Of a stretch of DNA of 64,000 nucleotides, positions 1-64,000 are shown piece by piece (within the stretch, counting starts at the first letter, position 1; each line of letters begins with the position of its first letter). This DNA is from Alphaproteobacteria bacterium (GTDB lineage Bacteria; Pseudomonadota; Alphaproteobacteria; Rhizobiales; GCA-2746425). The stretch lies in assembly GCA_024743215.1 (NCBI GenBank), contig JANSWZ010000010.1, forward strand, positions 62,001-126,000, read 5' to 3'. The notes below the pieces were generated by a model. The model did not search any database, was not told where the DNA came from, and worked only from the letters and a program-made list of their open reading frames with translations. Made by a program: the position numbers and the translations under genes.

Positions 1-761
1 ATGTTGGTAAGCGCGTCGCCAAGGCCGCTGCGGGGCATTTAGCCGAAGTATCGCTGGAACTGGGCGGAAAGAACCCAGCAATATTGAATGATGCCAGCGA
101 TATGGACAAAGCGCTTGATCAGATCATGGCGTCGGCTTTCGCTGTTTGCGGTCAGCGATGCACGGCTGTCAGCCGTGTCATCGTCCATCGCTCTCTTGAA
201 GAAAAAGCCGTATCTGGCTTGGCAGAGCGCGCAGATGCCATGCAACCGATGGATGGCGCAGCAGATGGTGCAAAAATTGGTCCGCTGTCCAGCATGCAAC
301 AGCTTGAGGATGTCTCTGGTTTTGTCTCGCGTGCAACGCAAGAAGGCGCGTTCATTGCGGCAGGTGGCAGAAAACTAGACACAGCGACAGGTGGATATTT
401 TTATGCACCAACGATCCTTTCCGGTGTCACCAGGGGCATGGAAGTCGCTCGTGATGAGGTCTTCGGCCCAGTCCTGTCAGTGATTGCCTATGACACGGTG
501 GATGAGGCGTTAAGCATCGCCAATGACATCGCATTCGGATTGTCGTCCTGCCTGTATTCTGAGCGCACAGATATCGTCGAACGTTTCGTTGCCGAAAGCG
601 AAAGCGGCATGTTGCATGTTAACTCTGGCAGTTTCCCGGAAAACCATCTGCCTTTCGTCGGCGTCAAAGACAGTGCCATGGGCGTTGGCGGGTCGAACGG
701 CCCCTCAACCATCCAGTTCTACACCACTGAGCACACGGTCTATCGCCGGGCGACTGTCTGA
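1..761 (+). CDS. Aldehyde dehydrogenase, 3' part (5' end outside window)
   Basis: NAD(P)-dependent aldehyde dehydrogenase that oxidises an aldehyde to a carboxylic acid in the cytoplasm. The frame is open from base 3, so the N-terminal NAD-binding half lies outside the window. Visible are the general-base motif ELGGKNP (Glu codon 57-59), the catalytic Cys in GQRC (codon 159-161) and the family motif EVFGPVL. The C-terminus is complete. The stop is only 10 bases before the next sulfatase start, so the two are probably co-transcribed. It resembles semialdehyde dehydrogenases of sugar-acid breakdown, but the substrate cannot be read from the sequence. Confidence 0.9.
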   Translation, partial: VGKRVAKAAAGHLAEVSLELGGKNPAILNDASDMDKALDQIMASAFAVCGQRCTAVSRVIVHRSLEEKAVSGLAERADAMQPMDGAADGAKIGPLSSMQQLEDVSGFVSRATQEGAFIAAGGRKLDTATGGYFYAPTILSGVTRGMEVARDEVFGPVLSVIAYDTVDEALSIANDIAFGLSSCLYSERTDIVERFVAESESGMLHVNSGSFPENHLPFVGVKDSAMGVGGSNGPSTIQFYTTEHTVYRRATV

Positions 762-771
762 GGAACCGTTT

Positions 772-2394
772 ATGACTGACAAACCAAACATCTTGATGAT
801 CATGGCAGACCAGTTGGCTCCACAGGCGTTGCCATTTTATGGCAACACCGTGTGCAAAACGCCAAACCTCGACAGATTGGCGGCAGACAGCGTGCTCTTT
901 GAAAACGCATACTGCAATTATCCACTTTGTGTTCCCTCGCGCGCCTCGATGATGTCGGGTCGATTAACACCGTCAATCGACGTCTGGGACAATGCCTGCG
1001 AGTTGGCATCCAGTCAGCCAACCATGGCCCACCAGATGCGCCATCTGGGTTATCACACTGTTCTATCGGGCAAGATGCACTTCATCGGACCTGACCAGTT
1101 GCACGGTTTTGACGAGCGAACCGTTACAGATGTGTACCCGTCGGAATTCGATTGGGTCGCAGACTGGCAAGCGGGGCCAGCTTTTGTGCCTTCGGCTACG
1201 GGTATGAACGGTGTGGTCGAAGCGGGTTCAGCGTCGCGGACTTTGCAAGAAGACTTTGACGAGGAAGTCGCCCATTGCACCGTGCAGACTATCTATGATC
1301 TTGCGCGGCGCGGCGCAGATGCAGGACCTTGGTTTCAAGTCGCGTCACTCACCTGTCCGCACACACCATTTGTCGCGGATCAACAGTACTGGGACCGCTA
1401 TGATCCAGACGAAATCGATGCTCCAACGGTAGGGGGCCTGGCCTTTGACGATCTCGACTATGCATCGCGTGCTCTGTTCTTTGCCCATGGGCGGCATCGA
1501 CATCGTGTAACCGCCGATGACCTGCGTCGCGCGAGGCATGGGTACTATGCAATGATCTCGTTCGTCGACGATAAAGTGGGTGAAATTCTGGCGGCTCTGG
1601 AGGCCAGCGGACAAGCTGACAACACCGTGATTATCTTCTGTGCCGACCATGGCGAGATGCTGGGCGAGCGTGGTATGTGGTTTAAGCAAAGCTTCTACGA
1701 ATGGTCGGCACGAATTCCGCTGTTGATCTCTGCGCCTGAACGATATGCGCCACGGCGGGTCAAGGAGTGTGCCTCGCTGGTAGATCTGCTGCCAACGCTG
1801 GTAGGAATCGGTGGCGGAGAGGTGACATTGGCTTGCGATGGCGAGAGCCTGGAACCTGCGTTGACTGGTGGTTCGATCCGCGATCTGGTGGTCTCGGATT
1901 ACTCTGGTATCGGACCCTGTGTTCCCCACCGTATGGTTCGACAGGGGCAGTTCAAGCTGATCTATACGCATGGTCATCCCGATCTGCTGTTTGATCTTGA
2001 GACCGACCCCAACGAGTTGAAAAACCTCGCAGGCGATCCAGCCCATGGGGATATTCTCGCGCGTTTGAAATCCATCCTGATGGACGGTTGGGATCCGCAG
2101 GAAATAGACCAGAAAATTCGCACCAGTCAGGCTGAACGCCTGTTTCTCAAGACGACGCCGGGTGATCCTGCCAGCTGGGACTTTGTGGCGCGCAAGGGCG
2201 ATGAAACGCGCTATGTGAGACGTGGAACAGGTGGGGTGGATGGAACCAAGGCAGACCGAAGATTGCCCCGGATCGAACCTGTCGCCCCGCATTTCCCCGT
2301 GCTTTCTCAGGAGGATGTGGCCCAGATTATAATGGGGCAGGAGCCCCTGCCTGAATACTTGTCGGAAAGTGGGCGCAGTGATGTTGGATCTTGA
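772..2394 (+). CDS. BetC-like sulfatase (choline-sulfatase family), copy 1
   Basis: Type I sulfatase of the alkaline phosphatase superfamily, 540 aa, hydrolysing a sulfate ester. The nucleophile motif CVPSR starts at Cys53, the residue converted to formylglycine. Metal-ligand motifs are ADQ near residues 12-14 and ADHGEM at 291-296. The segment GKMHFIGPDQLHGF and a C-terminal tail with RTSQ and RYVR are typical of choline-sulfatases (BetC). No signal peptide is seen, so it should be cytoplasmic. The open frame runs further upstream, but ATG 772 begins the conserved fold and is preceded by GAGGAA. It is paralogous to the sulfatase at 5488. Whether choline-O-sulfate or a related ester is the substrate is inference. 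Confidence 0.9.
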   Translation: MTDKPNILMIMADQLAPQALPFYGNTVCKTPNLDRLAADSVLFENAYCNYPLCVPSRASMMSGRLTPSIDVWDNACELASSQPTMAHQMRHLGYHTVLSGKMHFIGPDQLHGFDERTVTDVYPSEFDWVADWQAGPAFVPSATGMNGVVEAGSASRTLQEDFDEEVAHCTVQTIYDLARRGADAGPWFQVASLTCPHTPFVADQQYWDRYDPDEIDAPTVGGLAFDDLDYASRALFFAHGRHRHRVTADDLRRARHGYYAMISFVDDKVGEILAALEASGQADNTVIIFCADHGEMLGERGMWFKQSFYEWSARIPLLISAPERYAPRRVKECASLVDLLPTLVGIGGGEVTLACDGESLEPALTGGSIRDLVVSDYSGIGPCVPHRMVRQGQFKLIYTHGHPDLLFDLETDPNELKNLAGDPAHGDILARLKSILMDGWDPQEIDQKIRTSQAERLFLKTTPGDPASWDFVARKGDETRYVRRGTGGVDGTKADRRLPRIEPVAPHFPVLSQEDVAQIIMGQEPLPEYLSESGRSDVGS

Positions 2395-2524
2395 TTTTGC
2401 CCTCTCCGGCCAGCGTGCCGCGGTTGATCTGATGAGGCCTTCATTCTGCATGATTCAGGGTCGTTACATCGGATCCCGACCGTTGAAAACCGCATCCTGC
2501 GCCATTGAAGGAACAGTCAATGCA
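2381..2524 (+). pseudogene. Possible SDR start remnant
   Basis: A 47-codon frame overlapping the sulfatase stop begins with a sequence ending LSGQRAAV, which looks like the first beta strand of a short-chain dehydrogenase, normally followed by TGxxxGIG. Here the similarity stops at once and the frame ends inside the TRAP permease start. It may be what is left of a deleted dehydrogenase gene between sulfatase and transporter. The match is short and could be chance. Confidence 0.25.
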
Positions 2525-4463
2525 TAGCGTTCTTTCAAACCGCATCCTGGGCGGGATCATCGGCATCGCATCAGTGTCATTGGTCTGTCTGACGCTCTAT
2601 ACCGCCTATTTTGGTGTGTTCCCTGACGGTTTGCAGCGCAGCGGGCATTTGCTTTTGGTCATGACGCTGGTTTATGTCGGCGCGCTCAAGTCAATGATGG
2701 GAGCCGATGCTGAACCTGGTTTAGCTGCGGTCCTGCGGCGGGGTTGGGTCCTGGTCGTCCTGATCGCGGGGACCATCGCCACCGGGCACCATCTGGTGAA
2801 TTTTGATGCAATCAATGACCGGTGGGGCGAGATTACCGATACCGAGATCGTGTTGGCTGTCATTCTTGTGATTGCTCTGTTTGACGCCTGCCGCCGCACG
2901 ATCGGTTGGCCCATTGTGATTCTTGCCTCACTCTTTCTCGCCTATGGGCTTTTGGGCGCCTATCTGCCTGATGGGCTTGCGCACCGGGGCTATTCCCTAA
3001 AGCGTGTAACTGCACAACTTTATCTGGGCGGTGGCGGAATATTTGGCACGCCACTTGGCGTTAGTGCAACGTTCGTCACTGGCGTTGTTGTGTTGGGGGC
3101 CCTTTTGGAAAAGACCGGTGCCGGGCAGGTCCTGATGGATTTCGCGACCGGGCTGACGGGGCGGATGCGTGGTGGGCCTGCCAAGGCTGCCGTGGTCGGT
3201 TCCAGCCTAATGGGCATGATTTCCGGCACAGCTGTTGCCAATGTTCTTACCACAGGCCCAATCTCGATCCCTTTAATGCGCAAAAGCGGTTATCGCAAGG
3301 AAGCCGCCGGTGCGATCGAGGCTGTCGCTTCGACGGGCGGTCAATTGATGCCTCCCGTGATGGGCGCCGCTGCATTCATCATGGCCGAGTTTACATCAAC
3401 CTCTTACCTCACAATTGCCAAGGCGGCCTTTTTGCCCGCAGTCATATTCTATGCTGTCCTGCTGGCTATGGTGCATTTTGAGGCGATTAAGCGAAACATT
3501 CCGCTTTTGCGGGACGCCGACTCTGTTGTTGATTGGGCCTCCATCGCAAAGCGGGCTTACCTTCTGGCACCTTTACCGGTCTTCATCAGCATGTTGCTGA
3601 ACGGCTATTCAATCATGCTGTCTTCGTTCTGGGCGGTCGCGGCTTCTGTCATCGTCAGCTACTTCAACCGATCATCGGCACAGACACCGCGCCGCATGGT
3701 CGAGACCGCGGTCACAGCGGCCCACGCAGTCATCCCTGTGGCACTGGCCTGTGCCGCAGCAGGCGTTATCATCGGTATCATTACGCTGACAGGCATTGGG
3801 CTGAAGTTTTCGACCCTCGTAGTGCTGTTGTCAGGCGGCCACTTGCCACTTGCCCTTGTGCTGACCATGTTGACCTGCCTGATCCTTGGGATGGGATTGC
3901 CAACGGCGGCGGCCTATATACTGGTGGCCACGCTGGTCGCACCTGCGCTTGTTGATCTTGGTGTAGGCCTTTTGGCGGCCCATCTGTTTGTGCTCTATTC
4001 CGCTATGCTGTCGTCGATTACGCCACCCGTGGCGCTGGCAGCCTACGCTGCAGCTTCGATTTCGCAAGGCAACCCGTTGAAGATTGCGGTACTGGCCTGC
4101 CAGTTCGGCATGGGTGCCTTCGCAGTTCCATATTTTTTCGTCTATGACCCGGCCCTGCTCGGGATCGATGTGACCTGGATTCAAGTGGTCGTCTCGTTCC
4201 TGACCGCGATCGCCGGAGGTGTCGCCGCCAGTATTGCGATGATGGGATATTTTGCCAGCCGCCTGAACATTTTGGAACGGTTAGGCTTTGCCGTCGCGGC
4301 AGTCATGTTCATGAGCTCGGACTGGCACTTTGACCTGATCGCACTGCTGATCTCGTTGACCCTGATCCTGTGGAACAGACGCCGTGCCGTGGCAATCAAA
4401 GATAATAATCCAGAAATCAATGAACCAACCAAAGAGGAAAAATCCAATGAAACACTCACTTAA
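2520..4463 (+). CDS. TRAP transporter fused permease (DctQM type, TAXI system)
   Basis: Inner-membrane permease of a tripartite ATP-independent periplasmic transporter, with the small (Q) and large (M) subunits fused; about 647 aa and densely hydrophobic. The M-domain carries family motifs such as GMGLPTAAAY and SSITPPVALAAYAAA. ATG 2520 is preferred over the upstream TTG because AAGGA sits 7-12 bases before it. Its last codons overlap the start of the TAXI receptor gene by 17 bases, so the two are translationally coupled. The flanking BetC-like sulfatases suggest that the pair imports a sulfate ester or its desulfated product. Confidence 0.93.
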   Translation: MHSVLSNRILGGIIGIASVSLVCLTLYTAYFGVFPDGLQRSGHLLLVMTLVYVGALKSMMGADAEPGLAAVLRRGWVLVVLIAGTIATGHHLVNFDAINDRWGEITDTEIVLAVILVIALFDACRRTIGWPIVILASLFLAYGLLGAYLPDGLAHRGYSLKRVTAQLYLGGGGIFGTPLGVSATFVTGVVVLGALLEKTGAGQVLMDFATGLTGRMRGGPAKAAVVGSSLMGMISGTAVANVLTTGPISIPLMRKSGYRKEAAGAIEAVASTGGQLMPPVMGAAAFIMAEFTSTSYLTIAKAAFLPAVIFYAVLLAMVHFEAIKRNIPLLRDADSVVDWASIAKRAYLLAPLPVFISMLLNGYSIMLSSFWAVAASVIVSYFNRSSAQTPRRMVETAVTAAHAVIPVALACAAAGVIIGIITLTGIGLKFSTLVVLLSGGHLPLALVLTMLTCLILGMGLPTAAAYILVATLVAPALVDLGVGLLAAHLFVLYSAMLSSITPPVALAAYAAASISQGNPLKIAVLACQFGMGAFAVPYFFVYDPALLGIDVTWIQVVVSFLTAIAGGVAASIAMMGYFASRLNILERLGFAVAAVMFMSSDWHFDLIALLISLTLILWNRRRAVAIKDNNPEINEPTKEEKSNETLT

Positions 4464-5421
4464 ATCAATACTGCTTGCAGCAGCCGCACTAATGCTGCCA
4501 GCTACGTCGCAGGCAGCAGACTTTCTGTCGATCGGCTCCTGTCCGGTCGGGTGCACGGCCTATACATGGTCCGCTGGCATCGCTGACGTCATCAACAAGA
4601 ACGTCGAAGGCGTTGAGGCTACGGCCGAAGAAACCAAAGGCTATGTTGCCAACATCAAGTTGTTGCAGGACGGCGAAATCGAAGCCTCAATGGCGACGTC
4701 TTTGTCGTCTTATGAAGCTTATGCCGCAACCGGCCCTTATGAGGGAAGCGAACCCGGCAAGATCCTGTCATGGATGTCTATTGCGCCGGTTGGTATGCAT
4801 GTCATCACACTGGAAGGCGGCGGAATTGACTCGGTTGCAGACCTCAAAGGCAAGCGTATTGGCATGGGGCAACCCGGCGGCGTGTCGATGCTGGACGCCA
4901 ATGTCATGATGGACATGGTCGCAGGGGATGATTTCAAACCCTTCCGTGTTCGCCTGGGCGATATGGTGGATATGCTGAGCGACGGCAACATCGACGCTGC
5001 ACTTTGGAACGGATCTTTCCCCTTGCCACCGGTGATTAAATTATCTGCGCAAAGAGACGTGAAATTGGTGCCGATTTCGGATGAGTTCTTTGCCGATCTC
5101 AGCGCCAAGTATCCTCCATATTTCCGCCTCTCAATCCCTGGCGGCACCTATGAAGATGTGGCTGCTGACACGCCGACTTATGGCCTTGCAAATGGCTTGG
5201 TCATATCAGCTGATGTGTCCGAGGAACGCGTCTATGAGATGACCAAGGCGGTCTTTGAAAGTCTTGACGATCTAGCTGGCGTTCACCCTGCCTTTAGCCG
5301 TGTGAGCAAGGAAACTGTACTAAATGGCTTTGGTGCCCCTTTGCATCCTGGTGCTCTGAAGTACTACCGCGAGATCGGCGTGCCCGGCATCGAGGAATTC
5401 GTTACCCGCACCAGCAAGTAA
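4447..5421 (+). CDS. TAXI family TRAP solute receptor
   Basis: Periplasmic substrate-binding protein of the TAXI class, 324 aa, partner of the fused permease just upstream. The signal peptide runs to about residue 22 (TSQAAD). The mature part starts with the family-like IGSCPVGCTAYTWSAGIADVIN and continues with ADLKGKRIGMGQPGGVS near the middle. ATG 4447 is chosen over earlier in-frame ATGs because it starts the signal peptide and has GAGGAAA upstream. An extra Cys pair (GSCPVGC) lies close to the mature N-terminus. The ligand is unknown. Confidence 0.92.
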   Translation: MKHSLKSILLAAAALMLPATSQAADFLSIGSCPVGCTAYTWSAGIADVINKNVEGVEATAEETKGYVANIKLLQDGEIEASMATSLSSYEAYAATGPYEGSEPGKILSWMSIAPVGMHVITLEGGGIDSVADLKGKRIGMGQPGGVSMLDANVMMDMVAGDDFKPFRVRLGDMVDMLSDGNIDAALWNGSFPLPPVIKLSAQRDVKLVPISDEFFADLSAKYPPYFRLSIPGGTYEDVAADTPTYGLANGLVISADVSEERVYEMTKAVFESLDDLAGVHPAFSRVSKETVLNGFGAPLHPGALKYYREIGVPGIEEFVTRTSK

Positions 5422-5439
5422 TCCACTACTCTCATATCT

Positions 5440-5467
5440 GCCCGGGGCTGGTACCCGGGCGGGTTTT
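5440..5467 (+). terminator. Hairpin with T tract after TAXI gene
   Basis: GCCCGGG (5440-5446) pairs perfectly with CCCGGGC (5454-5460), followed by GGGTTTT. It lies 18 bases after the TAXI stop and 20 before the next sulfatase start. It could end the transcript or, as in many transporter operons, reduce read-through into the downstream sulfatase. Confidence 0.7.
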
Positions 5468-5487
5468 CTATAGCGGAAGGAAGTCCC

Positions 5488-7050
5488 ATGAAACGTCCCA
5501 ATATCCTCGTCATCCAGGCTGACCAGATGACGGCCCATTGTCTCTCTGCCTATGGCAAGCCTTATGCGATTACGCCAAACATCGACAAGATGGCCAGGAA
5601 CGGGACGACCTTCACCAACAGTTACTGTAACAATCCGGTTTGCGGTCCTTCGCGCGCCTCGATGATAACGGGGCGCTTGCCTTCGGACGTCGGCGTCTTT
5701 GACAATGGTGCTGAGTTTCTGCCGTCGGAACCGACCTATGCCCACTATCTACGGACCCTTGATTACAAGACTACATTGTCGGGAAAGATGCACTTCGTCG
5801 GACCGGACCAACTTCACGGATTTGAAAAACGCCTGACAACCGACATCTATCCATCTGATTTCGCCTGGACCATGGACTGGGAAAAAACCGACGAGGCCTA
5901 TGCACCCTCGGTCATGAGTCTTTTGAGCGTTGTTGAATCGGGCTATTGCGAACGTAACCTGCAATTGGATTACGACGAGGAAGTCTTCATTGCCGCGCGG
6001 AAAGAACTCTACGATCACGCACGCTCTGCAGATGACCGCCCGTTCATGCTTCACGTCTCGTTCACCCAACCGCACAACCCCTTCGTCGCGGGACGAAAAT
6101 ACTGGGACATGTATGAAGGTCGCGACATTCCTGGACCCGAGGTTCCCTATATCCCATACGAAGAACGGGACCCGTGGTCACAACGCTACTTCATGACGAT
6201 CCGTCAGGACGAATTCGATATAACGCCAGAACAGCTCTACAACTCCCGCCGTGCCTATTTTGCAATGGTTACCCATATCGATGAACTGGTTGGTGGACTG
6301 ATTGAAACGCTGGAATCCATTGGTGAACTTGAGAACACATATGTTTTCCTGATTTCCGATCATGGTGAGATGTTGGGCGAACGTGGTATGTGGTTCAAGT
6401 TCAACCCTTATGAAGCCTCGCTGCGCGTGCCGATGATCATGCAGGGACCTGGCGTGAAGGCAGACCACCGCGAAGAGGCCCTTGCCTCACTGGTTGATCT
6501 GATGCCAACTTTTACTGATATTGCCAGCAGCGGGAAATTCGACGACTACGTCGCGCCCCATGATGGCCGAAGCCTGTTGGATCGACCGGAACGGAACAGT
6601 CCCGACGACCGGGTTTTCATTGAATCAACCGGAGAAAGCCTTTACGGGCCCGCGTTCATCATGATCGAGGGATCAAAAAAATTGGTCTATACGCGCACCG
6701 ACCCAAAAATGTTCTTCGACACAGAAGCAGATCCGTTGGAGCTGACCGATCTTGCAGATGCCCCGGAACATCAGGCGCAGATTGAACGAATGTTTGCCGC
6801 AATGATGGACCGTTGGGACGAGGTGGACCTTGAAAAACGCATTCGCACGTCGCAGAAAAAGCGCCTCTTTGTCCACGAGGCCATGAAGCACGGACACTTC
6901 CCAACTTGGGATTTCGGTCCCGATTATGACCCCGGCAAGGTCTATGTCCGTGGCGGAACCGATCCCAGTACGACCGCCACCAAGCAACGCGGACGCTTCC
7001 CGTATGTGCCAGTGACCCCACCGCAGTTCCCGCGCGTCGACCAGAAGTGA
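5488..7050 (+). CDS. BetC-like sulfatase (choline-sulfatase family), copy 2
   Basis: Second type I sulfatase, 520 aa, with the formylglycine motif CGPSR at Cys52. It shares GKMHFVGPDQLHGFEKRLTT and the SDHGEMLGERGMWFKF metal-binding stretch with copy 1, so the two are paralogues. The C-terminal tail has RTSQKKRLF and a Trp-Asp-Phe segment like choline-sulfatases. RBS GGAAGG lies 8 bases before the ATG. No signal peptide is seen, so a cytoplasmic enzyme acting after TRAP import is likely. CVPSR in copy 1 versus CGPSR here is a normal variation. Choline-O-sulfate is the leading candidate substrate, by family only. Confidence 0.92.
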   Translation: MKRPNILVIQADQMTAHCLSAYGKPYAITPNIDKMARNGTTFTNSYCNNPVCGPSRASMITGRLPSDVGVFDNGAEFLPSEPTYAHYLRTLDYKTTLSGKMHFVGPDQLHGFEKRLTTDIYPSDFAWTMDWEKTDEAYAPSVMSLLSVVESGYCERNLQLDYDEEVFIAARKELYDHARSADDRPFMLHVSFTQPHNPFVAGRKYWDMYEGRDIPGPEVPYIPYEERDPWSQRYFMTIRQDEFDITPEQLYNSRRAYFAMVTHIDELVGGLIETLESIGELENTYVFLISDHGEMLGERGMWFKFNPYEASLRVPMIMQGPGVKADHREEALASLVDLMPTFTDIASSGKFDDYVAPHDGRSLLDRPERNSPDDRVFIESTGESLYGPAFIMIEGSKKLVYTRTDPKMFFDTEADPLELTDLADAPEHQAQIERMFAAMMDRWDEVDLEKRIRTSQKKRLFVHEAMKHGHFPTWDFGPDYDPGKVYVRGGTDPSTTATKQRGRFPYVPVTPPQFPRVDQK

Positions 7051-7531
7051 CGATGTAAAAGACGGTGTGGCATTAATCATCTTTATTCGGAAGTTTGAGA
7101 TTAGGCAGTTTTAGACCTTGAGAAATCAGTATGAAGGGCGCGCCTGCACAACCAACCGGCGCGGTGGCCTCAGCGATTATATGATAGTGTGCAGCGAATT
7201 CCTGAAAACGCTATGTTTTAGGCTTGCTGTTGTGAATTCCTGGGATCAGGAAACTTGTGATTGGGAATGACGAGGTTGGGCGTTCAATCCTCTGTTGCAG
7301 TACTACTTTCCCCATCTGAAAACAGTGTATCGAGCTGCCAGAGGTGAGCAGGCTTGCGAAGTGGCTTTGGGCGGACAGCAGTCGTCGCCTGTGCTTGCAC
7401 CAACCCCCACTTTCGAATATTTCAAAGGCACACTTTCTGGAAAACCTTGCCGGAAAGTCTTTTCAGCCTGTTGGTCCTTCGGGTTAACGACATTGGCAGG
7501 CGTTCGCGTTTGCTCAAATGTGGAGATGCAC
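7051..7531. other. 481-base gap with a possible dispersed-repeat remnant
   Basis: No convincing gene. The part from about 7370 to 7525 has frames reading like VFSACWSFGLTT and ending CSNVE. I recall such frames as spurious hypothetical proteins in many Rhodobacterales-type genomes, so this may be a degenerate dispersed repeat. That is memory, not a search. The long in-frame extension upstream of the lyase start at 7532 has no protein character and is not counted as coding. Confidence 0.35.
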
Positions 7532-8413
7532 ATGACTGGAGCAATTGCCAACCCAATGGCAAATCGTTTGCGTGCTCTTATTGCGCAAGGCGATTTGATC
7601 AAAATGCCTTGTTGCTTTGATGCGCTTTCAGCAAAACTGATTGAACAAGCTGGCTTTGATCTGACCTTTTTATCGGGCTTTGGCGCGTCGGCTTCGCGGC
7701 TGGGTGCGCCTGATACCGGGCTTATGAGTTATGGCGAAGTCCTTGATCAGGCGCGTAACGCCATGCACCCGCTGACAATCCCGATGATGGCAGATGGTGA
7801 TACTGGTCACGGCAATCCGATGAATGTCATGCGCACGGTAACCGGGTTCGCGCGGGCAGGGTGCGCCGCTGTCATGATCGAAGATCAGGTCGCCCCGAAG
7901 CGATGCGGTCACACCCAGGGAAAGAGCGTCGTCAGTCGTTCCGAGGCCGTCGAACGCATTTACGCTGCCATTGAAGCGCGGGCCAGCCACGACATCTTGA
8001 TCCTCGCCCGAACAGACGCACGCCGTGAACACGGGCTTGACGAAGCTTTGGCCCGCGCAGAGGCGTTTGCCAAGATCGGCGCTGACATTCTTTTCGTTGA
8101 AGAGCCTTACTCGATGGAAGAAATGGCGACGATTTGCAACGCCGTCGACAGCGTTCACATGGCAAATATGCTTGAAGGGGGGCAGACGCCTATCCTGCCG
8201 CCAGCACAGCTTGCAGAACTGGGATTTTCAATCGCCGCATATCCGCTGACGCTGTTATCTGCCGCTATGAAAGCGATGAATGCCGCTCTTGCGGATCTTG
8301 CAGCGGGACGATCCGCGCAAGAACACCTTTTGGATTTTGCAGACCTGCGCCAGCAGATCGGATTTGACACCTATCACAGCAAGGCAAATGAATTGAGTAT
8401 GCGCGCAAAGTAA
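7532..8413 (+). CDS. Isocitrate lyase/PEP mutase family enzyme
   Basis: A 293-aa TIM-barrel C-C or P-C bond lyase of the methylisocitrate lyase/PEP mutase/oxaloacetate decarboxylase superfamily. It shows the catalytic-loop motif KRCGH with Cys125, an acidic metal site DGDTGHG near residues 88-94, and EDQ before the loop. Start ATG 7532 is chosen because GGAG precedes it by 7 bases and the conserved N-terminus begins just after. It follows the sulfatase/TRAP block on the same strand but after a 481-base gap, so co-regulation is uncertain. The substrate is probably a 2- or 3-carbon-substituted malate-type acid; the exact reaction cannot be assigned. Confidence 0.87.
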   Translation: MTGAIANPMANRLRALIAQGDLIKMPCCFDALSAKLIEQAGFDLTFLSGFGASASRLGAPDTGLMSYGEVLDQARNAMHPLTIPMMADGDTGHGNPMNVMRTVTGFARAGCAAVMIEDQVAPKRCGHTQGKSVVSRSEAVERIYAAIEARASHDILILARTDARREHGLDEALARAEAFAKIGADILFVEEPYSMEEMATICNAVDSVHMANMLEGGQTPILPPAQLAELGFSIAAYPLTLLSAAMKAMNAALADLAAGRSAQEHLLDFADLRQQIGFDTYHSKANELSMRAK

Positions 8414-8904
8414 GCCGCCTTCGATGATGTCAGACCTGCCAAACGGCAGTAATCAATTCCTGCTGAGCGCACCCACGGCAATCCAGCCATATTGTCTTTG
8501 CCCGAGGCGTTTTAAACTCGAAATTCAATTAACAATTAACAATTTACAATTTTCGGGATGAGGGTCGTGGGTTTTTGGCGGACTTGCCAACGCTGACTGT
8601 TCATAGAAGTTGGTGCCAGTGATGCCGCCGGGTCATTTGAATTTTAGTCCATTTACCGATATTTTTGGAGTTTACCTGAAAAAATATGGCCGGTTTACGG
8701 CCCAGATCATGGACTGATTTTGTCGGGCTAGTCCATTGGTATTGTGAGGCTAATCTCAAAACGGCCTGGAATTTTATGTTTGGAATGGCGAGGCAAGTGG
8801 CTCATGTTCTCATGGCCGGCTGATCCAAGCTGTGTTTGGCAACGTAGTCTGACCAGTTGCAACAACACATGAAACAAATCCCCATAAAATCACGGAGACA
8901 CCTG
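8414..8904. other. 491-base gap, AT-rich, with tandem heptamers
   Basis: No gene seen. Bases 8526-8553 hold four near-identical heptamers (CAATTAA, CAATTAA, CAATTTA, CAATTTT). The rest is AT-rich sequence upstream of the fasciclin gene and presumably carries its promoter; no clear -35/-10 pair was found. Confidence 0.5.
8526..8553. repeat. Tandem heptamer array (4 x CAATTWW)
   Basis: Four head-to-tail 7-base units, CAATTAA twice, then CAATTTA and CAATTTT, in an AT-rich gap. It could be slippage, a DNA-bending tract or a binding array; nothing in the sequence decides between these. Confidence 0.75.
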
Positions 8905-9420
8905 ATGAAATCCCGTTTGAAAACCGCCGCCTGCGCTGCCGTCCTCTGCTTTTCTGGCGCTGCTGCGAACGCAGCCAATATTGTTGAAATCGCCGTCGGC
9001 GATGAGCGCTTCTCAACGCTGGTAGCTGCCGTCCAGGCTGCTGGCCTTGCTGAAACACTCTCCGGTCCCGGTCCGTTCACCGTTTACGCGCCGGTTAATG
9101 ATGCCTTTGCAGCGCTGCCTGCCGGTACGGTCGACACGCTTTTGAAGCCCGAGAACAAAGGGCAACTGACCGATGTGCTTCTGTATCACGTGGATGACCG
9201 TAAATTGACGGCCAACATGTTCCCCACCGGCTCTAACTATTTCAAGCCCATTTTGGCAAGTGGCCGCTTGTGCATCACTGCCGAAAACGGTGGCGTGAAA
9301 ATTGCGGACGGTAGCGGTGAGATGGCAAATGTCATCATTGCAGATATCATGGCAGACAATGGCGTGATCCACGTCGTGGACAAAGTGCTGCTTCCAGGCA
9401 CACGTCCGGCCTGCCACTAA
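8905..9420 (+). CDS. Exported fasciclin (FAS1) domain protein
   Basis: A 171-aa secreted or periplasmic protein made of one FAS1 domain, a fold used for adhesion and matrix interactions. The signal peptide ends near GAAANAA (residue 23). FAS1 landmarks follow: the H1-like box FTVYAPVNDAFAALP at roughly residues 53-67, YHV near 93-95, and the H2-like NGVIHVVDKVLLP near the C-terminus. Start ATG 8905 has GGAG 7 bases upstream; the longer frame adds a non-signal-like N-terminus. It stands alone, followed by a strong hairpin shared with the convergent gene at 9546. Confidence 0.93.
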   Translation: MKSRLKTAACAAVLCFSGAAANAANIVEIAVGDERFSTLVAAVQAAGLAETLSGPGPFTVYAPVNDAFAALPAGTVDTLLKPENKGQLTDVLLYHVDDRKLTANMFPTGSNYFKPILASGRLCITAENGGVKIADGSGEMANVIIADIMADNGVIHVVDKVLLPGTRPACH

Positions 9421-9426
9421 AACTCC

Positions 9427-9476
9427 CGGCGCCCCGCTATCCTGTCGGGGCGCCGTGAAATTCGGCTGGATTTTTT
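9427..9476. terminator. Strong hairpin terminator after FAS1 gene
   Basis: CGGCGCCCCG (9427-9436) and CGGGGCGCCG (9446-9455) form a perfect 10-bp GC-rich stem with a 9-base loop, with a T6 run at about 9471-9476. It lies 6 bases past the FAS1 stop and before the end of the convergent membrane gene, so it may work in both directions. Confidence 0.8.
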
Positions 9477-9545
9477 GAATGAATGTCTGCTTTTGAGCAT
9501 GGCTGGATTTCTGGAGAGGCAGGACCGTACGGCAGCTGCCGGCCA

Positions 9546-9779
9546 TTAGCCCCAGCGTATGAAGCCGATGATGGCAGAGCCAGCGTAAAACAGTTGCAAC
9601 GCTAGAAACGCCCATCGCTTGTCTATTATCGCCCAGCCGGAAAATAGAGTGGCCGAGGTCAGCAACAATGAGAATGCGAGAATTTCATTCCCGGTATTAG
9701 AGGCGATCAGTAGAGCATATAGAATGCCGAGAGCTGAGCCCAACCATTCGAAAACTGTCGTCCACGTTCGACTTTGCAT
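9546..9779 (-). CDS. Small three-helix membrane protein (CBU_0592-like)
   Basis: A 77-aa predicted inner-membrane protein with three hydrophobic segments, reminiscent of the CBU_0592/YgjV-like small membrane domain. It starts with a short polar N-terminus and WLGSALGILYALL, then SLLLTSATLFSGWAI, a KRW hinge, and LQLFYAGSAIIGF. ATG 9779 is preferred over the adjacent GTG 9782; the ribosome-binding site is weak (GGGA). It is convergent with the FAS1 gene. The function is unknown in this family. Confidence 0.65.
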   Translation of the reverse strand: MQSRTWTTVFEWLGSALGILYALLIASNTGNEILAFSLLLTSATLFSGWAIIDKRWAFLALQLFYAGSAIIGFIRWG

Positions 9780-9782
9780 CAC

Positions 9783-10359
9783 TAATTCCCAACATGTTTA
9801 CGGCGAATTATTTACACATTTCCATTGGTGAAAATAGACGAAAACTCCAAGTGCCAGCTCAGTTTAATCCACCTTGCAAAGGTCCGGACTGCGGGCTTTT
9901 GCCAAGGCTTGGGCTCAGCCGAAATTGCGGCATTGCTCTGAATAATCAAAAAGGCGGCTGATGCCCGGTCACTGAAAGTTTATTGTAGCTCCTCATGCTA
10001 CAGAAGCGCGTCAGATGCGCACATGCCATCGGCCGCACTGTGGATGATCACGTCAAAGCAGATCCTGTCATGACATATTACAAAAACCGGCATTGACACT
10101 TTCAGCACGATTGACCGGGACCTGGACGCGCAGCGTTCTGGACTGAAGGCAGAAACCGCAAATTCATACCATTTGAAATTCAGGACATCCTTGGGCCATC
10201 CGCTTTCGTCGGTGGCGTGCCAATGGCTGCCACTTGGTGGGGCAGAAACAACTCTGGTGAGCAAGCGTGATGGCCCTGAGCCTTGGCGATAAGGTTGCTT
10301 TGGATATTGTGGGTCATAGTGTGTAGGCTCAGTCTGCTATTCCCCAGAAGGAGAGAAAA
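9783..10359. other. Gap upstream of SDR gene; no gene recognised
   Basis: About 575 bases without a convincing frame. A small perfect hairpin, TGTAGC (9984-9989) with GCTACA (9997-10002), is present. The minus-strand frame of about 88 codons near 9998-10264 has no recognisable protein features. Confidence 0.4.
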
Positions 10360-11106
10360 ATGGATTTAACGCAACGTCTTGCAGGCAAGACTGCAATTGT
10401 CACGGCTGCCGCCCAAGGCATCGGCCGCGCCGTCGCAGAGCGCTTGATGGCTGAGGGTGCGAATGTGCATGCCTCGGACTTGAATGGTGATGTTCTGAGC
10501 ACGTTGAAGGGCGCGGAGATCAGCACGCTTGATGCCTCGGACAGTTCGGCGGTCAGCGCCTATTTTGAACAATTTGATCGGGTCGATATCGTGGTCCACG
10601 CGGTGGGTTACGTCCATCACGGTGATATTGAAGAATGCAGCCTTGAAGATTGGCGCAGATCCTGTTCGATTACCTTGGACAGTGCTTTTTTTGTACTGGG
10701 CGCGGCCATTCCCAAGATGAAAACAAACGGCGGAAGCATCATCACCATCGGTTCAGTGGCAAGTTCCACCAAAGGGTTCCCGAAACGTGTTGCGTATGGT
10801 GCAACCAAGGCTGGCGTTCTGGGCCTGACCAAAGCCGTGGCAGCGGATTATCTTCACCAGGGTATTCGGTGCAACTCGGTTTGTCCCGGTACGGTGGACA
10901 GCCCAAGCCTGCGGGGGCGTATCGGGGTGCTGGCCGAAACGATGGGCAGTCTGGAAGAAGCCGAGAAGTACTTCATTGATCGTCAGCCGGCAGGCCGCTT
11001 TGGAACTCCAGATGAGATTGCCGGCCTCTGTGCGTTTCTGGCATCGGATGACGGGGCGTTTATGACCGGACAGATCGTCAACATCGACGGTGGTATTACC
11101 ATCTAG
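10360..11106 (+). CDS. Short-chain dehydrogenase/reductase (classical SDR)
   Basis: A 248-aa NAD(P)(H)-dependent oxidoreductase. It has the cofactor glycine motif TAAAQGIG at residues 15-22, the catalytic Ser near ITIGSVAS, and YxxxK at Tyr146-Lys150. An acidic residue (ASDLNG, near 38-43) after the second beta strand favours NAD over NADP. The C-terminal RQPAGRFGTPDEIA and DGG resemble the 3-hydroxybutyrate dehydrogenase type 2 and 2-keto-3-deoxy-L-fuconate dehydrogenase branch. A strong RBS AAGGAGAG lies just upstream. It stands alone between two long gaps, so the pathway is unknown. Confidence 0.9.
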   Translation: MDLTQRLAGKTAIVTAAAQGIGRAVAERLMAEGANVHASDLNGDVLSTLKGAEISTLDASDSSAVSAYFEQFDRVDIVVHAVGYVHHGDIEECSLEDWRRSCSITLDSAFFVLGAAIPKMKTNGGSIITIGSVASSTKGFPKRVAYGATKAGVLGLTKAVAADYLHQGIRCNSVCPGTVDSPSLRGRIGVLAETMGSLEEAEKYFIDRQPAGRFGTPDEIAGLCAFLASDDGAFMTGQIVNIDGGITI

Positions 11107-11685
11107 GATGTTTGATCCCGGATTTTGACACTGCAATATTTCTTTTGAACGGCTCGGCCAAACGACCGCAATAAAGCTGTGCGGCTTTGTCCGTGCTGTC
11201 ATGGTAGATATCTCTGATCCGGCCAGTGTCTCATTAATGTCGACAAAAGGCAGCATTCTTCCCTTTTACAAGCGACCTATCACGGCCTTTTTCCTAAGTC
11301 TTGCAGTGTCTTATGTTCTCATTGTTACTGTTCGGAAGCTGAAGGATTGGAAGACCAAGACCTAAGCGCGGGTAGGGTCATTCTATAAGCGCGTGGCTTG
11401 CTCACGCTTGTCTGCCTGGTCAATCCTACATGTGCATCATGAAATGTTGATCGGTTTCGCAAAATGCCAGTGTGTTGTTTTGATGGTAATTACAATAATC
11501 GGCATGTCGCCTCAGATAAATACAATCTTTGATTGAGTAGTTTTAAATCACAATAGTCTTTGATGACAAATTTTGGTCGCAATTGTTGGCCGAATACTGG
11601 AGCCTGTGGCCCGCCAGTTCATATCACTTGAATTCCCAGCGGATTTTCTATTTGAAAATTGCCGCAGAATTCGTAGGTTGAACAC
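11107..11685. other. 579-base gap upstream of CHAT gene
   Basis: No gene recognised. The last 200 bases are AT-rich and should hold the CHAT promoter; candidate AT-rich boxes around 11525-11560 are too loose to call. It contains GATTGAGTAG (11531-11540) and AATTGTTG (11581-11588), both echoed upstream of the caspase gene. Confidence 0.4.
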
Positions 11686-14349
11686 ATGATTAAACAATTG
11701 ATATCAAAACTGAATAACGCTCAGGCCTCTCAAATGAGTGGCTGCGCAAACCGCCTGTGGCGTCAGACAATTTGTCTGGTCGCAGCCCTGACAACCGCAT
11801 TTTGCGTGTCGTATCTTTCCACAATTTCCATTGCCGCAGCGCAGGATGTGCCGGAAATCACACCCGAAATGATTGAGGCGGCGGATGCAGGTGATGCCTA
11901 CTCTGCATATATCATCAGCTATGATCTGATTGTGAAAGGTGGTGAAGAGAACATCCGAACCGCGCTCCGGTATCTTGATATTGCCTATGAGGGATATTCA
12001 AAGGCTGAGAACGACGACGAGCGTTTTGCCGGCTCCCTCTTGAAGATGATTGGTGATGGTTACGGCCAATTGAACAATTATGCCGTAGCGTTGGAAAGAT
12101 ATCGCGCAGCTGACAAGGTATTTGAACGTTTTATGCATCTGGACGGTGTGGCGCTGGAGCGTGCGTTGAACTTGCAGGCGCAGGGTCTCACCATGATTGA
12201 TCTGTCGCGCTACAAGGAGAGCCTTACCTATTTCGAAGCGGCGCGCGCCCTTATGATCGCTGGCGATGGCGAAGAGAGCATTTACCTTGGTGACACCTAT
12301 CTGAATGAAGGCATCGCATTTGAGGGCATGAAACGCTACGTCGAGTCCATCCAGACCTACAACAAGGCGATGCTGCATTACAGCAAGGCCTATGGACCGG
12401 AAAGCGCGCCCGTCGCTTATGCCATCAACAATATCGGTTGGGTCTTCAGACGCCTTGATAATTTCGAAGAGGCTGAAAACTGGACGCTCAAAGCCTTGCC
12501 GATGATAGACAGGCATGAAGGCGCATTCTCCGACAATGGCGGAAAAGTCAGAATAAATCTTGGCATCATCTACCATCAAATGGACCGCACCGACGAAGCC
12601 ATTCGCTGGACCATGCGCGCCATGCCTTATATTTCGGCAAACAAATCAACAACCTATGATGATCAACGTTGGGCCTTTGATACGCTTTCCCGCGCCATGC
12701 GCGCCAAGGGCGACATTGACAAGGCGATCACATTCGGAAAGCTGGCAGTGAATGCGCAACAAGCCATTCGGAACCAGAATACAGATTTGGGTGAAGCGGG
12801 CACAAAGGAATTACGCAGCGAATGGTCGCGGCTTTATGAGCACCTTGCCTCACTGCTGATAGAACAGGGGCGCATTGCCGAAGCACAAGCGGTGCTCAAT
12901 ATGGAAAAGGAGCAGGAGGTTTTCAATTTCCTGCGCCGTGACGCAAGCGCATCTGTCGCAAACACCACCGCCATATTGACCGATGCAGAATTGTCTGAAG
13001 AAGAGCGATTGAAGCAACTGTCCGAATTTCCAATTGAAGCCGCTCAGACTCTCTTTGCACTGACACTCAAGCTGGAAGCCGACACGGCGGATGATGCTGA
13101 AATCGAGCAGATTTTCGTGTTGCAGGAGGCGCTGGAAGCCTCCAACGCAACGTTTGAAGCGCAGGTTGAAGCATTTCTGGAAAGCGTCGAGCCCACCCAG
13201 ACCGAAGGTTTGACGGCCCAGTTTGACAAGATCGAAAGCTACCAGGCCTTGCTGGAAGACAAGGGGCAAAAGGCGGCCATCCTTCAAATTGCGGCAATTG
13301 ATGACAAGGCACATCTGTTTCTGACCTTGCCGGATTTGAATTTGCATGAGGAGGTGGATGTTAAAAAGGCAGATTTGGCCAAGCTGGTCTTCGACAGTTT
13401 GCAACTCATTGAACAACGGTCGCCCGATGCGTCAGCCAAGCTGCAGGAGTTGAACGACATTTTGTTCGCGCCGGTGCGTGAAGCGCTGGACAAGAGCGAA
13501 ACCGAGGTGGTGATGCTGAACCTGAATGGGTTTTTGCGCTATGTGCCATTTGCAGCCCTGTTTGATGGTGAGGAATATCTCGTCCAGAATTTTGCTTTTT
13601 CGCTGTATACCACGACCATTCCAACGCAATTCAATGAAGGCGCGCGCGAGCGCACCAAGACCGCTGGTTTTGGGGTTACCGCTGCCCATCCGGGATTTTC
13701 CCCATTGCCCGGTGTGCGACAGGAATTGGAAATCATTTTTTCCGGTGATGATGCGCAGGGTGTGCTGGAAGGCCCAACCGCGCTTGACGCAAGTTTCGAT
13801 GAAAAGAGCCTGAAGCTCGCTTTGTTGAAAAAGCCCTCCATTCTTCACATCGCAAGTCACTTCAATCTGAAACCTGGCCAGGAAGATGATTCATTCCTGC
13901 TATTGGGTGATGGCGCACATCTGAAGCTGTCAGACATCCGCAAGCAAAGGGCCCTCAGTTTCAAGGGGATTGATCTTGTCACCCTGTCTGCCTGTCAAAC
14001 GGCTCTGGGTGGTGGCGATGGCTCGGAAATCGAAGGGTTCGGTGCGGCAGCGCAAGCCAATGGTGCGGGCGCAGTGATGGCATCCTTATGGCCGGTGGCC
14101 GACGATGCGACGCCGATCCTTATGCGTGATTTCTACCATGCAATGATTGATCAGGGCCTCACCAAGGCCGAGGCACTGCGCATTGCACAGGTTTCCATGT
14201 TGACGGGAAATCAGGCACCACAACTTTTGGCAAATCTTGAGCGCGGCGTCTCTGGACGTCAGAAAAAGAAAGCTCCAGAGGCGTCGCAGGCAACATTTGC
14301 GCACCCCTATTTCTGGTCTCCATTCGTGCTGATGGGCAATTGGCTGTAG
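11686..14349 (+). CDS. Exported TPR-CHAT protease
   Basis: An 887-aa protein with an export signal, a long TPR region and a C-terminal CHAT (caspase HetF-associated with TPRs) cysteine protease domain. A basic, long n-region is followed by a hydrophobic stretch, with probable cleavage near AAAQD (about residue 53). TPR-like helical repeats fill roughly residues 60-420, with a coiled, acidic linker to about 580. The CHAT domain carries the catalytic His725 in LHIASHF and Cys770 in LSACQTALGGGDG, and ends with the family signature SPFVLMGNW. Most studied CHAT proteases are cytoplasmic, so the signal sequence is notable. It heads a cluster with a caspase and a serine protease. The substrate is unknown. 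Confidence 0.93.
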   Translation: MIKQLISKLNNAQASQMSGCANRLWRQTICLVAALTTAFCVSYLSTISIAAAQDVPEITPEMIEAADAGDAYSAYIISYDLIVKGGEENIRTALRYLDIAYEGYSKAENDDERFAGSLLKMIGDGYGQLNNYAVALERYRAADKVFERFMHLDGVALERALNLQAQGLTMIDLSRYKESLTYFEAARALMIAGDGEESIYLGDTYLNEGIAFEGMKRYVESIQTYNKAMLHYSKAYGPESAPVAYAINNIGWVFRRLDNFEEAENWTLKALPMIDRHEGAFSDNGGKVRINLGIIYHQMDRTDEAIRWTMRAMPYISANKSTTYDDQRWAFDTLSRAMRAKGDIDKAITFGKLAVNAQQAIRNQNTDLGEAGTKELRSEWSRLYEHLASLLIEQGRIAEAQAVLNMEKEQEVFNFLRRDASASVANTTAILTDAELSEEERLKQLSEFPIEAAQTLFALTLKLEADTADDAEIEQIFVLQEALEASNATFEAQVEAFLESVEPTQTEGLTAQFDKIESYQALLEDKGQKAAILQIAAIDDKAHLFLTLPDLNLHEEVDVKKADLAKLVFDSLQLIEQRSPDASAKLQELNDILFAPVREALDKSETEVVMLNLNGFLRYVPFAALFDGEEYLVQNFAFSLYTTTIPTQFNEGARERTKTAGFGVTAAHPGFSPLPGVRQELEIIFSGDDAQGVLEGPTALDASFDEKSLKLALLKKPSILHIASHFNLKPGQEDDSFLLLGDGAHLKLSDIRKQRALSFKGIDLVTLSACQTALGGGDGSEIEGFGAAAQANGAGAVMASLWPVADDATPILMRDFYHAMIDQGLTKAEALRIAQVSMLTGNQAPQLLANLERGVSGRQKKKAPEASQATFAHPYFWSPFVLMGNWL

Positions 14350-14358
14350 CTCTGAATT

Positions 14359-15327
14359 CTAAGCCGGGATGTCGAGAATTTCACCATCTTGATTTACCCA
14401 GGTTACCTTGACCTTATGGGGATGTAGCGAAGTCACCTCTTTTTTCAGCCGTTGAGCTATCGAATGGGCTTCGTGAAAATGTGCCTGCTTTTCAGGATCG
14501 CTCCAGTTTGGTTCATCGTTCAACGCGTCCATTTCGTCCGTGTCGCAGAATTGGTCATATCTGTCCTCCCACTTGGAAATGCGTGATTCCAAGGCGATTG
14601 AAATACCAAGCAGATCTGGATCAACTGTTTCCCAGAAATCATTTGCCTTTGACCGGGCCCAAAGTCCCTCTTCATGCGCGGTCGCTTGAACACGTAATTC
14701 TGCTATGCTGATAACATTGCCGGGCTGCTCTGAATTGGAAAATTCTGCTTGAAGAGGCTGATCATTAGGCGGCAGCGATTGTAGGATGTCAGTGTTAGGC
14801 GGGGGTATGCGTGTCATCCGATAAGCGTAAATCGCGAAGGCCACTGTCACTGCAAGGCCTGCTGATTCCCGTAGAGACCAGGAGTGTGGGAATGACGGCA
14901 GCGCACCAAGGTGCTGAGCGTACAGCAGACAGACCGTCACCACCGCGTAGATAAGCATGGCATTGATTGTCGCCTGGCGGCCTGATTCATTGAAATCAAT
15001 GTCTTCATCCCGGTCGAAATAACGCGGTCCAAGCACCAGAACGTGCAGCAATTGCATGGCAAGACAGATGCAAAACAGAGCAGTTGCGAGCGCCGACTGA
15101 AAGAATAGGAAGGCGCCACCTGCAAAACTGACAAGAGCCATGACGCCGAGAAACCGCTTTTTAAAACGCCCTGTAATGACAGGTTCGGAAGTCTCTTCCG
15201 GATAATTGACGCGCTCGATAACTGTGTCGATCAACTCGTCGATCGCAATTGCGCGCAAAACCGCATAGCCTCCAAACATATAAAATGCTCCGAGCATGCC
15301 AAAAGCGATCGCAGTCATATTTTCCAT
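14359..15327 (-). CDS. Polytopic membrane protein, unknown family
   Basis: About 322 aa, with an N-terminal half of roughly five hydrophobic segments and a soluble C-terminal half rich in Trp and charged residues (SKWEDRYDQF, AHFHEAHSIAQRLKKEV). It is encoded opposite to its neighbours, convergent with the CHAT gene (9-base gap) and divergent from the caspase gene. The start is uncertain: the frame is open to 15366, but ATG 15327 (or 15336) is better placed after GAG-type sites. I do not recognise the family. Its position suggests a membrane partner of the exported proteases, which is inference. Confidence 0.75.
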   Translation of the reverse strand: MENMTAIAFGMLGAFYMFGGYAVLRAIAIDELIDTVIERVNYPEETSEPVITGRFKKRFLGVMALVSFAGGAFLFFQSALATALFCICLAMQLLHVLVLGPRYFDRDEDIDFNESGRQATINAMLIYAVVTVCLLYAQHLGALPSFPHSWSLRESAGLAVTVAFAIYAYRMTRIPPPNTDILQSLPPNDQPLQAEFSNSEQPGNVISIAELRVQATAHEEGLWARSKANDFWETVDPDLLGISIALESRISKWEDRYDQFCDTDEMDALNDEPNWSDPEKQAHFHEAHSIAQRLKKEVTSLHPHKVKVTWVNQDGEILDIPA

Positions 15328-15608
15328 CAAAAACATCTCAAAATAGATTCCAGGCCAAGCAACCATGATTGGTTATGTTGCAAAAAAAAGTGCAGTAACA
15401 TAGGGTTGGAGCAAAGGTAATATCCGTTAAACTTAAATAAACATAAGATTGAATAGTGTTGTTTTATGCAACTAATTGTTGTGGCTTCAGATTGTGTTTC
15501 ACAAATACAAGTAGATTGTTTTGGTGCTGCAAATGATAAGTAATCTGAATGAGTGATAAGATTTGACTGGACACAAAGAAGACAGAATCTGGTGTATTTA
15601 AGTCTGTT
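15328..15608. promoter_or_regulatory. Divergent AT-rich promoter region
   Basis: A 281-base AT-rich interval separates the divergent membrane-protein and caspase genes and must hold both promoters. No single -35/-10 pair is convincing. GATTGAATAG (15447-15456) and AATTGTTG (15474-15481) match sequences upstream of the CHAT gene. Confidence 0.4.
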
Positions 15609-17696
15609 ATGAAAAAAGTAATGTGTTTTAAGCGTGCGTCCGGTTTGCTGTCGATAATATGTGGAGTTGCTTTGCTCTGCGGTGTCGAAGCGGTTGCAAA
15701 AACAAATCATGCATTGATTGTTGGCGTGTCAAAATACCAGAATCTGCCAAAGGACCTGTGGCTGAAAGGTCCCAGGAATGACGCCATTCTTGTGCGCGAT
15801 TTTTTAATCTCCAACAGCACCAGACCGTTTGAAGAAAACAACATCCAGATACTCGCCGATGGCGTTGAGGGCGCTGACATCCCCACCTTGGCGGCGATAC
15901 GTGGTGCCTTGAGCGGTCTGGCCACCGAGGCAGGGCCGGGTGATTTTGTCTATCTGCACTTTTCAGGTCATGGAACGCAGGCACCGGCCCGCGACCCTTC
16001 AACGGAACTGGATGGTTTGGATGAGTTGTTTTTGCCTGCCGATATTGGCACCTGGGACAACACGGTAGGTACGGTTGCCAATGCCCTGGTGGATGATGAG
16101 ATTGGCGAGTTGATTGGTGCCATTCAGGCTAAAGGAGCCCATATCTGGGCGGTTTTTGACAGTTGCCATTCAGGCACCGTAACGCGCGCTGCAAACTTGT
16201 CTGATCCGCTGGACAGAGAAGTGTCCCGCAAGCTGTCTCCGGCCGTTCTTGGCATAAGTGATGCCGATTTGGTCGCCGCCAAGCCAACCACGCGAGGCAT
16301 TGGCGTTGAAGAGACGGGTGGTTCGGTTGAAAGCCTGGCCGAAAGCCCGACCTCCGAAACGGGTAGTTTTGTTGCCTTTTACGCCGCGCAAACCAACCAG
16401 ACCACGCCGGAGATGCGGCTTCCGGCGAACAAAACTCCGCGCGAACCGCACGGGCTCTTTACCTTCTCCATTCTGGAGGCCATCGCACAAAATCCAGGCA
16501 TCTCCTATCGCCAACTCGGTCAGGAAATTCTGCGAAACTATTCAGTACTGAATCGCTCCCAACCCACCCCGCTGTTTGAAGGCGATCTCGATCTTGGTGT
16601 CTTTTCAAATACCGAAGCGGCTTTTATCCAGCAATGGCCGGTCAAACAGACTGGCGGCACATTGACGATAAAGGCAGGTCGTCTTCATGGCTTGTCTCTT
16701 GGCGAAACCCTGGGAATGGTTGAGACGCCCGCTCAGAAAGAAGTGGACGAAAACCTGCAGTTCAAGGTCGAAACAATCACTGACCTGACGGCCACTGTGA
16801 CGCCAATCAGCGAAAGCTTTGCAATTCCTGCCGATACGCAGTTTGCACGAAAAATCGCGACCAGTATCGACTACAGTTTCACCATTGCCAAACCATTGGA
16901 CGAGCAGCAGACGCCCGAGACTGAAGCACTTTTCTCCGCTCTGGATAATTTTGAGCAGGCTGGTCTGAGATTGGAGATGACTGATCCTGAAACCGAAGCC
17001 GATGTCCAGTTTGTTATCAGGGACAACAGCCTCTGGTTCGTCGGCAGGGATGGCATCTTGGTGCCCGAGGGGCCGAACAAAACCCCTTCAGTCTCCATGG
17101 AAGAAAAATCCGCTGACGAGTTCTTGGCCATAGTCGGAGATAATCTGGCACGCATGGCGCGAGCCAATAATCTCATCAAACTGGGTGGCATTTTCAGACC
17201 GTCAGCGATGGGCGTTGATCTTCAATTTACGGCTCAGAATACGGTGCGCGAAGAACCGCTTGTGCTGGATGCAGCCTCTGTTTCAAAGCTGGTGCCGGGG
17301 GACATCGTCTTTCTGAAAGCAAAAAACACGCAGCGCAATCCGGTCGATGTGAACGTGTTGTATATCGGCAGCGATTTTTCGATTTCCCACATCTATGTGG
17401 AGCGCCTGAACAGAGAAGACAGTTTTGATCTTGATCTGTTTGATATCACCGATGCTTCCTTGGGCAGAGAGCGCATTCTCGTTGTGGCAACGCCCGCAGC
17501 ACCACAAAGCGCGGTTGAAGATTTGAGTTGGCTTGAGCAGTCAAGTCTGGAGCGCACCAGAGGAAATCAGAGTGAGCTAGGCGGCATGCTGGCGGAAGCA
17601 GGTTTTGCTTCCACGACACGCGCTGTGAAGAAACGTGGCGGTGCGGGTGGTGGAATTGCCCAGATACTTGTTGATGTGGTTGGGCAATTGGAATGA
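15609..17696 (+). CDS. Exported caspase-family (peptidase C14) protease
   Basis: A 695-aa clan CD cysteine protease of the caspase/metacaspase type. The signal peptide spans residues 1-30 (VEAVA). The p20-like domain starts at once with HALIVGVSKY; the catalytic dyad is His121 in HFSGHG and Cys186 in FDSCHSG. After about residue 330 a large C-terminal region of beta-rich character is interrupted by an acidic, low-complexity stretch. That region includes VPGDIVFLKAKNT and a DVNVLYIGSDFSISHIY segment, like the DUF4384-type domains often attached to bacterial caspases. Its stop overlaps the following small membrane gene by four bases (ATGA). Cleavage specificity cannot be read, but prokaryotic C14 enzymes often prefer Arg/Lys. 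Confidence 0.92.
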   Translation: MKKVMCFKRASGLLSIICGVALLCGVEAVAKTNHALIVGVSKYQNLPKDLWLKGPRNDAILVRDFLISNSTRPFEENNIQILADGVEGADIPTLAAIRGALSGLATEAGPGDFVYLHFSGHGTQAPARDPSTELDGLDELFLPADIGTWDNTVGTVANALVDDEIGELIGAIQAKGAHIWAVFDSCHSGTVTRAANLSDPLDREVSRKLSPAVLGISDADLVAAKPTTRGIGVEETGGSVESLAESPTSETGSFVAFYAAQTNQTTPEMRLPANKTPREPHGLFTFSILEAIAQNPGISYRQLGQEILRNYSVLNRSQPTPLFEGDLDLGVFSNTEAAFIQQWPVKQTGGTLTIKAGRLHGLSLGETLGMVETPAQKEVDENLQFKVETITDLTATVTPISESFAIPADTQFARKIATSIDYSFTIAKPLDEQQTPETEALFSALDNFEQAGLRLEMTDPETEADVQFVIRDNSLWFVGRDGILVPEGPNKTPSVSMEEKSADEFLAIVGDNLARMARANNLIKLGGIFRPSAMGVDLQFTAQNTVREEPLVLDAASVSKLVPGDIVFLKAKNTQRNPVDVNVLYIGSDFSISHIYVERLNREDSFDLDLFDITDASLGRERILVVATPAAPQSAVEDLSWLEQSSLERTRGNQSELGGMLAEAGFASTTRAVKKRGGAGGGIAQILVDVVGQLE

Positions 17697-17956
17697 ATTT
17701 ACTTTCTTTCGCTTTCATCATCGTGTTTGCGCTGGCAATCATCCTTGCCATTTTTGGTGCCTTCAAATTCTTCCGGCACCTGCCAACCTACTTGCGGCTG
17801 CGCACAGGAAGTTCTGTCGCAGTGCACAGGTTTCAATTTCAAGATTATGTTGACTGGTTGGCCGCAGACAACAAAACAAACGGCAACGGACTACTTCTAT
17901 TCGCATCAGGGATGGCTCTTTCACTAATGGCTTTTCCATTTCTGCTGGTCTTTTAA
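17693..17956 (+). CDS. Small two-helix membrane protein coupled to caspase
   Basis: An 87-aa protein with hydrophobic helices at about residues 4-24 and 66-86, joined by a basic/aromatic loop (HLPTYLRLRTGSS). Its ATG overlaps the caspase stop codon (ATGA), so translation is probably coupled and the products may act together, for example as a membrane anchor or inhibitor. No family is recognised. Confidence 0.7.
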   Translation: MNLLSFAFIIVFALAIILAIFGAFKFFRHLPTYLRLRTGSSVAVHRFQFQDYVDWLAADNKTNGNGLLLFASGMALSLMAFPFLLVF

Positions 17957-17984
17957 TTTAGTAAATCCCCATGGAGGAAAATGT

Positions 17985-19034
17985 ATGAAAATTGGTTTGA
18001 GTCTCGCGGTAGCGTCATTGTTGATGACAACTGCAACCTTGCAGGCAGCTGAAAAGCTTGCACCCCTGGAAAAAGGTGTAAATTTTGTCGCGCCTTATAC
18101 ACTGGCCGGTTCTGCTGAAAAAAGTGCATTCGTGGAACGTGCAGGTGAAGATGAGGAAGCCTCTCGTGTTCTCAACGGACAACGGGCTGATGATGGCGAA
18201 TATCCCTATCAGACCGCTTTGCTGCGCGTTGATATTGAAAAGAGCACAGTTGCCCAGTTCTGTGGTGGGTCAATGATCCAGAACCAATGGGTTCTGACGG
18301 CTGCGCACTGTGTCGTTGATGCACGCGATGACGGGCTTTATCTCGTGGATTCAAGCAATATTGGCATACTCGTAGGGTCGAACAACATTACCAAAGGCGG
18401 CGACCTGATTGGTATTGAACAGATCAAGGTCCACCCGTCCTATAATCCAAACAGCTTTGAAAACGACATCGCGCTGCTAAAGCTTGTGCGCACCCCAAAG
18501 TCGGCCTTCAAGACCATCACCATTCCTACTGAAGAATATGCAGATATTCTGGAACAACCAGGTGTGGAATCCATTGTGACAGGCTGGGGCCGGACGGAAA
18601 CCGGGAAGGCATCGATCGAGCTTCTTGAAGGCAAAATCGAAATTCTGGACCGTGCGATCTGTAATGCAGTTATGATGGAACCCCGCAGAAAGGCTGCAGC
18701 CAGTTCATTTTCCAAAGCCGTTGAAATTCTGGGCGTTAAGGGTGAAATTGCAAACAAGCTGTGGCTGGACATGAACGCAGCTGTTCAAGAACCATTCTCC
18801 GAGAACATGATCTGTTCAGGAACGCCGCTTGGCCCGCGTGGCGCATGCGATGGTGATAGTGGCGGCCCTCTGGTCGTCCGTCAGGCGGATGGAACCTTCA
18901 TTCAGGCTGGTATCGTGAGCTGGGGCATGTTCAGTTCAGACGAGCCTGGCTGTAACCGTAACGCCAAATTTTCGGCCTATACCCGCGCTGGAAACTATGC
19001 CGATTGGGTGCTGGGCGAATTGGGTTTCAAATAA
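17985..19034 (+). CDS. Exported chymotrypsin-fold (S1) protease zymogen
   Basis: A 349-aa secreted serine protease. The signal peptide ends near LQAAE (residue 22). A propeptide runs to Arg61, followed by VLNG, the usual position of zymogen cleavage and new N-terminus. The triad is His108 (TAAHC), Asp161 (NDIALL) and Ser292 (GDSGGPL). In chymotrypsin numbering the S1-pocket residue 189 reads as Gly (GACDGDSGG), not Asp, so trypsin-like Arg/Lys specificity is not expected. Cysteines near the His and Ser allow typical disulfides. It follows the caspase and small membrane gene in the same direction (28-base gap, AGGA upstream). A family name of trypsin-like is common, but the pocket argues otherwise. 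Confidence 0.93.
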   Translation: MKIGLSLAVASLLMTTATLQAAEKLAPLEKGVNFVAPYTLAGSAEKSAFVERAGEDEEASRVLNGQRADDGEYPYQTALLRVDIEKSTVAQFCGGSMIQNQWVLTAAHCVVDARDDGLYLVDSSNIGILVGSNNITKGGDLIGIEQIKVHPSYNPNSFENDIALLKLVRTPKSAFKTITIPTEEYADILEQPGVESIVTGWGRTETGKASIELLEGKIEILDRAICNAVMMEPRRKAAASSFSKAVEILGVKGEIANKLWLDMNAAVQEPFSENMICSGTPLGPRGACDGDSGGPLVVRQADGTFIQAGIVSWGMFSSDEPGCNRNAKFSAYTRAGNYADWVLGELGFK

Positions 19035-19050
19035 TCCAGGCTCTTGAGTC

Positions 19051-19254
19051 GTGCATATCATCGGGAAAGTCTTTTTCGGCGTTATCGCGACAATCCTGCT
19101 TTTTCTGATCATGACGGCTGGAAACCCTCCAGCCGTCTCTTTTTTTTGGAAAACGGAAACTCTGACAATTATCGGACATGAGACCGAAGACTGGAATTCT
19201 GGTTGGGGTGTCATCAGAAGAACCCTGCCCGCTTATGGACCGCAGGTCGCCTGA
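19051..19254 (+). pseudogene. 5' part of a frameshifted two-module membrane gene
   Basis: A 67-codon frame with a signal-anchor helix, then GNPPAVSFFWKTETLTIIG and GWGVIRRTLPAYGPQVA, then stop. The motif order (helix, PP, FW, T-I) repeats in the second half of the following frame (FGDPPP, VLWPRETVEIV). This frame therefore looks like the N-terminus of the protein continued at 19178 in another frame. A strong intrinsic terminator (19113-19147) lies within it. Its general build recalls DUF3592-type proteins. Either an indel broke the gene or frameshifting joins the parts. Confidence 0.5.
19113..19147 (+). terminator. Strong intrinsic terminator inside a reading frame
   Basis: GACGGCTGGA (19113-19122) and TCCAGCCGTC (19128-19137) form a perfect 10-bp stem with an AACCC loop, followed by TCT and T7. 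It lies about 80 bases past the S1 protease stop and would end that transcript, yet it sits inside the next reading frame. Confidence 0.88.
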
Positions 19255-19981
19255 CGCGAAGCATCCAACAATTATGCTCCATATCGATGAGCGCATAACA
19301 GACCGGGACTCTGTCGTGGAAAACTGGCCCATTGGCCTGCAGGTAAAATCACGGCTGCACCCGTCTGAGCGGGTAGCCTATCCAACCAGCAAATGGCCAT
19401 TCATGACCGTGCCGGCATTCGGCTTTGCAGCTATTCTGCTCTTTCTGGCTGGATTTCAAATACACCGCTTGTTTGAAAAGCAACGTCCGGAAAACACCAG
19501 GCAAGGGCGATCCAAAGCCTATGGGTCAGCAGGCTGGATCCTTGCACTGTTCATGCTGCTGTTCACAGCAGTTCCACTGTTTCTATTGATTTTCGCAGCA
19601 AACTTTGGCGACCCTCCGCCACGATCTGTCCTCTGGCCCCGTGAAACAGTGGAAATTGTCTCATCCAAGGCGCGCATCTTCAATGTTGGCAATGGCACCA
19701 AGGCTGCCTATCTGGACGTATTCGTCAAAGCACCGGATGATTTGAACGCTGCAACCGAACAGATGAAAGGCACATCCTATTCGTCTGTCTCGATCAGCCG
19801 TGCGCGTGAGATATTGGCGTCTGACTATCAGCCAGGTGAACTGAGATCTGCAATGCGCTCGCCCACGGGGGACTTGTATGTGGTGAGGTTCAGATACACA
19901 GACGGCTTTGCAATGCTCGCCACCTTGCTGTCATTGCTCTGCTTTGTCGTTGTGCGCATATTGTGGCGGTTATTTTCCTGA
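19178..19981 (+). CDS. Membrane protein, 3' part of the two-module gene (DUF3592-like)
   Basis: Up to 267 codons; the credible homologous part starts near DAKHPTIMLHIDER (about 19250). It contains ENWPIGLQVKSRLHP, like the 'YPVGxxVxVYYxP' part of DUF3592 proteins, then a helix, a basic loop, and a second helix. After that the pattern repeats (PPPRSVLWPRETVEIV, DYQPGELRSAMRSP) with a last helix. This tandem duplication shows that the missing N-terminal part is encoded at 19051 in another frame. If the frame were restored, the protein would be about 310 aa. Function unknown; probably an inner-membrane protein of the protease locus. Confidence 0.6.
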   Translation: MRPKTGILVGVSSEEPCPLMDRRSPDAKHPTIMLHIDERITDRDSVVENWPIGLQVKSRLHPSERVAYPTSKWPFMTVPAFGFAAILLFLAGFQIHRLFEKQRPENTRQGRSKAYGSAGWILALFMLLFTAVPLFLLIFAANFGDPPPRSVLWPRETVEIVSSKARIFNVGNGTKAAYLDVFVKAPDDLNAATEQMKGTSYSSVSISRAREILASDYQPGELRSAMRSPTGDLYVVRFRYTDGFAMLATLLSLLCFVVVRILWRLFS

Positions 19982-20077
19982 TCCGTTTTCGGACTTTTCG
20001 CTGACCTTTCCGAACTTGAGATTATCGTGCGTTTACCTTGGAATGGGTTTGCCGGAACAAAGGTTTTGCGACGCATC

Positions 20078-20282
20078 TAGCGCGAAAAGGGTTGGGCAAA
20101 TGTTCTCCAAACGCAGGACGCCTTAGTATCAGCGCTGTCGCTGCCCCAGATATCAGGCAGGCACCAACCACCTGCCCAATCCGCCAATTGCCGAAGATCA
20201 CTGCCACAATGGCGAGGTAACCCACGCCTCGCGTCATGCCTTCCGTAAAAGTGCGTAATTCCGCAACCGCCAGAAGGGCGTC
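20078..20282 (-). pseudogene. Remnant of a sugar/nucleoside ABC permease
   Basis: A minus-strand stretch reading LLAVAELRTFTEGMTRGVGYLA then IVAVIFGNWRIGQVVGACL. It matches the conserved region of RbsC/BmpB-family ABC permeases (TEGMTxGxGxIAxAxVIFGxW). Only about 65 residues remain, and no other transporter genes flank it. It is read here as debris of a deleted operon, not a working gene. Confidence 0.55.
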
Positions 20283-20456
20283 GGGTAAACATTTACATCC
20301 CTTTCCTGTTGCCCCAAGAGGCGGGTTATCCCCGCTTCGGATGTGCTGATGCAATCGCAGTGTCAGCTATCCAGACCTATGATTTTCTAGAGAATTTAGT
20401 GCGAGCGTTCTGGGAAAATAAGTAAATGATTACTTGATGGACGCCGCAATGCTGTA
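20283..20456. other. Upstream flank of the sigma-54-type promoter
   Basis: A stretch without coding signal between the permease remnant and the possible activator site. No further regulatory motif was recognised. Confidence 0.3.
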
Positions 20457-20477
20457 GTTGCACACAAATCGGGCAAC
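20457..20477 (+). promoter_or_regulatory. Possible enhancer-binding protein site
   Basis: An inverted repeat GTTGC-N11-GCAAC centred about 65 bases upstream of the sigma-54-type promoter at 20525. The spacing and dyad fit an activator site for a bacterial enhancer-binding protein. It is not a clean NtrC consensus (TGCACC-N5-GGTGCA), so the activator is unknown. Confidence 0.4.
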
Positions 20478-20524
20478 TTGATTGAATCTCTGGGTGAATA
20501 TTGGCTGAATTGCAGGCTTTTGGT

Positions 20525-20541
20525 CTGGCACGCGGTTTGCA
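20525..20541 (+). promoter_or_regulatory. Sigma-54 type -24/-12 promoter
   Basis: CTGGCACGCGGTTTGCA matches the consensus TGGCACG-N4-TTGCA, with the invariant GG (20527-20528) and GC (20539-20540) separated by the required ten bases. Transcription would start near 20552, giving a leader of about 120 bases before the amidase. This implies activator-dependent, possibly nitrogen-related, control of the amidase operon. Confidence 0.8.
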
Positions 20542-20650
20542 TTGTATGTGCAAAGGAAAACATCGCGGAGAGTGCCATGAGCAGCAAGGACGAGGCTATC
20601 GAAAAGGGAAACCTCATAAGCCTGACAAATTTGTGCCAGGCACAGGATTG

Positions 20651-20667
20651 CCTCCTCCAACAGGAGG
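20651..20667 (+). promoter_or_regulatory. Hairpin burying the amidase ribosome-binding site
   Basis: CCTCCT (20651-20656) pairs perfectly with AGGAGG (20662-20667) across a CCAAC loop. AGGAGG is the Shine-Dalgarno of the amidase ATG at 20675. The hairpin would mask the site and limit translation unless opened. Confidence 0.6.
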
Positions 20668-20674
20668 GTCATAA

Positions 20675-22204
20675 ATGACCGATGCAGATCTGTTTGACCT
20701 TGGTACGGTCAGTGTAAGGGAAATTCGCGAGGGGCTGAAAAGCCGTCGCTTCACTGCCGAGGCTTTGACACTGGCTGCAATGGCCCAGATCAAAGCCATG
20801 AACCCAAAATACAACGCCATCATTTTTGAAAATGAAGCCGCTCTCGCCGCCGCCAGGGACATTGATCGGCGTATTGCCGCTGGCGAGCCTGTTGGCCCGT
20901 TGGCAGGGGTGCCAATCGTGGTCAAAGACCCAATGGATATGACTGGTTTTCCGACCACTGCGGGATGGAAAAAACTTTACTCGAAGTCCGGTGGCGTTGA
21001 TCTGATGCCGGAACGTGACAGCCCCGTTGTTGCGCGCATGCGAGAAGCTGATGCGGTCATTCTCGGCAAGACCAATGTTCCAATATTGAGCTGGACTGGC
21101 ACACATGCGAATGACAGCTGGGCCGGACCCACGATCAACCCGGCTCATGAGGAGCGCGTACCGGGGGGATCAAGCGCTGGCACGGCCGCTGCGGTTGCAA
21201 GTCATATGGCTGTACTGGGCCTGGCTGAAGAAACAGGCGGGTCTATTCAGAATCCGGCATCGGCACAGGGATTGGTTGGGATAAAACCAACCATTGGTTT
21301 GGTTCCCAATGCAGGCGTTGTTCCCCTGTCTGGAAATCGCGATGTTGTGGGTCCAATTGCCCGTACTGTAGAAGACGCAGCCATTGGTCTCGACGCCCTT
21401 GCCGGCTACTCCTCCGAAGATCCCAAAACACTTGCATCTGTCGGTAAAATTCCTGTTTCCGGATACACCGCAAATCTCTCGAAAGATGGATTGAAAGGCA
21501 AACGTCTGGGGCTCTACGGCCCTGGCTGGCGCCCGAATGCACTCTCGGCCGAAACCAAACAACTTTATGAACGTGCTGTATCTGAATTGGCGGATGCGGG
21601 TGCCGAACTCATTGATGATCCCTTTGGTGGGACTGATTTCGCAACCTATCGAGAGATCACGCCGGGAACGCCGTTCTTTGATGGCAGAGGGCTTGAATCC
21701 ATAGCTTACGATTTGGGTCTCTATTTGCGTCGCCTTGGGCCCAATGCCGCGCTCAAGACCTGGCAAGATTTTGTTGAGGCAACCGATCTGGAGGAGGTGA
21801 CAGGTCCGGGAACAATTCTCGGATTTCTGTATGAGCTCCCCGATTTTGTGGAAGCAATCAAATCACCAAATACGCCACCGGCCATGCCTGCTTTCATTGA
21901 ATTGAAGCAGCGCTATCTTGAGTTAATTGATGAAGTTTTTGCACGCCATGAACTGGAGGGTCTGGTTTATCCGCAGATGCTTGAAGAAATCCCCGAACTG
22001 CATTCAGGAGATCCGATTCGAGAGACAACGGTGGGCGAGTTGAATATCGCTGGTCTGCCAGCGATCACAGTGCCTGCGGGTTATTACCAAAGCGGCGCGC
22101 CATTTGAATTGATATTCCTGGGGCAAAAATGGAGTGAACCGGCGCTCATTCAGCAGGCTTATGCGTATGAACAATCTACGTTGCATCGACGTGCTGCGGT
22201 CTGA
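20675..22204 (+). CDS. Amidase signature family hydrolase
   Basis: A 509-aa cytoplasmic amidase hydrolysing a carboxamide to acid and ammonia or amine. The Ser-cisSer-Lys triad is visible: Lys84 (VVKD), cis-Ser at GGSSAG (166-167), and nucleophile Ser190 in ETGGSIQNPAS. The Gly-rich region GTAAAVASH follows the cis-Ser. It heads a tight operon: the amidohydrolase starts 23 bases later. It is controlled by the sigma-54-type promoter and an RBS hairpin upstream. Substrate unknown; the neighbours point to an N-acyl or carbamoyl nitrogen compound that also carries a phosphorylatable group. Confidence 0.93.
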   Translation: MTDADLFDLGTVSVREIREGLKSRRFTAEALTLAAMAQIKAMNPKYNAIIFENEAALAAARDIDRRIAAGEPVGPLAGVPIVVKDPMDMTGFPTTAGWKKLYSKSGGVDLMPERDSPVVARMREADAVILGKTNVPILSWTGTHANDSWAGPTINPAHEERVPGGSSAGTAAAVASHMAVLGLAEETGGSIQNPASAQGLVGIKPTIGLVPNAGVVPLSGNRDVVGPIARTVEDAAIGLDALAGYSSEDPKTLASVGKIPVSGYTANLSKDGLKGKRLGLYGPGWRPNALSAETKQLYERAVSELADAGAELIDDPFGGTDFATYREITPGTPFFDGRGLESIAYDLGLYLRRLGPNAALKTWQDFVEATDLEEVTGPGTILGFLYELPDFVEAIKSPNTPPAMPAFIELKQRYLELIDEVFARHELEGLVYPQMLEEIPELHSGDPIRETTVGELNIAGLPAITVPAGYYQSGAPFELIFLGQKWSEPALIQQAYAYEQSTLHRRAAV

Positions 22205-22227
22205 AACATCAGAATTGGAACTATCTC

Positions 22228-23520
22228 ATGTCTGATGAGCGTGTAGTCAAAAGTGCGCGGCATACAGAATTGCTTGAGTTGCTCGATGCGTTTGGAACGT
22301 TCGGTGAGACGGAGAAGGGCGGCATCGCGCGCCTTGCCGCAAGCCCGGCAGATGGTCATGTGCGTGACTTTCTCTGCGATTGGTTCAGGGAACGAGATTT
22401 CCGTGTGCTGGTAGACGAAGTCGGGAATATTTTTGGCGTGCTGGACTTGATGAAAGGCCCTGCTGAAAAGAACTTCTTTTGCGGATCGCATCTTGATAGC
22501 CAGCCTGAGGCCGGAAAATTTGATGGCGCTTTGGGTGTTGCCTGTGCCTGTATCGCTGCGCTTTGCCTGCAAGAGAGCGTGAAAACCGAAGGGCTTGAAC
22601 CTTCATTCAGATATTTCGTTGTGTGTTGTTGGACAGGTGAAGAAGGCGCACGTTTTCAGCCAAGTTTGGTGGGAAGCAGCGTGTATAGCGGAGCAAAAAC
22701 AGCCGCTGAAACGCTCGCTATCAAAGATAGTGATGAGACAAGCCTGGCGGTCGCGCTCGACGCCATTGGATATCGTGGCAAAGACACCATCCCGAAGGCT
22801 GACCAGTATCTGGAACTCCATATCGAACAGGGAACTGAACTGGAAAGAAACAAAACGCCGATTGCGCTTGTTACCAATTGTTGGGGTGCAAAGAAAATCC
22901 GCCTCAAGTTCAAGGGCGTTCCCGACCATACCGGACCGACACCAATGCAAGACCGGCGCAATGCTCTGCTCGCTGCTTCTCATGGGATCGTTGAGGTTGA
23001 GGTAATTGCGAACAAGACAAAGGCGACTTTGTACAGCTCGGTTGGCCGCATTGAAGTGCAGCCCAATTCACCAAATACGATTGCTGAGCATGTTCAAATG
23101 TGGATCGAATTCAGATCACCCGATGAAGCCGCGCTGGAGGCCGCGGAAAAGGATCTTCTCAAAGCACTTGACGGGATTGAACGCGAAACTGGTTGCACGG
23201 CACATATCTCCAGCACAGAAACCAGGAGTGTCGTTACATTTGACAAGACAGCCATCGCGACGATTGAGGCCGGTTTCAAAGCGGCCTCAATCCCATTTCT
23301 GCATCTCAAAACCATTGCGGGGCATGATGCGGTTCGGCTTCAGGAAGTCTGTCCGTCGACACTCCTGTTCGCTCCCTCCAAAGACGGGATTACCCATTCG
23401 CCTGAAGAGTTCACTGCGGACGAAGATGTCTGCGCCGGATTCGACGCAATGCTTGATGCCCTTTCGAACCTGATAATCGGACCTGTATCTGAGCAATATT
23501 CCGGGAGACAGTCACAATGA
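22228..23520 (+). CDS. M20-family Zn amidohydrolase (carbamoylase/ureidopropionase type)
   Basis: A 430-aa metal-dependent hydrolase of the AtzC/HyuC branch, which includes N-carbamoyl-L-amino acid hydrolase, beta-ureidopropionase and allantoate amidohydrolase. Metal-binding motifs are GSHLDSQPEAGKFDGALGV near residues 87-105 and GEEGARFQPSLVGSS near 137-151, then ELHIEQG near 196-202 and HAGHD-like AGHDA near the C-terminus. It would release ammonia and CO2 or an acid from an N-carbamoyl or N-acyl amine. It is followed with a 4-base overlap (ATGA) by a kinase-like gene, showing operon structure. Confidence 0.9.
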   Translation: MSDERVVKSARHTELLELLDAFGTFGETEKGGIARLAASPADGHVRDFLCDWFRERDFRVLVDEVGNIFGVLDLMKGPAEKNFFCGSHLDSQPEAGKFDGALGVACACIAALCLQESVKTEGLEPSFRYFVVCCWTGEEGARFQPSLVGSSVYSGAKTAAETLAIKDSDETSLAVALDAIGYRGKDTIPKADQYLELHIEQGTELERNKTPIALVTNCWGAKKIRLKFKGVPDHTGPTPMQDRRNALLAASHGIVEVEVIANKTKATLYSSVGRIEVQPNSPNTIAEHVQMWIEFRSPDEAALEAAEKDLLKALDGIERETGCTAHISSTETRSVVTFDKTAIATIEAGFKAASIPFLHLKTIAGHDAVRLQEVCPSTLLFAPSKDGITHSPEEFTADEDVCAGFDAMLDALSNLIIGPVSEQYSGRQSQ

Positions 23521-24476
23521 AATTACTTGGAACCCCAACAAATCCATTGGAAGAAATGGCTGAAGTCGCACTGCAAAACGTGCCGACCCTGGATGGTGCT
23601 ACAGTGCAGTATCAAGCTTCAATCGGCTCGGTGGTCTCCCCCATTCACCGCGGCGTTGAAAGCGCCTGTTTCGATGTGAATGCGGGGCCCGAAGAGCTGT
23701 TTCTAAAAGTTCGCTACCCGGACATGGCAGCTTTCTTTGATGAGGCAGCCGTTGGTGAAGGCGCGCAGCGGGCATCAGATTTGGGTGTGGGCCCACGCTT
23801 GATCAACGCTCAAACTGATTCCGGCAGTTATCTGTTCGAACGTCTTGGAGATGATTGGCATTGGGGTAAGGTCGATGATTTTGAAGATGCCACTGTTTTG
23901 GAAAACACCGTCAAAGCCAAGCAGGCAATCCACAACAGCACTGCATTTTCCAGCGACCAATCTGTCTTTGATGTGGTTGAATCTTACTGGCAGATCGTTG
24001 ATGCGGAAAACATCATTATTCCAAAGACACTGGATGTGGTGCTGCAGAAAGTCCGGCAGATTGGCGAAGCGATCAATGCCGCCGGCGTCGCCCCGAAACC
24101 CTGCCATGGAGATGGCGTTGCCTCCAATGTGATGATCTCGACCGTTGGCGAGGGGAGACTGGTTGACTTTGATTCAGCCGCCAATCAGGACCCCTATTTT
24201 GACCTTGGCAGCTTGGTCGTTGAGATCGCGCAGTTTCCGGATTTGGCCAGAGCTGTTCTGGAAATCTACGAAGGTGAGTGCCGCGAGACAGAGTTCAATC
24301 GTTGCATGCTTTATGGCATTGCCGACGATTTGAAGTGGGCCTTGTGGGGCTTCATCAGCTTTGCCAGATCTCAGCGTAGCCAGGTGGAATTTGTGAAATA
24401 TGCTGAATGGAGGCTGCTGCGCAGCCTTTCGAATGTCGGTGGTCATGACTTTGATCGCTGGTTGACGAAAATATGA
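23517..24476 (+). CDS. Choline-kinase/APH-like phosphotransferase 1
   Basis: A 319-aa protein of the aminoglycoside phosphotransferase/choline kinase fold. The catalytic loop is His197-Gly-Asp199 (CHGDGVASNVM, with the conserved Asn), and the metal-binding Asp follows in LVDFDSA. It would phosphorylate a small alcohol or amine with ATP. The start overlaps the amidohydrolase stop (ATGA) and the end is 13 bases from a second, related kinase. The N-terminal nucleotide lobe is unusual, with FLKVRYP as the probable ATP-lysine strand. The substrate is unknown. Confidence 0.82.
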   Translation: MKLLGTPTNPLEEMAEVALQNVPTLDGATVQYQASIGSVVSPIHRGVESACFDVNAGPEELFLKVRYPDMAAFFDEAAVGEGAQRASDLGVGPRLINAQTDSGSYLFERLGDDWHWGKVDDFEDATVLENTVKAKQAIHNSTAFSSDQSVFDVVESYWQIVDAENIIIPKTLDVVLQKVRQIGEAINAAGVAPKPCHGDGVASNVMISTVGEGRLVDFDSAANQDPYFDLGSLVVEIAQFPDLARAVLEIYEGECRETEFNRCMLYGIADDLKWALWGFISFARSQRSQVEFVKYAEWRLLRSLSNVGGHDFDRWLTKI

Positions 24477-24489
24477 GAGGGGCCAGGCA

Positions 24490-25431
24490 ATGATCAGAAA
24501 ACAGTTGGGCGAAGCTTCCAACGAAGCGGAACGAAATCTGGAAACAGCTGCTTTGGCAGTTCCCGGTTGGACAACAGATGGGCTTACCTATGAACCGGTG
24601 CCAGGTGGCATCAGCAATTCAAATTGGCGGATTTTTCTGACCGACCAGCCTAAAACATTTTTTCTGAAGGTCCCGGGTGAAGGGACAGAGCACTTTATTG
24701 ACCGCTCTGCTGCCAACAACGCCAGTGTCAGAGCTTTTGAAGTCGGTGTTGGTGCCGAAGTCATTCACTTCGATGCAGAAACCGGAATAGAGGTTTTTGA
24801 GTTTATTGAGGGTTTGAAAACGTCCACCAATGGTGATTTTCTCAATCGCACTGTTCGGACGAATGCCGCCCATGCAATCAAGGCATTTAACGACGCCGAA
24901 GGGCTGATCCTGCAAAAGACAACAATGGATATGATCGAAGAACACTTCGATCAGGTTCTGACATTTGGCGGACATTTTCCCCAGGATTTCACATGGCTGA
25001 ATGCCAAGTTCAGAGAAGCAAAGTCTGCTCTGACAGCATCTGGCTTGGATCTTGTTCCCTGCATGAACGATACTTTGGCAGGAAATTTCCTGTTGGACCC
25101 GCAGAACAAGGTTCTGCTTGTTGATTTCGAATATGCCTCGAACAACGACCGATGCGCAGAACTGGCACTTTGGTTTGTTGAGATGTGCTTTGATCGCGAA
25201 ACCGAGCTGGAAGTCATCGAAGAGTATTTTGGCACAGTTGATCCAAAGATCGTTGCGCGGATCACCATCTTTAAAGCGCTTGTAGATCTTAAATGGTCAA
25301 CTTGGGCCATGGTGCAAAACCAGCTTTCCGCGCTGGATTTCGACTATTTCAAATATGGCGCCTGGAAGCATATGAGAGCGCGTATCGTGATGAGTGACCC
25401 GCAATGGACTACATGGCTGAGAGCTTTGTAA
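24490..25431 (+). CDS. Choline-kinase/APH-like phosphotransferase 2 (loop His replaced)
   Basis: A 313-aa paralogue of the preceding kinase, with the LicA/choline-kinase pattern. An ATP-lysine strand FFLKVPGEG and the motif PGGISNSNWR lie near the N-terminus. The catalytic loop reads MNDTLAGNF with Asp194 and Asn present, but Met192 takes the place of the usual His. The metal motif LLVDFEYA follows. The Asp and Asn are sufficient in related kinases, so activity is possible. Gene spacing (13 bases) places it in the same operon; two neighbouring kinases may form a heterodimer. Confidence 0.82.
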   Translation: MIRKQLGEASNEAERNLETAALAVPGWTTDGLTYEPVPGGISNSNWRIFLTDQPKTFFLKVPGEGTEHFIDRSAANNASVRAFEVGVGAEVIHFDAETGIEVFEFIEGLKTSTNGDFLNRTVRTNAAHAIKAFNDAEGLILQKTTMDMIEEHFDQVLTFGGHFPQDFTWLNAKFREAKSALTASGLDLVPCMNDTLAGNFLLDPQNKVLLVDFEYASNNDRCAELALWFVEMCFDRETELEVIEEYFGTVDPKIVARITIFKALVDLKWSTWAMVQNQLSALDFDYFKYGAWKHMRARIVMSDPQWTTWLRAL

Positions 25432-25889
25432 GGGCGCCATTTTCCGAACTATCTGGCAGGACATTGATGGAGCTCTGCATCTGTCGACTGCACTGTTGAT
25501 GCCGCCAATGGTCGCAATGCGCATCGGCCTGAGGGCTTATGGTGGCCTTGGCAGATGAAAACGCACTGGAAGTGACGCTCAGAAGCTTTGAAGTCTTCCA
25601 GTTGGACAATAATGATCAGACCAATCATTTCCTCCGTCATAACGCTTTTCCGAAACAGTTAGGGCAGCGCTCCCACTGCGTGACACAAGCATTCGTATCA
25701 TCAGCACCCAGACCCATGAAACGCATGATGGTACTGACCCAAATGATCCGCTGACGCAGGACATGGTTGGAGATTTTTGTTTGGCTTCATATTCACGTGA
25801 GGAACATGAAGGTGGTGGCTGGTAAAACGGCACTGAATAAACTAAGTCGAAGGCAAAACACCGCTCATTTCGTGACGCAGGAGGAAACT
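25432..25889. other. 458-base gap between kinase and gabD
   Basis: No convincing gene. Short frames on both strands lack recognisable features, and no terminator or promoter could be called. The gap makes it uncertain whether gabD shares the sigma-54-type transcript. Confidence 0.4.
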
Positions 25890-27368
25890 ATGGCAGACTC
25901 ACACAAGAAACTTGCAGACATGCTCTCGGACCCGACACTTCTGGCAACAAAAGCTTTTTCGGGTGGTGATTGGGTGGATGCCGACGATGGTAAAACTTTT
26001 GACGTCACAAATCCGGCAAATGGCGAAGTGATTGCCAAAGTTGCTGATTTGGGCCGTGCCGAAACTGCTGTAGCGATTGAAAAAGCTACCAAAGCGCAGG
26101 TAGAGTGGGCCAAGCAGACTGGTAAAGAACGCTCGGCAATTCTGCGCAAATGGTATGAATTGATGATCGAGAATGCCGATGATCTGGGGACCATTTTGAC
26201 CTCCGAGCAGGGCAAGCCCTTTGCCGAGGCCAAAGGGGAGGCACTCTATGGCGCTTCCTTTATCGAATGGTTCGCAGAAGAAGCCAAACGCGTCTATGGC
26301 GAAACCATTCCCGGCCATCAACGCGATAAGCGCATTACGGTTATTCGCCAGCCCATTGGTGTTGCAGCGTCCATCACACCATGGAACTTCCCCAATGCCA
26401 TGATCACTCGCAAAGTAGGTCCGGCACTGGCCGTCGGTTGCGGCTTTGTTGCGCGGCCTGCTGCGGAAACCCCATTGTCAGCGCTTGCGCTGGGTGTTCT
26501 GGCTGAGCGGGCTGGTCTGCCAAAAGGGTTGCTGTCCATCATTCCATCAACCAGGTCGTCTGATATCGGTAAGGAATTCTGCGAAAACCCACTGGTTCGG
26601 AAGCTGACCTTTACCGGGTCAACCGAAGTTGGGCGCATTCTTCTCAAACAGGCTGCCGATCAGGTCATGAAATGCTCCATGGAACTGGGCGGCAACGCGC
26701 CATTCATCGTATTTGACGATGCCGATCTTGATGCGGCCATTGAAGGAGCGATGATCTCGAAATATCGCAACAATGGTCAAACCTGCGTCTGCGCCAACCG
26801 CATCTATGTCCAGGCGGGCGTCTATGATGCTTTTGCCAGGAAACTGGCCGACGCTGTTAACAAGATGACGGTTGGTGATGGCCTCAGTGAAGGTTCACAA
26901 TTGGGACCGCTCATCAATGCTGATGCCGTTGAAAAAGTTGAACAGCACATTGCCGATGCCAAGGCAAAGGGCGGTGAAGTTCTGACCGGTGGCAATCGAC
27001 ACGCCCTGGGTGGCACCTTCTTCGAGCCGACCATCATTACCGGCGCTACGAAGGATATGTTGTTTTCCACCGAGGAGACTTTCGGGCCTGTTGCACCGCT
27101 GTATAAATTCGAAACGACAGAAGAAGTTATCGAACTGGCCAATGACACGATTTTCGGTCTGGCCGCCTATTTCTATGCCAATGATCTGTCTCGTGTGACG
27201 CAGGTTTCCGAAGCGCTGGAATATGGCATGGTTGGGGTGAATACGGGCCTCATCTCAACAGAAGTCGCGCCTTTTGGCGGCGTCAAACAGTCCGGCCTCG
27301 GGCGTGAGGGCAGCCACCACGGCACTGATGATTATCTGGAAATGAAATATGTCTGCATCTCCGTCTAG
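25890..27368 (+). CDS. gabD: Succinate-semialdehyde dehydrogenase (NAD(P)+)
   Basis: A 492-aa aldehyde dehydrogenase of the GabD subfamily, oxidising succinate semialdehyde to succinate at the end of GABA breakdown. Motifs: TPWNFPNAMITRK, SMELGGNAPFIVFDDADLD with the general-base Glu, and catalytic Cys299 in NGQTCVCANR. The C-terminal GVKQSGLGREGS is typical of GabD. Start ATG 25890 has AGGAGGA upstream; the longer frame adds non-conserved residues. It follows the amidase/kinase genes and may take the C4 product of that pathway, but the 458-base gap leaves this open. Confidence 0.93.
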   Translation: MADSHKKLADMLSDPTLLATKAFSGGDWVDADDGKTFDVTNPANGEVIAKVADLGRAETAVAIEKATKAQVEWAKQTGKERSAILRKWYELMIENADDLGTILTSEQGKPFAEAKGEALYGASFIEWFAEEAKRVYGETIPGHQRDKRITVIRQPIGVAASITPWNFPNAMITRKVGPALAVGCGFVARPAAETPLSALALGVLAERAGLPKGLLSIIPSTRSSDIGKEFCENPLVRKLTFTGSTEVGRILLKQAADQVMKCSMELGGNAPFIVFDDADLDAAIEGAMISKYRNNGQTCVCANRIYVQAGVYDAFARKLADAVNKMTVGDGLSEGSQLGPLINADAVEKVEQHIADAKAKGGEVLTGGNRHALGGTFFEPTIITGATKDMLFSTEETFGPVAPLYKFETTEEVIELANDTIFGLAAYFYANDLSRVTQVSEALEYGMVGVNTGLISTEVAPFGGVKQSGLGREGSHHGTDDYLEMKYVCISV

Positions 27369-27468
27369 GTAGAGATGATCACAGTGGTAGTGGGCCTTCA
27401 GGGCTCACTGCTGCGGCCACGTGTATCGAGGCGTGGCATCGACTGAAATGCTGGCTTGCAAGGTTACT

Positions 27469-27498
27469 TGGATACTCGGAATAAATCCGAGTATGACG
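27469..27498 (+). repeat. Palindromic repeat, left copy (REP-like)
   Basis: A 30-base unit with 9-base arms ATACTCGGA and TCCGAGTAT around an ATAAA loop. It recurs, exactly reverse-complemented, at 27615-27644. Similar short palindromes ('TCGGG...CCCGA' ending in TGACG) are dispersed between genes in many alphaproteobacteria. Confidence 0.85.
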
Positions 27499-27614
27499 GC
27501 GTGAAGGCAGGCATCAAACTACGGGTGCTGATGCAGATCGGCTGCGCTGTCTTCGAATCGCTGCCGATCATTATTGAGGTTTGTAGCTGTTTTCGCGGCC
27601 TCACCCATTACCGT

Positions 27615-27644
27615 CGTCATACTCGGATTTATTCCGAGTATCCA
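27615..27644 (-). repeat. Palindromic repeat, right copy (inverted)
   Basis: Perfect reverse complement of 27469-27498 over 30 bases. The pair brackets 116 bases and may form a large cruciform or act as a two-way terminator between convergent operons. Confidence 0.85.
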
Positions 27645-27723
27645 CAGCGCCCATGTCAGCCGACTGTGCCTCAACCAAGCGGCCAGTTGTGATGTAGATT
27701 TAGATCAAACGCCAAACTAAAAT

Positions 27724-28722
27724 CTACGCTTCAGCCAGTTCTTCCCAGCGATGACAGGCCACATCATGTTCCATGCCCGAATGCGTCAATTCAGGCTCGA
27801 CGGATTTGCAGATATCAATCGCGTAAGGGCAGCGGGTATGAAACTTGCAGCCAGATGGCGGGTTGGTCGGGGAGGGGATTTCCCCTTCCAGTTTCTGCGC
27901 GTCGCCTTTGTTGTCCGGGTCCAGCGACGGGATCGCGGACAGCAGTGCCTTGGTATAAGGATGTCGGGGTGCTGCAAACAGTTCACGTGTTGGTGCAGTC
28001 TCAACGAGACGTCCCAGATACATGACAGCCACATGATCACAGATATGCGCAACGACCGACAAATCGTGGCTGATGAAAAGATAGGTCAGCCCCAATTCCT
28101 TCTGCAAATCCTTCAGCAGGTTCAGAATATCGGCCTGAATGGACACATCCAGCGCGGCAACACTTTCATCGGCCACGACAAAGCGTGGATTGGAAACAAG
28201 AGCGCGGGCAATTGAAATGCGCTGGCGCTGACCGCCGGAAAAGGCGTGCGGAAAGCGGCGCAGATGTTCCAGATTGAGCCGACACTTGGCGGCAATCTCG
28301 CGCACGCGCTCATCTGTTTCCTCGCGTGAGGAGGTCAGGCCCATCACTTCAAGCGGTTCCGCGATAATGTCGCGCACGGTCATCCGCGGGCTGAGAGCCG
28401 CATAGGGATCCTGGAAAATCAACTGTGCCCGTTTGCGATAATCGCGCAACTTGTCTTTGGGCAGCGTTACAAGATCATAGTCGACCTCGCCATCATCAAA
28501 GCGCGCTTCGCCGCGGGTGATCTTCAGGGCTTTCAGAAAGGCGCGGCCCAAAGTGGTCTTGCCGGAACCGCTTTCGCCAACAAGTCCGAAAAAGGATCCC
28601 TTGGGAATATCCAGATTGACACCTTCAACAGCTTTCAGTGTCTGCTTTGAAAACAGCGCGCCACCACGCAAAGTGAAATGCACGGAAAGATCGCGGGCAG
28701 AAATGATCGGCTTCTCGGTCAT
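27724..28722 (-). CDS. Peptide-type ABC transporter ATPase (DppF/OppF-like)
   Basis: A 332-aa cytoplasmic ATP-binding subunit, last gene of a five-gene leftward operon. Walker A GESGSGKT is at residues 49-56, the ABC signature FSGGQRQR, and Walker B VVADESVAALDVS, where Ser replaces the usual Pro. The C-terminal oligopeptide-transporter Cys cluster (CKFHTRCPYAIDIC) is present and may bind an Fe-S centre. It overlaps DppD-like gene 28719 by four bases. Confidence 0.93.
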   Translation of the reverse strand: MTEKPIISARDLSVHFTLRGGALFSKQTLKAVEGVNLDIPKGSFFGLVGESGSGKTTLGRAFLKALKITRGEARFDDGEVDYDLVTLPKDKLRDYRKRAQLIFQDPYAALSPRMTVRDIIAEPLEVMGLTSSREETDERVREIAAKCRLNLEHLRRFPHAFSGGQRQRISIARALVSNPRFVVADESVAALDVSIQADILNLLKDLQKELGLTYLFISHDLSVVAHICDHVAVMYLGRLVETAPTRELFAAPRHPYTKALLSAIPSLDPDNKGDAQKLEGEIPSPTNPPSGCKFHTRCPYAIDICKSVEPELTHSGMEHDVACHRWEELAEA

Positions 28723-29714
28723 GCAGCGCTCCGCTCGCGGGCCGCAACCAGACAGGCCGCAGTGTGGTTGGCGTCAAATGCTGTCATATCAGGAACCTGT
28801 TGGCTGCACACTGGCTCTGCGACCGGACAACGGGTGTGAAACACACATCCGGAAGGCCGCTCCAGAGGGCTTGGAATATCACCCGCAACCGGCGTCAGTT
28901 CTGCATCCAGATCGTCCAGCTTGGGGATCGCATTGATCAATCCCTGCGTATAAGGATGAATCGGTGTTCTGATGACGTCGCGTACTGAGCCATATTCGAT
29001 GATCTTGCCAAGATACATCACTGCCACCTTGTCTGCGGTTTGTGCGATGACCCCAAGATCATGGGTGATGAATATGATGCCCATGTTGAATTCAGCCACA
29101 AGATCTTTCATCAGATCAATTACCTGCGCCTGAATGGTCACATCCAGCGCGGTTGTCGGCTCATCTGCGATCAGTAGTTTCGGATTGGTCGACAGGGCCA
29201 TGGCTATCATCGCGCGCTGGCGCATGCCGCCCGACAATTCGAAGGCATATTGATTAAACCGTTTGGCCGCATCGGAAATGCCAACCCGGTCCAACATGTC
29301 TACCGAAATGGCCTTGGCTTCCTTCTTGGTGATTTTCTTGTGCAGAACCAATTGTTCGACCATTTGATCGCCAATGGTAATAGCCGGTGCAAAACTGGCC
29401 ATCGGTTCCTGAAAAATCATCGACACAGCACCACCACGCACGATGCGCAGAGACTTGTTGGTCTTCAACGACAGTACATCCACCGTTTCATCTTCAAGTG
29501 ACAGCGTGATCTTGCTTTCCGGGGTGTAAATTGCGTTGCCCGGATTGAGCTTCATCAGCGATTTTGCCGTGACGGATTTTCCGGAACCGGATTCTCCGAC
29601 AAGGCCCAGAACTTCACCGGCATTCACTTCAAAAGATACGCCATCCACTGCGGTGATACGACCTTCGTCGGTATCGAATTGCAGCGTGAGATTATCAACA
29701 GTCAGCAGGGTCAT
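28719..29714 (-). CDS. Peptide-type ABC transporter ATPase (DppD/OppD-like)
   Basis: A 331-aa ATP-binding subunit. Walker A GESGSGKS is at residues 40-47, the signature LSGGMRQR, and Walker [15 protein letters not shown]. The C-terminal [14 protein letters not shown] cluster is typical of DppD/OppD. It shares one base with the upstream permease stop and overlaps the next ATPase by four bases. It forms a heterodimer with the DppF-like subunit to power import. Confidence 0.93.
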
Positions 29715-30913
29715 TATTTCTTCACGCTTGAATAGGGATCGGCAGCATCACGTAATCCATCGCCGACAAACACAAAGGCCAGCACCAGAGCAACGAAAAA
29801 CACGACGGGAATAAAATACCATTGGTAGTTCAATAGAACATCGGCTTGTGAAACATTCTGCATCATGGAACCCAGTGAATTCACAGGATCTTTCAGGCCA
29901 AGCCCGATGAAAGAGAGGGCAGTTTCAGAGCGCACCATATAGGGAAACGAAATCATCAGATCGACGATGATGTAGCTGGTAAAGCTGGGTAGCAGATGTT
30001 TGCGGATCACATGCCCCGATGAGGCACCGCACAATTCGGCTGCCAATACGTATTCCTGGCTGCGCTCTGTGAGCAAATGAGTTCGGATGCGCCTTGCAAG
30101 CGTAGGCCAGCCGATCAATCCCAGAATGATGGAGATAAAGAAGAATCGGGTCTCTGAACTCCACGAATCCGGCATGAACGCTGCCAGAGCCATAAACAGC
30201 GGAATCGGTGGCACCGTTCGAATCGCATCTGTGAGCATTTGCAAAGAGGAATCGATCCAGCCGCCAAAATACCCCGCTGCACCGCCGATGATCAGCGCCA
30301 ACACAAAGGAGATCAGGACCCCCAGCGTGCCCACCGCAAGAGATGTCCAGATTGCGTGCAGCGTTCGCCCAAAAATATCTTTACCACTGGAATCGGTGCC
30401 GAACAGGTGAATGCCGCCTTTCGCAACGCCAAACAAATGAGTGTCAAACGTCAGCGTCTTGACATTGACATCCAACAGATCGCCAGGCAGGTCCCATGCA
30501 ATATCAATTAGGCTGTATTCCCAACCTTCTACAAAAAACTCCACATAGCGACGTTCTTCGCGATCAATCGTGGTGACCCAGCGAAAGTTGGTTTGTATGG
30601 AGCGTTCGCGGGTGGAGGTATAAATAAACGGTCGTACGGAAAATCCATTCTCATCCCAAAATTTCGGGATTTGCGGCGCGCCATTTTCGTATTCACTGTC
30701 ACGTCCGGCAATTGTCGGATCGTATGGAGAAAGGAACGGCGCGAATATGCCCATGCTGATCATGATGATCAGCGCCCAAAGCGCGATCATGGCGGATCGA
30801 TTGCCTTTGAACCGAGCCCAGATCAACTGCCCCTGGGAGGCAGTGAAATATTCTTCTTTCAGCTTGGCGGCTTTGGCCAGATCTTTTGAGTTTGCGGTTG
30901 TTGCGCTCATCAT
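29714..30913 (-). CDS. Peptide-type ABC transporter permease (DppC-like) with periplasmic insertion
   Basis: A 399-aa inner-membrane permease. After the first helix (residues ~38-58) comes an unusually long external segment of about 120 residues before HLFGTDSSGKDIFGR, the conserved DppC motif; DppC is usually near 300 aa. The EAA loop reads EYVLAAELCGASS. The insert may contact the large binding protein. The start has two adjacent ATGs right after the upstream permease stop. Confidence 0.92.
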   Translation of the reverse strand: MMSATTANSKDLAKAAKLKEEYFTASQGQLIWARFKGNRSAMIALWALIIMISMGIFAPFLSPYDPTIAGRDSEYENGAPQIPKFWDENGFSVRPFIYTSTRERSIQTNFRWVTTIDREERRYVEFFVEGWEYSLIDIAWDLPGDLLDVNVKTLTFDTHLFGVAKGGIHLFGTDSSGKDIFGRTLHAIWTSLAVGTLGVLISFVLALIIGGAAGYFGGWIDSSLQMLTDAIRTVPPIPLFMALAAFMPDSWSSETRFFFISIILGLIGWPTLARRIRTHLLTERSQEYVLAAELCGASSGHVIRKHLLPSFTSYIIVDLMISFPYMVRSETALSFIGLGLKDPVNSLGSMMQNVSQADVLLNYQWYFIPVVFFVALVLAFVFVGDGLRDAADPYSSVKK

Positions 30914-31921
30914 CTACCCCATCATTCCGCGACGCACGCGCGGGTCCATCAACGCCAAAAGAATGTCAGTCACAAAATTCAGGACAACAATTGTTGCTGT
31001 CAGAAGGAAAATAATTGCGCCAGCCAACTGCTGATCATTCGAACGCGCCAGTGCTTCAATCAATAGGGCACCTGCTTCTGTCAGCGTCAGAATCAATGCG
31101 ATTATTGGCAATTCATTGAAGATACGGTTCAGGTCAAATCCGAGCGAATTGATCACCGGCCCCAAAGCGTGTCGGGCAGGGTAGCGCCACAAAAGCGTCC
31201 ACCCGCCAATGCCCCTGGCAGATGCGGCGGTGACATAGAGTTTGCCGTTTTCATCCAGCATCAACGCTCGCACGGTTTGCAGCGCAAAGGCTGTGGCGGA
31301 CCAACCCAGAATGAAAATCGGCAGCCAGGCTCGCGATAAGAAATCCCAGAACTTGGCCATCGACCACGCGGCATCACGGTACTCTTTGGAAAACAGTCCC
31401 GTTAAGGAATCGCCGAAAAACACTGTGGAAATCAGCATTATGATGAGGGCCAGCAGGAAGTTTGGCAGAGCCAGACCCAGATAAGAAACAAACCTGAGTG
31501 AGTTGTTGGCAAAAGCATTTTTCGATGAGGCTGAAATAATGCCCACCGGAATGGCGATGAGGTATGCGGCAATCAGAGCTGCCAGACAGATCATCAGGCT
31601 GATCCAGAATTTGTCACCCAGAAGCTGGTTGATATCGAGGCGCAGAATACAGCTATCGCCGAATTCACCGCGGAACATCACATTGCTGACCCAACTGACC
31701 CAACGCACCGCAAAAGGGCGATCCAGACCAAGGCGGCGTTCTTCCGCCTGAATATCATCAATGCTGATTTGTGCGCCCTGAGTGTTCTTGAAGGCAAGAT
31801 ACCGCTCAGCGCAACTGCCGGGAACCAGCTCCATCAGTGTAAACACGATCAGCGACACTGTGAGTAGCGTAAAAATCGCCATCACTGCCCGCATTAACGT
31901 GAATTGTAAGAAGCGCCCCAT
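30914..31921 (-). CDS. Peptide-type ABC transporter permease (DppB-like)
   Basis: A 335-aa inner-membrane permease with N-terminal FTLMRAVMAIFTLLTVSLIVFTLME, the typical start of DppB, then a periplasmic segment with RRLGLDRPFAVRWVSWV and five more helices. The EAA-like loop is YVTAASARGIGG. It abuts the DppC-like gene without a gap. A hairpin (31988-32022) separates it from the binding-protein gene, as often seen where the binding protein is made in excess. Confidence 0.92.
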   Translation of the reverse strand: MGRFLQFTLMRAVMAIFTLLTVSLIVFTLMELVPGSCAERYLAFKNTQGAQISIDDIQAEERRLGLDRPFAVRWVSWVSNVMFRGEFGDSCILRLDINQLLGDKFWISLMICLAALIAAYLIAIPVGIISASSKNAFANNSLRFVSYLGLALPNFLLALIIMLISTVFFGDSLTGLFSKEYRDAAWSMAKFWDFLSRAWLPIFILGWSATAFALQTVRALMLDENGKLYVTAASARGIGGWTLLWRYPARHALGPVINSLGFDLNRIFNELPIIALILTLTEAGALLIEALARSNDQQLAGAIIFLLTATIVVLNFVTDILLALMDPRVRRGMMG

Positions 31922-31987
31922 ATATCTAACCCAACCTGATCGTCCAAGTGTTGGGACCCGTTACACACGGGCCCCAATTTGCAATGA

Positions 31988-32022
31988 AGGCGTCAGATCA
32001 ATTTGATTTGATACTGACGCCT
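31988..32022 (-). terminator. Long hairpin between binding-protein and permease genes
   Basis: AGGCGTCAG (31988-31996) pairs with CTGACGCCT (32014-32022), and ATCAA/TTGAT extends the stem inward with one bulged base. There is no T tract, so it is more likely an mRNA-stabilising or attenuating hairpin after the binding-protein gene than a full stop. Confidence 0.6.
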
Positions 32023-32032
32023 CCCGCGATTT

Positions 32033-34075
32033 TTATTCTTCCAGGAACCACTGTGCTCCGCGATATGGGTATGTCCGATAATACTCATAAGACGCGGTTT
32101 TGAATTCCGGAACATTCTTCAGCTTGTTGTTCACATAGATCGGATCAGGCGTCAAAGCCGTGCCGATGAACAGCAGATTGCCGGTCATGTTCTCAACCAT
32201 ACGTGCACCCAGCATGTTGGACTTGTCTGTGCCAACAGGCTCGGACTGGAATGCGTTGATGTCTTCGATCAACTGCATAACATATTCCGGTGGTTTCACG
32301 CCTTTGGCGCCATTTGTATCCACATATTCAGCCCACAACATACCAACGCGGTGTGCAAAGTAGTTTTCAAACGGTGGAACCCAGAGCTCATTGTTGCCAA
32401 GGATAATACCAAGTGGTTGGCCTTTTTCCCAAAGACCCACATCCAGCTGATTGGAAGACTGAGCCGAACGATACTCATCCGGTGTCACTTCCTTAACGGT
32501 GGTTTTGATGCCGACATCTGACCAATACTGACCGACCAGTTCAACCACCTGTCCGGCGATACCCTGTGTCGCGAATTGCAGATTCAGGACCAGTGGATCG
32601 CCATTTGGCAAATCACGGAAGCCGTCGCCATCTGCATCAGCAAGTCCAACTTCGTCGAGCAATGAGTTTGCTTCATCAGGAGCAAATTCAGTAGCAAAAG
32701 TCTTCCATTTGGGATCGACAAAATCAGGAACCGGAGAGAAACCCGTGAACTGCTGAATGGTGCCTTGACCGAAATACGCGACTTCGTTCAGCTCTTCGCG
32801 GTTGATGGCGATTGACATGGCCTTGCGGAAATTGAAATCACCGAAGACTTTGCGTTTCTCCTCATCAGCCGAAGTCACGTTGAACGAAAATGCGTGCATC
32901 GCAATTTTTGGCTTCAATTGAACGGAATAGCCGCCCTTTTCCTGGTTTTCCAGAAGCAGCGGTGCATCTGACAATTGCAGGGACTGTGTCTTGTAGTCCA
33001 CTTCGCCATTGATCAGTTTCAGCAAACGCACCTGATTGTCATTTGCGTAAACTTCATCCTGCTCATTGATGTATGGGAGCTGATTGCCAGCAGTGTCCAC
33101 CATGAAGAAGTACGGATTTGCCACATAGTGACGGCCCTCGGTGGTGTCCGCAACTGTGATGAATGATTCCAGCGTTGGAACCACGGCAGCTGGCATGTTG
33201 GCAACCTTGTCCGGGCTGTTCAGCAGCGGAGACGGTGTGTCTGTCCAGTCTGAATTACCGAAATAGGCTTTGATGACGTCATAGCCATTTTCAAAACCCA
33301 AAGCTGTGGCTTTTTCATCCGCATCAGCACTTACATCCGGGTGAAACTGACCCAGAAAATGCTTTGGCTGGAAACCCTGTGCAAATGATGTTGCAAAGTG
33401 GGCGATCAGGCCAGGCTTTGGCGCTGGCAGAATGAACTTGACTGTCTGCGGATCAATCACCTCAACAGTCATACGCTCGCCGCCAACCAGCACATAGTCT
33501 TTTGGCTTTTCGTTGATGTTCGGATCAAGCGCGATGTTATCGTACCAGAACTTCACATCTTCGGCAGTGAACGGTGCGCCATCAGACCATTTGTGACCTG
33601 CACGCAGCGAAAATGTTACTTCTGTATAATCGTCATTCCAGGACCAGCTTTTGGCAACATTTGGAACGATTGTCTGAAGGTCATCGGAGTAACGAACCAG
33701 ATTGACGTGACGTGTGGACAGGAAATCGGATGTACCAGCTTCTGTCGCATTGGACAGAGCATCCAATGTGCCGCCATAGCTGCCGATCATTTCGTATGGG
33801 GCAACAACAAGAGGCTCGGAAGGCAAGCGATCTGCCAGCGCTGGCAGATCAGGATTGCCCTGGATCTGTGCGTTCAGATCACCAATGGCAGGATTTTCCT
33901 GGAATGACAGTGTGCAGCCTGCTGCTGCCTGAAATTCAGCCAACTCAAATTGTTGCGGATATTCACCTCCAGCAACACCTTTCATATCGGCGACCGTTAC
34001 TTCCGGGCATCCAGCAGCATAGGCTGTGCTGGATAGCGCGGCGAACGCGACGCCTGTTAAAAATAGTTTCTTCAT
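32033..34075 (-). CDS. Large periplasmic binding protein, family 5 (peptide-type)
   Basis: A 680-aa exported solute-binding protein, first gene of the ABC operon. The signal peptide spans residues 1-21 (STAYAAG). The first ~90 mature residues are an extension with two Cys (GCPEV, AAGCTL) before the SBP_bac_5 core. The core shows VPNVAKSWSWNDDYTEVTFSLR and KWSDGAPFTAEDVKFW, typical of DppA/OppA-like proteins, which are usually near 520-550 aa. RBS GAGGAG lies eight bases before the ATG. Substrate unknown; nearness to amidase and kinase genes suggests a nitrogen compound. Confidence 0.93.
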   Translation of the reverse strand: MKKLFLTGVAFAALSSTAYAAGCPEVTVADMKGVAGGEYPQQFELAEFQAAAGCTLSFQENPAIGDLNAQIQGNPDLPALADRLPSEPLVVAPYEMIGSYGGTLDALSNATEAGTSDFLSTRHVNLVRYSDDLQTIVPNVAKSWSWNDDYTEVTFSLRAGHKWSDGAPFTAEDVKFWYDNIALDPNINEKPKDYVLVGGERMTVEVIDPQTVKFILPAPKPGLIAHFATSFAQGFQPKHFLGQFHPDVSADADEKATALGFENGYDVIKAYFGNSDWTDTPSPLLNSPDKVANMPAAVVPTLESFITVADTTEGRHYVANPYFFMVDTAGNQLPYINEQDEVYANDNQVRLLKLINGEVDYKTQSLQLSDAPLLLENQEKGGYSVQLKPKIAMHAFSFNVTSADEEKRKVFGDFNFRKAMSIAINREELNEVAYFGQGTIQQFTGFSPVPDFVDPKWKTFATEFAPDEANSLLDEVGLADADGDGFRDLPNGDPLVLNLQFATQGIAGQVVELVGQYWSDVGIKTTVKEVTPDEYRSAQSSNQLDVGLWEKGQPLGIILGNNELWVPPFENYFAHRVGMLWAEYVDTNGAKGVKPPEYVMQLIEDINAFQSEPVGTDKSNMLGARMVENMTGNLLFIGTALTPDPIYVNNKLKNVPEFKTASYEYYRTYPYRGAQWFLEE

Positions 34076-34406
34076 ATATTTATCTCCTCAGGATGTGCAT
34101 CAGAACTGACAGTGACTAGCGTTTTTGTATGAAGCTTTTACAACGTGGATTTATCAAAGCCTCTTTGGGGGGAACCGTCAAATGCAAATGAGCGCGAAAT
34201 TGTACGTTTCCCAACTCGGTTCGACCACAGCCCCCTGCCATAGCTAATGAAACCGTACGAACCGTCGAATTATCAGTGAAATCGATTATTCTTATTACAG
34301 AATAGGAAATTCTGATGATCGTCAATTGCGGGGAAGCACTATCTTCCCGGACCATGCCGGTCGCAATGCGCTGACATACTTAGGGTTGCAGGATTTGGAG
34401 CAGACA
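34076..34406. promoter_or_regulatory. Divergent control region, ABC operon and phosphohydrolase
   Basis: A 331-base AT-rich region between divergent genes. An 18-base direct repeat (AAATTCTGATGATCGTCA) occurs at 34307-34324 and again at 34417-34434, the second copy inside the coding start of the right-hand gene. GTACG-containing half-sites at about 34203 and 34255 could be regulator sites. No definite promoter boxes were called. Confidence 0.4.
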
Positions 34407-35939
34407 TTGAAGAAAAAAATTCTGATGATCGTCATTGATCAGTTTCGCGCAGACTGTCTCAATGGTGCACTATCTGGGCATATCAAACTGCCGCATTTGC
34501 AGGCGCTGATGCGGGAAAGTACTTGTTTCAACCGTCATTATACTGTGACATCACCATGCGGTCCGTCCCGTGCCAGCCTTTTGACCGGCCTTTACGCCAT
34601 GAACCATCGGTCAATCCGCAATGGTAACCCGCTTCCCAGACAGCACCCGACCATCGCTTCAGAATTCCGAAAGGCGGGATATGAGCCGCTGTTGTTTGGC
34701 TACACCGATGTAAGTGCCGATCCCAATTTTCTTCATCCGAACGACCCGGACCTGAAAAACTATGAAGGCCTGGCTCCGGGATTTTCTGAGGTTGTTAGAC
34801 TAAGGTCTGAGAGCAATTCGTCGTGGATCGGGAATCTGAAGACCAAAGGCTATGAAATTCCGGCGGCTTATTGGGACTTGTTTAAGCCTGTTGCGGCAAA
34901 TGGCAGCACGAAACCAGCGATTTCCGATCCTGCCCTTTATGCAGCTGAAGACAGCGACACCGCATATTTGACAAACCGGACACTGGAGGAATTATGCGCC
35001 AGGGAGCAGCAGGATTGGCTTTCTCTGGTAACCTATATTCGCCCGCATCCACCTCTGGTAGCGCCGGCGCCTTACAATAAAGCATTTGCCCCGTCAGAAT
35101 TGCCGGCCCCCGTGCGGCCGCAAAGCCTTGAAAAACACAAAGAATCCCATCCATATTTCGCCGCAAATTACACACACCCCGCCAATGAGGGTCTGTATAT
35201 CGGATTCGATGGCCGTCAGGATTTGATGTCTGACCAAGATGTTGCCGAGTTGCGCGCTGTCTATGCCGGTTTGGCCATGGAAGTGGATCACCATATCGGC
35301 CGGATTTTGAATTACTTGCGGGACAGTGGGCAATATGACGATACCTTGATTGTTATCACTGCAGACCATGGGGAAATGTTGGGTGACCACTATATGTGGG
35401 GCAAGGAAACTCCGCATGAGGCTTCGCTTCACGTTCCACTCATCATTCGCGATCCGCATAACCCGCAAGGCCATGGGATTGAAGTCAATCATTTCACCGA
35501 AACCATCGACATCACACCAACCTTGCTGGATTGGGTTGGTGAAGAGCCAAATATCAGCTTCAACGGCAAATCCCTTTTGCCGTTCCTGAAAGGGGAGACA
35601 CCTCAATCCTGGCGCAGCCACATTTTTGCGGAAGTGGATTTTGGTGACCCGTTGGAGCCAACCCGTTTTCAGGAAGCGTTCGGCCTGTCACAGTTCCAGT
35701 CGAATTTTGCCGTCATTCGTGATGACCGTTTTAAATATGTCCATTTCAACGGCGGATTGCCCCCATTGCTATTTGATATGCGGGCCGACCCGCAGGAATT
35801 CAACAATCTGGCCGCAGAACCATCCCATGCGGGCGAGCTTCTGCATTACGCAAATGTGATGCTGGACCACCGCATGTCTTTTGCGCATCACGCAACCAGC
35901 CGCATGAAGATAAAGGAAACAGGGATTCAATACGCTTAG
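34407..35939 (+). CDS. Phosphonate monoester hydrolase/phosphodiesterase-like enzyme
   Basis: A 510-aa formylglycine hydrolase of the alkaline phosphatase superfamily. The nucleophile motif CGPSR is at Cys51, followed by LLTGLYAMNHRS, and later YIRPHPPLVAPAPY, TADHGEMLGDHYMWGKE and YVHFNGGLPPLLFD. This set matches Rhizobium phosphonate monoester hydrolase better than BetC sulfatases. Such enzymes cleave phosphodiesters and phosphonate monoesters, often also sulfate esters. TTG 34407 is preferred as start: GGAG sits seven bases upstream and the fold starts at once (KKKILMIVIDQ). An upstream ATG at 34326 adds non-conserved residues. No signal peptide. Confidence 0.87.
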   Translation: MKKKILMIVIDQFRADCLNGALSGHIKLPHLQALMRESTCFNRHYTVTSPCGPSRASLLTGLYAMNHRSIRNGNPLPRQHPTIASEFRKAGYEPLLFGYTDVSADPNFLHPNDPDLKNYEGLAPGFSEVVRLRSESNSSWIGNLKTKGYEIPAAYWDLFKPVAANGSTKPAISDPALYAAEDSDTAYLTNRTLEELCAREQQDWLSLVTYIRPHPPLVAPAPYNKAFAPSELPAPVRPQSLEKHKESHPYFAANYTHPANEGLYIGFDGRQDLMSDQDVAELRAVYAGLAMEVDHHIGRILNYLRDSGQYDDTLIVITADHGEMLGDHYMWGKETPHEASLHVPLIIRDPHNPQGHGIEVNHFTETIDITPTLLDWVGEEPNISFNGKSLLPFLKGETPQSWRSHIFAEVDFGDPLEPTRFQEAFGLSQFQSNFAVIRDDRFKYVHFNGGLPPLLFDMRADPQEFNNLAAEPSHAGELLHYANVMLDHRMSFAHHATSRMKIKETGIQYA

Positions 35940-35947
35940 AGAAGAAG

Positions 35948-35980
35948 TGCGGTCGGATCAGCAGGATTGTTCCGACCGCA
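35948..35980. terminator. Bidirectional hairpin between convergent genes
   Basis: TGCGGTCGGA (35948-35957) pairs perfectly with TCCGACCGCA (35971-35980). It lies 9 bases after the hydrolase stop and overlaps the 3' end of the convergent PPC-domain gene. It should stop transcription from at least one side. Confidence 0.7.
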
Positions 35981-36812
35981 GCAACACCAATTCGCAGGTC
36001 ATCAGCACAGCATTGTCGTTCTTGCGCAAAGGACCTTGCATGATTTCGCCATCCAGGCCGACAATCAGAATGTCGATATCTGCGCCAGATTGCGGGCCTT
36101 CCAGATTGATTGATCCTGTCCGCACGAGAAATTCCGTCGCGTAGCTTTCCATGGCGTCGCCATTGTCAAAGGAAGCACCAATCAGGCTGCCCAGGCCATG
36201 AACTTCGGCTTTTGCCCAGCCCAGTTTTTCGCAGATCTTGCCCAGTTCCTGACCGATTTCAACATTCGGGCGCAAACGCACCAGAGCTGCGTGCGCATCG
36301 GGTTTTGCGGCCGTTCCGTTTGGTTGAAACAATGTAAAATTTGTCTCCGGATCAAACTGGCCTTCGAATCGGGCATCTGGAAACATCCACCCGGTGAAGG
36401 TCGCCGTGTCCTTTATGATGCAGCGATCAGGCAGCATATGTCCGGCAAATTGCGCACCTGTTTCGTCGGTCCACGAGCCGTGGCAATGAATAAAGGGTCC
36501 ACCATCGCGCCAACCGACGACCAGACCGGCCTCTTTGATCCGCGCTGATCCCGCCAACGAATAAGTCTCACTCCACCAGGCCGTATGGTCATCATCTGGG
36601 GAAGGGGCAGGCATTACAAATTCCAGTTGGCGCACATTTGCTTCCTGCACTGAAAGATAGGCAGAGATTGCACCAAGCCTGTTTAACTCTTCAGCCAGTG
36701 CCGACAGCACAATTTGCCCGGCCTTCAATTCAATGGCAATCGGGACCGCATCCGTGAGGCTGACAAAATGACGTTCCGGTTCAACCGGGCCGGGTTGCCG
36801 GATGTAACGCAT
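35958..36812 (-). CDS. Tandem PPC/DUF296-domain protein
   Basis: A 284-aa protein built of two PPC (AF0104-like) domains. The first (about residues 15-165) carries the histidine pattern FIHCHGSW then AGHMLPD, as in domains proposed to bind metal. The second (about 175-280) has the same frame (VHGLGSLIGA, ESYATEFLVR, IVGLDGEI, VLMTCELVLL) but lacks the histidines. The function is unknown in bacteria. Its ATG overlaps the stop of the acyl-CoA synthetase by one base, so it belongs with that enzyme and the thiolase and may act on a CoA-ester pathway. Confidence 0.82.
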   Translation of the reverse strand: MRYIRQPGPVEPERHFVSLTDAVPIAIELKAGQIVLSALAEELNRLGAISAYLSVQEANVRQLEFVMPAPSPDDDHTAWWSETYSLAGSARIKEAGLVVGWRDGGPFIHCHGSWTDETGAQFAGHMLPDRCIIKDTATFTGWMFPDARFEGQFDPETNFTLFQPNGTAAKPDAHAALVRLRPNVEIGQELGKICEKLGWAKAEVHGLGSLIGASFDNGDAMESYATEFLVRTGSINLEGPQSGADIDILIVGLDGEIMQGPLRKNDNAVLMTCELVLLRSEQSC

Positions 36813-38392
36813 TATGTCTTCGCGCTTTCTGCCAACCGTCTTTCATACTCAGCGCGCACAAGTTTTTTGGTGATTTTTCCATAGCCGGACTTCGGCAATT
36901 CATCCCAGAACTCGATTGCCTTAGGCATCTTGTAGTTCGCAACTTTTCCAGCCAGCCAATGCCGCAGAACGTCAGCGTCGATCGTCTGGCCATTGGCAGG
37001 CACGCACACTGCGATCCCAACTTCCCCCCATTTGGGATCGGGATATCCAAATATTGCCACCTCGGAAATATCTGGATGCCGCAGAAATTTTTCTTCGGTC
37101 TCGCGTGGATAAATATTTGAACCACCGGAAATATACATGTCGGATTTTCGGCCGGTAAGATAGAAAAATCCATCAGCATCCATGTGTCCCACATCGCCGG
37201 TGCAAAACCAGCCATTGCGAAAGGCTTCGGCATTGGCTTTTGGATTGTCCCAATAACCTGAAAACACGGCAGGTCCGATGATGCAGAATTCTCCGGTCTC
37301 ACCCGGAGCGACTTCGTTGCCGTCAGCGTCCTGAATCTGTATCTGCATACCAGTGCGGGCTGTGCCACATGTGCCTTCACGGCGCACTTCGGTGTTGCCA
37401 TCTTCATGCAGATCTGGGCGCAATACGGTAATGGCGCCTGTCACTTCGCCTAGGCCAAAATACTGAACCAGTACTGGTCCCAGTTTCTCCAACGCAGCAA
37501 TCTGGTCGGTCCGGTACATTGGTGCACCCGCATAAATGACATGTCGGAGCGAGCTGTGATCAACGCTGTCAACGGCAGGGTGCTCGACAAGCATTTTCAC
37601 AATGGTCGGAACCGTGAACAAATTGCTCACGCGCCAACGCTCGATCAGATGCCAGATCTCTTCTGCGTCAAAGCCGTTGGATTTGGGCAGGATGGTTGGA
37701 ACTCCGCGTGCAACCTGCATCAGCATATGCACGCCAGCGCCATGTGACAGTGGCGCAACTGCAATCGAGGCATCATTTTCAGTTGTGCCCGGCATCAGAT
37801 CGCTGAGGTGGTTGGTGATCACAAATGCCATCTGGCCATGCGCCAGAACAGCAGCTTTCGGGTAACCGGTCGTACCCGATGTGTAAAACAGCCAGCAAGG
37901 GTCATCATAGTCGACATCGCATAGTGGCGTCGTGGCATCCTGGTACTGATCGACCAGCGCATCATAGTCGGTCCCGATACCAGATGCGCCGATGGATATC
38001 ATGAATTCCAGATCATCCGCGCAATGGCTTGCGTGATCGGCAAACACGGATTGTATGATCATGCCTTTGGCACCACTGGAGCGCACAATCCAAGACAGAT
38101 CGTCCGGACTGCCGCGAAAATTGGCAGGCACCCAGATGGCACCAATACGCCAACAGGCATAGGCTGATTCAAATACCTGATTGCAGTTTTGCGACTGCAC
38201 AACAATCCGGTCGCCCTTTTGCACGCCATAGGTGTCCACCAATGCGCGCGCCATGGCATTGACCCTCGCATTCAGTGCTGACCACGACCATTCGGAATCA
38301 CCCCAAACGAGACCCGGCTTCTCTGGAAACCGCCTTGCAGATTGTTCCAGAAAATGAGCCAGATTCATGACCCGGTTGGAATTACGTTGCAT
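36812..38392 (-). CDS. Acyl-CoA synthetase (AMP-binding)
   Basis: A 526-aa adenylate-forming ligase that activates a carboxylic acid to its CoA thioester. The P-loop is YTSGTTGYPKAA, the aromatic motif YFGLGE, the hinge TGRKSDMYISGGSNIYP, and the catalytic Lys lies in SGYGKITKK near the C-terminus. Start ATG 38392 has AAGG eight bases upstream and lies 10 bases after the thiolase stop; the longer frame reads through the thiolase. It sits in an operon with the thiolase (upstream) and PPC protein (downstream). Likely substrate: medium-chain or aromatic acid; not decided. Confidence 0.92.
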   Translation of the reverse strand: MQRNSNRVMNLAHFLEQSARRFPEKPGLVWGDSEWSWSALNARVNAMARALVDTYGVQKGDRIVVQSQNCNQVFESAYACWRIGAIWVPANFRGSPDDLSWIVRSSGAKGMIIQSVFADHASHCADDLEFMISIGASGIGTDYDALVDQYQDATTPLCDVDYDDPCWLFYTSGTTGYPKAAVLAHGQMAFVITNHLSDLMPGTTENDASIAVAPLSHGAGVHMLMQVARGVPTILPKSNGFDAEEIWHLIERWRVSNLFTVPTIVKMLVEHPAVDSVDHSSLRHVIYAGAPMYRTDQIAALEKLGPVLVQYFGLGEVTGAITVLRPDLHEDGNTEVRREGTCGTARTGMQIQIQDADGNEVAPGETGEFCIIGPAVFSGYWDNPKANAEAFRNGWFCTGDVGHMDADGFFYLTGRKSDMYISGGSNIYPRETEEKFLRHPDISEVAIFGYPDPKWGEVGIAVCVPANGQTIDADVLRHWLAGKVANYKMPKAIEFWDELPKSGYGKITKKLVRAEYERRLAESAKT

Positions 38393-38402
38393 AAAATTGA
38401 CC

Positions 38403-39575
38403 TTACTGCACGCGTTCAAGAATGGAGACGTAGTTCGATACCGCTGCGCCGCCCATGTTAAAGACAGCACCAAGCTCGGCGTTCGGTATCTGCATGTCGC
38501 CCGCTTCACCCATTAATTGCATGGCGGCCATGACATGCATCGATACACCAGTTGCCCCAATCGGATGACCCTTGGATTTCAATCCGCCGGATGGGTTCAC
38601 CGGCAGCTTTCCATCCTTCCGCGTCCACCCCTCACGCGCTGCTTTCCAGCCTTCACCGCGTTTGGTCAGGCCCATCGCTTCATATTCAATCATCTCGGCA
38701 ATTGTGAAACAGTCGTGAGTTTCAACAAAGTCGAGTGCGTCGAGATCAACACCGGACAAACCTTTTGCCTGTGTCCAGGCCCGATGCGCACCCTCAAATG
38801 CGGTCATGTCACGCCGTGACAGAGGAAATACATCATTGCTGTTGGCCCGCGCGCGAAAGCTGATAGCCCGTGTCAGGTCTTTGGCGGTTTCCCGGTCAGC
38901 AAGTACAATCGCGGCAGCACCATCAGACACCAGAGAACAGTCTGTGCGTCTGAGGGGAGGTGCCACCAACGGGTTCTTCTCGGAAACCGTATTGCAGAAA
39001 TTAAACCCGAAATCCCGCTGCATATGGGCAAAGGGATTATGCACACCATTGGCATGGTTTTTGGCGGCAATCATGGCCATTTCGGCGCTTCGATCCCCAT
39101 GTTTTTGAAAATAGGATTGTGTTATCTGGGCAAAGATACCGGCAAAGCCACCACTGACACCAGCTTCTTCCTTGCGATAGGACGCGCTCAGAAGAATATC
39201 ACCGACTTGTGCGTTTGAGGTGGCAGACATTTTTTCCGCCCCCACGACCAGAGCAATGCGTCCGCGCCCGCTGGCAATAAAGTCAGCCGCGGTATACAGC
39301 GCCGCAGAACCAGTGGCGCAGGCGTTTTCTGTACGAATGGCAGGTGTGTGCTCAAGGCCTGGAATCGCAACTCCAAGCAGAGCCGCTTCAAATCCCTGAT
39401 CTGAAAATCCATTATTGAGAACACCAACCGAGGCGAAATCAAAACTATCGGGCGTAACACCTGCATGGTCCAAAGCTGCCCCGCCAATCTCGGCCATTAG
39501 CGCTTCAACATCCGGGGCGTCACTCTTGCCAAACCGGCTATGCGACCAGCCGACAATTACGGGATCTGAATTCAT
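38403..39575 (-). CDS. Thiolase family protein (SCP2-type)
   Basis: A 390-aa acetyl-CoA acetyltransferase-like enzyme that cleaves a 3-ketoacyl-CoA with CoA. The nucleophile Cys86 is in ENACATGSAA, a conserved HDCFTIAE lies in the second half, and GGLKSKGHPIGATG carries the catalytic His. It is the type lacking the full loop domain of FadA, closer to SCP2-thiolases. It precedes the acyl-CoA synthetase by 10 bases, indicating a short degradation operon. The substrate is unknown. Confidence 0.92.
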   Translation of the reverse strand: MNSDPVIVGWSHSRFGKSDAPDVEALMAEIGGAALDHAGVTPDSFDFASVGVLNNGFSDQGFEAALLGVAIPGLEHTPAIRTENACATGSAALYTAADFIASGRGRIALVVGAEKMSATSNAQVGDILLSASYRKEEAGVSGGFAGIFAQITQSYFQKHGDRSAEMAMIAAKNHANGVHNPFAHMQRDFGFNFCNTVSEKNPLVAPPLRRTDCSLVSDGAAAIVLADRETAKDLTRAISFRARANSNDVFPLSRRDMTAFEGAHRAWTQAKGLSGVDLDALDFVETHDCFTIAEMIEYEAMGLTKRGEGWKAAREGWTRKDGKLPVNPSGGLKSKGHPIGATGVSMHVMAAMQLMGEAGDMQIPNAELGAVFNMGGAAVSNYVSILERVQ

Positions 39576-39601
39576 TCTTTTCCTTTCAAGCCCGATCTGC
39601 C

Positions 39602-40525
39602 CTAGCCTTGAGGCGTCATGGCCTCTCGCTGGCGTGCGCGTTCAAGCCCCAGTTTGCGTTCCCGATAGATAATGATCAATCCGGCAAGGATCACAAGCGC
39701 GACGCCAGCCAGTGTATTAACGGTCAAAATCTCATCAAATACAGTGTAGCCGACAATGACCGCCAGCAGGATCGAAATATATTCAAACGGCGCAATGACA
39801 GATGTGTCGGCAAACCGATAGGACATGGTCAGCAGGATTTGTCCAATCCCTCCCAAAATACCCGCCATGATAAGCAGGCCCAATTCGGGAAGTTCCGGGA
39901 CAACCCAGCCAAATGGCAGCGACAACAAGGAAAGAAGCGTGGCAGTGATGGAGAAGTAGAACACAATCGCAGCCGTGCTTTCCGTGCCGACCAGTTTGCG
40001 AATGAACACTTGAGCCAAAGCCATGAACACGGCACTGATCAAAGTCAGGAAAGCGCCTATGGTCTCCAGCTTGTCTGCTGATTCTACACTGATAACAGTG
40101 AGGCGCGGCAGTAGAATCACAACCACCCCCACCAGTCCGAGAACCACCGCTGACAGGCGAAACACCCGAACAGGTTCGCCTAGAAACATCGCGGCAAAAA
40201 TGACGGTCAGAACAGGCGCGGCATAGCCAATTGCGGTAACTTCGGGCAACGGCAACAGCCCAAGCGCGGTGAAGCCCATGGCCATGGAAGCCGTCCCCAC
40301 CAGTCCGCGCCAGACATGGCCCATCGGGTTGTTGGTTTTGAGGCCCTGTTTCAAATCATGCTGCCAGGCAAGCCAAACAAGAATGACCGGAATGGCAAAA
40401 AGCGATCTGAAGAACACGGTCTCGCCGGGTGGAATATGATCTGCAACGGCTTTGATACAGCTTGCCATGGCGACAAAGATCGTCACTGACATGAGTTTCA
40501 GCAAAATTCCGCGTAGTGGGTTCAT
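39602..40525 (-). CDS. EamA/DMT-family exporter
   Basis: About 307 aa with ten hydrophobic helices in two repeats (EamA fold), an inner-membrane drug/metabolite exporter. The first repeat shows FFRSLFAIPVILVWLAW and FTALGLLPLPEVTAIGYAAP; the second has APFEYISILLAVIVGYTVFDE. The start is placed at ATG 40525 (MNPLRG); an earlier in-frame ATG (40585) adds a basic, unconserved leader. It lies between betA and the thiolase operon on the same strand. Substrate unknown. Confidence 0.88.
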   Translation of the reverse strand: MNPLRGILLKLMSVTIFVAMASCIKAVADHIPPGETVFFRSLFAIPVILVWLAWQHDLKQGLKTNNPMGHVWRGLVGTASMAMGFTALGLLPLPEVTAIGYAAPVLTVIFAAMFLGEPVRVFRLSAVVLGLVGVVVILLPRLTVISVESADKLETIGAFLTLISAVFMALAQVFIRKLVGTESTAAIVFYFSITATLLSLLSLPFGWVVPELPELGLLIMAGILGGIGQILLTMSYRFADTSVIAPFEYISILLAVIVGYTVFDEILTVNTLAGVALVILAGLIIIYRERKLGLERARQREAMTPQG

Positions 40526-40607
40526 GATTGGCCTGAATGGAAGGGGGCGAGAACTCAGACCTCTACCGCGAGTCGCATACAGCATGCAATCGGGAGTAGG
40601 TCCGCCC

Positions 40608-42269
40608 TTACCTTTGTGATGTCTGCCAATCTGGATTCAGCCACGGTTCCGCGTTGGATCGACTTAGCGAATCTCGGCCAAGAATATGGTCTGACGCTTT
40701 CTCACCCACCATGATGGAAGGGGCATTCAGATTGCCATTTGTGATCCGCGGAAAGATGGAACTGTCAGCAACCCGCAATCCCTCAACGCCAATCACGCGA
40801 CAGGTTGGATCAACAACGGCCATGAGATCGTCTGCGCTGCCCATTTTGGCTGTTCCGCACGGGTGATAGGCACTTTCAGCATGCTCACGAATAAATCCAT
40901 CCAACTCATCATCGCTCTGAAGCGCATCACCCGGTTGAATTTCGTGTGACGTAAAGGGTTGAAATGCGGCTTGCCCAAAAATCTCGCGAGTCAATCTGAT
41001 ACAGGTCCTGAAATCCTGCCAGTCACTGTCATGGCTCATATAATTGAAGTTGATTTTAGGCGCGTCGTCCGGGTTGCCCGACCGCAAGGTAACTGCGCCG
41101 CGAGATGCAGAACGCATTGGTCCCACATGGGCCTGGAACCCATGCCCTTCGGCAGCTGTCTGGCCGTCATAGCGCACAGCAATGGGCAGGAAGTGATATT
41201 GGATATCGGGGTAATCCACACCTGCCTTTGAGCGGATGAAAGCAGCGGATTCGAACTGGTTGGAAGCGCCCATACCTTTGCGCGTGAACAACCACTGCGC
41301 CCCGATCAGAGCCTTGCCCCAAAGGTTCCAGTATTTGTAAAGCGTGATGGGTTGGCTCGCGGCCATCTGGATATAAAGCTCCAGATGATCCTGCAGGTTT
41401 TGTCCAACCCCCGGACGATCCGCCACCACAGGGATGTCGTGTTCAGCCAGGTGCTCTGCCGCACCAATGCCTGACAATAACAAAAGCTTTGGTGTGTTGA
41501 TGGAGGAGGCTGCAATTATGACCTCCCGGTTTGCCCGCACAGTTTCCAATTGACCACCGCGCTTGATTTCAACGCCAATGGCACGACCATCTTCAAATAT
41601 CACGCGTTGCGCCATGGCGCGGATGATTGAGCAATTGTCTCGTTTCAGAGCGGGTTTGAGATAGGCATTGGCCGCAGACCAGCGCCGACCGCGCCATACA
41701 GTCTGCTCCATCGGGCCAAAACCCTCTTGCTGCTCGCCATTATAGTCACCCGTGACCTGATACCCGGCCTGTTTGCCGGCATCAACAAAGGCCTGAAACA
41801 GTGGATTTTTGCGCGGTCCGCGCGTGACATGCAAAGGCCCGTCAGTGCCGCGCCAAGACGGATCTCCGCCATGGCCACCATCATGCCAATGCTCCATACG
41901 CTTGTAATAGGGCAGCACGTCGGCATAGGCCCAGCCTTCGGCGCCGCTCTCGGCCCAATGATCAAAGTCCTTTGCATGGCCGCGCACATACACCATGCCA
42001 TTGATGGAGGATGACCCGCCAATGACCTTGCCACGTGGCACGACAAGTTCTCGTCCGCCAAGATGAGGTTCGGGCTCTGATGAGTAACCCCAATCATAGC
42101 GCGCCATATTCATGGGATAGGACAAGGCCGCTGGCATTTGAATGAAGGGGCCAGCATCCGTGCCGCCATATTCGATCACGAGGACCGAATATTTGCCGTT
42201 TTCCGATAGGCGGTAAGCCATGGCACAGCCTGCAGAACCGGCACCAATAATTACAAAGTCTGCTTGCAT
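40608..42269 (-). CDS. betA: Choline dehydrogenase (GMC oxidoreductase)
   Basis: A 553-aa FAD enzyme oxidising choline to betaine aldehyde. The N-terminal dinucleotide fold has [10 protein letters not shown], then GMC motif 1 [18 protein letters not shown], motif 2 near GAAEHL, and the C-terminal catalytic His region with [10 protein letters not shown] and [17 protein letters not shown]. Length and motifs are normal for BetA. Its start shares one base with the betB stop (TGATG), and the order betI-betB-betA is standard for Rhizobiales. Confidence 0.95.
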
Positions 42270-43723
42270 CAGTAGGGCGCCTCAACCGGACCCATGGCCA
42301 CATAAACAGATTTCAACTGGGTGTAATGCTCAATGGCCGCCTTGGAGTTCTCCCGTCCGACACCGGATTGCTTGACGCCGCCAAAAGGGGCCTCCACCGG
42401 CGCAAGATTATAGGTGTTGATCCAGCAGGATCCGGCCTCCAACTCTGCGATGACCCGATGAGCGCGTGTCAGATCTTTGGTGAACACGCCAGCAGACAGA
42501 CCGAACTCAGTGTCATTTGCACGGGCAATAGCTTCGCTTTCTTCGCTGAAACTCAGGACTGACATGACCGGGCCAAAAATCTCCTCCCGGGCGATGCGCA
42601 TATCGTCTGTAACATCGGCAAAGACGGTTGGTTCAATGTAAAACCCGTTTTTGCCCATCGCACGCTTGCCGCCGGTTACCAGTCTTGCACCTTCGGATAT
42701 GCCAATCTCGATATAGGCCAGAACCTTGTCCATCTGCGCTTCGGTGACCATCGGTCCCATCTGCGTCTCTTCATCCATGGGATCACCCAGCCGTATTGCG
42801 TTGGTGCGCGCTGCCAGTCGATCCAGGAAGGCAGGAAGAATGCCATCCTGGACAAACACCCGTGTGCCATTGGAACAGACCTGGCCAGAGGAGTAGAAAT
42901 TGCCCAGCATCGCCCCACCGACCGCGTCTTCAAGATCGGCATCGTCGAAGACGAGGAGGGGAGATTTGCCGCCAAGCTCCATGGTTACATGTTTCACACC
43001 GGCACCTGCAGCAGCATAAACCTTTTTGCCGGTGGGAACCGAACCTGTCAGTGACACTTTATCGACGCGCGCATCAGACACCAGTGCTGACCCCACATCG
43101 CCAAGGCCCTGCACGACATTGTAAAGCCCGGCCGGCAGGCCCGCCTCCACCAGTATTTCAGCAATCTTCAAGGCGCATAGCGGCGTCGTTTCAGATGGTT
43201 TGAACACCACGGCATTGCCGCAGGCAAGCGCCGGAGCGCCCTTCCAGCAGGCAATCTGCGTTGGGTAATTCCAGGCGCCGATGCCGACACAAACACCAAG
43301 AGGTTCACGGATGGTGTAGACAAAATCCTCTCCAAGCGGGATGTGCTCACCCGTAATGGTGGCTGCAAGCCCTCCGAAATACTCCAACGCATCTGCGCCC
43401 GATGTGGCATCGGCCACAAGTGTTTCCTGCAATGGCTTGCCGGTGTCCAATGTCTCTAATGTGCTGAGGTCCCGGTTGCGTTCCCGGATCATGTCGGCGG
43501 CTCTGCGCAATATGCGCCCGCGCTCAGTCCCACTGGTCCGTGCCCAGGATTTCTGCGCCACTTTTGCGGCGCTTAACGCCTGATCAATGATGGAAGGCGT
43601 GGCCGAATGCACCCGTCCGATCAGCTCTCCACTGGCTGGATAAATGATATCAATCGGCGTTCCTGCCGTATCTTCCACATAGACACCATTGATAAAATGG
43701 CTGGCGGTTGGTTGTGCTTTCAT
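42269..43723 (-). CDS. betB: Betaine-aldehyde dehydrogenase
   Basis: A 484-aa NAD(P)+-dependent aldehyde dehydrogenase converting betaine aldehyde to glycine betaine. Motifs: [33 protein letters not shown]-type loop (LTGSVPTG), [21 protein letters not shown], catalytic Cys in [11 protein letters not shown], and [12 protein letters not shown]. It is coupled to betA by a one-base overlap and lies 43 bases after betI. The context confirms the family assignment. Confidence 0.95.
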
Positions 43724-43766
43724 AGGTCAGGTCTTTGCGAAATAAGTGTCAAAATGTTTTGGCTGG

Positions 43767-44372
43767 TCACTGTGAAATCCCAACCGGTGTGGTTTTCTGG
43801 CTGAGTTGCAAGTGCAGATACTCAGCCACTGTTGCAATTGTATCCAGTCGGCTGGGCGCAATATCCTGCAGCGCTTTGCGGATGTAGAATCCGTCAATCA
43901 TGGCCGCCAGTCCCTGTGCAATATGTTCCGCCCGACTGGGGTCCGTGAGTTGCATCAGGCTGAACAGAAGGTTGGAATGCAGGCGTCGTGCATAGACCTG
44001 CAACAGGCGCTGTGCCTGTTTTGATTTTTGTGCCTGAACATAAAAGGAAAGCCAGGCAGCCACCACTTCCGGTGCAAAATTGCGCGGGTGAAAGCTGGCG
44101 GTGATGATGGCTTCCAGCCGATCCAGCGGGTCGTTCACCAGCGATAATTCATGGCGCACATGTTCGCCGAAAACCTTTAGAATGTGGCGCATGGCCGCCA
44201 GCAAGATCTGATCTTTGCCGCCAAGATAATGATGCGCCAGTCCACTTGAAACGCCAGCGCGCTTTGCAATGCGGCCCACCGTAACGTCCAGCGAACCGGT
44301 TTCACCGATTTCCAGAATGGTGGCTTTGATCAGGGCCTGTCGGCGAATGGGCTCCATTCCGACCTTGGGCAT
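43767..44372 (-). CDS. betI: TetR-type repressor of choline genes
   Basis: A 201-aa transcription regulator with an N-terminal TetR helix-turn-helix: VGRIAKRAGVSSGLAHHYLGGKDQIL. The match to BetI includes RRQALIKAT and the loop before the recognition helix. It is choline-responsive in relatives. It is the first gene of the betIBA arm, divergent from choX, with a 20-base palindrome between them that is the likely operator. Confidence 0.94.
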   Translation of the reverse strand: MPKVGMEPIRRQALIKATILEIGETGSLDVTVGRIAKRAGVSSGLAHHYLGGKDQILLAAMRHILKVFGEHVRHELSLVNDPLDRLEAIITASFHPRNFAPEVVAAWLSFYVQAQKSKQAQRLLQVYARRLHSNLLFSLMQLTDPSRAEHIAQGLAAMIDGFYIRKALQDIAPSRLDTIATVAEYLHLQLSQKTTPVGISQ

Positions 44373-44441
44373 TGTGGTCCTCGCTGGTGGCTCTTTTGCG
44401 GTAAAAACGGCAGGGGCTTGCTATGTTCAGGGAATATGTTT

Positions 44442-44461
44442 TTAATTGACTCGTCAATTAA
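44442..44461. promoter_or_regulatory. BetI-like operator palindrome
   Basis: TTAATTGAC-TC-GTCAATTAA, perfect 9-base arms around TC, centred 79 bases upstream of betI and 110 upstream of choX. It resembles known BetI sites (TTGATTG...CAATCAA type). It would let BetI control both divergent arms together. Confidence 0.75.
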
Positions 44462-44560
44462 TAAAAATCGGAAACGTCATCAGAGCCTGAGCCTCAGACC
44501 AGACTCTGGTCGTTCACCAGCTGATCATCAATCGAATAATTTTAGTCATAGGGACCCACC

Positions 44561-45493
44561 ATGAAATTTTTAAAAACGACAGCAGCAAGCATTTTGGTGC
44601 TTGGCGCGCTTTCCACAGCCTCACAGGCAAATTGTGATTCCGTGACCTTCTCCGATGTAGGTTGGACAGATATCACCGCCACAACAGCTGCCACGACCGT
44701 CCTGCTGGATGCGTTGGGCTATGAGACAGATGTGAAAGTTCTGTCTGTGCCGGTGACGTATACCTCCATGGCACGCGGCGACATTGATGTCTTCCTGGGC
44801 AATTGGATGCCAACCATGGAAGCCGACATTGCCCCTTATCGCGAAGCCAAAACCGTTGATACTGTTCGCGAAAACCTGGAAGGCGCAAAATATACACTTG
44901 CCACCAATGCTGCAGGTGCCAAGCTTGGCATTACCGACTTTGCCAGCATTGCTAAACACATGGATGCTCTGGACGGAAAAATCTACGGCATTGAACCGGG
45001 CAATGATGGCAACCGGCTGATCATTGATATGATTGAAGCCGATGCGTTTGGCCTGAAGGGCTTTGAAGTGGCCGAATCCTCCGAGCAGGGCATGCTGGCG
45101 CAGGTTGGCCGGGCAGACAAGCGCGATGAACCAGTTGTGTTTCTTGGCTGGGAGCCTCATCCGATGAACGCGAATTTCGACCTGACCTATCTGGCAGGTG
45201 GCGATGACCATTTCGGTCCGGATTTTGGTGGTGCAACAGTTTACACCAACACCCGTGCTGGCTACGTGGCAGAATGCCCGAATGTGGGCAAATTGCTCTC
45301 CAACCTGAAATTCACGCTGGCCATGGAAAATGAAATCATGGGCGCAATCCTGAATGACAGCGAAGATCCTGAAGATGCAGCTACCGCTTGGCTGAAAGCC
45401 AATGCAGATGTGCTGTCAGGCTGGCTCGACGGCGTCACCACTCAGGATGGCAGTGATGCCATGGCTGCTGTAAAAGCAGAACTCGGCCTTTAA
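44561..45493 (+). CDS. choX: Choline ABC transporter binding protein
   Basis: A 310-aa periplasmic choline-binding protein, family of ProX/OpuAC. The signal peptide ends near TASQANC (residue 24). Mature features: VTFSDVGWTDITATTA, FLGNWMPTMEADI (aromatic choline-cage segment) and VVFLGWEPHPMNANFD. The fold and length match Sinorhizobium ChoX. It is followed by an attenuator-like hairpin, then the permease and ATPase. Confidence 0.95.
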   Translation: MKFLKTTAASILVLGALSTASQANCDSVTFSDVGWTDITATTAATTVLLDALGYETDVKVLSVPVTYTSMARGDIDVFLGNWMPTMEADIAPYREAKTVDTVRENLEGAKYTLATNAAGAKLGITDFASIAKHMDALDGKIYGIEPGNDGNRLIIDMIEADAFGLKGFEVAESSEQGMLAQVGRADKRDEPVVFLGWEPHPMNANFDLTYLAGGDDHFGPDFGGATVYTNTRAGYVAECPNVGKLLSNLKFTLAMENEIMGAILNDSEDPEDAATAWLKANADVLSGWLDGVTTQDGSDAMAAVKAELGL

Positions 45494-45528
45494 AGAGCAG
45501 TGTCCAGAGTTTAGGCTCTAAAATGTAG

Positions 45529-45563
45529 CTTCCCGGTCTGATCAATGGATCGGGAGGCTTTTT
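45529..45563 (+). terminator. Attenuating terminator between choX and choW
   Basis: CTTCCCGGTC (45529-45538) pairs, with two G-U pairs, to GATCGGGAGG (45548-45557), followed by CTTTTT. Its position after the binding protein gene suggests partial termination, giving more ChoX than permease. Confidence 0.75.
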
Positions 45564-45595
45564 CTGATAATTCTTATTGGCGGACTTAAAGACCT

Positions 45596-46432
45596 ATGGA
45601 ATGGCTGACGGCAAACAAGATTCCGGTCGGCAAGACCGCCCGATCCGTATTTGACTGGTTACAGGCCAATGGTGCCTGGTTTTTTGACGGGCTGGCGGTG
45701 GGACTGGAAACCCTGATCGACGGCATCCTCTGGGTGTTGCAGACACCGCATCCGTTGATCATCATTGCTTTCTTTTGTGGATTGACCTGGTATCTCCAGC
45801 GTTCCTGGAAAACCTGCTTGCTCATTTTTCTCGGTTTTCTGTTTATTCTCAATCAGGATTATTGGGAAGAAACCACAGAAAGCCTGACGCTGGTTCTGTC
45901 TGCCTGTGTGGTCTGTATGGCAGTTGGCGTGCCAATTGGCATTGCGGCCGCGCATCGGCCAAACCTTTATCGCTTTATGCGACCGGTTCTTGATTTGATG
46001 CAGACCCTGCCAACCTTTGTTTATCTCATTCCGGCGATTGTCTTTTTCGGTATCGGCATGGTGCCCGGCCTTATGGCAACGGTTATTTTTGTGTTGCCTG
46101 CACCCATTCGCCTGACCCATTTGGGCGTCTCCTCAACTCCGCAGCCACTGTTGGAAGCCGCCGACGCCTTTGGCGCGACCGGTTGGCAGAAATTGGTGAA
46201 AGTGGAATTTCCCTATGCGGTGCCGCAAATCATGGCGGGGCTCAACCAAACCATCATGCTGTCGCTATCGATGGTCGTTATTGCTGCGCTTGTGGGCGCT
46301 GATGGTTTGGGCGTTCCGGTGGTTCGGGCGCTTAACCAGGTGAATGCTGCGCTCGGCTTTGAAAGTGGATTTGTCATTGTTATTGTCGCAATCATGCTGG
46401 ATCGCATGCTGCGCGTGGAGCGCCGCAAATGA
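45596..46432 (+). CDS. choW: Choline ABC transporter permease
   Basis: A 278-aa inner-membrane permease of the ProW/OpuAB type. The N-terminal amphipathic part is followed by about six helices, with motifs VPIGIAAAHRP, LDLMQTLPTFVYLIPAIVFFGIG, and EAADAFGATGWQKLVKVEFP as the EAA loop. It ends with a 4-base overlap (ATGA) with choV. Confidence 0.95.
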   Translation: MEWLTANKIPVGKTARSVFDWLQANGAWFFDGLAVGLETLIDGILWVLQTPHPLIIIAFFCGLTWYLQRSWKTCLLIFLGFLFILNQDYWEETTESLTLVLSACVVCMAVGVPIGIAAAHRPNLYRFMRPVLDLMQTLPTFVYLIPAIVFFGIGMVPGLMATVIFVLPAPIRLTHLGVSSTPQPLLEAADAFGATGWQKLVKVEFPYAVPQIMAGLNQTIMLSLSMVVIAALVGADGLGVPVVRALNQVNAALGFESGFVIVIVAIMLDRMLRVERRK

Positions 46433-47469
46433 AGAATGCTGTTGAATTTGATGCGGTTTCCATTGTGTTCGGGTCAAACCCGAAAAGCGCTCTTCCAGCC
46501 ATGGATGAAGGAAAGACCCGAGCCGAAGTGCAGGAACTGAGCCAGCAGGTGCTGGGTGTGCATGATTGCTCTTTGGATGTGAAAGCCGGTGAGATTCTTG
46601 TTTTGATGGGGCTCTCGGGTTCCGGCAAATCCACCTTGCTGCGCGCCGTCAACGGTCTCAATCCGGTGGTGCGTGGGTCTGTTCGCGTCAATGATGGTGA
46701 TCAGATGGTCGACATCACCTCTGCCGATAAGAAGACACTGAGACGGATGCGTCTGTCCCATGTTGCCATGGTGTTCCAGCAGTTCGGATTATTGCCCTGG
46801 CGCAGTGTTCGGGAAAATGTCGGGCTGGGCCTGGAACTCGGTGGCCTTGAAGTGGCGGAACGCACCAGCCGGGTCGATACGCAATTGGCGTTGGTTGGCC
46901 TTTCTGATTGGGCCGAACGCAAGGTTGGGGAACTGTCCGGAGGCATGCAGCAGCGTGTCGGTCTTGCCCGGGCCTTTGTGACAGAAGCGCCAATCTTGTT
47001 GATGGACGAGCCCTTCTCAGCGCTTGACCCTTTGATCCGCACACGCCTGCAGGACGAATTGCTGGATCTGCAAAGCAGCTTGAAGCGCACGATTATCTTT
47101 GTCAGCCATGATCTGGATGAAGCTTTCAAGATTGGCGATCGCATTGCCATTATGGAAGGTGGGCGGATTATTCAGTGTGGCACACCGCAAGAGATTTTTT
47201 CGGCACCGGCCAATGATTATGTGGCCGATTTTGTGGCCCATATGAACCCGCTCAACGTGCTGTGCGCAGAACATATCATGCACCCTGTGACAGGCGATGC
47301 ACCAACGGTAACGGTAACCGGTCAGGAAATGATCCAGAACGTTATGGAGCTGCTGAAAACAGGCGGTGATGCGGTCGGGGTGGAGAAGGATGGTGTGATC
47401 GTTGGGCAGATCACTCAGGAAAACATCCTGACGGCGTTGCTGGATCCGCGTGGAGAAGTAGATAGATAG
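46429..47469 (+). CDS. choV: Choline ABC transporter ATPase
   Basis: A 346-aa ATP-binding subunit of the ProV/OpuAA type. Walker A GLSGSGKST at residues 61-69, signature LSGGMQQR, Walker B ILLMDEPFSALDP, and the switch His in FVSHDLDEAF. The C-terminal region (GDAVGVEKDGVIVGQITQ) is a short CBS-like tail. The gene is convergent with a cytochrome gene, only 11 bases apart, with a small dyad at 47466-47484. Confidence 0.95.
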   Translation: MKNAVEFDAVSIVFGSNPKSALPAMDEGKTRAEVQELSQQVLGVHDCSLDVKAGEILVLMGLSGSGKSTLLRAVNGLNPVVRGSVRVNDGDQMVDITSADKKTLRRMRLSHVAMVFQQFGLLPWRSVRENVGLGLELGGLEVAERTSRVDTQLALVGLSDWAERKVGELSGGMQQRVGLARAFVTEAPILLMDEPFSALDPLIRTRLQDELLDLQSSLKRTIIFVSHDLDEAFKIGDRIAIMEGGRIIQCGTPQEIFSAPANDYVADFVAHMNPLNVLCAEHIMHPVTGDAPTVTVTGQEMIQNVMELLKTGGDAVGVEKDGVIVGQITQENILTALLDPRGEVDR

Positions 47470-47480
47470 CAGCCATGTTG

Positions 47481-47960
47481 CTATTCGCGGGATTTGCTTT
47501 GCGCCGCTTGCTCATTCATTGCGTCATGTCGTGCCTGAATATCGTCTGGCCAGCGTGATTTGATGAAAGACAACACCGCTGTTATCTCGGCGTCGCTCAG
47601 AACGTCCTTGTAGACAGGCATGGCGCTTTCGTAGCCTTCAAGCCCGGCAAATTCAGCCAGTCCGTATTTGGTAATTCCAAACAACACGTCATCAGTGTGA
47701 TGCCACGTGTGCCCTGTCTCATCATGTGGTGGCGCGGGCAGAAGGCCGTCTTCGCCAGGACTGCGCCAATTCGGTTGGCCTTCAAGGTTGTCACCATGGC
47801 AAGACGCACAATTGGCAGCATAGACTGCACTGCCAAGCTGAACTGTAGCTGTATCTTCTGGTTTGAAAAGGCCGCTTTGGGAGGCAAACATGAATGTACC
47901 GCCTCCCAAAACCAGTATTGTGGACCAACAAATTATATATGCGGCTTTTGACGCCGGCAT
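47481..47960 (-). CDS. Membrane-anchored cytochrome c
   Basis: A 159-aa periplasmic c-type cytochrome tethered by an N-terminal helix (residues ~6-26). One haem site CASCH is at about residues 52-56, and a possible Met ligand lies in AMPVYKDVLSD. It is the last gene of the leftward copper island and follows an L,D-transpeptidase gene by 2 bases. It could carry electrons for the multicopper oxidase or a terminal oxidase. Confidence 0.9.
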   Translation of the reverse strand: MPASKAAYIICWSTILVLGGGTFMFASQSGLFKPEDTATVQLGSAVYAANCASCHGDNLEGQPNWRSPGEDGLLPAPPHDETGHTWHHTDDVLFGITKYGLAEFAGLEGYESAMPVYKDVLSDAEITAVLSFIKSRWPDDIQARHDAMNEQAAQSKSRE

Positions 47961-47962
47961 GT

Positions 47963-48649
47963 TTACACCACGATGATCTCTGCGTTCGAGCGCACGCGTT
48001 TATACAAATCAATCACATCCTGATTGATCATGCGCACACAGCCGCTGGAAACCGATTTGCCGATTGTCCAGTATTCCGGCGTGCCATGAATGCGGTACAA
48101 CGTGTCTTTGTTGCCCTCAAATATATACAGCGCACGCGCACCAAGCGGATTGTCAAGTCCAGGCTGCATTCCGCCATTATCGGCACTGTATTTGCTTAGC
48201 TCAGGGCGCCTTGCAATCATCTCTTCAGGCGGCGTCCATGTTGGCCATGGCCGCTTCCACGCAACTCTTGCACGACCAGACCATGCGAAACCGGCACGTC
48301 CAAGGCCAACTCCGTAGCGCATTGCCTTGCCACCTGGCTCGACCAGATAGAGGTAGTGCGAAGACGTATCGACAATGATCGTTCCAGGCTTTTCATCGGT
48401 GCGATAGCTAACGCTACGACGCCTGAATTTGGTTGGCACCTTGGCCAGATCAATTCCGGGAATGGGGAATTGTTCACTGGGCAGTGGCCCATACATCGAC
48501 GCATAATTGCCGAAGCTGCCGCCAGTATCGCCCGCGCTATCATCTGTGGCTGTAGTGCAGCCTGACACTGCAAGACCCAGAATGCTGGCGCTTCCCAGCA
48601 CAAAAGCGCGCCGGGATGGCGTGCGCGCTGTATTGTCATCAAAATTCAT
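47963..48649 (-). CDS. L,D-transpeptidase lipoprotein (YkuD)
   Basis: A 228-aa L,D-transpeptidase that makes 3-3 peptidoglycan cross-links or attaches proteins to peptidoglycan. The N-terminus has SRRAFVLG, a Tat-like twin Arg, then VSGC, a lipobox. The YkuD domain carries IHGTPEYWTIG and the catalytic Cys204 in SSGCVRM. It overlaps the second L,D-transpeptidase by four bases (ATGA). Two such enzymes inside a copper operon is unusual; copper ions are known to inhibit L,D-transpeptidases. Confidence 0.93.
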   Translation of the reverse strand: MNFDDNTARTPSRRAFVLGSASILGLAVSGCTTATDDSAGDTGGSFGNYASMYGPLPSEQFPIPGIDLAKVPTKFRRRSVSYRTDEKPGTIIVDTSSHYLYLVEPGGKAMRYGVGLGRAGFAWSGRARVAWKRPWPTWTPPEEMIARRPELSKYSADNGGMQPGLDNPLGARALYIFEGNKDTLYRIHGTPEYWTIGKSVSSGCVRMINQDVIDLYKRVRSNAEIIVV

Positions 48650-49206
48650 ATTGCAACTACCTTTGCGCCAATTCTGACGCGTTCATAAAGATCTTCTACA
48701 TGCGCATTGATCATGCGCACGCATCCACTGGATACGTTTTGTCCAATGGACCACGGCTCAGTTGTTCCATGTATCCGAAACAGCGTATCGCGGCCATTTC
48801 GGTGGAGATATAAGGCCCTTGCGCCAAGCGGATTGTTGATACCGCCGGGCAAGCCGCCTGCATATTTCTTGTAGCGACGAGGATCACGTCGGATCATATT
48901 CGCCGTAGGTGTCCAGCGCGGCCACTTGGCTTTGCGTCCAATCGTGGCTGACCCGTTAAAGGCCAAACCCGCCTTGCCAAGTCCGACCCCGTAACGTCGC
49001 GCACGGCCGCGTCCGGTGACGAGATACAGGAAATGTTTGCGCTGGTCGACCACAATTGTACCGACCGGATAACCTTTGAACCGCACATTACGTGGCTTGA
49101 ATTTGCGGTCCAGTCGGAAGTTTTTCGGTTTGGCAGCCAGAGCGGGCAGCGGTGCTGTCGCAACAAGTGCCGAGATGCCGAGTATCAGATTACGTCTTGT
49201 AAGCAT
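48646..49206 (-). CDS. Exported L,D-transpeptidase (YkuD), paralogue
   Basis: A 186-aa paralogue of the preceding gene, with a Tat-like signal TRRNLILG and cleavage near LPALAAK. The YkuD domain has FRIHGTTEPWSIGQ and catalytic Cys162 in SSGCVRM. Start ATG 49206 is chosen because GAGG lies six bases upstream; another in-frame ATG at 49218 has no RBS. It is soluble periplasmic, unlike the lipoprotein form downstream. Confidence 0.93.
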   Translation of the reverse strand: MLTRRNLILGISALVATAPLPALAAKPKNFRLDRKFKPRNVRFKGYPVGTIVVDQRKHFLYLVTGRGRARRYGVGLGKAGLAFNGSATIGRKAKWPRWTPTANMIRRDPRRYKKYAGGLPGGINNPLGARALYLHRNGRDTLFRIHGTTEPWSIGQNVSSGCVRMINAHVEDLYERVRIGAKVVAI

Positions 49207-49279
49207 GTCATGCCTCATGAATTGTCTGAGAAAAAATTCATCTCCTGCGGAAGCAGAGATGCGCGTTTAGCTGAGACAA

Positions 49280-49645
49280 TCAGGCAATTGGGGGTCGAAA
49301 AAGCGCGTGTCGAAAGGCGGCATTGAGGCTGGTCGCCGGCTCATAAGAAGGAATGGTTCCGCCGAACAGGAACTCTGGATTAAAAGCCGCATTTGTGAAG
49401 GAACAGTCAGAACTGCAGGGCGCATTACTGTTGGACGTTTTAACTGCATCATCTTCGCCGCAACATTTCTGCCTTGCGGACACAATAGCACCACTGCCCG
49501 CGACAATAGTGGCCTCCTGATCAGTATCCGCAATAGTTTCCTGAAGTTCCGAAGAGGTTAAGTTTGCAAACGCTGTTCCGCTGTCAGGCAACCCATGGGT
49601 GCCGACAAACAAAAGCAACAGCAGAAAACAAATCAATTTCCTCAT
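49280..49645 (-). CDS. Small exported Cys-rich protein (copper island)
   Basis: A 121-aa protein with a strong signal peptide (residues 1-~26) and a mature domain with CC and CSSDC clusters, ending FRHALFRPPIA. ATG 49645 is chosen because GAGAG lies just upstream and the signal starts there. No known family; the Cys pairs and the position next to the multicopper oxidase suggest metal binding. Confidence 0.7.
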   Translation of the reverse strand: MRKLICFLLLLLFVGTHGLPDSGTAFANLTSSELQETIADTDQEATIVAGSGAIVSARQKCCGEDDAVKTSNSNAPCSSDCSFTNAAFNPEFLFGGTIPSYEPATSLNAAFRHALFRPPIA

Positions 49646-49720
49646 GATTCTCTCATACCCAGAACCGGCCAAAAAATCTAGCCCGAGCTGATCACCATGC
49701 CGTGAGGTCCGTTGTAAGGG

Positions 49721-51142
49721 CTAAGCCATGACCTCAAACCAGGTGTTCATTCCGGCAGCTGCATGTTCCAGCATGTGACAGTGCAACAGCCATTTGCCAG
49801 GATTGTCCGCGACAAAGGCAATTTTGGTGGTCTGTTGGGGACCGATGAGAAAGGTGTCGCGCCATGGCTTGCCTTCATCTAAGTCACTGCCGCTGCGCTC
49901 CAGAACGCGGAAATGATGCCCGTGTATATGCATGGCATGAAGAAAGGCAGTGTTGTTAACCGTGTCCAGAATGATCGTGTCATTGCGCTGGACTGAAAAG
50001 AAGGGCGCATCGGCCAGATTGGCGACGCCGTTGAAAGCCCAAACCTGACGTGTGCTCCTGAAATCCGCTCGTTCCAGCTTTTTACCCTTATAGGTGATGT
50101 CGCCCATCCGCCCCATGGCGCCGCCAGTCATATCCAGCGTGAACATGCGGGCATTTTCAAAGTCCGGTTCTGGCAGGTCGTTCAAAATCAGCGCAGGCAT
50201 TGTCAGTGCGGCTACCGGCGGGGTGCTGTCCGACTTTTCCACGATTTCGAAACTGGCAAACGAGAATGCCTGCCCACCTGAAACTTCGTCCAACTGCATC
50301 GGAACTCCCGGTTTGGGAACCACCAATAAATCGACCCTTTGCGCAGGGCCAAGCAGCAAAGGCTGATACGATAATTCCGTAACAGCTGGCAGGCTTTGGC
50401 CATCATAGGCAAGAATTTTTGCACCAAGTTGCTTTGTATCCAATTCCAGCACGCGGGCATTGGATGTGTTGATCAACCGCAATCTGTATGGCTCATGTGC
50501 GTTCAGTGCGTAACTGGGTTGGCTCTTGCCATTGACGGTCAGCCAATTGCCGAGGCGTCCGCCATGGCTCCAATCCATTAGTGAGCCTAGGCTGGCGCTG
50601 TCAAATTTACCGCTTTGGTCCAGACGCCAATCATCCAGAACCAGTGTCCTGTCGTGCTCGGTGTCGAAATCGGACGTGTCGCCTTCGACAATCAGAGCGC
50701 CATATAGGCCACGAGAAACCTGATTCCAGCTTTTATTATGGGCGTGATACCAATAGGTGCCAGCATCCGGCACAATGAAATCATATTCAAAGGTGGCACC
50801 AGGCTCTACGGCTTTCTGCGTCAGTCCGGACACCCCATCCATGTCGTTGGCAATGCGGATGCCATGCCAATGGATCGATGTTGCTTCTTCAAGCTTGTTA
50901 ACAAGCCGGACTTTCACCCGATCTCCACGTTTGACCCTGATTTCAGGGCCAGGTGTGGACTCATTGTAACTCCAAAGATCAGAGTCAGGTGCATCGCCGG
51001 AATAGAGTTTCTGTTGCGAGGGGCCGGCAACTATTTCGAGAAACCCATCAGATGCTACCGACGCTTTGAAACTGGTTGGCAGCAGGGCAAGGCCCAAACT
51101 TCCAGCGCTGGATTTAAGAAAAGTTCGTCTGTTGAAGGACAT
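49721..51142 (-). CDS. Multicopper oxidase (Tat-exported)
   Basis: A 473-aa copper-dependent oxidase, probably oxidising Cu(I) in the periplasm (CueO/CopA-like). Tat motif NRRTFLK is at residues 4-10. Four copper motifs are seen in order: HWHG, HAH, HAMHIHGHHF and HCHMLEHAAAGM. Compared with CueO it lacks the Met-rich insert. It sits between two c-type cytochrome genes and a small Cys-rich protein in the CueR-controlled island. Confidence 0.95.
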   Translation of the reverse strand: MSFNRRTFLKSSAGSLGLALLPTSFKASVASDGFLEIVAGPSQQKLYSGDAPDSDLWSYNESTPGPEIRVKRGDRVKVRLVNKLEEATSIHWHGIRIANDMDGVSGLTQKAVEPGATFEYDFIVPDAGTYWYHAHNKSWNQVSRGLYGALIVEGDTSDFDTEHDRTLVLDDWRLDQSGKFDSASLGSLMDWSHGGRLGNWLTVNGKSQPSYALNAHEPYRLRLINTSNARVLELDTKQLGAKILAYDGQSLPAVTELSYQPLLLGPAQRVDLLVVPKPGVPMQLDEVSGGQAFSFASFEIVEKSDSTPPVAALTMPALILNDLPEPDFENARMFTLDMTGGAMGRMGDITYKGKKLERADFRSTRQVWAFNGVANLADAPFFSVQRNDTIILDTVNNTAFLHAMHIHGHHFRVLERSGSDLDEGKPWRDTFLIGPQQTTKIAFVADNPGKWLLHCHMLEHAAAGMNTWFEVMA

Positions 51143-51147
51143 GATAT

Positions 51148-52035
51148 CTACTCCTGGTTCATCAGAAAACCGGCAATGGCGTTCAGATCATCCTGCGAAA
51201 GAAAGCGTGTTCCATCCCGCACCACTTCGCCCATTGATCCGCCAAATATATCTCCATCCGGCAAGACACCGGTACGCAAGGCATAGGCCAGAGACTTCTC
51301 CGTCCAGCCATTTTCCATAAGGGCGGCGGTGGTGATGGGTGGAGATTTTCCGCCGCCGGGAAGTTTGTCAGCTCCATGTAATCTAAGTTCTGCCTGCCGT
51401 GCGCCCAATGTATTTCGGGGCGTGTGGCATGCGCCACAATGTGCAGGGCCTTCGACAATATACTTCCCCCGATTCCAGGCTTCATTTTGGCCTTCGATTG
51501 TCTGAAATCCGGTTTGGTCCAAAAACAAGGCCCGCCACAATTTCAACCCGCCGCGAAAATTGAACGGAAACACGACATCCTGATGCTTTGAAGGCCGGGC
51601 CGCTGGCGGCACCGTTTGAAACGCCATCCATAGGTCTGCAACATCCTGATCACTAAATTTTCTATAAAACGGATAGGGAAAGGCAGGGTAATATGACTTT
51701 CCATCGGGAGAGACACCCTGCCGCACTGCTTTCTCGAAAGTCTCAAGGGTCCAGTCCCCCATTCCCTCTTCCTTGTCAGTCGTTAGATTGGGAGAATAAA
51801 AGGTGCCGAAATTCGTTTCGAGCGCAACACCGCCTGCCAAAGGTGCACCGCCATTCTCTGAGTCAGTATGGCATGCGATACAACCGGACATGCGGGCGAG
51901 ATAGGCCCCCCGTTCTGCATTGCCAGTCATGCCGGTTAAGTTACGTGTTTCGCCGATAGGCCAAACCGTCAGTGCCGCCATAGCCGCCCCGGTAAACACC
52001 AGGGCAGCCAAGGCAAAAATAATCGGTTTTTGCAT
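51148..52035 (-). CDS. Di-haem cytochrome c
   Basis: A 295-aa periplasmic cytochrome c with an N-terminal signal/anchor (ALAALVFTGAAMAA) and two haem sites, CIACH and CGACH, at about residues 52-56 and 200-204. The sequence pattern, with PNLTTDKEEGMGDW, resembles the cytochrome subunits of membrane dehydrogenases and copper-oxidase partners. Only 5 bases separate it from the multicopper oxidase, suggesting that they work together. Confidence 0.93.
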   Translation of the reverse strand: MQKPIIFALAALVFTGAAMAALTVWPIGETRNLTGMTGNAERGAYLARMSGCIACHTDSENGGAPLAGGVALETNFGTFYSPNLTTDKEEGMGDWTLETFEKAVRQGVSPDGKSYYPAFPYPFYRKFSDQDVADLWMAFQTVPPAARPSKHQDVVFPFNFRGGLKLWRALFLDQTGFQTIEGQNEAWNRGKYIVEGPAHCGACHTPRNTLGARQAELRLHGADKLPGGGKSPPITTAALMENGWTEKSLAYALRTGVLPDGDIFGGSMGEVVRDGTRFLSQDDLNAIAGFLMNQE

Positions 52036-52038
52036 CCG

Positions 52039-52641
52039 TCAGTTCTTTTCGGAGCGAAATTTTGTGTGGCAGGAAGCGCAGGTCTGCGCCAGCATATTGA
52101 ACACACCATCGGCAGGCATTGATGCCAATTCAGCGGCATCTGGCAGGCGGCCTGAACCACCCATCATTGAGCCAGTCATCATATCGCCAGAAGACATCAT
52201 GTCACCGGACGACATCATGTTATCTGTGACCATCATCCCGGCAACCGGAGCAATTCCAGATGCCATAAGTCCATTGTCAGCGGACGCTGCCAGCCCCACG
52301 GCCAGAGCCTCAAGCCTCATGGCCAGGATCTCAAATTCCTCCCAATCCGACCAGATTGTTGGACGCGCCTCTGACGGTTTCATCAAACTGTCCTCGGGAA
52401 AAAGCTGTGTCATGCTGTCCCCTGCGTGTTTTTGAATTTGAGCAGCATTCTTTCGCACAAGCTCGGCGTCATAGCTAACGTCTCCCCGCATGATTTCAGT
52501 CAGGGATTTCGTGACTTTGCCAAGAATGCCCATGGCATCCATGCGTTCTTTCACAACGCCAGTCGCGCCATTATGCGCATATGCCGCCGCAGAAATAATC
52601 AATGCGGCCGAAACGGCCGAAACCAGAATCTTAGTGGTCAT
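52039..52641 (-). CDS. Cytochrome c'-like protein with Met-rich insert
   Basis: A 200-aa exported cytochrome of class II. Signal peptide up to AAAYAHN; the mature N-terminus has RMDAMG, the axial/face Met-containing helix of cytochrome c'. The haem site CASCH is at the C-terminus (188-192). Between helices 3 and 4 lies a Met-rich segment (MMVTDNMM, SSGDMM repeats) not found in ordinary cytochrome c', which looks like a Cu(I)-binding loop. Confidence 0.93.
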   Translation of the reverse strand: MTTKILVSAVSAALIISAAAYAHNGATGVVKERMDAMGILGKVTKSLTEIMRGDVSYDAELVRKNAAQIQKHAGDSMTQLFPEDSLMKPSEARPTIWSDWEEFEILAMRLEALAVGLAASADNGLMASGIAPVAGMMVTDNMMSSGDMMSSGDMMTGSMMGGSGRLPDAAELASMPADGVFNMLAQTCASCHTKFRSEKN

Positions 52642-52678
52642 GTGTTAGTCCTCGTTTTTCCAAAAGTGCTTGGCCCGG

Positions 52679-53050
52679 TCAGGCCATTGTGGCTGTGCTT
52701 CCGGAATGAGCGCGAGGAGGGGGCGGGTCCAGCATGGCCCAGACCCCGTATCTGGAAGAGAAGTGTGCGATGGGTATGGTTTGCTCTGTGTTAGAGCAGC
52801 GATGCTCAACCCATTCAATCAAGGCAAGTATTTTGGCACCGCAATGTAACGTGCCAGCATTGAAATCTTCTTGATTTTGTGTTGGTGAAAAATGACTGTG
52901 GTCATTGGCTTCGTTCACGGTGGCAAGCTGTGCTGGGTTTGTGGGCTGCGAATGCTGATGCACGCCATCGGCAAATCCTTGCTGATGCGAAAAGAAACTT
53001 CCCGCCAAAACCAGTGACAGGCTGCACACAAGCAGCAGAAACCGCTGCAT
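52679..53050 (-). CDS. Small exported His-rich protein (copper island)
   Basis: A 123-aa protein with a signal peptide (about 1-27) followed by a His-rich stretch (DGVHQHSQP, NDHSHFSP), then LHCGAKILALIEW and a Pro-rich C-terminus DPPPPR. ATG 53050 lies one base after the cytochrome stop (TGAGATG), so coupling is likely. Such small 'HCG...PPPPR' proteins are met in copper operons; function unknown, copper binding plausible. Confidence 0.7.
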   Translation of the reverse strand: MQRFLLLVCSLSLVLAGSFFSHQQGFADGVHQHSQPTNPAQLATVNEANDHSHFSPTQNQEDFNAGTLHCGAKILALIEWVEHRCSNTEQTIPIAHFSSRYGVWAMLDPPPPRAHSGSTATMA

Positions 53051-53051
53051 C

Positions 53052-53465
53052 TCAGTTGATCCCGTTTGCGCGCTGCAAGGCACGCACATAAGTTGTTATT
53101 TTTCCAACATCGGTTTCGGTGACACCCTCAACGGGCGGCATATCACCAAAGCGCCAATGATGTGCCCTGACACCCAGCTTTACTGCGCGCTGAAATGCGA
53201 TATCTGCATGATGGGAGGGTTCGTACAGCACATGGACCAGCGGCGGGGCTATACCATCCCGCCCTGCGGCATCGGTTCCGTGGCATGCGGCGCAGTTCCC
53301 GTCGAACAACACCCGGCCTGCCGTTTCTGCATCATTGAGTTGTGGAACAGTTACCTGTGCCAATGGCGCACCGGTTCCGCTGATGGGAGACGGGGCCAAA
53401 AGCCACCAGGCGGCTAAGGCGATTGCAGCGCCCACGATCAGAACAATGACGGTTTGCTTGTTCAA
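53052..53465 (-). CDS. Membrane-anchored mono-haem cytochrome c
   Basis: A 137-aa cytochrome with an N-terminal anchor helix (IVLIVGAAIALAAWWLL) and one haem site CAACH (about residues 59-63), with a probable Met ligand in FGDMPPV. It overlaps cueR by four bases and is followed at once by the small His-rich protein. Likely an electron carrier for the copper oxidation system. Confidence 0.92.
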   Translation of the reverse strand: MNKQTVIVLIVGAAIALAAWWLLAPSPISGTGAPLAQVTVPQLNDAETAGRVLFDGNCAACHGTDAAGRDGIAPPLVHVLYEPSHHADIAFQRAVKLGVRAHHWRFGDMPPVEGVTETDVGKITTYVRALQRANGIN

Positions 53466-53857
53466 TCGCTTGTTCTCCCCGCCAGATCGTCAATAATCGG
53501 GCAGGCTGGCCGGTCATCGCCATGGCAGTCTGTCGCAAGTGCCGACAATGTTGCTTTCAGCGATTCCAGTTCTGCCAATTTACGGTCAATTTCGCCGATT
53601 TTGTCGAGCGCCAGACGTTTGACATCAGCGCTCGCACGGTCTTCATCTTCGTACAGCGAAAGCAGCAATCGGCATTCTTCAATCGAAAAGCCAAGGCTTC
53701 TGGAGCGCTGCAAAAACCTCAGCCGATGCAGGTCTGTCTCAGAATAGGTGCGATATCCATTCTCAGCTCTGATGGGCTTAATGAGTTTGATTTCCTCATA
53801 GTAACGGATGGTTTTTGTCGGCAATTGAGATGCCTGCGACGCCTCTCCGATGTTCAT
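53462..53857 (-). CDS. cueR: Copper-responsive MerR-family regulator
   Basis: A 131-aa MerR-type activator of the CueR/HmrR class. Winged helix-turn-helix at the start (IGEASQASQLPTKTIRYYEE), a long dimerisation helix, and the metal loop with Cys111 and Cys119 (C-x7-C, CHGDDRPAC), which is the CueR signature for Cu(I). The gene follows copA by 43 bases in the same operon, and a matching operator lies upstream of copA. Confidence 0.94.
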   Translation of the reverse strand: MNIGEASQASQLPTKTIRYYEEIKLIKPIRAENGYRTYSETDLHRLRFLQRSRSLGFSIEECRLLLSLYEDEDRASADVKRLALDKIGEIDRKLAELESLKATLSALATDCHGDDRPACPIIDDLAGRTSD

Positions 53858-53900
53858 ATCAAACCACCTTTCGCCAATTGAGTGTAAATCCCTGGCACTT

Positions 53901-56249
53901 TCAAAGTTTCAGCCTGCGCAAGCGCAGCGCATTGGAAATCACCGATACCGAAGACAGGCTCATTGCAGCCGCTGCCAGCATGGGAGATAGCAAGGTACCG
54001 GTCAGAGGATACAGAATACCGGCGGCCACTGGCACGCCGACACTGTTATAGGCAAAGGCGAAAAACAGATTTTGCTTGATGTTGCGAATGGTTGAGACCG
54101 CCAAATTCCGGGCTTTGGCTATTCCGGCAAGGTCTCCACGCAAAAGCGTGATGCCAGCGCTTTCAATGGCAACATCTGTGCCCGTTCCCATGGCAATACC
54201 GACATCAGCTGCTGCCAGAGCCGGGGCATCATTCACGCCATCGCCTGCCATAGCCACGACATGCCCCTTTGCCTGCAGGTCCATGACCAATTGCTGTTTG
54301 TCTTGCGGCAGAACGCCAGCCCGAACTTCGTCAATTTCAAGTTCGTTTGCGACGGCCGCAGCTGTGATTTCATTGTCGCCAGTGGCCATGATGATGGTCA
54401 TACCAGCGGCATGAAGCGCCTTGATTGCTTCATGCGTGCTCGGCTTTATTGTATCAGAAACCGCAATCAAACCGGCAAGGTGGTTGTCAACGAGCAGATA
54501 CATGACGGTCTTGCCTGACTGGCGAAGGGCGTCCGCCTGTTTTTCGCCATGGGCCGCATCTGCATCGGTTTCCTGAAGCATTGCTTTGTTTCCAAGGGTG
54601 ACGCTGACGTCGCCGATTCTACCGACAACACCTTTCCCTGTGACGGCCTGAAAGTCCTGTGCCGTTTGCAGCGGGATATTCCTGCTGGTGGCTCCTTCGA
54701 TAATGGCATCGGCCAAAGGATGTTCAGACCCTTTTTCCAATGACGCCGCGAAAGCCAGCACGCTGGCTTCCTCCCAATCGGCAAGTGGCACGACATCGGT
54801 CAAAACCGGCGTTCCATTTGTCAGCGTGCCAGTCTTGTCAACGATCACCGTGTCCACTTTGGCCAGGCGTTCCAGCGCTGAGGCTTCCTTGAGCAGGACA
54901 CCGGCCTGCGCCCCGCGTCCCGTTGCAGTCATGATCGACATGGGTGTTGCCAGCCCCAAAGCGCAGGGGCAGGCGATGATCAAAACGGATACGGCGGAAA
55001 TGATGGCAAATACAAAGGCTGGCTCCGGCCCCAGAATCATCCAGGCGACAAAGGCCACAATCGCAATCAGAACAACGGTGGGCACAAAGTAGGAAGACAC
55101 CTTGTCGGCCAGTCCCTGAATTGGGGCTCGGGAGCGCTGTGCTGAAGAGACCATCTGCACAATTTTGGCCAGCATCGTGTCTTCGCCAACATGACTGGCT
55201 TCAATAATCAGACTTCCGTTTTTGTTCAGCGTTCCCCCGGTGACCGTGTCGGAGATACGTTTTTGCATCGGCAGTGGTTCGCCGGAAATCATGCTTTCAT
55301 CGACCGCAGACGTGCCCTCCAGAACAACGCCATCGACAGGAATGCTTGAACCGGGTGTCACGCGCAGACGGTCACCTTGCAGAATATTTGCCAGCGGAGC
55401 GTCATATTCTGATCCATCTGCGTTGATCCGCCGTGCTGTTTTGGGGGCGAGGTCCAGCAAGGCTTTGATGGCGTCGCCGGTCCTGTCTCGCGCACGCAAT
55501 TCCAGAACCTGGCCAACAAAAATCAGAGCTATGATCACAACAGCTGCCTCGAAGTAAACGGGTGCATGCCCAGCATTTGTGATTTCCTGCGGGAACAGGC
55601 CGGGCGCAAGGACAGCAACAAGACTGTAAAGATACGCGGCTCCGACCCCAAGCATGATCAGGGTCCACATATTCAAATTCCAGGTACGGACAGAGGTCCA
55701 GCCGCGCTGGAAAAACGGCAGCGCGGCCCACAGGACCACTGGTGTTGCCAAAGCCAGTTCCAGCCAAAGGGCTGTTTTCTCTCCAATCCAATTGCGGATC
55801 GGTAACCCCACCATCGGCCCCATGGTCAGGATCAACAGCGGGATGGCGGCGACGATGCTTACCCAGAGGCGACGGGTAAAGTCTACCAGTTCATGGTTCG
55901 GACCATCAGAGATTCCATCCATGGGTTCCAGAGCCATGCCGCAAATCGGGCAGGTGCCAGGGCCTTCCTGGATTATTTCCGGGTCCATCGGACAGGTAAA
56001 GAGCGCTGTCTTTGGAGCCGCTTTCTGCTTTCGTTTGTGGTTGCCGGAAAGATAGAACACAGGGTCTGCCTCAAACCGGTCTTTGCATGACTGGCCGCAA
56101 AAATGGTAGTCTGTGTCAGCATAAACAAAGCTGGGCTTGCCGCTGTTCAGTGAGACAGTCATGCCGCAAACAGGGTCGATTACCTGATCCTGCGCTGGTT
56201 CAGTTTTGGGTGATGCATGTCCGCAAGCTGCGCTGTGCTGATGGTCCAT
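53901..56249 (-). CDS. copA: Cu(I)-exporting P1B-type ATPase
   Basis: A 782-aa copper-efflux ATPase in the inner membrane. N-terminus: His-rich start (HQHSAACGH), a YHS domain (DPVCGMTVS...YHFCGQSCKDRF), then a CPMDPEI...CPICGMALEP heavy-metal domain instead of the usual CXXC HMA domains. Eight helices are predicted, with the transport motif CPC in ACPCALGLATP, DKTGT, and GDGVNDAPAL. The first gene of the copper island, under the CueR promoter. Confidence 0.95.
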   Translation of the reverse strand: MDHQHSAACGHASPKTEPAQDQVIDPVCGMTVSLNSGKPSFVYADTDYHFCGQSCKDRFEADPVFYLSGNHKRKQKAAPKTALFTCPMDPEIIQEGPGTCPICGMALEPMDGISDGPNHELVDFTRRLWVSIVAAIPLLILTMGPMVGLPIRNWIGEKTALWLELALATPVVLWAALPFFQRGWTSVRTWNLNMWTLIMLGVGAAYLYSLVAVLAPGLFPQEITNAGHAPVYFEAAVVIIALIFVGQVLELRARDRTGDAIKALLDLAPKTARRINADGSEYDAPLANILQGDRLRVTPGSSIPVDGVVLEGTSAVDESMISGEPLPMQKRISDTVTGGTLNKNGSLIIEASHVGEDTMLAKIVQMVSSAQRSRAPIQGLADKVSSYFVPTVVLIAIVAFVAWMILGPEPAFVFAIISAVSVLIIACPCALGLATPMSIMTATGRGAQAGVLLKEASALERLAKVDTVIVDKTGTLTNGTPVLTDVVPLADWEEASVLAFAASLEKGSEHPLADAIIEGATSRNIPLQTAQDFQAVTGKGVVGRIGDVSVTLGNKAMLQETDADAAHGEKQADALRQSGKTVMYLLVDNHLAGLIAVSDTIKPSTHEAIKALHAAGMTIIMATGDNEITAAAVANELEIDEVRAGVLPQDKQQLVMDLQAKGHVVAMAGDGVNDAPALAAADVGIAMGTGTDVAIESAGITLLRGDLAGIAKARNLAVSTIRNIKQNLFFAFAYNSVGVPVAAGILYPLTGTLLSPMLAAAAMSLSSVSVISNALRLRRLKL

Positions 56250-56323
56250 ATTTCGTCCTGAAGGCGCTAAGAGCGCGTGACATCGGCCTGACGGTGGTCA
56301 GACATCTGTTCTCATATAAGTGG

Positions 56324-56353
56324 CTTTAAGGCTTCCAGCTACAGGAAGGTCAA
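56324..56353 (-). promoter_or_regulatory. CueR-type promoter/operator for copA
   Basis: On the minus strand: -35 TTGACC (56353-56348), then the dyad CTTCC-TGTAGCT-GGAAG (56348-56332), and a -10-like TTAAAG (56329-56324), giving an 18-19-base spacer. Long spacers with a CTTCC/GGAAG dyad between the boxes are the hallmark of CueR/MerR-activated promoters. About 75 bases separate it from copA. Confidence 0.88.
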
Positions 56354-56466
56354 GCTTGACCCCTTGATTTGTCTTCTTCGGGAGAAATTTCTTTTTGTGA
56401 TTGTACTGCGAAGCCGCTAGTCTCATCTTGGGCTCAGACCCAGATAGTTCTGAAATGTACCGGGTT

Positions 56467-57174
56467 ATGCAGACCAAACAGATAGATCTTGTTATTTTCG
56501 ATTGCGATGGTGTTCTCATAGACAGCGAGATCATCAGCTCGAAAATCCTGATCTCACAATTGTCAGCAGCCGGAGTGTCGGTAGATTTTGACTACTTCCA
56601 GCGCTGGTTTCTGGGGCGTAGCTTTCCCAAAGTGGCAGAATCGGTTCGCCAAACGTTTGATGTCATCTTACCAGCCGATTTTGAAACCTCTTACAGACGC
56701 AGATTGTTAAAGGCTTTCGGCACCGAATTGAAGGCAACCGACGGTGTGGCCGAGATTCTTGGCAATCTTTCCAGGCCAACTTGTGTCGCAACAAGCAGCA
56801 CGCCTGAAAGGGTGCGCAAATCATTGGAATTGACAGGATTGGCGCATTACTTCGGCCGGGATGTGTTTACCGCATCGGAAGTAGAAAATGGCAAGCCGGC
56901 ACCGGATCTGTTTTTTCATACGGCTGACAAAATGAATGTGGATCCCGAGAAGTGTCTGGTGATCGAAGACAGTTTGCCTGGCATGGAAGCAGGGGTCGCA
57001 GCTGGAATGCTGGTATGGCGTTTTACCGGCGCAAGTCACTTGCAGGGGCTTGCGCAGAAGGACCATGACATGTTTCCTGACGTGCCGGTTTTTGACAATT
57101 GGTCAAAATTCTTTGAAATGGCGCCAGCACTAAAACAACAAAAACACAGTATCGGGGATATCAGTGTCCGCTAA
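56467..57174 (+). CDS. HAD-family phosphatase
   Basis: About 235 aa, subfamily IA phosphohydrolase. The nucleophile motif is FDCDGVLIDSE, with VATSSTPERVRKSL (Thr/Ser motif II), KPAPDLF (Lys motif III) and VIEDSLPGMEAG (motif IV). The start is uncertain: ATG 56467 starts the conserved fold, while 56455 and 56401 are possible in the same frame. Its end overlaps the SorC regulator by 11 bases. In polyol loci such enzymes may dephosphorylate sugar phosphates. Confidence 0.88.
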   Translation: MQTKQIDLVIFDCDGVLIDSEIISSKILISQLSAAGVSVDFDYFQRWFLGRSFPKVAESVRQTFDVILPADFETSYRRRLLKAFGTELKATDGVAEILGNLSRPTCVATSSTPERVRKSLELTGLAHYFGRDVFTASEVENGKPAPDLFFHTADKMNVDPEKCLVIEDSLPGMEAGVAAGMLVWRFTGASHLQGLAQKDHDMFPDVPVFDNWSKFFEMAPALKQQKHSIGDISVR

Positions 57175-58120
57175 ATCCGACAACGAAACCAGCCGCCTTG
57201 ACGAGGCAGCACGGGCAGGGTGGTTGTACTATGTCGCCGGAAACACGCAGGATGAGATTGCGCGTAAGCTGGGCGTTTCCAGACAATCTGCACAGCGGCT
57301 TGTATCTCTGGCGGTTAGTGCACGTCTCATAAAGGTGCGTGTTGATCATCCGATTGCGAAATGCATGGAGTTGGAACGTGAACTTACGGAGCGGTTCAAT
57401 CTTCTGGGATGTGAAGTGGTGCCCACGGACCCGGATGCGCCCGCTTCCATGGTTGGTATAGCCCAGGCAGGAGCTGCTGAAATGGAGCGGCACCTGAAAT
57501 CCAATCATCCAAAGATCATTGCCATCGGAACCGGCCGTGCGTTGCGTGCCTGTGTTGAGCAGTTGCCCACAATGGATTGTCCCCAGCATCGAATCGTCTC
57601 GCTGCTTGGCAACATGATGTCTGACGGGTCGGCAACGGCTTATAATGTGATCATTCGCATGGCTGATCGGGTCAACGCCCGACATTTCCCGATGCCATTG
57701 CCGGTTTTTGCAAATTCGCATGAAGAAAAGACGCTTTTGCACACCCAGGAGCCAGTTCACAATATTCTGGAATTGGCTCGTCAGGCTGATGTCACCTTTG
57801 TGGGGCTTGGGCAAATGAATGAAAATGCTCAGCTTGTAGTAGATGGTTTTGTCACAAGAGAAGAGGCAAGGTCTCTCAGTCGCATTGGTGCGGTCGGGGA
57901 GATCACAAGCTGGGTCTATGACAGGGAAGGCAAGCTGATTGACGGGCTTATTAATGACCGTGTAGCAAGCGCGCCGCTTTTCCCGGATCAGGATCACCCG
58001 GTTTTCGGCATCGCCGTCGGGGAAGCCAAGGTGGATGCTATCTGGGGGGCATTGCGCGGACGGCTGATAAACTCCCTGATTACCAATGAGGCTACGGCTG
58101 AAATTCTGCTGAGCAAATAG
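57164..58120 (+). CDS. SorC-family polyol regulator (GTG start)
   Basis: A 318-aa DNA-binding regulator with an N-terminal helix-turn-helix (NTQDEIARKLGVSRQSAQRLV) and a large sugar-binding domain (IIAIGTGRALRACV, TFVGLGQMNENAQLV). Members of the SorC family act as activators or repressors in response to a phosphorylated sugar or polyol. The start is GTG 57164, overlapping the HAD gene by 11 bases. It lies just upstream of smoE and probably controls the smo operon. Confidence 0.9.
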   Translation: MSAKSDNETSRLDEAARAGWLYYVAGNTQDEIARKLGVSRQSAQRLVSLAVSARLIKVRVDHPIAKCMELERELTERFNLLGCEVVPTDPDAPASMVGIAQAGAAEMERHLKSNHPKIIAIGTGRALRACVEQLPTMDCPQHRIVSLLGNMMSDGSATAYNVIIRMADRVNARHFPMPLPVFANSHEEKTLLHTQEPVHNILELARQADVTFVGLGQMNENAQLVVDGFVTREEARSLSRIGAVGEITSWVYDREGKLIDGLINDRVASAPLFPDQDHPVFGIAVGEAKVDAIWGALRGRLINSLITNEATAEILLSK

Positions 58121-58205
58121 TAACATCCCTGTGGACAGGATGCCTTGATCCAACACTCGTTTCTATTTTAAGCTGTGTCACAACGGGTAAAGTTTTGGTC
58201 TCCTA

Positions 58206-58235
58206 TTGACATCGTTATGGATATCATTGAATATT
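58206..58235 (+). promoter_or_regulatory. Candidate smo operon promoter
   Basis: A perfect -35 TTGACA at 58206-58211, with AT-rich AATATT at 58230-58235 (18-base spacing) as a weak -10 box, 45 bases before the smoE ATG. The imperfect dyad around ATGGATATCAT may be the SorC site. The -10 is not canonical, so activator dependence is possible. Confidence 0.45.
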
Positions 58236-58280
58236 TGCCCGTTCTATAAGCAAATGCTCAAGCGGTTCTGGGAGGACCTT

Positions 58281-59591
58281 ATGAAACTTTTCGCACGCGC
58301 CCTGGTTGGCGTATCTGCGCTTGCATTGTTGGCGTCGCCGGCTCTGGCCGAGACAATCACAATCGCAACCGTAAACAACGGTGACATGATCCGGATGCAA
58401 AAGCTGTCCGGCGAATTCACTGCACAAAATCCTGACATTGAACTTGAGTGGGTTACACTGGAAGAAAATATTCTTCGCCAGCGTGTCACCACTGATGTTG
58501 CCACTAAGGGCGGTCAGTACGACGTAATGACCATCGGTACTTACGAAGTTCCGATCTGGGGCAGCAAAGGCTGGCTCGTTTCTCTGAACGATCTGCCCGC
58601 TTCCTACGACATCGACGATATTCTGCCTGCGATCCGCGGTGGTTTGACTGTTGATGGTGAGCTGATGGCTGCACCATTCTACGGTGAAAGCTCCATGGTT
58701 ATGTATCGCAAGGATCTGATGGCAAAAGCTGGCCTTGAAATGCCAGATGCGCCAACTTGGGATTTCATTGCCGAGGCTGCTCGCGCAATGACTGACAAAG
58801 ACAACGAAATCTATGGTGCTTGTCTGCGCGGTAAAGCCGGTTGGGGCGAAAACATGGCGTTCCTGACAGCCATGTCCAATTCCTTCGGAGCCAAATGGTT
58901 CGACATGGATTGGAATCCTCAGTTCACCAGCGATGCATGGAAAGAAACTCTGACTTTCTACGTAAACCTGCTGAACGACGCTGGCCCTCCAGGTGCGTCC
59001 AACAATGGTTTCAATGAAAACCTGTCCCTTTTCCAGACCGGAAAATGTGGCATGTGGATCGATGCAACGGTTGCTGCATCCTTCGTAACAAACCCGAATG
59101 ACAGCCAGGTCGCTGATCAGGTTGGTTTTGCTCTTGCACCAGACACAGGTCTTGGCAAGCGCGGAAACTGGCTTTGGGCTTGGTCTTTGGCCATTCCTGC
59201 TGGTACCCAGAAAGAAGAAGCTGCCAAGAAGTTCGTTGCTTGGGCTACTTCGAAAGAATATCTGGAACTCGTAGCCAGCAACGAAGGCTGGGCAAACGTG
59301 CCTCCTGGCACCCGTACATCACTGTACGAGAACCCAGAATATGCAAAAGTGCCATTTGCACAAATGACACTCGACAGCATCAATTCTGCTGATCCGAAGA
59401 ACCCAACAATTGACCCGGTTCCTTATGTTGGTGTGCAGTTCGTTGCCATTCCTGAATTCCAGGGCATCGCAACATCTACTGGACAGCAGTTCTCTGCCGC
59501 ACTGGCAGGATCGACATCTATTGAAGATGCTCTGCAGAATGCTCAGAACCTGACTGAGCGTGAAATGAAGAGAGCCGGTTACATCAAGTAA
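58281..59591 (+). CDS. smoE: Polyol (sorbitol/mannitol) ABC binding protein
   Basis: A 436-aa periplasmic binding protein of the family 1 type. Signal peptide to SPALAE (residue 23). Features: TIATVNNGDMIRMQKLSGEF, PFYGESSMVMYRKDLM, and GNWLWAWSLAIPAGTQKEEAAKKF, all typical of SmoE. RBS GGAGG lies just upstream of ATG 58281; the longer frame is unlikely. First gene of the transporter operon smoEFGK. Confidence 0.95.
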   Translation: MKLFARALVGVSALALLASPALAETITIATVNNGDMIRMQKLSGEFTAQNPDIELEWVTLEENILRQRVTTDVATKGGQYDVMTIGTYEVPIWGSKGWLVSLNDLPASYDIDDILPAIRGGLTVDGELMAAPFYGESSMVMYRKDLMAKAGLEMPDAPTWDFIAEAARAMTDKDNEIYGACLRGKAGWGENMAFLTAMSNSFGAKWFDMDWNPQFTSDAWKETLTFYVNLLNDAGPPGASNNGFNENLSLFQTGKCGMWIDATVAASFVTNPNDSQVADQVGFALAPDTGLGKRGNWLWAWSLAIPAGTQKEEAAKKFVAWATSKEYLELVASNEGWANVPPGTRTSLYENPEYAKVPFAQMTLDSINSADPKNPTIDPVPYVGVQFVAIPEFQGIATSTGQQFSAALAGSTSIEDALQNAQNLTEREMKRAGYIK

Positions 59592-59603
59592 TCATACTCT
59601 CCT

Positions 59604-59632
59604 ACGGGACCGGCTGTTCAAGTCGGTCCCGT
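59604..59632 (+). terminator. Attenuator hairpin after smoE
   Basis: ACGGGACCGGC (59604-59614) pairs with GTCGGTCCCGT (59622-59632) with one G-U pair and a seven-base loop. There is no strong T tract, so it probably reduces but does not abolish transcription into smoFGK. Confidence 0.65.
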
Positions 59633-59743
59633 CCAGATTATTCTGGACCCTGTTTATACCCATCAGCCTCCGTCCCATTGGTTTCGCCGGTCTGATCTGC
59701 GATAAACGGTACCCTATTGATCCTGACATAAGGGGGAATTGGC

Positions 59744-60616
59744 ATGGCTACGGCACATTCCAAAACCGCTGCGCGCTTTATGATTTCACCAGCAGTAGTT
59801 CTGTTGCTGGCCTGGATGATTGTACCGCTCGCAATGACGATTTACTTCTCGTTCCTACGCTACAGTTTGATGTCGCCTGGCGAAGAGACCTTCGCAGGCT
59901 GGGACAACTATCGATATTTCCTGACTGACCCGGCATTCTTTTCTGCCTTCACAAATACCATCGTATTGGTGGTGGGCGTGCTTTTGATCACCGTGGTCCT
60001 GGGTATAGCGCTGGCTAATCTACTTGATCAGCCAATGTGGGGACAGGGCATCGTCCGCATTCTCGTCATTGCACCGTTCTTCGTAATGCCAACAGTTTCG
60101 GCTTTGGTCTGGAAGAATATGTTCATGGACCCTGTGAACGGCTTATTCGCCCACGCGGCCAAGGCCTTGGGGTTGCAACCGTTTGAGTTTCTGACACACG
60201 CACCACTGGCATCAATCATTATGATTGTATCCTGGCAGTGGCTCCCGTTTGCGACCCTCATTCTTCTGACTGCCATGCAGTCACTGGATCAAGAGCAGCT
60301 TGAAGCTGCCGAGATGGATGGCGCAAGCTGGTGGAGACGCTTTTTCTATATTGTGCTGCCGCATCTGTCGCGGGCTATCACAGTGGTTGTCCTCATTCAG
60401 ACAATTTTCCTTCTGTCGGTTTTCGCTGAGATTTTGGTGACAACCAATGGCGGGCCGGGAACAGCGTCAACCAATATCACCTATCTGGTTTACGCCCAGT
60501 CTCTTCTGCAATTCGATGTTGGCGGCGGTTCCGCAGGCGGTATCGTGGCAGTCATCCTGGCAAACATTGTTGCGATCTTCCTGATGCGGATGATCGGGAA
60601 AAATCTGGAGGCTTGA
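59744..60616 (+). CDS. smoF: Polyol ABC transporter permease 1
   Basis: A 290-aa inner-membrane permease of the MalF type with six helices. The first cytoplasmic part is ARFMISPAVVLLLAWMIVPL and the EAA loop reads EAAEMDGASWWRRFFYIVLPHL. It ends 4 bases before smoG. It works with SmoG as the transmembrane pore. Confidence 0.95.
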   Translation: MATAHSKTAARFMISPAVVLLLAWMIVPLAMTIYFSFLRYSLMSPGEETFAGWDNYRYFLTDPAFFSAFTNTIVLVVGVLLITVVLGIALANLLDQPMWGQGIVRILVIAPFFVMPTVSALVWKNMFMDPVNGLFAHAAKALGLQPFEFLTHAPLASIIMIVSWQWLPFATLILLTAMQSLDQEQLEAAEMDGASWWRRFFYIVLPHLSRAITVVVLIQTIFLLSVFAEILVTTNGGPGTASTNITYLVYAQSLLQFDVGGGSAGGIVAVILANIVAIFLMRMIGKNLEA

Positions 60617-60620
60617 GATC

Positions 60621-61451
60621 ATGGCACGTGCTGTAACTAACCAACGTAAACTGGTCGTCACGGTGATCGCATGGAGCATCGGGATTGCAATTTTCTTCCC
60701 GATCCTGTGGACGTTCCTGACGAGTTTTAAAACCGAAGCGGAGGCGATCGCATCGCCTCCCTCCTTCCTCTTCTTTGAGTGGACAACAGAGAATTATACT
60801 GAAGTCCAGTCACGGTCGAACTATCCACTTCACTTCATGAACTCGGTTATCATCTCCTTGGGGTCGACCGTCCTTGGTCTTCTCATCGCCATTCCGGCGG
60901 CGTGGTCCATGGCGTTCGTGCCTGGCAAACGCACCAAGGATGTTTTGATGTGGATGCTGTCAACAAAGATGCTGCCGCCAGTTGGTGTTCTGATCCCGAT
61001 CTATCTGATTTTCCGCGATACCGGTTTGTTGGATACGCGTACGGCTCTGGTCATTGTTCTGACGCTGATCAATCTGCCGATCATCGTCTGGATGCTCTAC
61101 ACATACTTCAAGGAAATTCCGGGTGAAATTCTGGAAGCTGCCCGTATGGATGGAGCGACCTTGTGGTCAGAAGTGATCTACGTTCTGACGCCAATGGCTG
61201 TACCGGGAATTGCCTCCACGCTTCTGCTCAATGTCATTCTGGCATGGAACGAGGCATTCTGGACGCTCAATCTGACAGCCGCCAAAGCTGCACCACTGAC
61301 AGCTTTCATCGCAAGTTACTCAAGCCCAGAGGGTTTGTTCTACGCTAAATTGTCTGCCGCATCGACCATGGCAATCGCGCCAATTGTTATTCTTGGCTGG
61401 TTCAGCCAGAAGCAACTGGTTCGTGGATTGACATTTGGCGCAGTGAAATAG
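60621..61451 (+). CDS. smoG: Polyol ABC transporter permease 2
   Basis: A 276-aa MalG-type permease. The N-terminal helix IGIAIFFPILWTFLTSFKTEAEA is typical, and the EAA loop is EAARMDGATLWSEVIYVLTPMA. Six helices. It starts 4 bases after smoF and ends 21 bases before smoK. Confidence 0.95.
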   Translation: MARAVTNQRKLVVTVIAWSIGIAIFFPILWTFLTSFKTEAEAIASPPSFLFFEWTTENYTEVQSRSNYPLHFMNSVIISLGSTVLGLLIAIPAAWSMAFVPGKRTKDVLMWMLSTKMLPPVGVLIPIYLIFRDTGLLDTRTALVIVLTLINLPIIVWMLYTYFKEIPGEILEAARMDGATLWSEVIYVLTPMAVPGIASTLLLNVILAWNEAFWTLNLTAAKAAPLTAFIASYSSPEGLFYAKLSAASTMAIAPIVILGWFSQKQLVRGLTFGAVK

Positions 61452-61472
61452 GGTTCAGAGAGGAATTCGATC

Positions 61473-62474
61473 ATGGGAAATATTACACTTAAACAGGTCA
61501 CCAAGCACTTCGGTGAAACAGTTGTCATTCCGCCACTGGACCTGAGCATTGAAGATGGTGAATTTGTTGTCTTCGTTGGTCCATCCGGTTGCGGTAAATC
61601 AACCTTGCTCCGGTTGATTGCCGGTCTGGAAGACGTCACCAGCGGACTTGTGGAGATTGATGGTGCCGACGCCACAACGCTGCCACCAGCCAAACGTAAA
61701 CTTGCAATGGTGTTCCAGTCTTATGCGCTATACCCGCATATGTCGGTACGCAAGAATATCGCGTTCCCGCTGAAAATGGCGGATATGGATCCGGCGGAAA
61801 TCACCCGCAAGGTGGAAGGTGCCGCAAGCGTACTGAACCTTACGGATTACATGGAACGCCGCCCGGGCCAACTGTCTGGCGGTCAGCGCCAGCGTGTGGC
61901 AATCGGGCGTGCCATTGTTCGTGAACCTGAAGCGTTCCTGTTCGATGAGCCATTGTCCAATCTGGATGCGGCATTGCGTGTCAACATGCGTTTGGAAATC
62001 ACCGAACTGCACCAAAGCCTGAAAACAACAATGATCTACGTGACCCACGATCAGGTGGAAGCCATGACAATGGCTGACAAGATTGTGGTGCTTCAGGCAG
62101 GCAATATCGAACAAGTCGGTTCGCCTATGGAGCTTTATCATAAACCAGCAAATGTGTTTGTAGGCGGCTTCATTGGTTCACCCAAGATGAACATCATCAC
62201 CGGTCCAGAGGCTGAAAAACTGGGTTCGCATACAATCGGTATCCGGCCCGAGCACACCATGGTCTCCAAAGAGCAGGGCACCTGGAAGGGTAAAGTTGGG
62301 GTTTCCGAACACCTTGGCTCAGACACGTTCCTGCGTGTGCATGTCGAAGGCATGGACTTGTTTACAGTGCGTGCCGAGGGTGATGTTGATTTGCATCATG
62401 GTGATGAGGTTTATCTGACACCTGTTATGGATCGTCTTCACCGCTTTGACAAAGACGGTTTGGCAGTCCGTTGA
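61473..62474 (+). CDS. smoK: Polyol ABC transporter ATPase
   Basis: A 333-aa MalK-type ATP-binding subunit. Walker [10 protein letters not shown] at residues 36-44, signature LSGGQRQR, Walker [13 protein letters not shown], switch His in [11 protein letters not shown], then a C-terminal OB-like regulatory domain. It is the last intact transporter gene before the decayed smoS. Confidence 0.95.
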
Positions 62475-62517
62475 CACAGTCTGAGGGGCGAACGGTTTTG
62501 TAACATGCGTAGCATGG

Positions 62518-62544
62518 GCATCCAGCGGCCGAACCGCTGGATGC
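62518..62544 (+). terminator. Perfect hairpin after smoK
   Basis: GCATCCAGCGG (62518-62528) and CCGCTGGATGC (62534-62544) form an 11-bp stem with a CCGAA loop. No T tract follows. It lies between smoK and the smoS remnant, so it might protect the smoEFGK mRNA or weaken transcription into mtlK. Confidence 0.6.
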
Positions 62545-62866
62545 CGCGTGTGACAAGTTCCAAATGTTACGATGATCGATGTTGCCCTCAGCTGTCTAAA
62601 ATAAAGTGCGGCAGAAACTGGTGCTGCCGTGCAATTTCTGCATCTGAAAGTGACGGCCATCGCTGGTACAGCACGGATGCTCCGTTCGCAAATACGAGAA
62701 TTTGCCCCTTGGGGAGAAACGAAGACAAGTCGGCGAAAGCGTTCCATATGGGCGCATTGTAACCGCAGAGGGCTTGACAGGAGTGGCCGATTTTCTGGCG
62801 TCACCCGATAGTACCGATGTGGTTGCACAGACCTACGACGCCGATGGTGGAAACTGGATGAGTTGA
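62545..62866 (+). pseudogene. smoS: Decayed sorbitol dehydrogenase (smoS) 3' remnant
   Basis: The last ~105 codons of a sorbitol/polyol SDR can be read in pieces. ENLPLGEKRRQVGES and TGVADFLASPDSTDVVAQTY, ending DGGNWMS, match the C-terminus of SmoS. Upstream of these, the frame shifts between Asp-Ala-Pro-Phe-Ala (about 62673) and KYENL, apparently one A missing. The NAD-binding N-terminus and the catalytic Tyr-Lys region are absent or scrambled. In Rhodobacter the intact gene stands here, between smoK and mtlK. The stop overlaps the mtlK start. Confidence 0.85.
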
Positions 62867-64000
62867 TGAATTCGACAAAATTGAACGAGACTGCTCTGCA
62901 AAGCCTGCCAGACAATGTAGCCGTGCCCAAATATGATCGCAGCGCACTGAAAGCTGGCATCCTTCATATTGGTGTTGGGAACTTCCATCGGGCCCATCAG
63001 GCCGTCTATCTGAATGAGCTGTTTTCGCTGGGCGAAGATCACGATTGGGCGTTGGTTGGTGCAGGCATAAAACCCTATGACACAGCCATGCGTGAGCGAT
63101 TGCAGCAGCAGGATTGGTTGACAACGGTGGTTGAACTGGATCCGGAGGGCTTCACAGCCAAGGTGTCCGGTTCGATGATCGATTTTGTCGAAGTGGATCC
63201 TCAGGCTGTTATTGATAGATTGTCGTCTCCAGAGATACGCATCGTCTCCCTGACAATCACCGAAGGTGGCTATTTTATGGATGACCGCACAGGCGGTTTT
63301 GACCACAAGCACCCGGAAATCATTCACGATGTGAATAACCCTGACGCGCCGGAAACTGTGTTTGGTGTGATCATTGCCGCCATTCAAAAGCGCCGCGCAA
63401 ATGGGGTTGCACCCTTCACCGTGATGTCCTGTGACAATCTGCCGGAAAATGGCATCATCACTCGCCAGGCAGTTCTTGGCCTTGCCATGGACATGTCACC
63501 GGATCTGGAAAAGTGGATTGGAGACAATGTTTCCTTTCCCAACAGCATGGTTGATTGCATAACGCCGGCAACCTCGGATCGTGAGCGCGCAATGGTCGAA
63601 GAGCGTTTCGGCATCGTTGATGCAGTTCCTGTCGCCTGCGAACCGTTTCGCCAATGGGTTATGGAAGACAAATTTCCAGGCGGTCGGCCTGCGCTGGAAA
63701 AAGTCGGCGTGGAATTTGTGTCCGAAGTTGCACCCTATGAGTTGATGAAGCTGCGCATTCTCAATGGCGGTCACGCTGCGATTGCCTATCCCGCTGCATT
63801 GATGGGCTATCAATTCGTTCATGATGCAATGGCAGATCCACTCGTTGACGGGTTTCTGACCAAGCTGGAAACCTCGGAAATCATTCCAACAGTGACATCT
63901 GTGCCAGGTGTCGATTTCCAGAAATATCTGAAAAAGGTCCGCGAGCGTTTTTCCAACGCGGCGGTTGCCGATACCATTCCAAGGCTTTGCCTGGATGGCT
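62866..64000 (+). CDS. mtlK: Mannitol 2-dehydrogenase, 5' part (3' end outside window)
   Basis: A long-chain polyol dehydrogenase oxidising D-mannitol (and often sorbitol and D-arabitol) to ketose with NAD+. Visible: GILHIGVGNFHRAHQAVYLNE (N-terminal Rossmann motif), SLTITEGGYF, and the catalytic Lys/Asn/His region MKLRILNGGHAAIAYPAALMG. The frame runs off the window after 378 codons of a usual ~490. ATG 62866 overlaps the stop of the smoS remnant (TGATG), so translation was coupled to it. Confidence 0.95.
   Translation, partial: MNSTKLNETALQSLPDNVAVPKYDRSALKAGILHIGVGNFHRAHQAVYLNELFSLGEDHDWALVGAGIKPYDTAMRERLQQQDWLTTVVELDPEGFTAKVSGSMIDFVEVDPQAVIDRLSSPEIRIVSLTITEGGYFMDDRTGGFDHKHPEIIHDVNNPDAPETVFGVIIAAIQKRRANGVAPFTVMSCDNLPENGIITRQAVLGLAMDMSPDLEKWIGDNVSFPNSMVDCITPATSDRERAMVEERFGIVDAVPVACEPFRQWVMEDKFPGGRPALEKVGVEFVSEVAPYELMKLRILNGGHAAIAYPAALMGYQFVHDAMADPLVDGFLTKLETSEIIPTVTSVPGVDFQKYLKKVRERFSNAAVADTIPRLCLDG

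Follow-up and report, generated by a model that had tools for sequence, protein, structure and literature searches.

Three proteases of different families, a TPR-CHAT protein, a metacaspase-type C14 protease and an S1A serine protease, are encoded together within 7.3 kb, and we conclude with good confidence that this locus is an exported, functional protease module. It lies in the window, a 64,000-nt stretch of contig JANSWZ010000010.1, where the protease cassette takes up positions 11686-19034 (Table 1). Our evidence suggests that activation would run from the caspase to the S1 zymogen, an order that, like the trigger and the target, we infer. The complete explanation, an extracytoplasmic module in which the caspase would act on the S1 protease and the latter on an envelope target, is in our judgement evenly balanced. 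A preliminary description had claimed the three proteases with their signal-like N-termini, a CHAT dyad of His725/Cys770, a caspase dyad of His121/Cys186, an S1 protease in zymogen form and interleaved membrane proteins. All of this was borne out: each gene is in the place it had been assigned, both dyads are present on residue check, the S1 triad (H108/D161/S292) is intact too, the zymogen has an activation site at R61|V62, and both interleaved membrane proteins were found.

Table 1 Features of the protease cassette and the adjoining downstream gene in the window
Feature	Position	Strand	Evidence
Predicted exported TPR-CHAT protease, 887 aa	11686..14349	+	Pfam CHAT (PF12770) 5.2e-53, TPR_12 8.6e-28
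Polytopic membrane protein, 335 aa, divergent	14359..15366	-	TM scan: 3-4 predicted segments
Predicted exported metacaspase-type C14 protease, 695 aa	15609..17696	+	PF00656 (Peptidase_C14) 2.7e-16
Small two-TM membrane protein, 87 aa	17693..17956	+	TM scan, sequence
Predicted exported S1A serine protease zymogen, 349 aa	17985..19034	+	PF00089 (Trypsin) 7.9e-44
Predicted zymogen activation site Arg61|Val62	18165..18170	+	Alignment
Membrane protein gene, frame interrupted in the window	19051..19981	+	ORFs 19051-19254 and 19178-19981

The genome contains one CHAT gene, one C14 gene and one full-length S1A gene, and all three are in the cassette. PF00089 has five matches in the genome, of which the full-length S1A scores 145.8 bits and the remaining four, in frames of about 500 aa, score 33-72 bits. 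The probability that three single-copy genes fall within 7.35 kb of 5.09 Mb is about 6e-6, which together with the single-copy counts rules out chance clustering in this genome. An artefact of a single assembly is likewise ruled out, because the block is kept in two other genomes (G001 and G002) amid different surroundings. The flanks of the cassette differ within the genus and the flanking genes in the window are metabolic; a PADLOC search of 10 flanking genes gave no match, which speaks against a defence island around the cassette. Viral origin was also rejected: 24 stretches in viral contigs fitted a pattern and none of them was a relative. A promoter and terminator scan of the locus returned 8 and 11 sites, about the level of shuffled sequence.

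The membrane proteins of the cassette belong to no family found in our searches. The 335-aa protein had nothing over the cut-off in Pfam, nor did PADLOC or NCBIfam match it within the limits applied; its counterparts match at 75% in G002, 51% in G001 and 27% over 318 aa in L075, a locus from another lineage. The start codon of the 87-aa protein overlaps the caspase stop codon, and G001 and G002 have this protein in the corresponding position; its top Pfam match, Phage_holin_3_6, has an E value of 0.15 and is under the cut-off. The downstream membrane gene is uninterrupted elsewhere (309 aa in G002, a 325-aa frame in G001), and by DNA alignment its interruption in the window is a single-base length difference.

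The N-termini of all three proteases appear signal-like by a permissive heuristic (P0001, the CHAT protein, ...VEAVA; P0002, the caspase, read from Met17, ...ISIAAA; P0003, the S1 protease, ...TLQA). This heuristic also passed 507/1500 random background ORFs and was replaced by a stricter, controlled rule, applied only where N-termini could be placed (casp2 22/47, s237 48/81, HK 44/57, degP 44/60, polA 4/10). Among relatives from 80 scanned loci, 75/80 caspase-1 and 49/52 trypsin proteins passed the stricter rule, as did few of the cytoplasmic controls (RR 1/57, polA 0/4, rnd 0/5, rpe 0/6, ABC ATPase 0/21). It also passes 44/44 membrane histidine kinases, and so cannot separate cleaved signals from N-terminal membrane anchors. 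The claimed signals of the caspase and S1 protease withstood a test for cytoplasmic placement, signal-like N-termini being conserved in their relatives.

The CHAT protein combines a CHAT domain (PF12770) with a His/Cys dyad that is invariant in alignments of 10 and 9 rows. Orthologues within the genus stand at 95% and 82%. Its structure model is poor (pLDDT 63, pTM 0.43), so the CHAT fold is of low confidence; the PADLOC model 'caspase' matches this protein at 6.8e-23.

The C14 protease has the p20 dyad, with H121 and C186 in all 80 of the caspase-1 rows having a residue, and its C-terminal region is beta-rich. We had suspected a DUF4384 domain at the C-terminus, and Pfam reported none even at E <= 10. 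The nearest solved chains are metacaspases, and the AF2 model (pLDDT 77, pTM 0.78) matches the fold of metacaspases and of the MALT1 caspase-Ig3. The protein has an acidic pocket formed by Asp58 and Asp184, which are invariant where aligned, in caspase-1 (80/80) and in caspase-2 (46/46 and 47/47). In the available text on T. brucei MC2, Asp95 and Asp211 are reported to hold basic substrate residues (PMC6426788). The matching pocket Asp are seen in alignments to the metacaspase 4 and metacaspase 1 chains, and TbMC2 is also a match. The window caspase has the predicted acidic pocket of Arg/Lys-specific metacaspases, with both Asp corresponding to the TbMC2 pair.

The nearest solved chains to the S1A protease are plasma kallikrein, matriptase and MASP-1. 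It has the triad, the GDSGG motif and the basic-then-Ile/Val site of an S1A zymogen: H108, D161, a basic residue (R/K) at 61 and V/I at 62 are each present in 59/59 aligned members, and S292 in 51/51 having a residue. Of the 59 members, the window included, 30 have R and 29 have K as the P1 residue of the activation site. The S1-pocket position (Gly286 in the window) is non-acidic in 50/52 members having a residue there; the remaining two have an acidic pocket and could therefore self-activate. Cutting at this site calls for an Arg/Lys-specific protease, a preference that the pocket of the zymogen itself is unsuited to; we therefore propose that the caspase might cut the zymogen, a step whose probability we put somewhat short of even. 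A basic P1 is usual in S1A zymogens generally, chymotrypsinogen included, and the Arg/Lys site therefore does not have to reflect adaptation to the caspase. The PADLOC LmuA model gave a weak match to the S1 protease (3.9e-4).

As proposed, the metacaspase-type protease would be the initiator, freed by an envelope signal, and the TPR-CHAT protein might mediate its release as a scaffold or second protease. The caspase would then activate the S1 zymogen by cutting it after Arg61, and the active S1 protease would cut an envelope target. In the window, whose cassette has no patatin or two-component system, the co-encoded small membrane proteins would be candidate partners.

The preliminary description had raised co-occurrence of the three genes; this held strongly for the caspase and S1 protease and less constantly for CHAT. 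In an unselected family sample of 150 genomes, the caspase family occurs in 11 (E <= 1e-20) and strong S1A relatives (E <= 2.5e-51) in nine, all among those 11, and 9/9 of these have a caspase match about 110-780 bases away. With the centre genome left out, 8/8 S1A genomes fall within the 10/149 caspase genomes (hypergeometric 9e-12, relatedness ignored). Two of the 11 (G468 and G516) carry the caspase without a strong S1A, and G471 and G562 gave weak partial S1A matches with no caspase of the window family at 1e-20. A PF00656 search of the same sample told us little, since it also picks up many other C14 families (72/150).

A search of 14 genomes, all except G003 picked for carrying the caspase, found full-length S1A (>=130 bits) in 10/14 genomes, with 13 matches in all. 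Two of these matches are one gene on overlapping contigs (97%), which leaves 12 S1A genes, and 12/12 are within about 10 kb of a window-family caspase. Genome searches found G015, G031 and G449 to have a caspase and no full-length S1A. Across the class (387 genomes), the S1A family (E <= 1e-20) appears in three: the window genome, G027, where it is fused with a caspase domain, and G368, where it stands alone with no caspase within the 12 kb read. The class-wide caspase search (60/387) consisted largely of short hits on distant C14 domains, and we left it out of the linkage counts. No strong S1A was found in the stretch read for 11/62 long loci; in L146, one of the long loci, the locus ends inside the S1A and leaves a fragment, and the gene does exist. 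The module, defined as an exported caspase of the window family and an exported full-length S1A no more than 10 kb apart, is present in the window with 288 bases between the two genes. The gene-distance correlation between caspase-1 and S1A (r=0.90) is unexceptional, as other locus pairs range from 0.57 to 0.95.

CHAT was found in 5/11 caspase genomes (20-kb regions read) and in 9/62 loci at least 20 kb long. A trio of the window type is found again in L075 (CHAT 53% identical, caspase 43%, S1 57%), accompanied by a membrane-protein homologue, and also in G004 and G042, with a different CHAT.

Relatives of the locus, some of them plasmid-borne, add a two-component system, an HtrA-like protease and a patatin lipoprotein, and in Rhizobium a serpin. 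An HtrA-like Trypsin_2+PDZ protease, an OmpR-type regulator and a histidine kinase are beside caspase-1 in 9/11 family genomes and in 47-48/62 long loci (kinase with regulator in 48/62); patatin is present in 36/62, and seven locus genes are found together in 45/80 loci. In many relatives, the patatin lipoprotein and two-component system point to an output that damages or remodels the membrane or envelope. None of these Rhodobacteraceae-type extras (HtrA-like protease, two-component system, patatin, 237-aa protein) is in the window cassette. We searched the window genome for the patatin and 237-aa partner encoded elsewhere and found neither; thus the proposed lipase output does not apply there. 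In PADLOC, the HtrA-like protein of locus L079 matches RT-Protease_XI (1.5e-11) and its patatin has a weak match (1.5e-4). In Rhizobium etli an exported-looking serpin adjoins a fusion protein, P0007, made of Trypsin, pseudo-orthocaspase and DUF4384, with Gln in place of the caspase His. Both the Rhizobium fusion and Rhizobium sp. 007 carry Asp at the pocket of the trypsin domain, which could allow self-activation. In the L181 trypsin ORF, roughly the first 120 residues contain PF17116 (type 9 secretion plug) and look chimeric, and only the trypsin part was used.

Several points weigh against the proposed explanation: a different periplasmic protease could cut the zymogen, some caspase genomes have no S1A, CHAT is an irregular partner, and the window copy of the downstream membrane gene has an interrupted frame. 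The HtrA-like protease, regulator and kinase beside caspase-1 would also suit envelope-stress or quality-control proteolysis, in which a regulated chain degrades or processes envelope proteins, misfolded or specific ones, and feeds the two-component system, with a homeostatic and not a lethal result. The metabolic flanks, the lack of PADLOC matches in the 10 flanking genes and the lack of viral-contig relatives agree with this. However the locus is patchy (11/150), with variable flanks in the genus and plasmid carriage, which makes it look more accessory than housekeeping, and a patatin lipoprotein would probably better suit a membrane-damaging output; we regard stress proteolysis as possible, if on balance unlikely. 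The same accessory, plasmid-borne distribution would favour extracytoplasmic defence or altruistic death, where a phage or competitor is sensed at the envelope and the caspase, the S1 protease and a lipase or membrane effector act in turn to kill or seal the cell. PADLOC matches for the CHAT protein and the L079 HtrA-like protein, and weak ones for the L079 patatin and the S1 protease, point the same way, and caspase- and trypsin-type proteases recur in bacterial immune systems in the available texts (PMC12799240, PMC13236601, PMC8195603). Against this stand the flanking genes and viral contigs just mentioned, and a dedicated two-component regulation would be unusual for defence. Such a defensive chain is in our view unlikely, and a role in envelope-directed self-killing or defence is correspondingly doubtful.

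The variability of CHAT, with caspase lacking S1A in some genomes and S1A lacking caspase in one, might instead reflect three independently useful secreted proteases that share a locus without any cascade. The 9/9 adjacency, the domain fusion, the recurrence of the seven genes together and the neighbouring serpin argue against it, and we consider it improbable. Exported proteases are common in heterotrophs, and together with the metabolic flanks this could fit secretion for nutrient scavenging; but a zymogen, acidic-pocket caspases, patatin and a two-component system would be atypical of bulk digestion, which leaves scavenging very improbable.

To our knowledge, the mechanistically understood bacterial caspase-, CHAT- and trypsin-based systems act in the cytoplasm. 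If the proposed module is correct, a caspase-type pathway would also be located outside it, and the known systems would gain a branch facing the envelope: a conserved, partly plasmid-carried exported version that has its own two-component system, lipase or serpin. It would supply a concrete candidate substrate for bacterial metacaspases, namely a zymogen in which a single site is predicted, and up to three protease families would make up a proteolytic chain open to testing.

Parts of this module are already in print, namely the trypsin-pseudocaspase fusions and a Rhizobium protease/inhibitor operon; the wider exported module was not found in the literature searched, as far as its available texts go. 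That search, with bioRxiv preprints and many subscription papers outside it, gave no description of an exported caspase-trypsin-CHAT or caspase-trypsin-patatin-two-component locus. Alphaproteobacterial fusions of Trypsin, a QC pseudo-orthocaspase and DUF4384 are published (PMC6426788); they join the same two protease folds in the same class, and R. etli P0007 has that architecture and the G027 fusion a similar one. In the window, in contrast, the S1A protease is separate and the caspase His/Cys intact, and the available text of that paper does not describe export of the fusion group, CHAT, patatin or a two-component system. The Rhizobium operon is probably the locus of caspase, trypsin fusion and serpin; its available text covers four strains, gives no mechanism and has no CHAT or Rhodobacterales-type locus.

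In the gasdermin and CARD-NLR systems, a lytic effector is activated by, or requires, a trypsin- or caspase-type protease, as the available accounts and the general picture of gasdermin activation by proteases have it. In contrast, the cassette has no gasdermin or NLR ATPase and the window proteases are predicted to be exported: P0001-P0005 (Pfam, PADLOC, NCBIfam) and the 309-aa protein of G002 (Pfam, NCBIfam) gave no gasdermin match, and neither the cassette nor the flanking genes that were scanned showed an NLR-like ATPase or CARD-trypsin. In Canu, per the available text, a caspase with an Ig-like fold activates a co-encoded pro-enzyme, an MBL-fold nuclease (PMC12799240). The window locus would similarly pair a caspase with a co-encoded pro-enzyme, and its caspase model also matches MALT1 caspase-Ig3, whereas Pfam finds no nuclease in the cassette or 10 flanking genes. 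Craspase (type III-E CRISPR) shares the TPR-CHAT architecture with a His/Cys dyad, in the available text and in general accounts; the window CHAT, unlike it, is predicted to be exported and is paired with a caspase and an S1 protease, and none of the flanking genes scanned gave a Cas match. Animal complement and clotting use S1A zymogens that act outside the cytoplasm. The window locus resembles them in its S1A zymogen, nearest to plasma kallikrein, matriptase and MASP-1, and in the serpin of one branch, but its initiator would be a caspase relative; the likeness is one of design, and we claim no homology of systems. The locus might, although we think it unlikely, be a bacterial design counterpart of an extracellular zymogen cascade that moves caspase-type death signalling out of the cytoplasm, in which an exported metacaspase would activate an S1A zymogen and this in turn a lipase or membrane protein breaching the cell's own envelope, with a serpin as a check in one branch.

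The preliminary description had reported genes for an exported TPR-CHAT protein, a caspase and an S1 protease in this stretch, and all three are present in the cassette at the positions stated. The proteins carry the CHAT dyad H725/C770, the caspase dyad H121/C186 and the triad H108/D161/S292 of the S1A (chymotrypsin-fold) zymogen. The 5.09-Mb window genome has one CHAT gene, one C14 gene and five PF00089 matches, one of which is full length (145.8 bits); we read the other four (33-72 bits, frames of ~500 aa) as putative HtrA-like proteins. By a crude estimate, the chance of three single-copy genes falling within 7.35 kb is 6e-6. The last membrane gene is interrupted by a one-base length difference, and G001 and G002, from the same genus, keep one frame; the difference may be genuine or may be an error of sequencing, and the interrupted gene counts against the module. 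By eye, its membrane protein has two similar halves.

Positions of the cassette genes and of features in related loci
Sequence	Position	Feature	Remark
Window	11686-14349	TPR-CHAT protein	CHAT domain match 5.2e-53
Window	14359-15366	335-aa membrane protein	among the protease genes, divergently oriented
Window	15609-17696	C14 caspase-type protease	match 2.7e-16
Window	17693-17956	87-aa two-TM protein	start codon overlaps caspase stop
Window	17985-19034	S1A protease	match 7.9e-44
Window	19051-19981	309-aa-type membrane gene	frame interrupted in window
Window	19986-25662	~5.7-kb stretch	
L079 (Oceanicola sp. 22II-s10i)	9277-9990	237-aa protein	no Pfam family
L134 (Mariprofundus)	7314-8703	three tandem short proteins	by eye
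L146 (Mesorhizobium)	12622-22107	caspase and following genes	
L181 (G004)	291-1730	plug domain joined to trypsin	
L205 (R. etli pRetMIM1d)	11472-12653	serpin	Pfam 9.6e-54; signal-like start

Linkage proved uneven: the caspase and S1A are tightly coupled, and CHAT joins them irregularly. In a set of 14 genomes, 13 of which carry the caspase, a threshold of at least 130 bits gave 13 full-length S1A matches in 10 genomes. One gene was matched twice in G004, where contigs overlap (97%); that leaves 12 genes, each no more than about 10 kb away from a caspase of the window's family. Among 150 genomes from the family of the L079 genome (G444), the caspase family occurs in 11 (E <= 1e-20), and the S1A query matched 11 at E <= 1e-10, strongly (E <= 2.5e-51) in nine. 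One of the nine, G484, adds a weak second match, and the matches in G471 and G562 are weak and partial. All nine strong-S1A genomes are among the 11 caspase genomes, with about 110-780 bases between the two matches. Without the centre genome, all eight strong S1A fall within the 10 caspase genomes of 149 (hypergeometric 9e-12, a value too small given genome relatedness). In 14 regions of 20 kb from the 11 caspase genomes, S1A adjoins the caspase in 9/11 genomes, as do an HtrA-like protease, regulator, kinase and 237-aa protein next to the first caspase (9/11); patatin lies nearby in seven and CHAT in five. The irregular CHAT linkage counts against the module, as do the genomes with one protease and not the other: full-length S1A was not found in the caspase-bearing G015, G031 and G449, and in G368 no caspase was seen in the 12 kb around the S1A. 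G368 is one of three genomes among 387 class-wide that have the S1A family (E <= 1e-20), beside the window and G027, whose S1A forms a fusion with a caspase domain and adjoins another exported-looking caspase.

A scan of named genomes yielded at least 352 confirmed caspase relatives, the best 80 of which are, by their titles, mostly from Rhodobacteraceae and Rhizobiales, with one Mariprofundus. In the 62 of these 80 loci with a length of 20 kb or more, strong S1A (51/62), the 237-aa protein (49/62), kinase plus regulator (48/62), HtrA-like protease (47/62), a second caspase (42/62) and patatin (36/62) recur, and CHAT is found in 9/62. The exported-looking 237-aa protein is a very constant caspase partner (65 of the best 80 loci). 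By Pfam, L079 has Trypsin (4.3e-46), two C14, Patatin (5.9e-14), a histidine kinase, an OmpR-type regulator and Trypsin_2 with PDZ. The window-type set of membrane protein, caspase, CHAT and S1A, with patatin adjoining, is found in L075, from an Ahrensia MAG. G004 and G042 combine the caspase with CHAT of other types; G004 adds a single S1A with kinase and regulator after it, and G042 three S1A. That the window genome is without patatin and the 237-aa protein counts against the module, and a further weak point is that the correlations of gene distance were computed among the locus genes only.

Some loci depart further from this plan. L146, one of the 11 long loci without strong S1A, has an S1A fragment cut by the locus end; its caspase, followed by DUF4760, WD40 and MORN-repeat proteins and two S1-type proteases, is a further variant of the locus. 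By eye, three short proteins in L134 look like the N-terminal portion of the 237-aa family; they precede a sigma-factor-like gene, likewise assigned by eye, and a caspase-CHAT pair. In L181, the first ~120 residues match the type 9 secretion plug domain PF17116 and are joined to trypsin, probably as a chimeric contig end in G004.

The module proteins are predicted to be exported. With one fixed N-terminus criterion, applied where the N-terminus could be placed, signal-like starts were scored for the first caspase (75/80), S1A (49/52), second caspase (20/22), patatin (40/41), HtrA-like protease (41/44) and 237-aa protein (39/48). Controls passed rarely (response regulators 1/57, polA 0/4, rnd 0/5, rpe 0/6, ABC ATPase 0/21). 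Because membrane histidine kinases pass in 44/44 cases, a pass may mean either a cleaved signal or a membrane anchor. Patatin has a lipobox in 36/41, a pattern that taken alone also matches 19/57 response regulators. The CHAT orthologues of G001, G002 and L075 have an N-terminal hydrophobic segment ending in A-x-A before Gln. The proteins may stay in the periplasm, as the preliminary description proposed, or be released from the cell.

We aligned 59 S1A members (the window's, 54 from scanned loci, and four from G004 and G042). The residue preceding the new N-terminus is always basic (Arg 30, Lys 29). At the position that we take, from chymotrypsin numbering, to be the bottom of the primary pocket, there is Thr in 39, Gly in six, Ser in four, Leu in one and Asp in two, with seven lacking a residue; the Asp needed for Arg/Lys preference is thus missing in 50/52, and plasma kallikrein has its Asp where the window protein has Gly286. 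Most of these S1A should therefore not self-activate and would need a partner that cuts after Arg or Lys. Basic activation sites are the rule among S1A zymogens, so the pattern points to the need for an activator and not to the caspase as that activator. The propeptides (residues 23-61 of the window protein) share a fairly conserved motif around SPFxFA..S..KA, which reads APYTLAGSAEKSA in the window and is maybe a docking site.

The caspase would be a candidate for this Arg/Lys-cutting activator. Among solved structures, metacaspases 4, 1 and 9 and MCA2 are nearest to it in sequence. Its fold matches metacaspases 9 and 4, GSU0716, yeast Yca1 and MALT1 including the Ig domain; all 46 fold hits at E <= 1e-3 are metacaspases, GSU0716 or MALT1. 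Its Asp58 and Asp184 are the counterparts of the Asp pair in T. brucei MC2 that, in excerpts of PMC6426788 and likewise PMC8283722, holds basic residues; Cys92 of MC2 would be Pro55. The CHAT dyad is conserved across CHAT alignments, and in the CHAT model the TPR half is a helical repeat and the CHAT half is modelled poorly.

The whole cassette is kept in G001 and G002, with the three proteases 82-97% identical; in G003, of the same genus, no caspase, CHAT or full-length S1A was found. In the 20-kb regions compared, the DNA match to the window is confined to 11839-19969 in G001, and in G002 runs over 11232-19985 and then 25663-31006, beyond a 5.7-kb gap. The window stretch missing there, between the cassette and the common right flank, holds the amidase, M20 peptidase and phosphotransferases. 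The flanks look metabolic, with sulfatases, TRAP transport, PEP-mutase family, fasciclin and SDR genes on one side, and amidase, M20 peptidase, two phosphotransferase/choline-kinase-type proteins and aldehyde dehydrogenase on the other.

Relatives also occur on plasmids, the caspase in 55 records (46 Pseudosulfitobacter) and S1A in 67 (46 Pseudosulfitobacter, 21 Rhizobium). The gene table of Pseudosulfitobacter plasmid NZ_CP085162.1 lists caspase, hypothetical, trypsin-like peptidase, regulator, kinase, patatin, caspase, serine protease, two hypotheticals and CHAT over 16 kb, bounded by a ParB-family gene and a CcdA/CcdB pair. Gene content was read in two of the 21 Rhizobium records. In R. etli pRetMIM1d, S1A and a pseudocaspase with Gln in place of His form one fusion protein, with a serpin and a kinase-domain protein downstream; the serpin lies next to the fusion, its possible target. 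In Rhizobium sp. 007, a stretch of 5.5 kb carries an S1A (1.1e-46), a caspase (PF00656 1.1e-11) and, by eye, another C14-like ORF, all with signal-like starts. Both Rhizobium trypsins examined have Asp at the pocket, which we counted against the module.

The module might serve an envelope stress response or, about as probably, envelope-level defence. Phrase searches found no paper on a periplasmic or exported caspase. A survey of prokaryotic metacaspases (PMC3501461) points out that the N-terminal helices of many could be signal peptides, speculates on action at the cell surface, and mentions, for four Rhizobium strains, an operon that combines protease with protease inhibition. Excerpts of PMC6426788 describe Alphaproteobacteria proteins with trypsin, a QC pseudo-orthocaspase (catalytic His replaced by Gln) and DUF4384. 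Caspase- or trypsin-bearing systems appear in PMC12799240, PMC13236601 and PMC8195603, whose available sections do not use the word 'periplasm', and PMC10907252 predicts a secreted or periplasmic location for some conflict-system sensor proteins with links to trypsin, caspase or CHAT domains. We place the module among the protease-driven bacterial signalling or death systems, as a predicted exported form whose partners were not found reported together in the literature searched.
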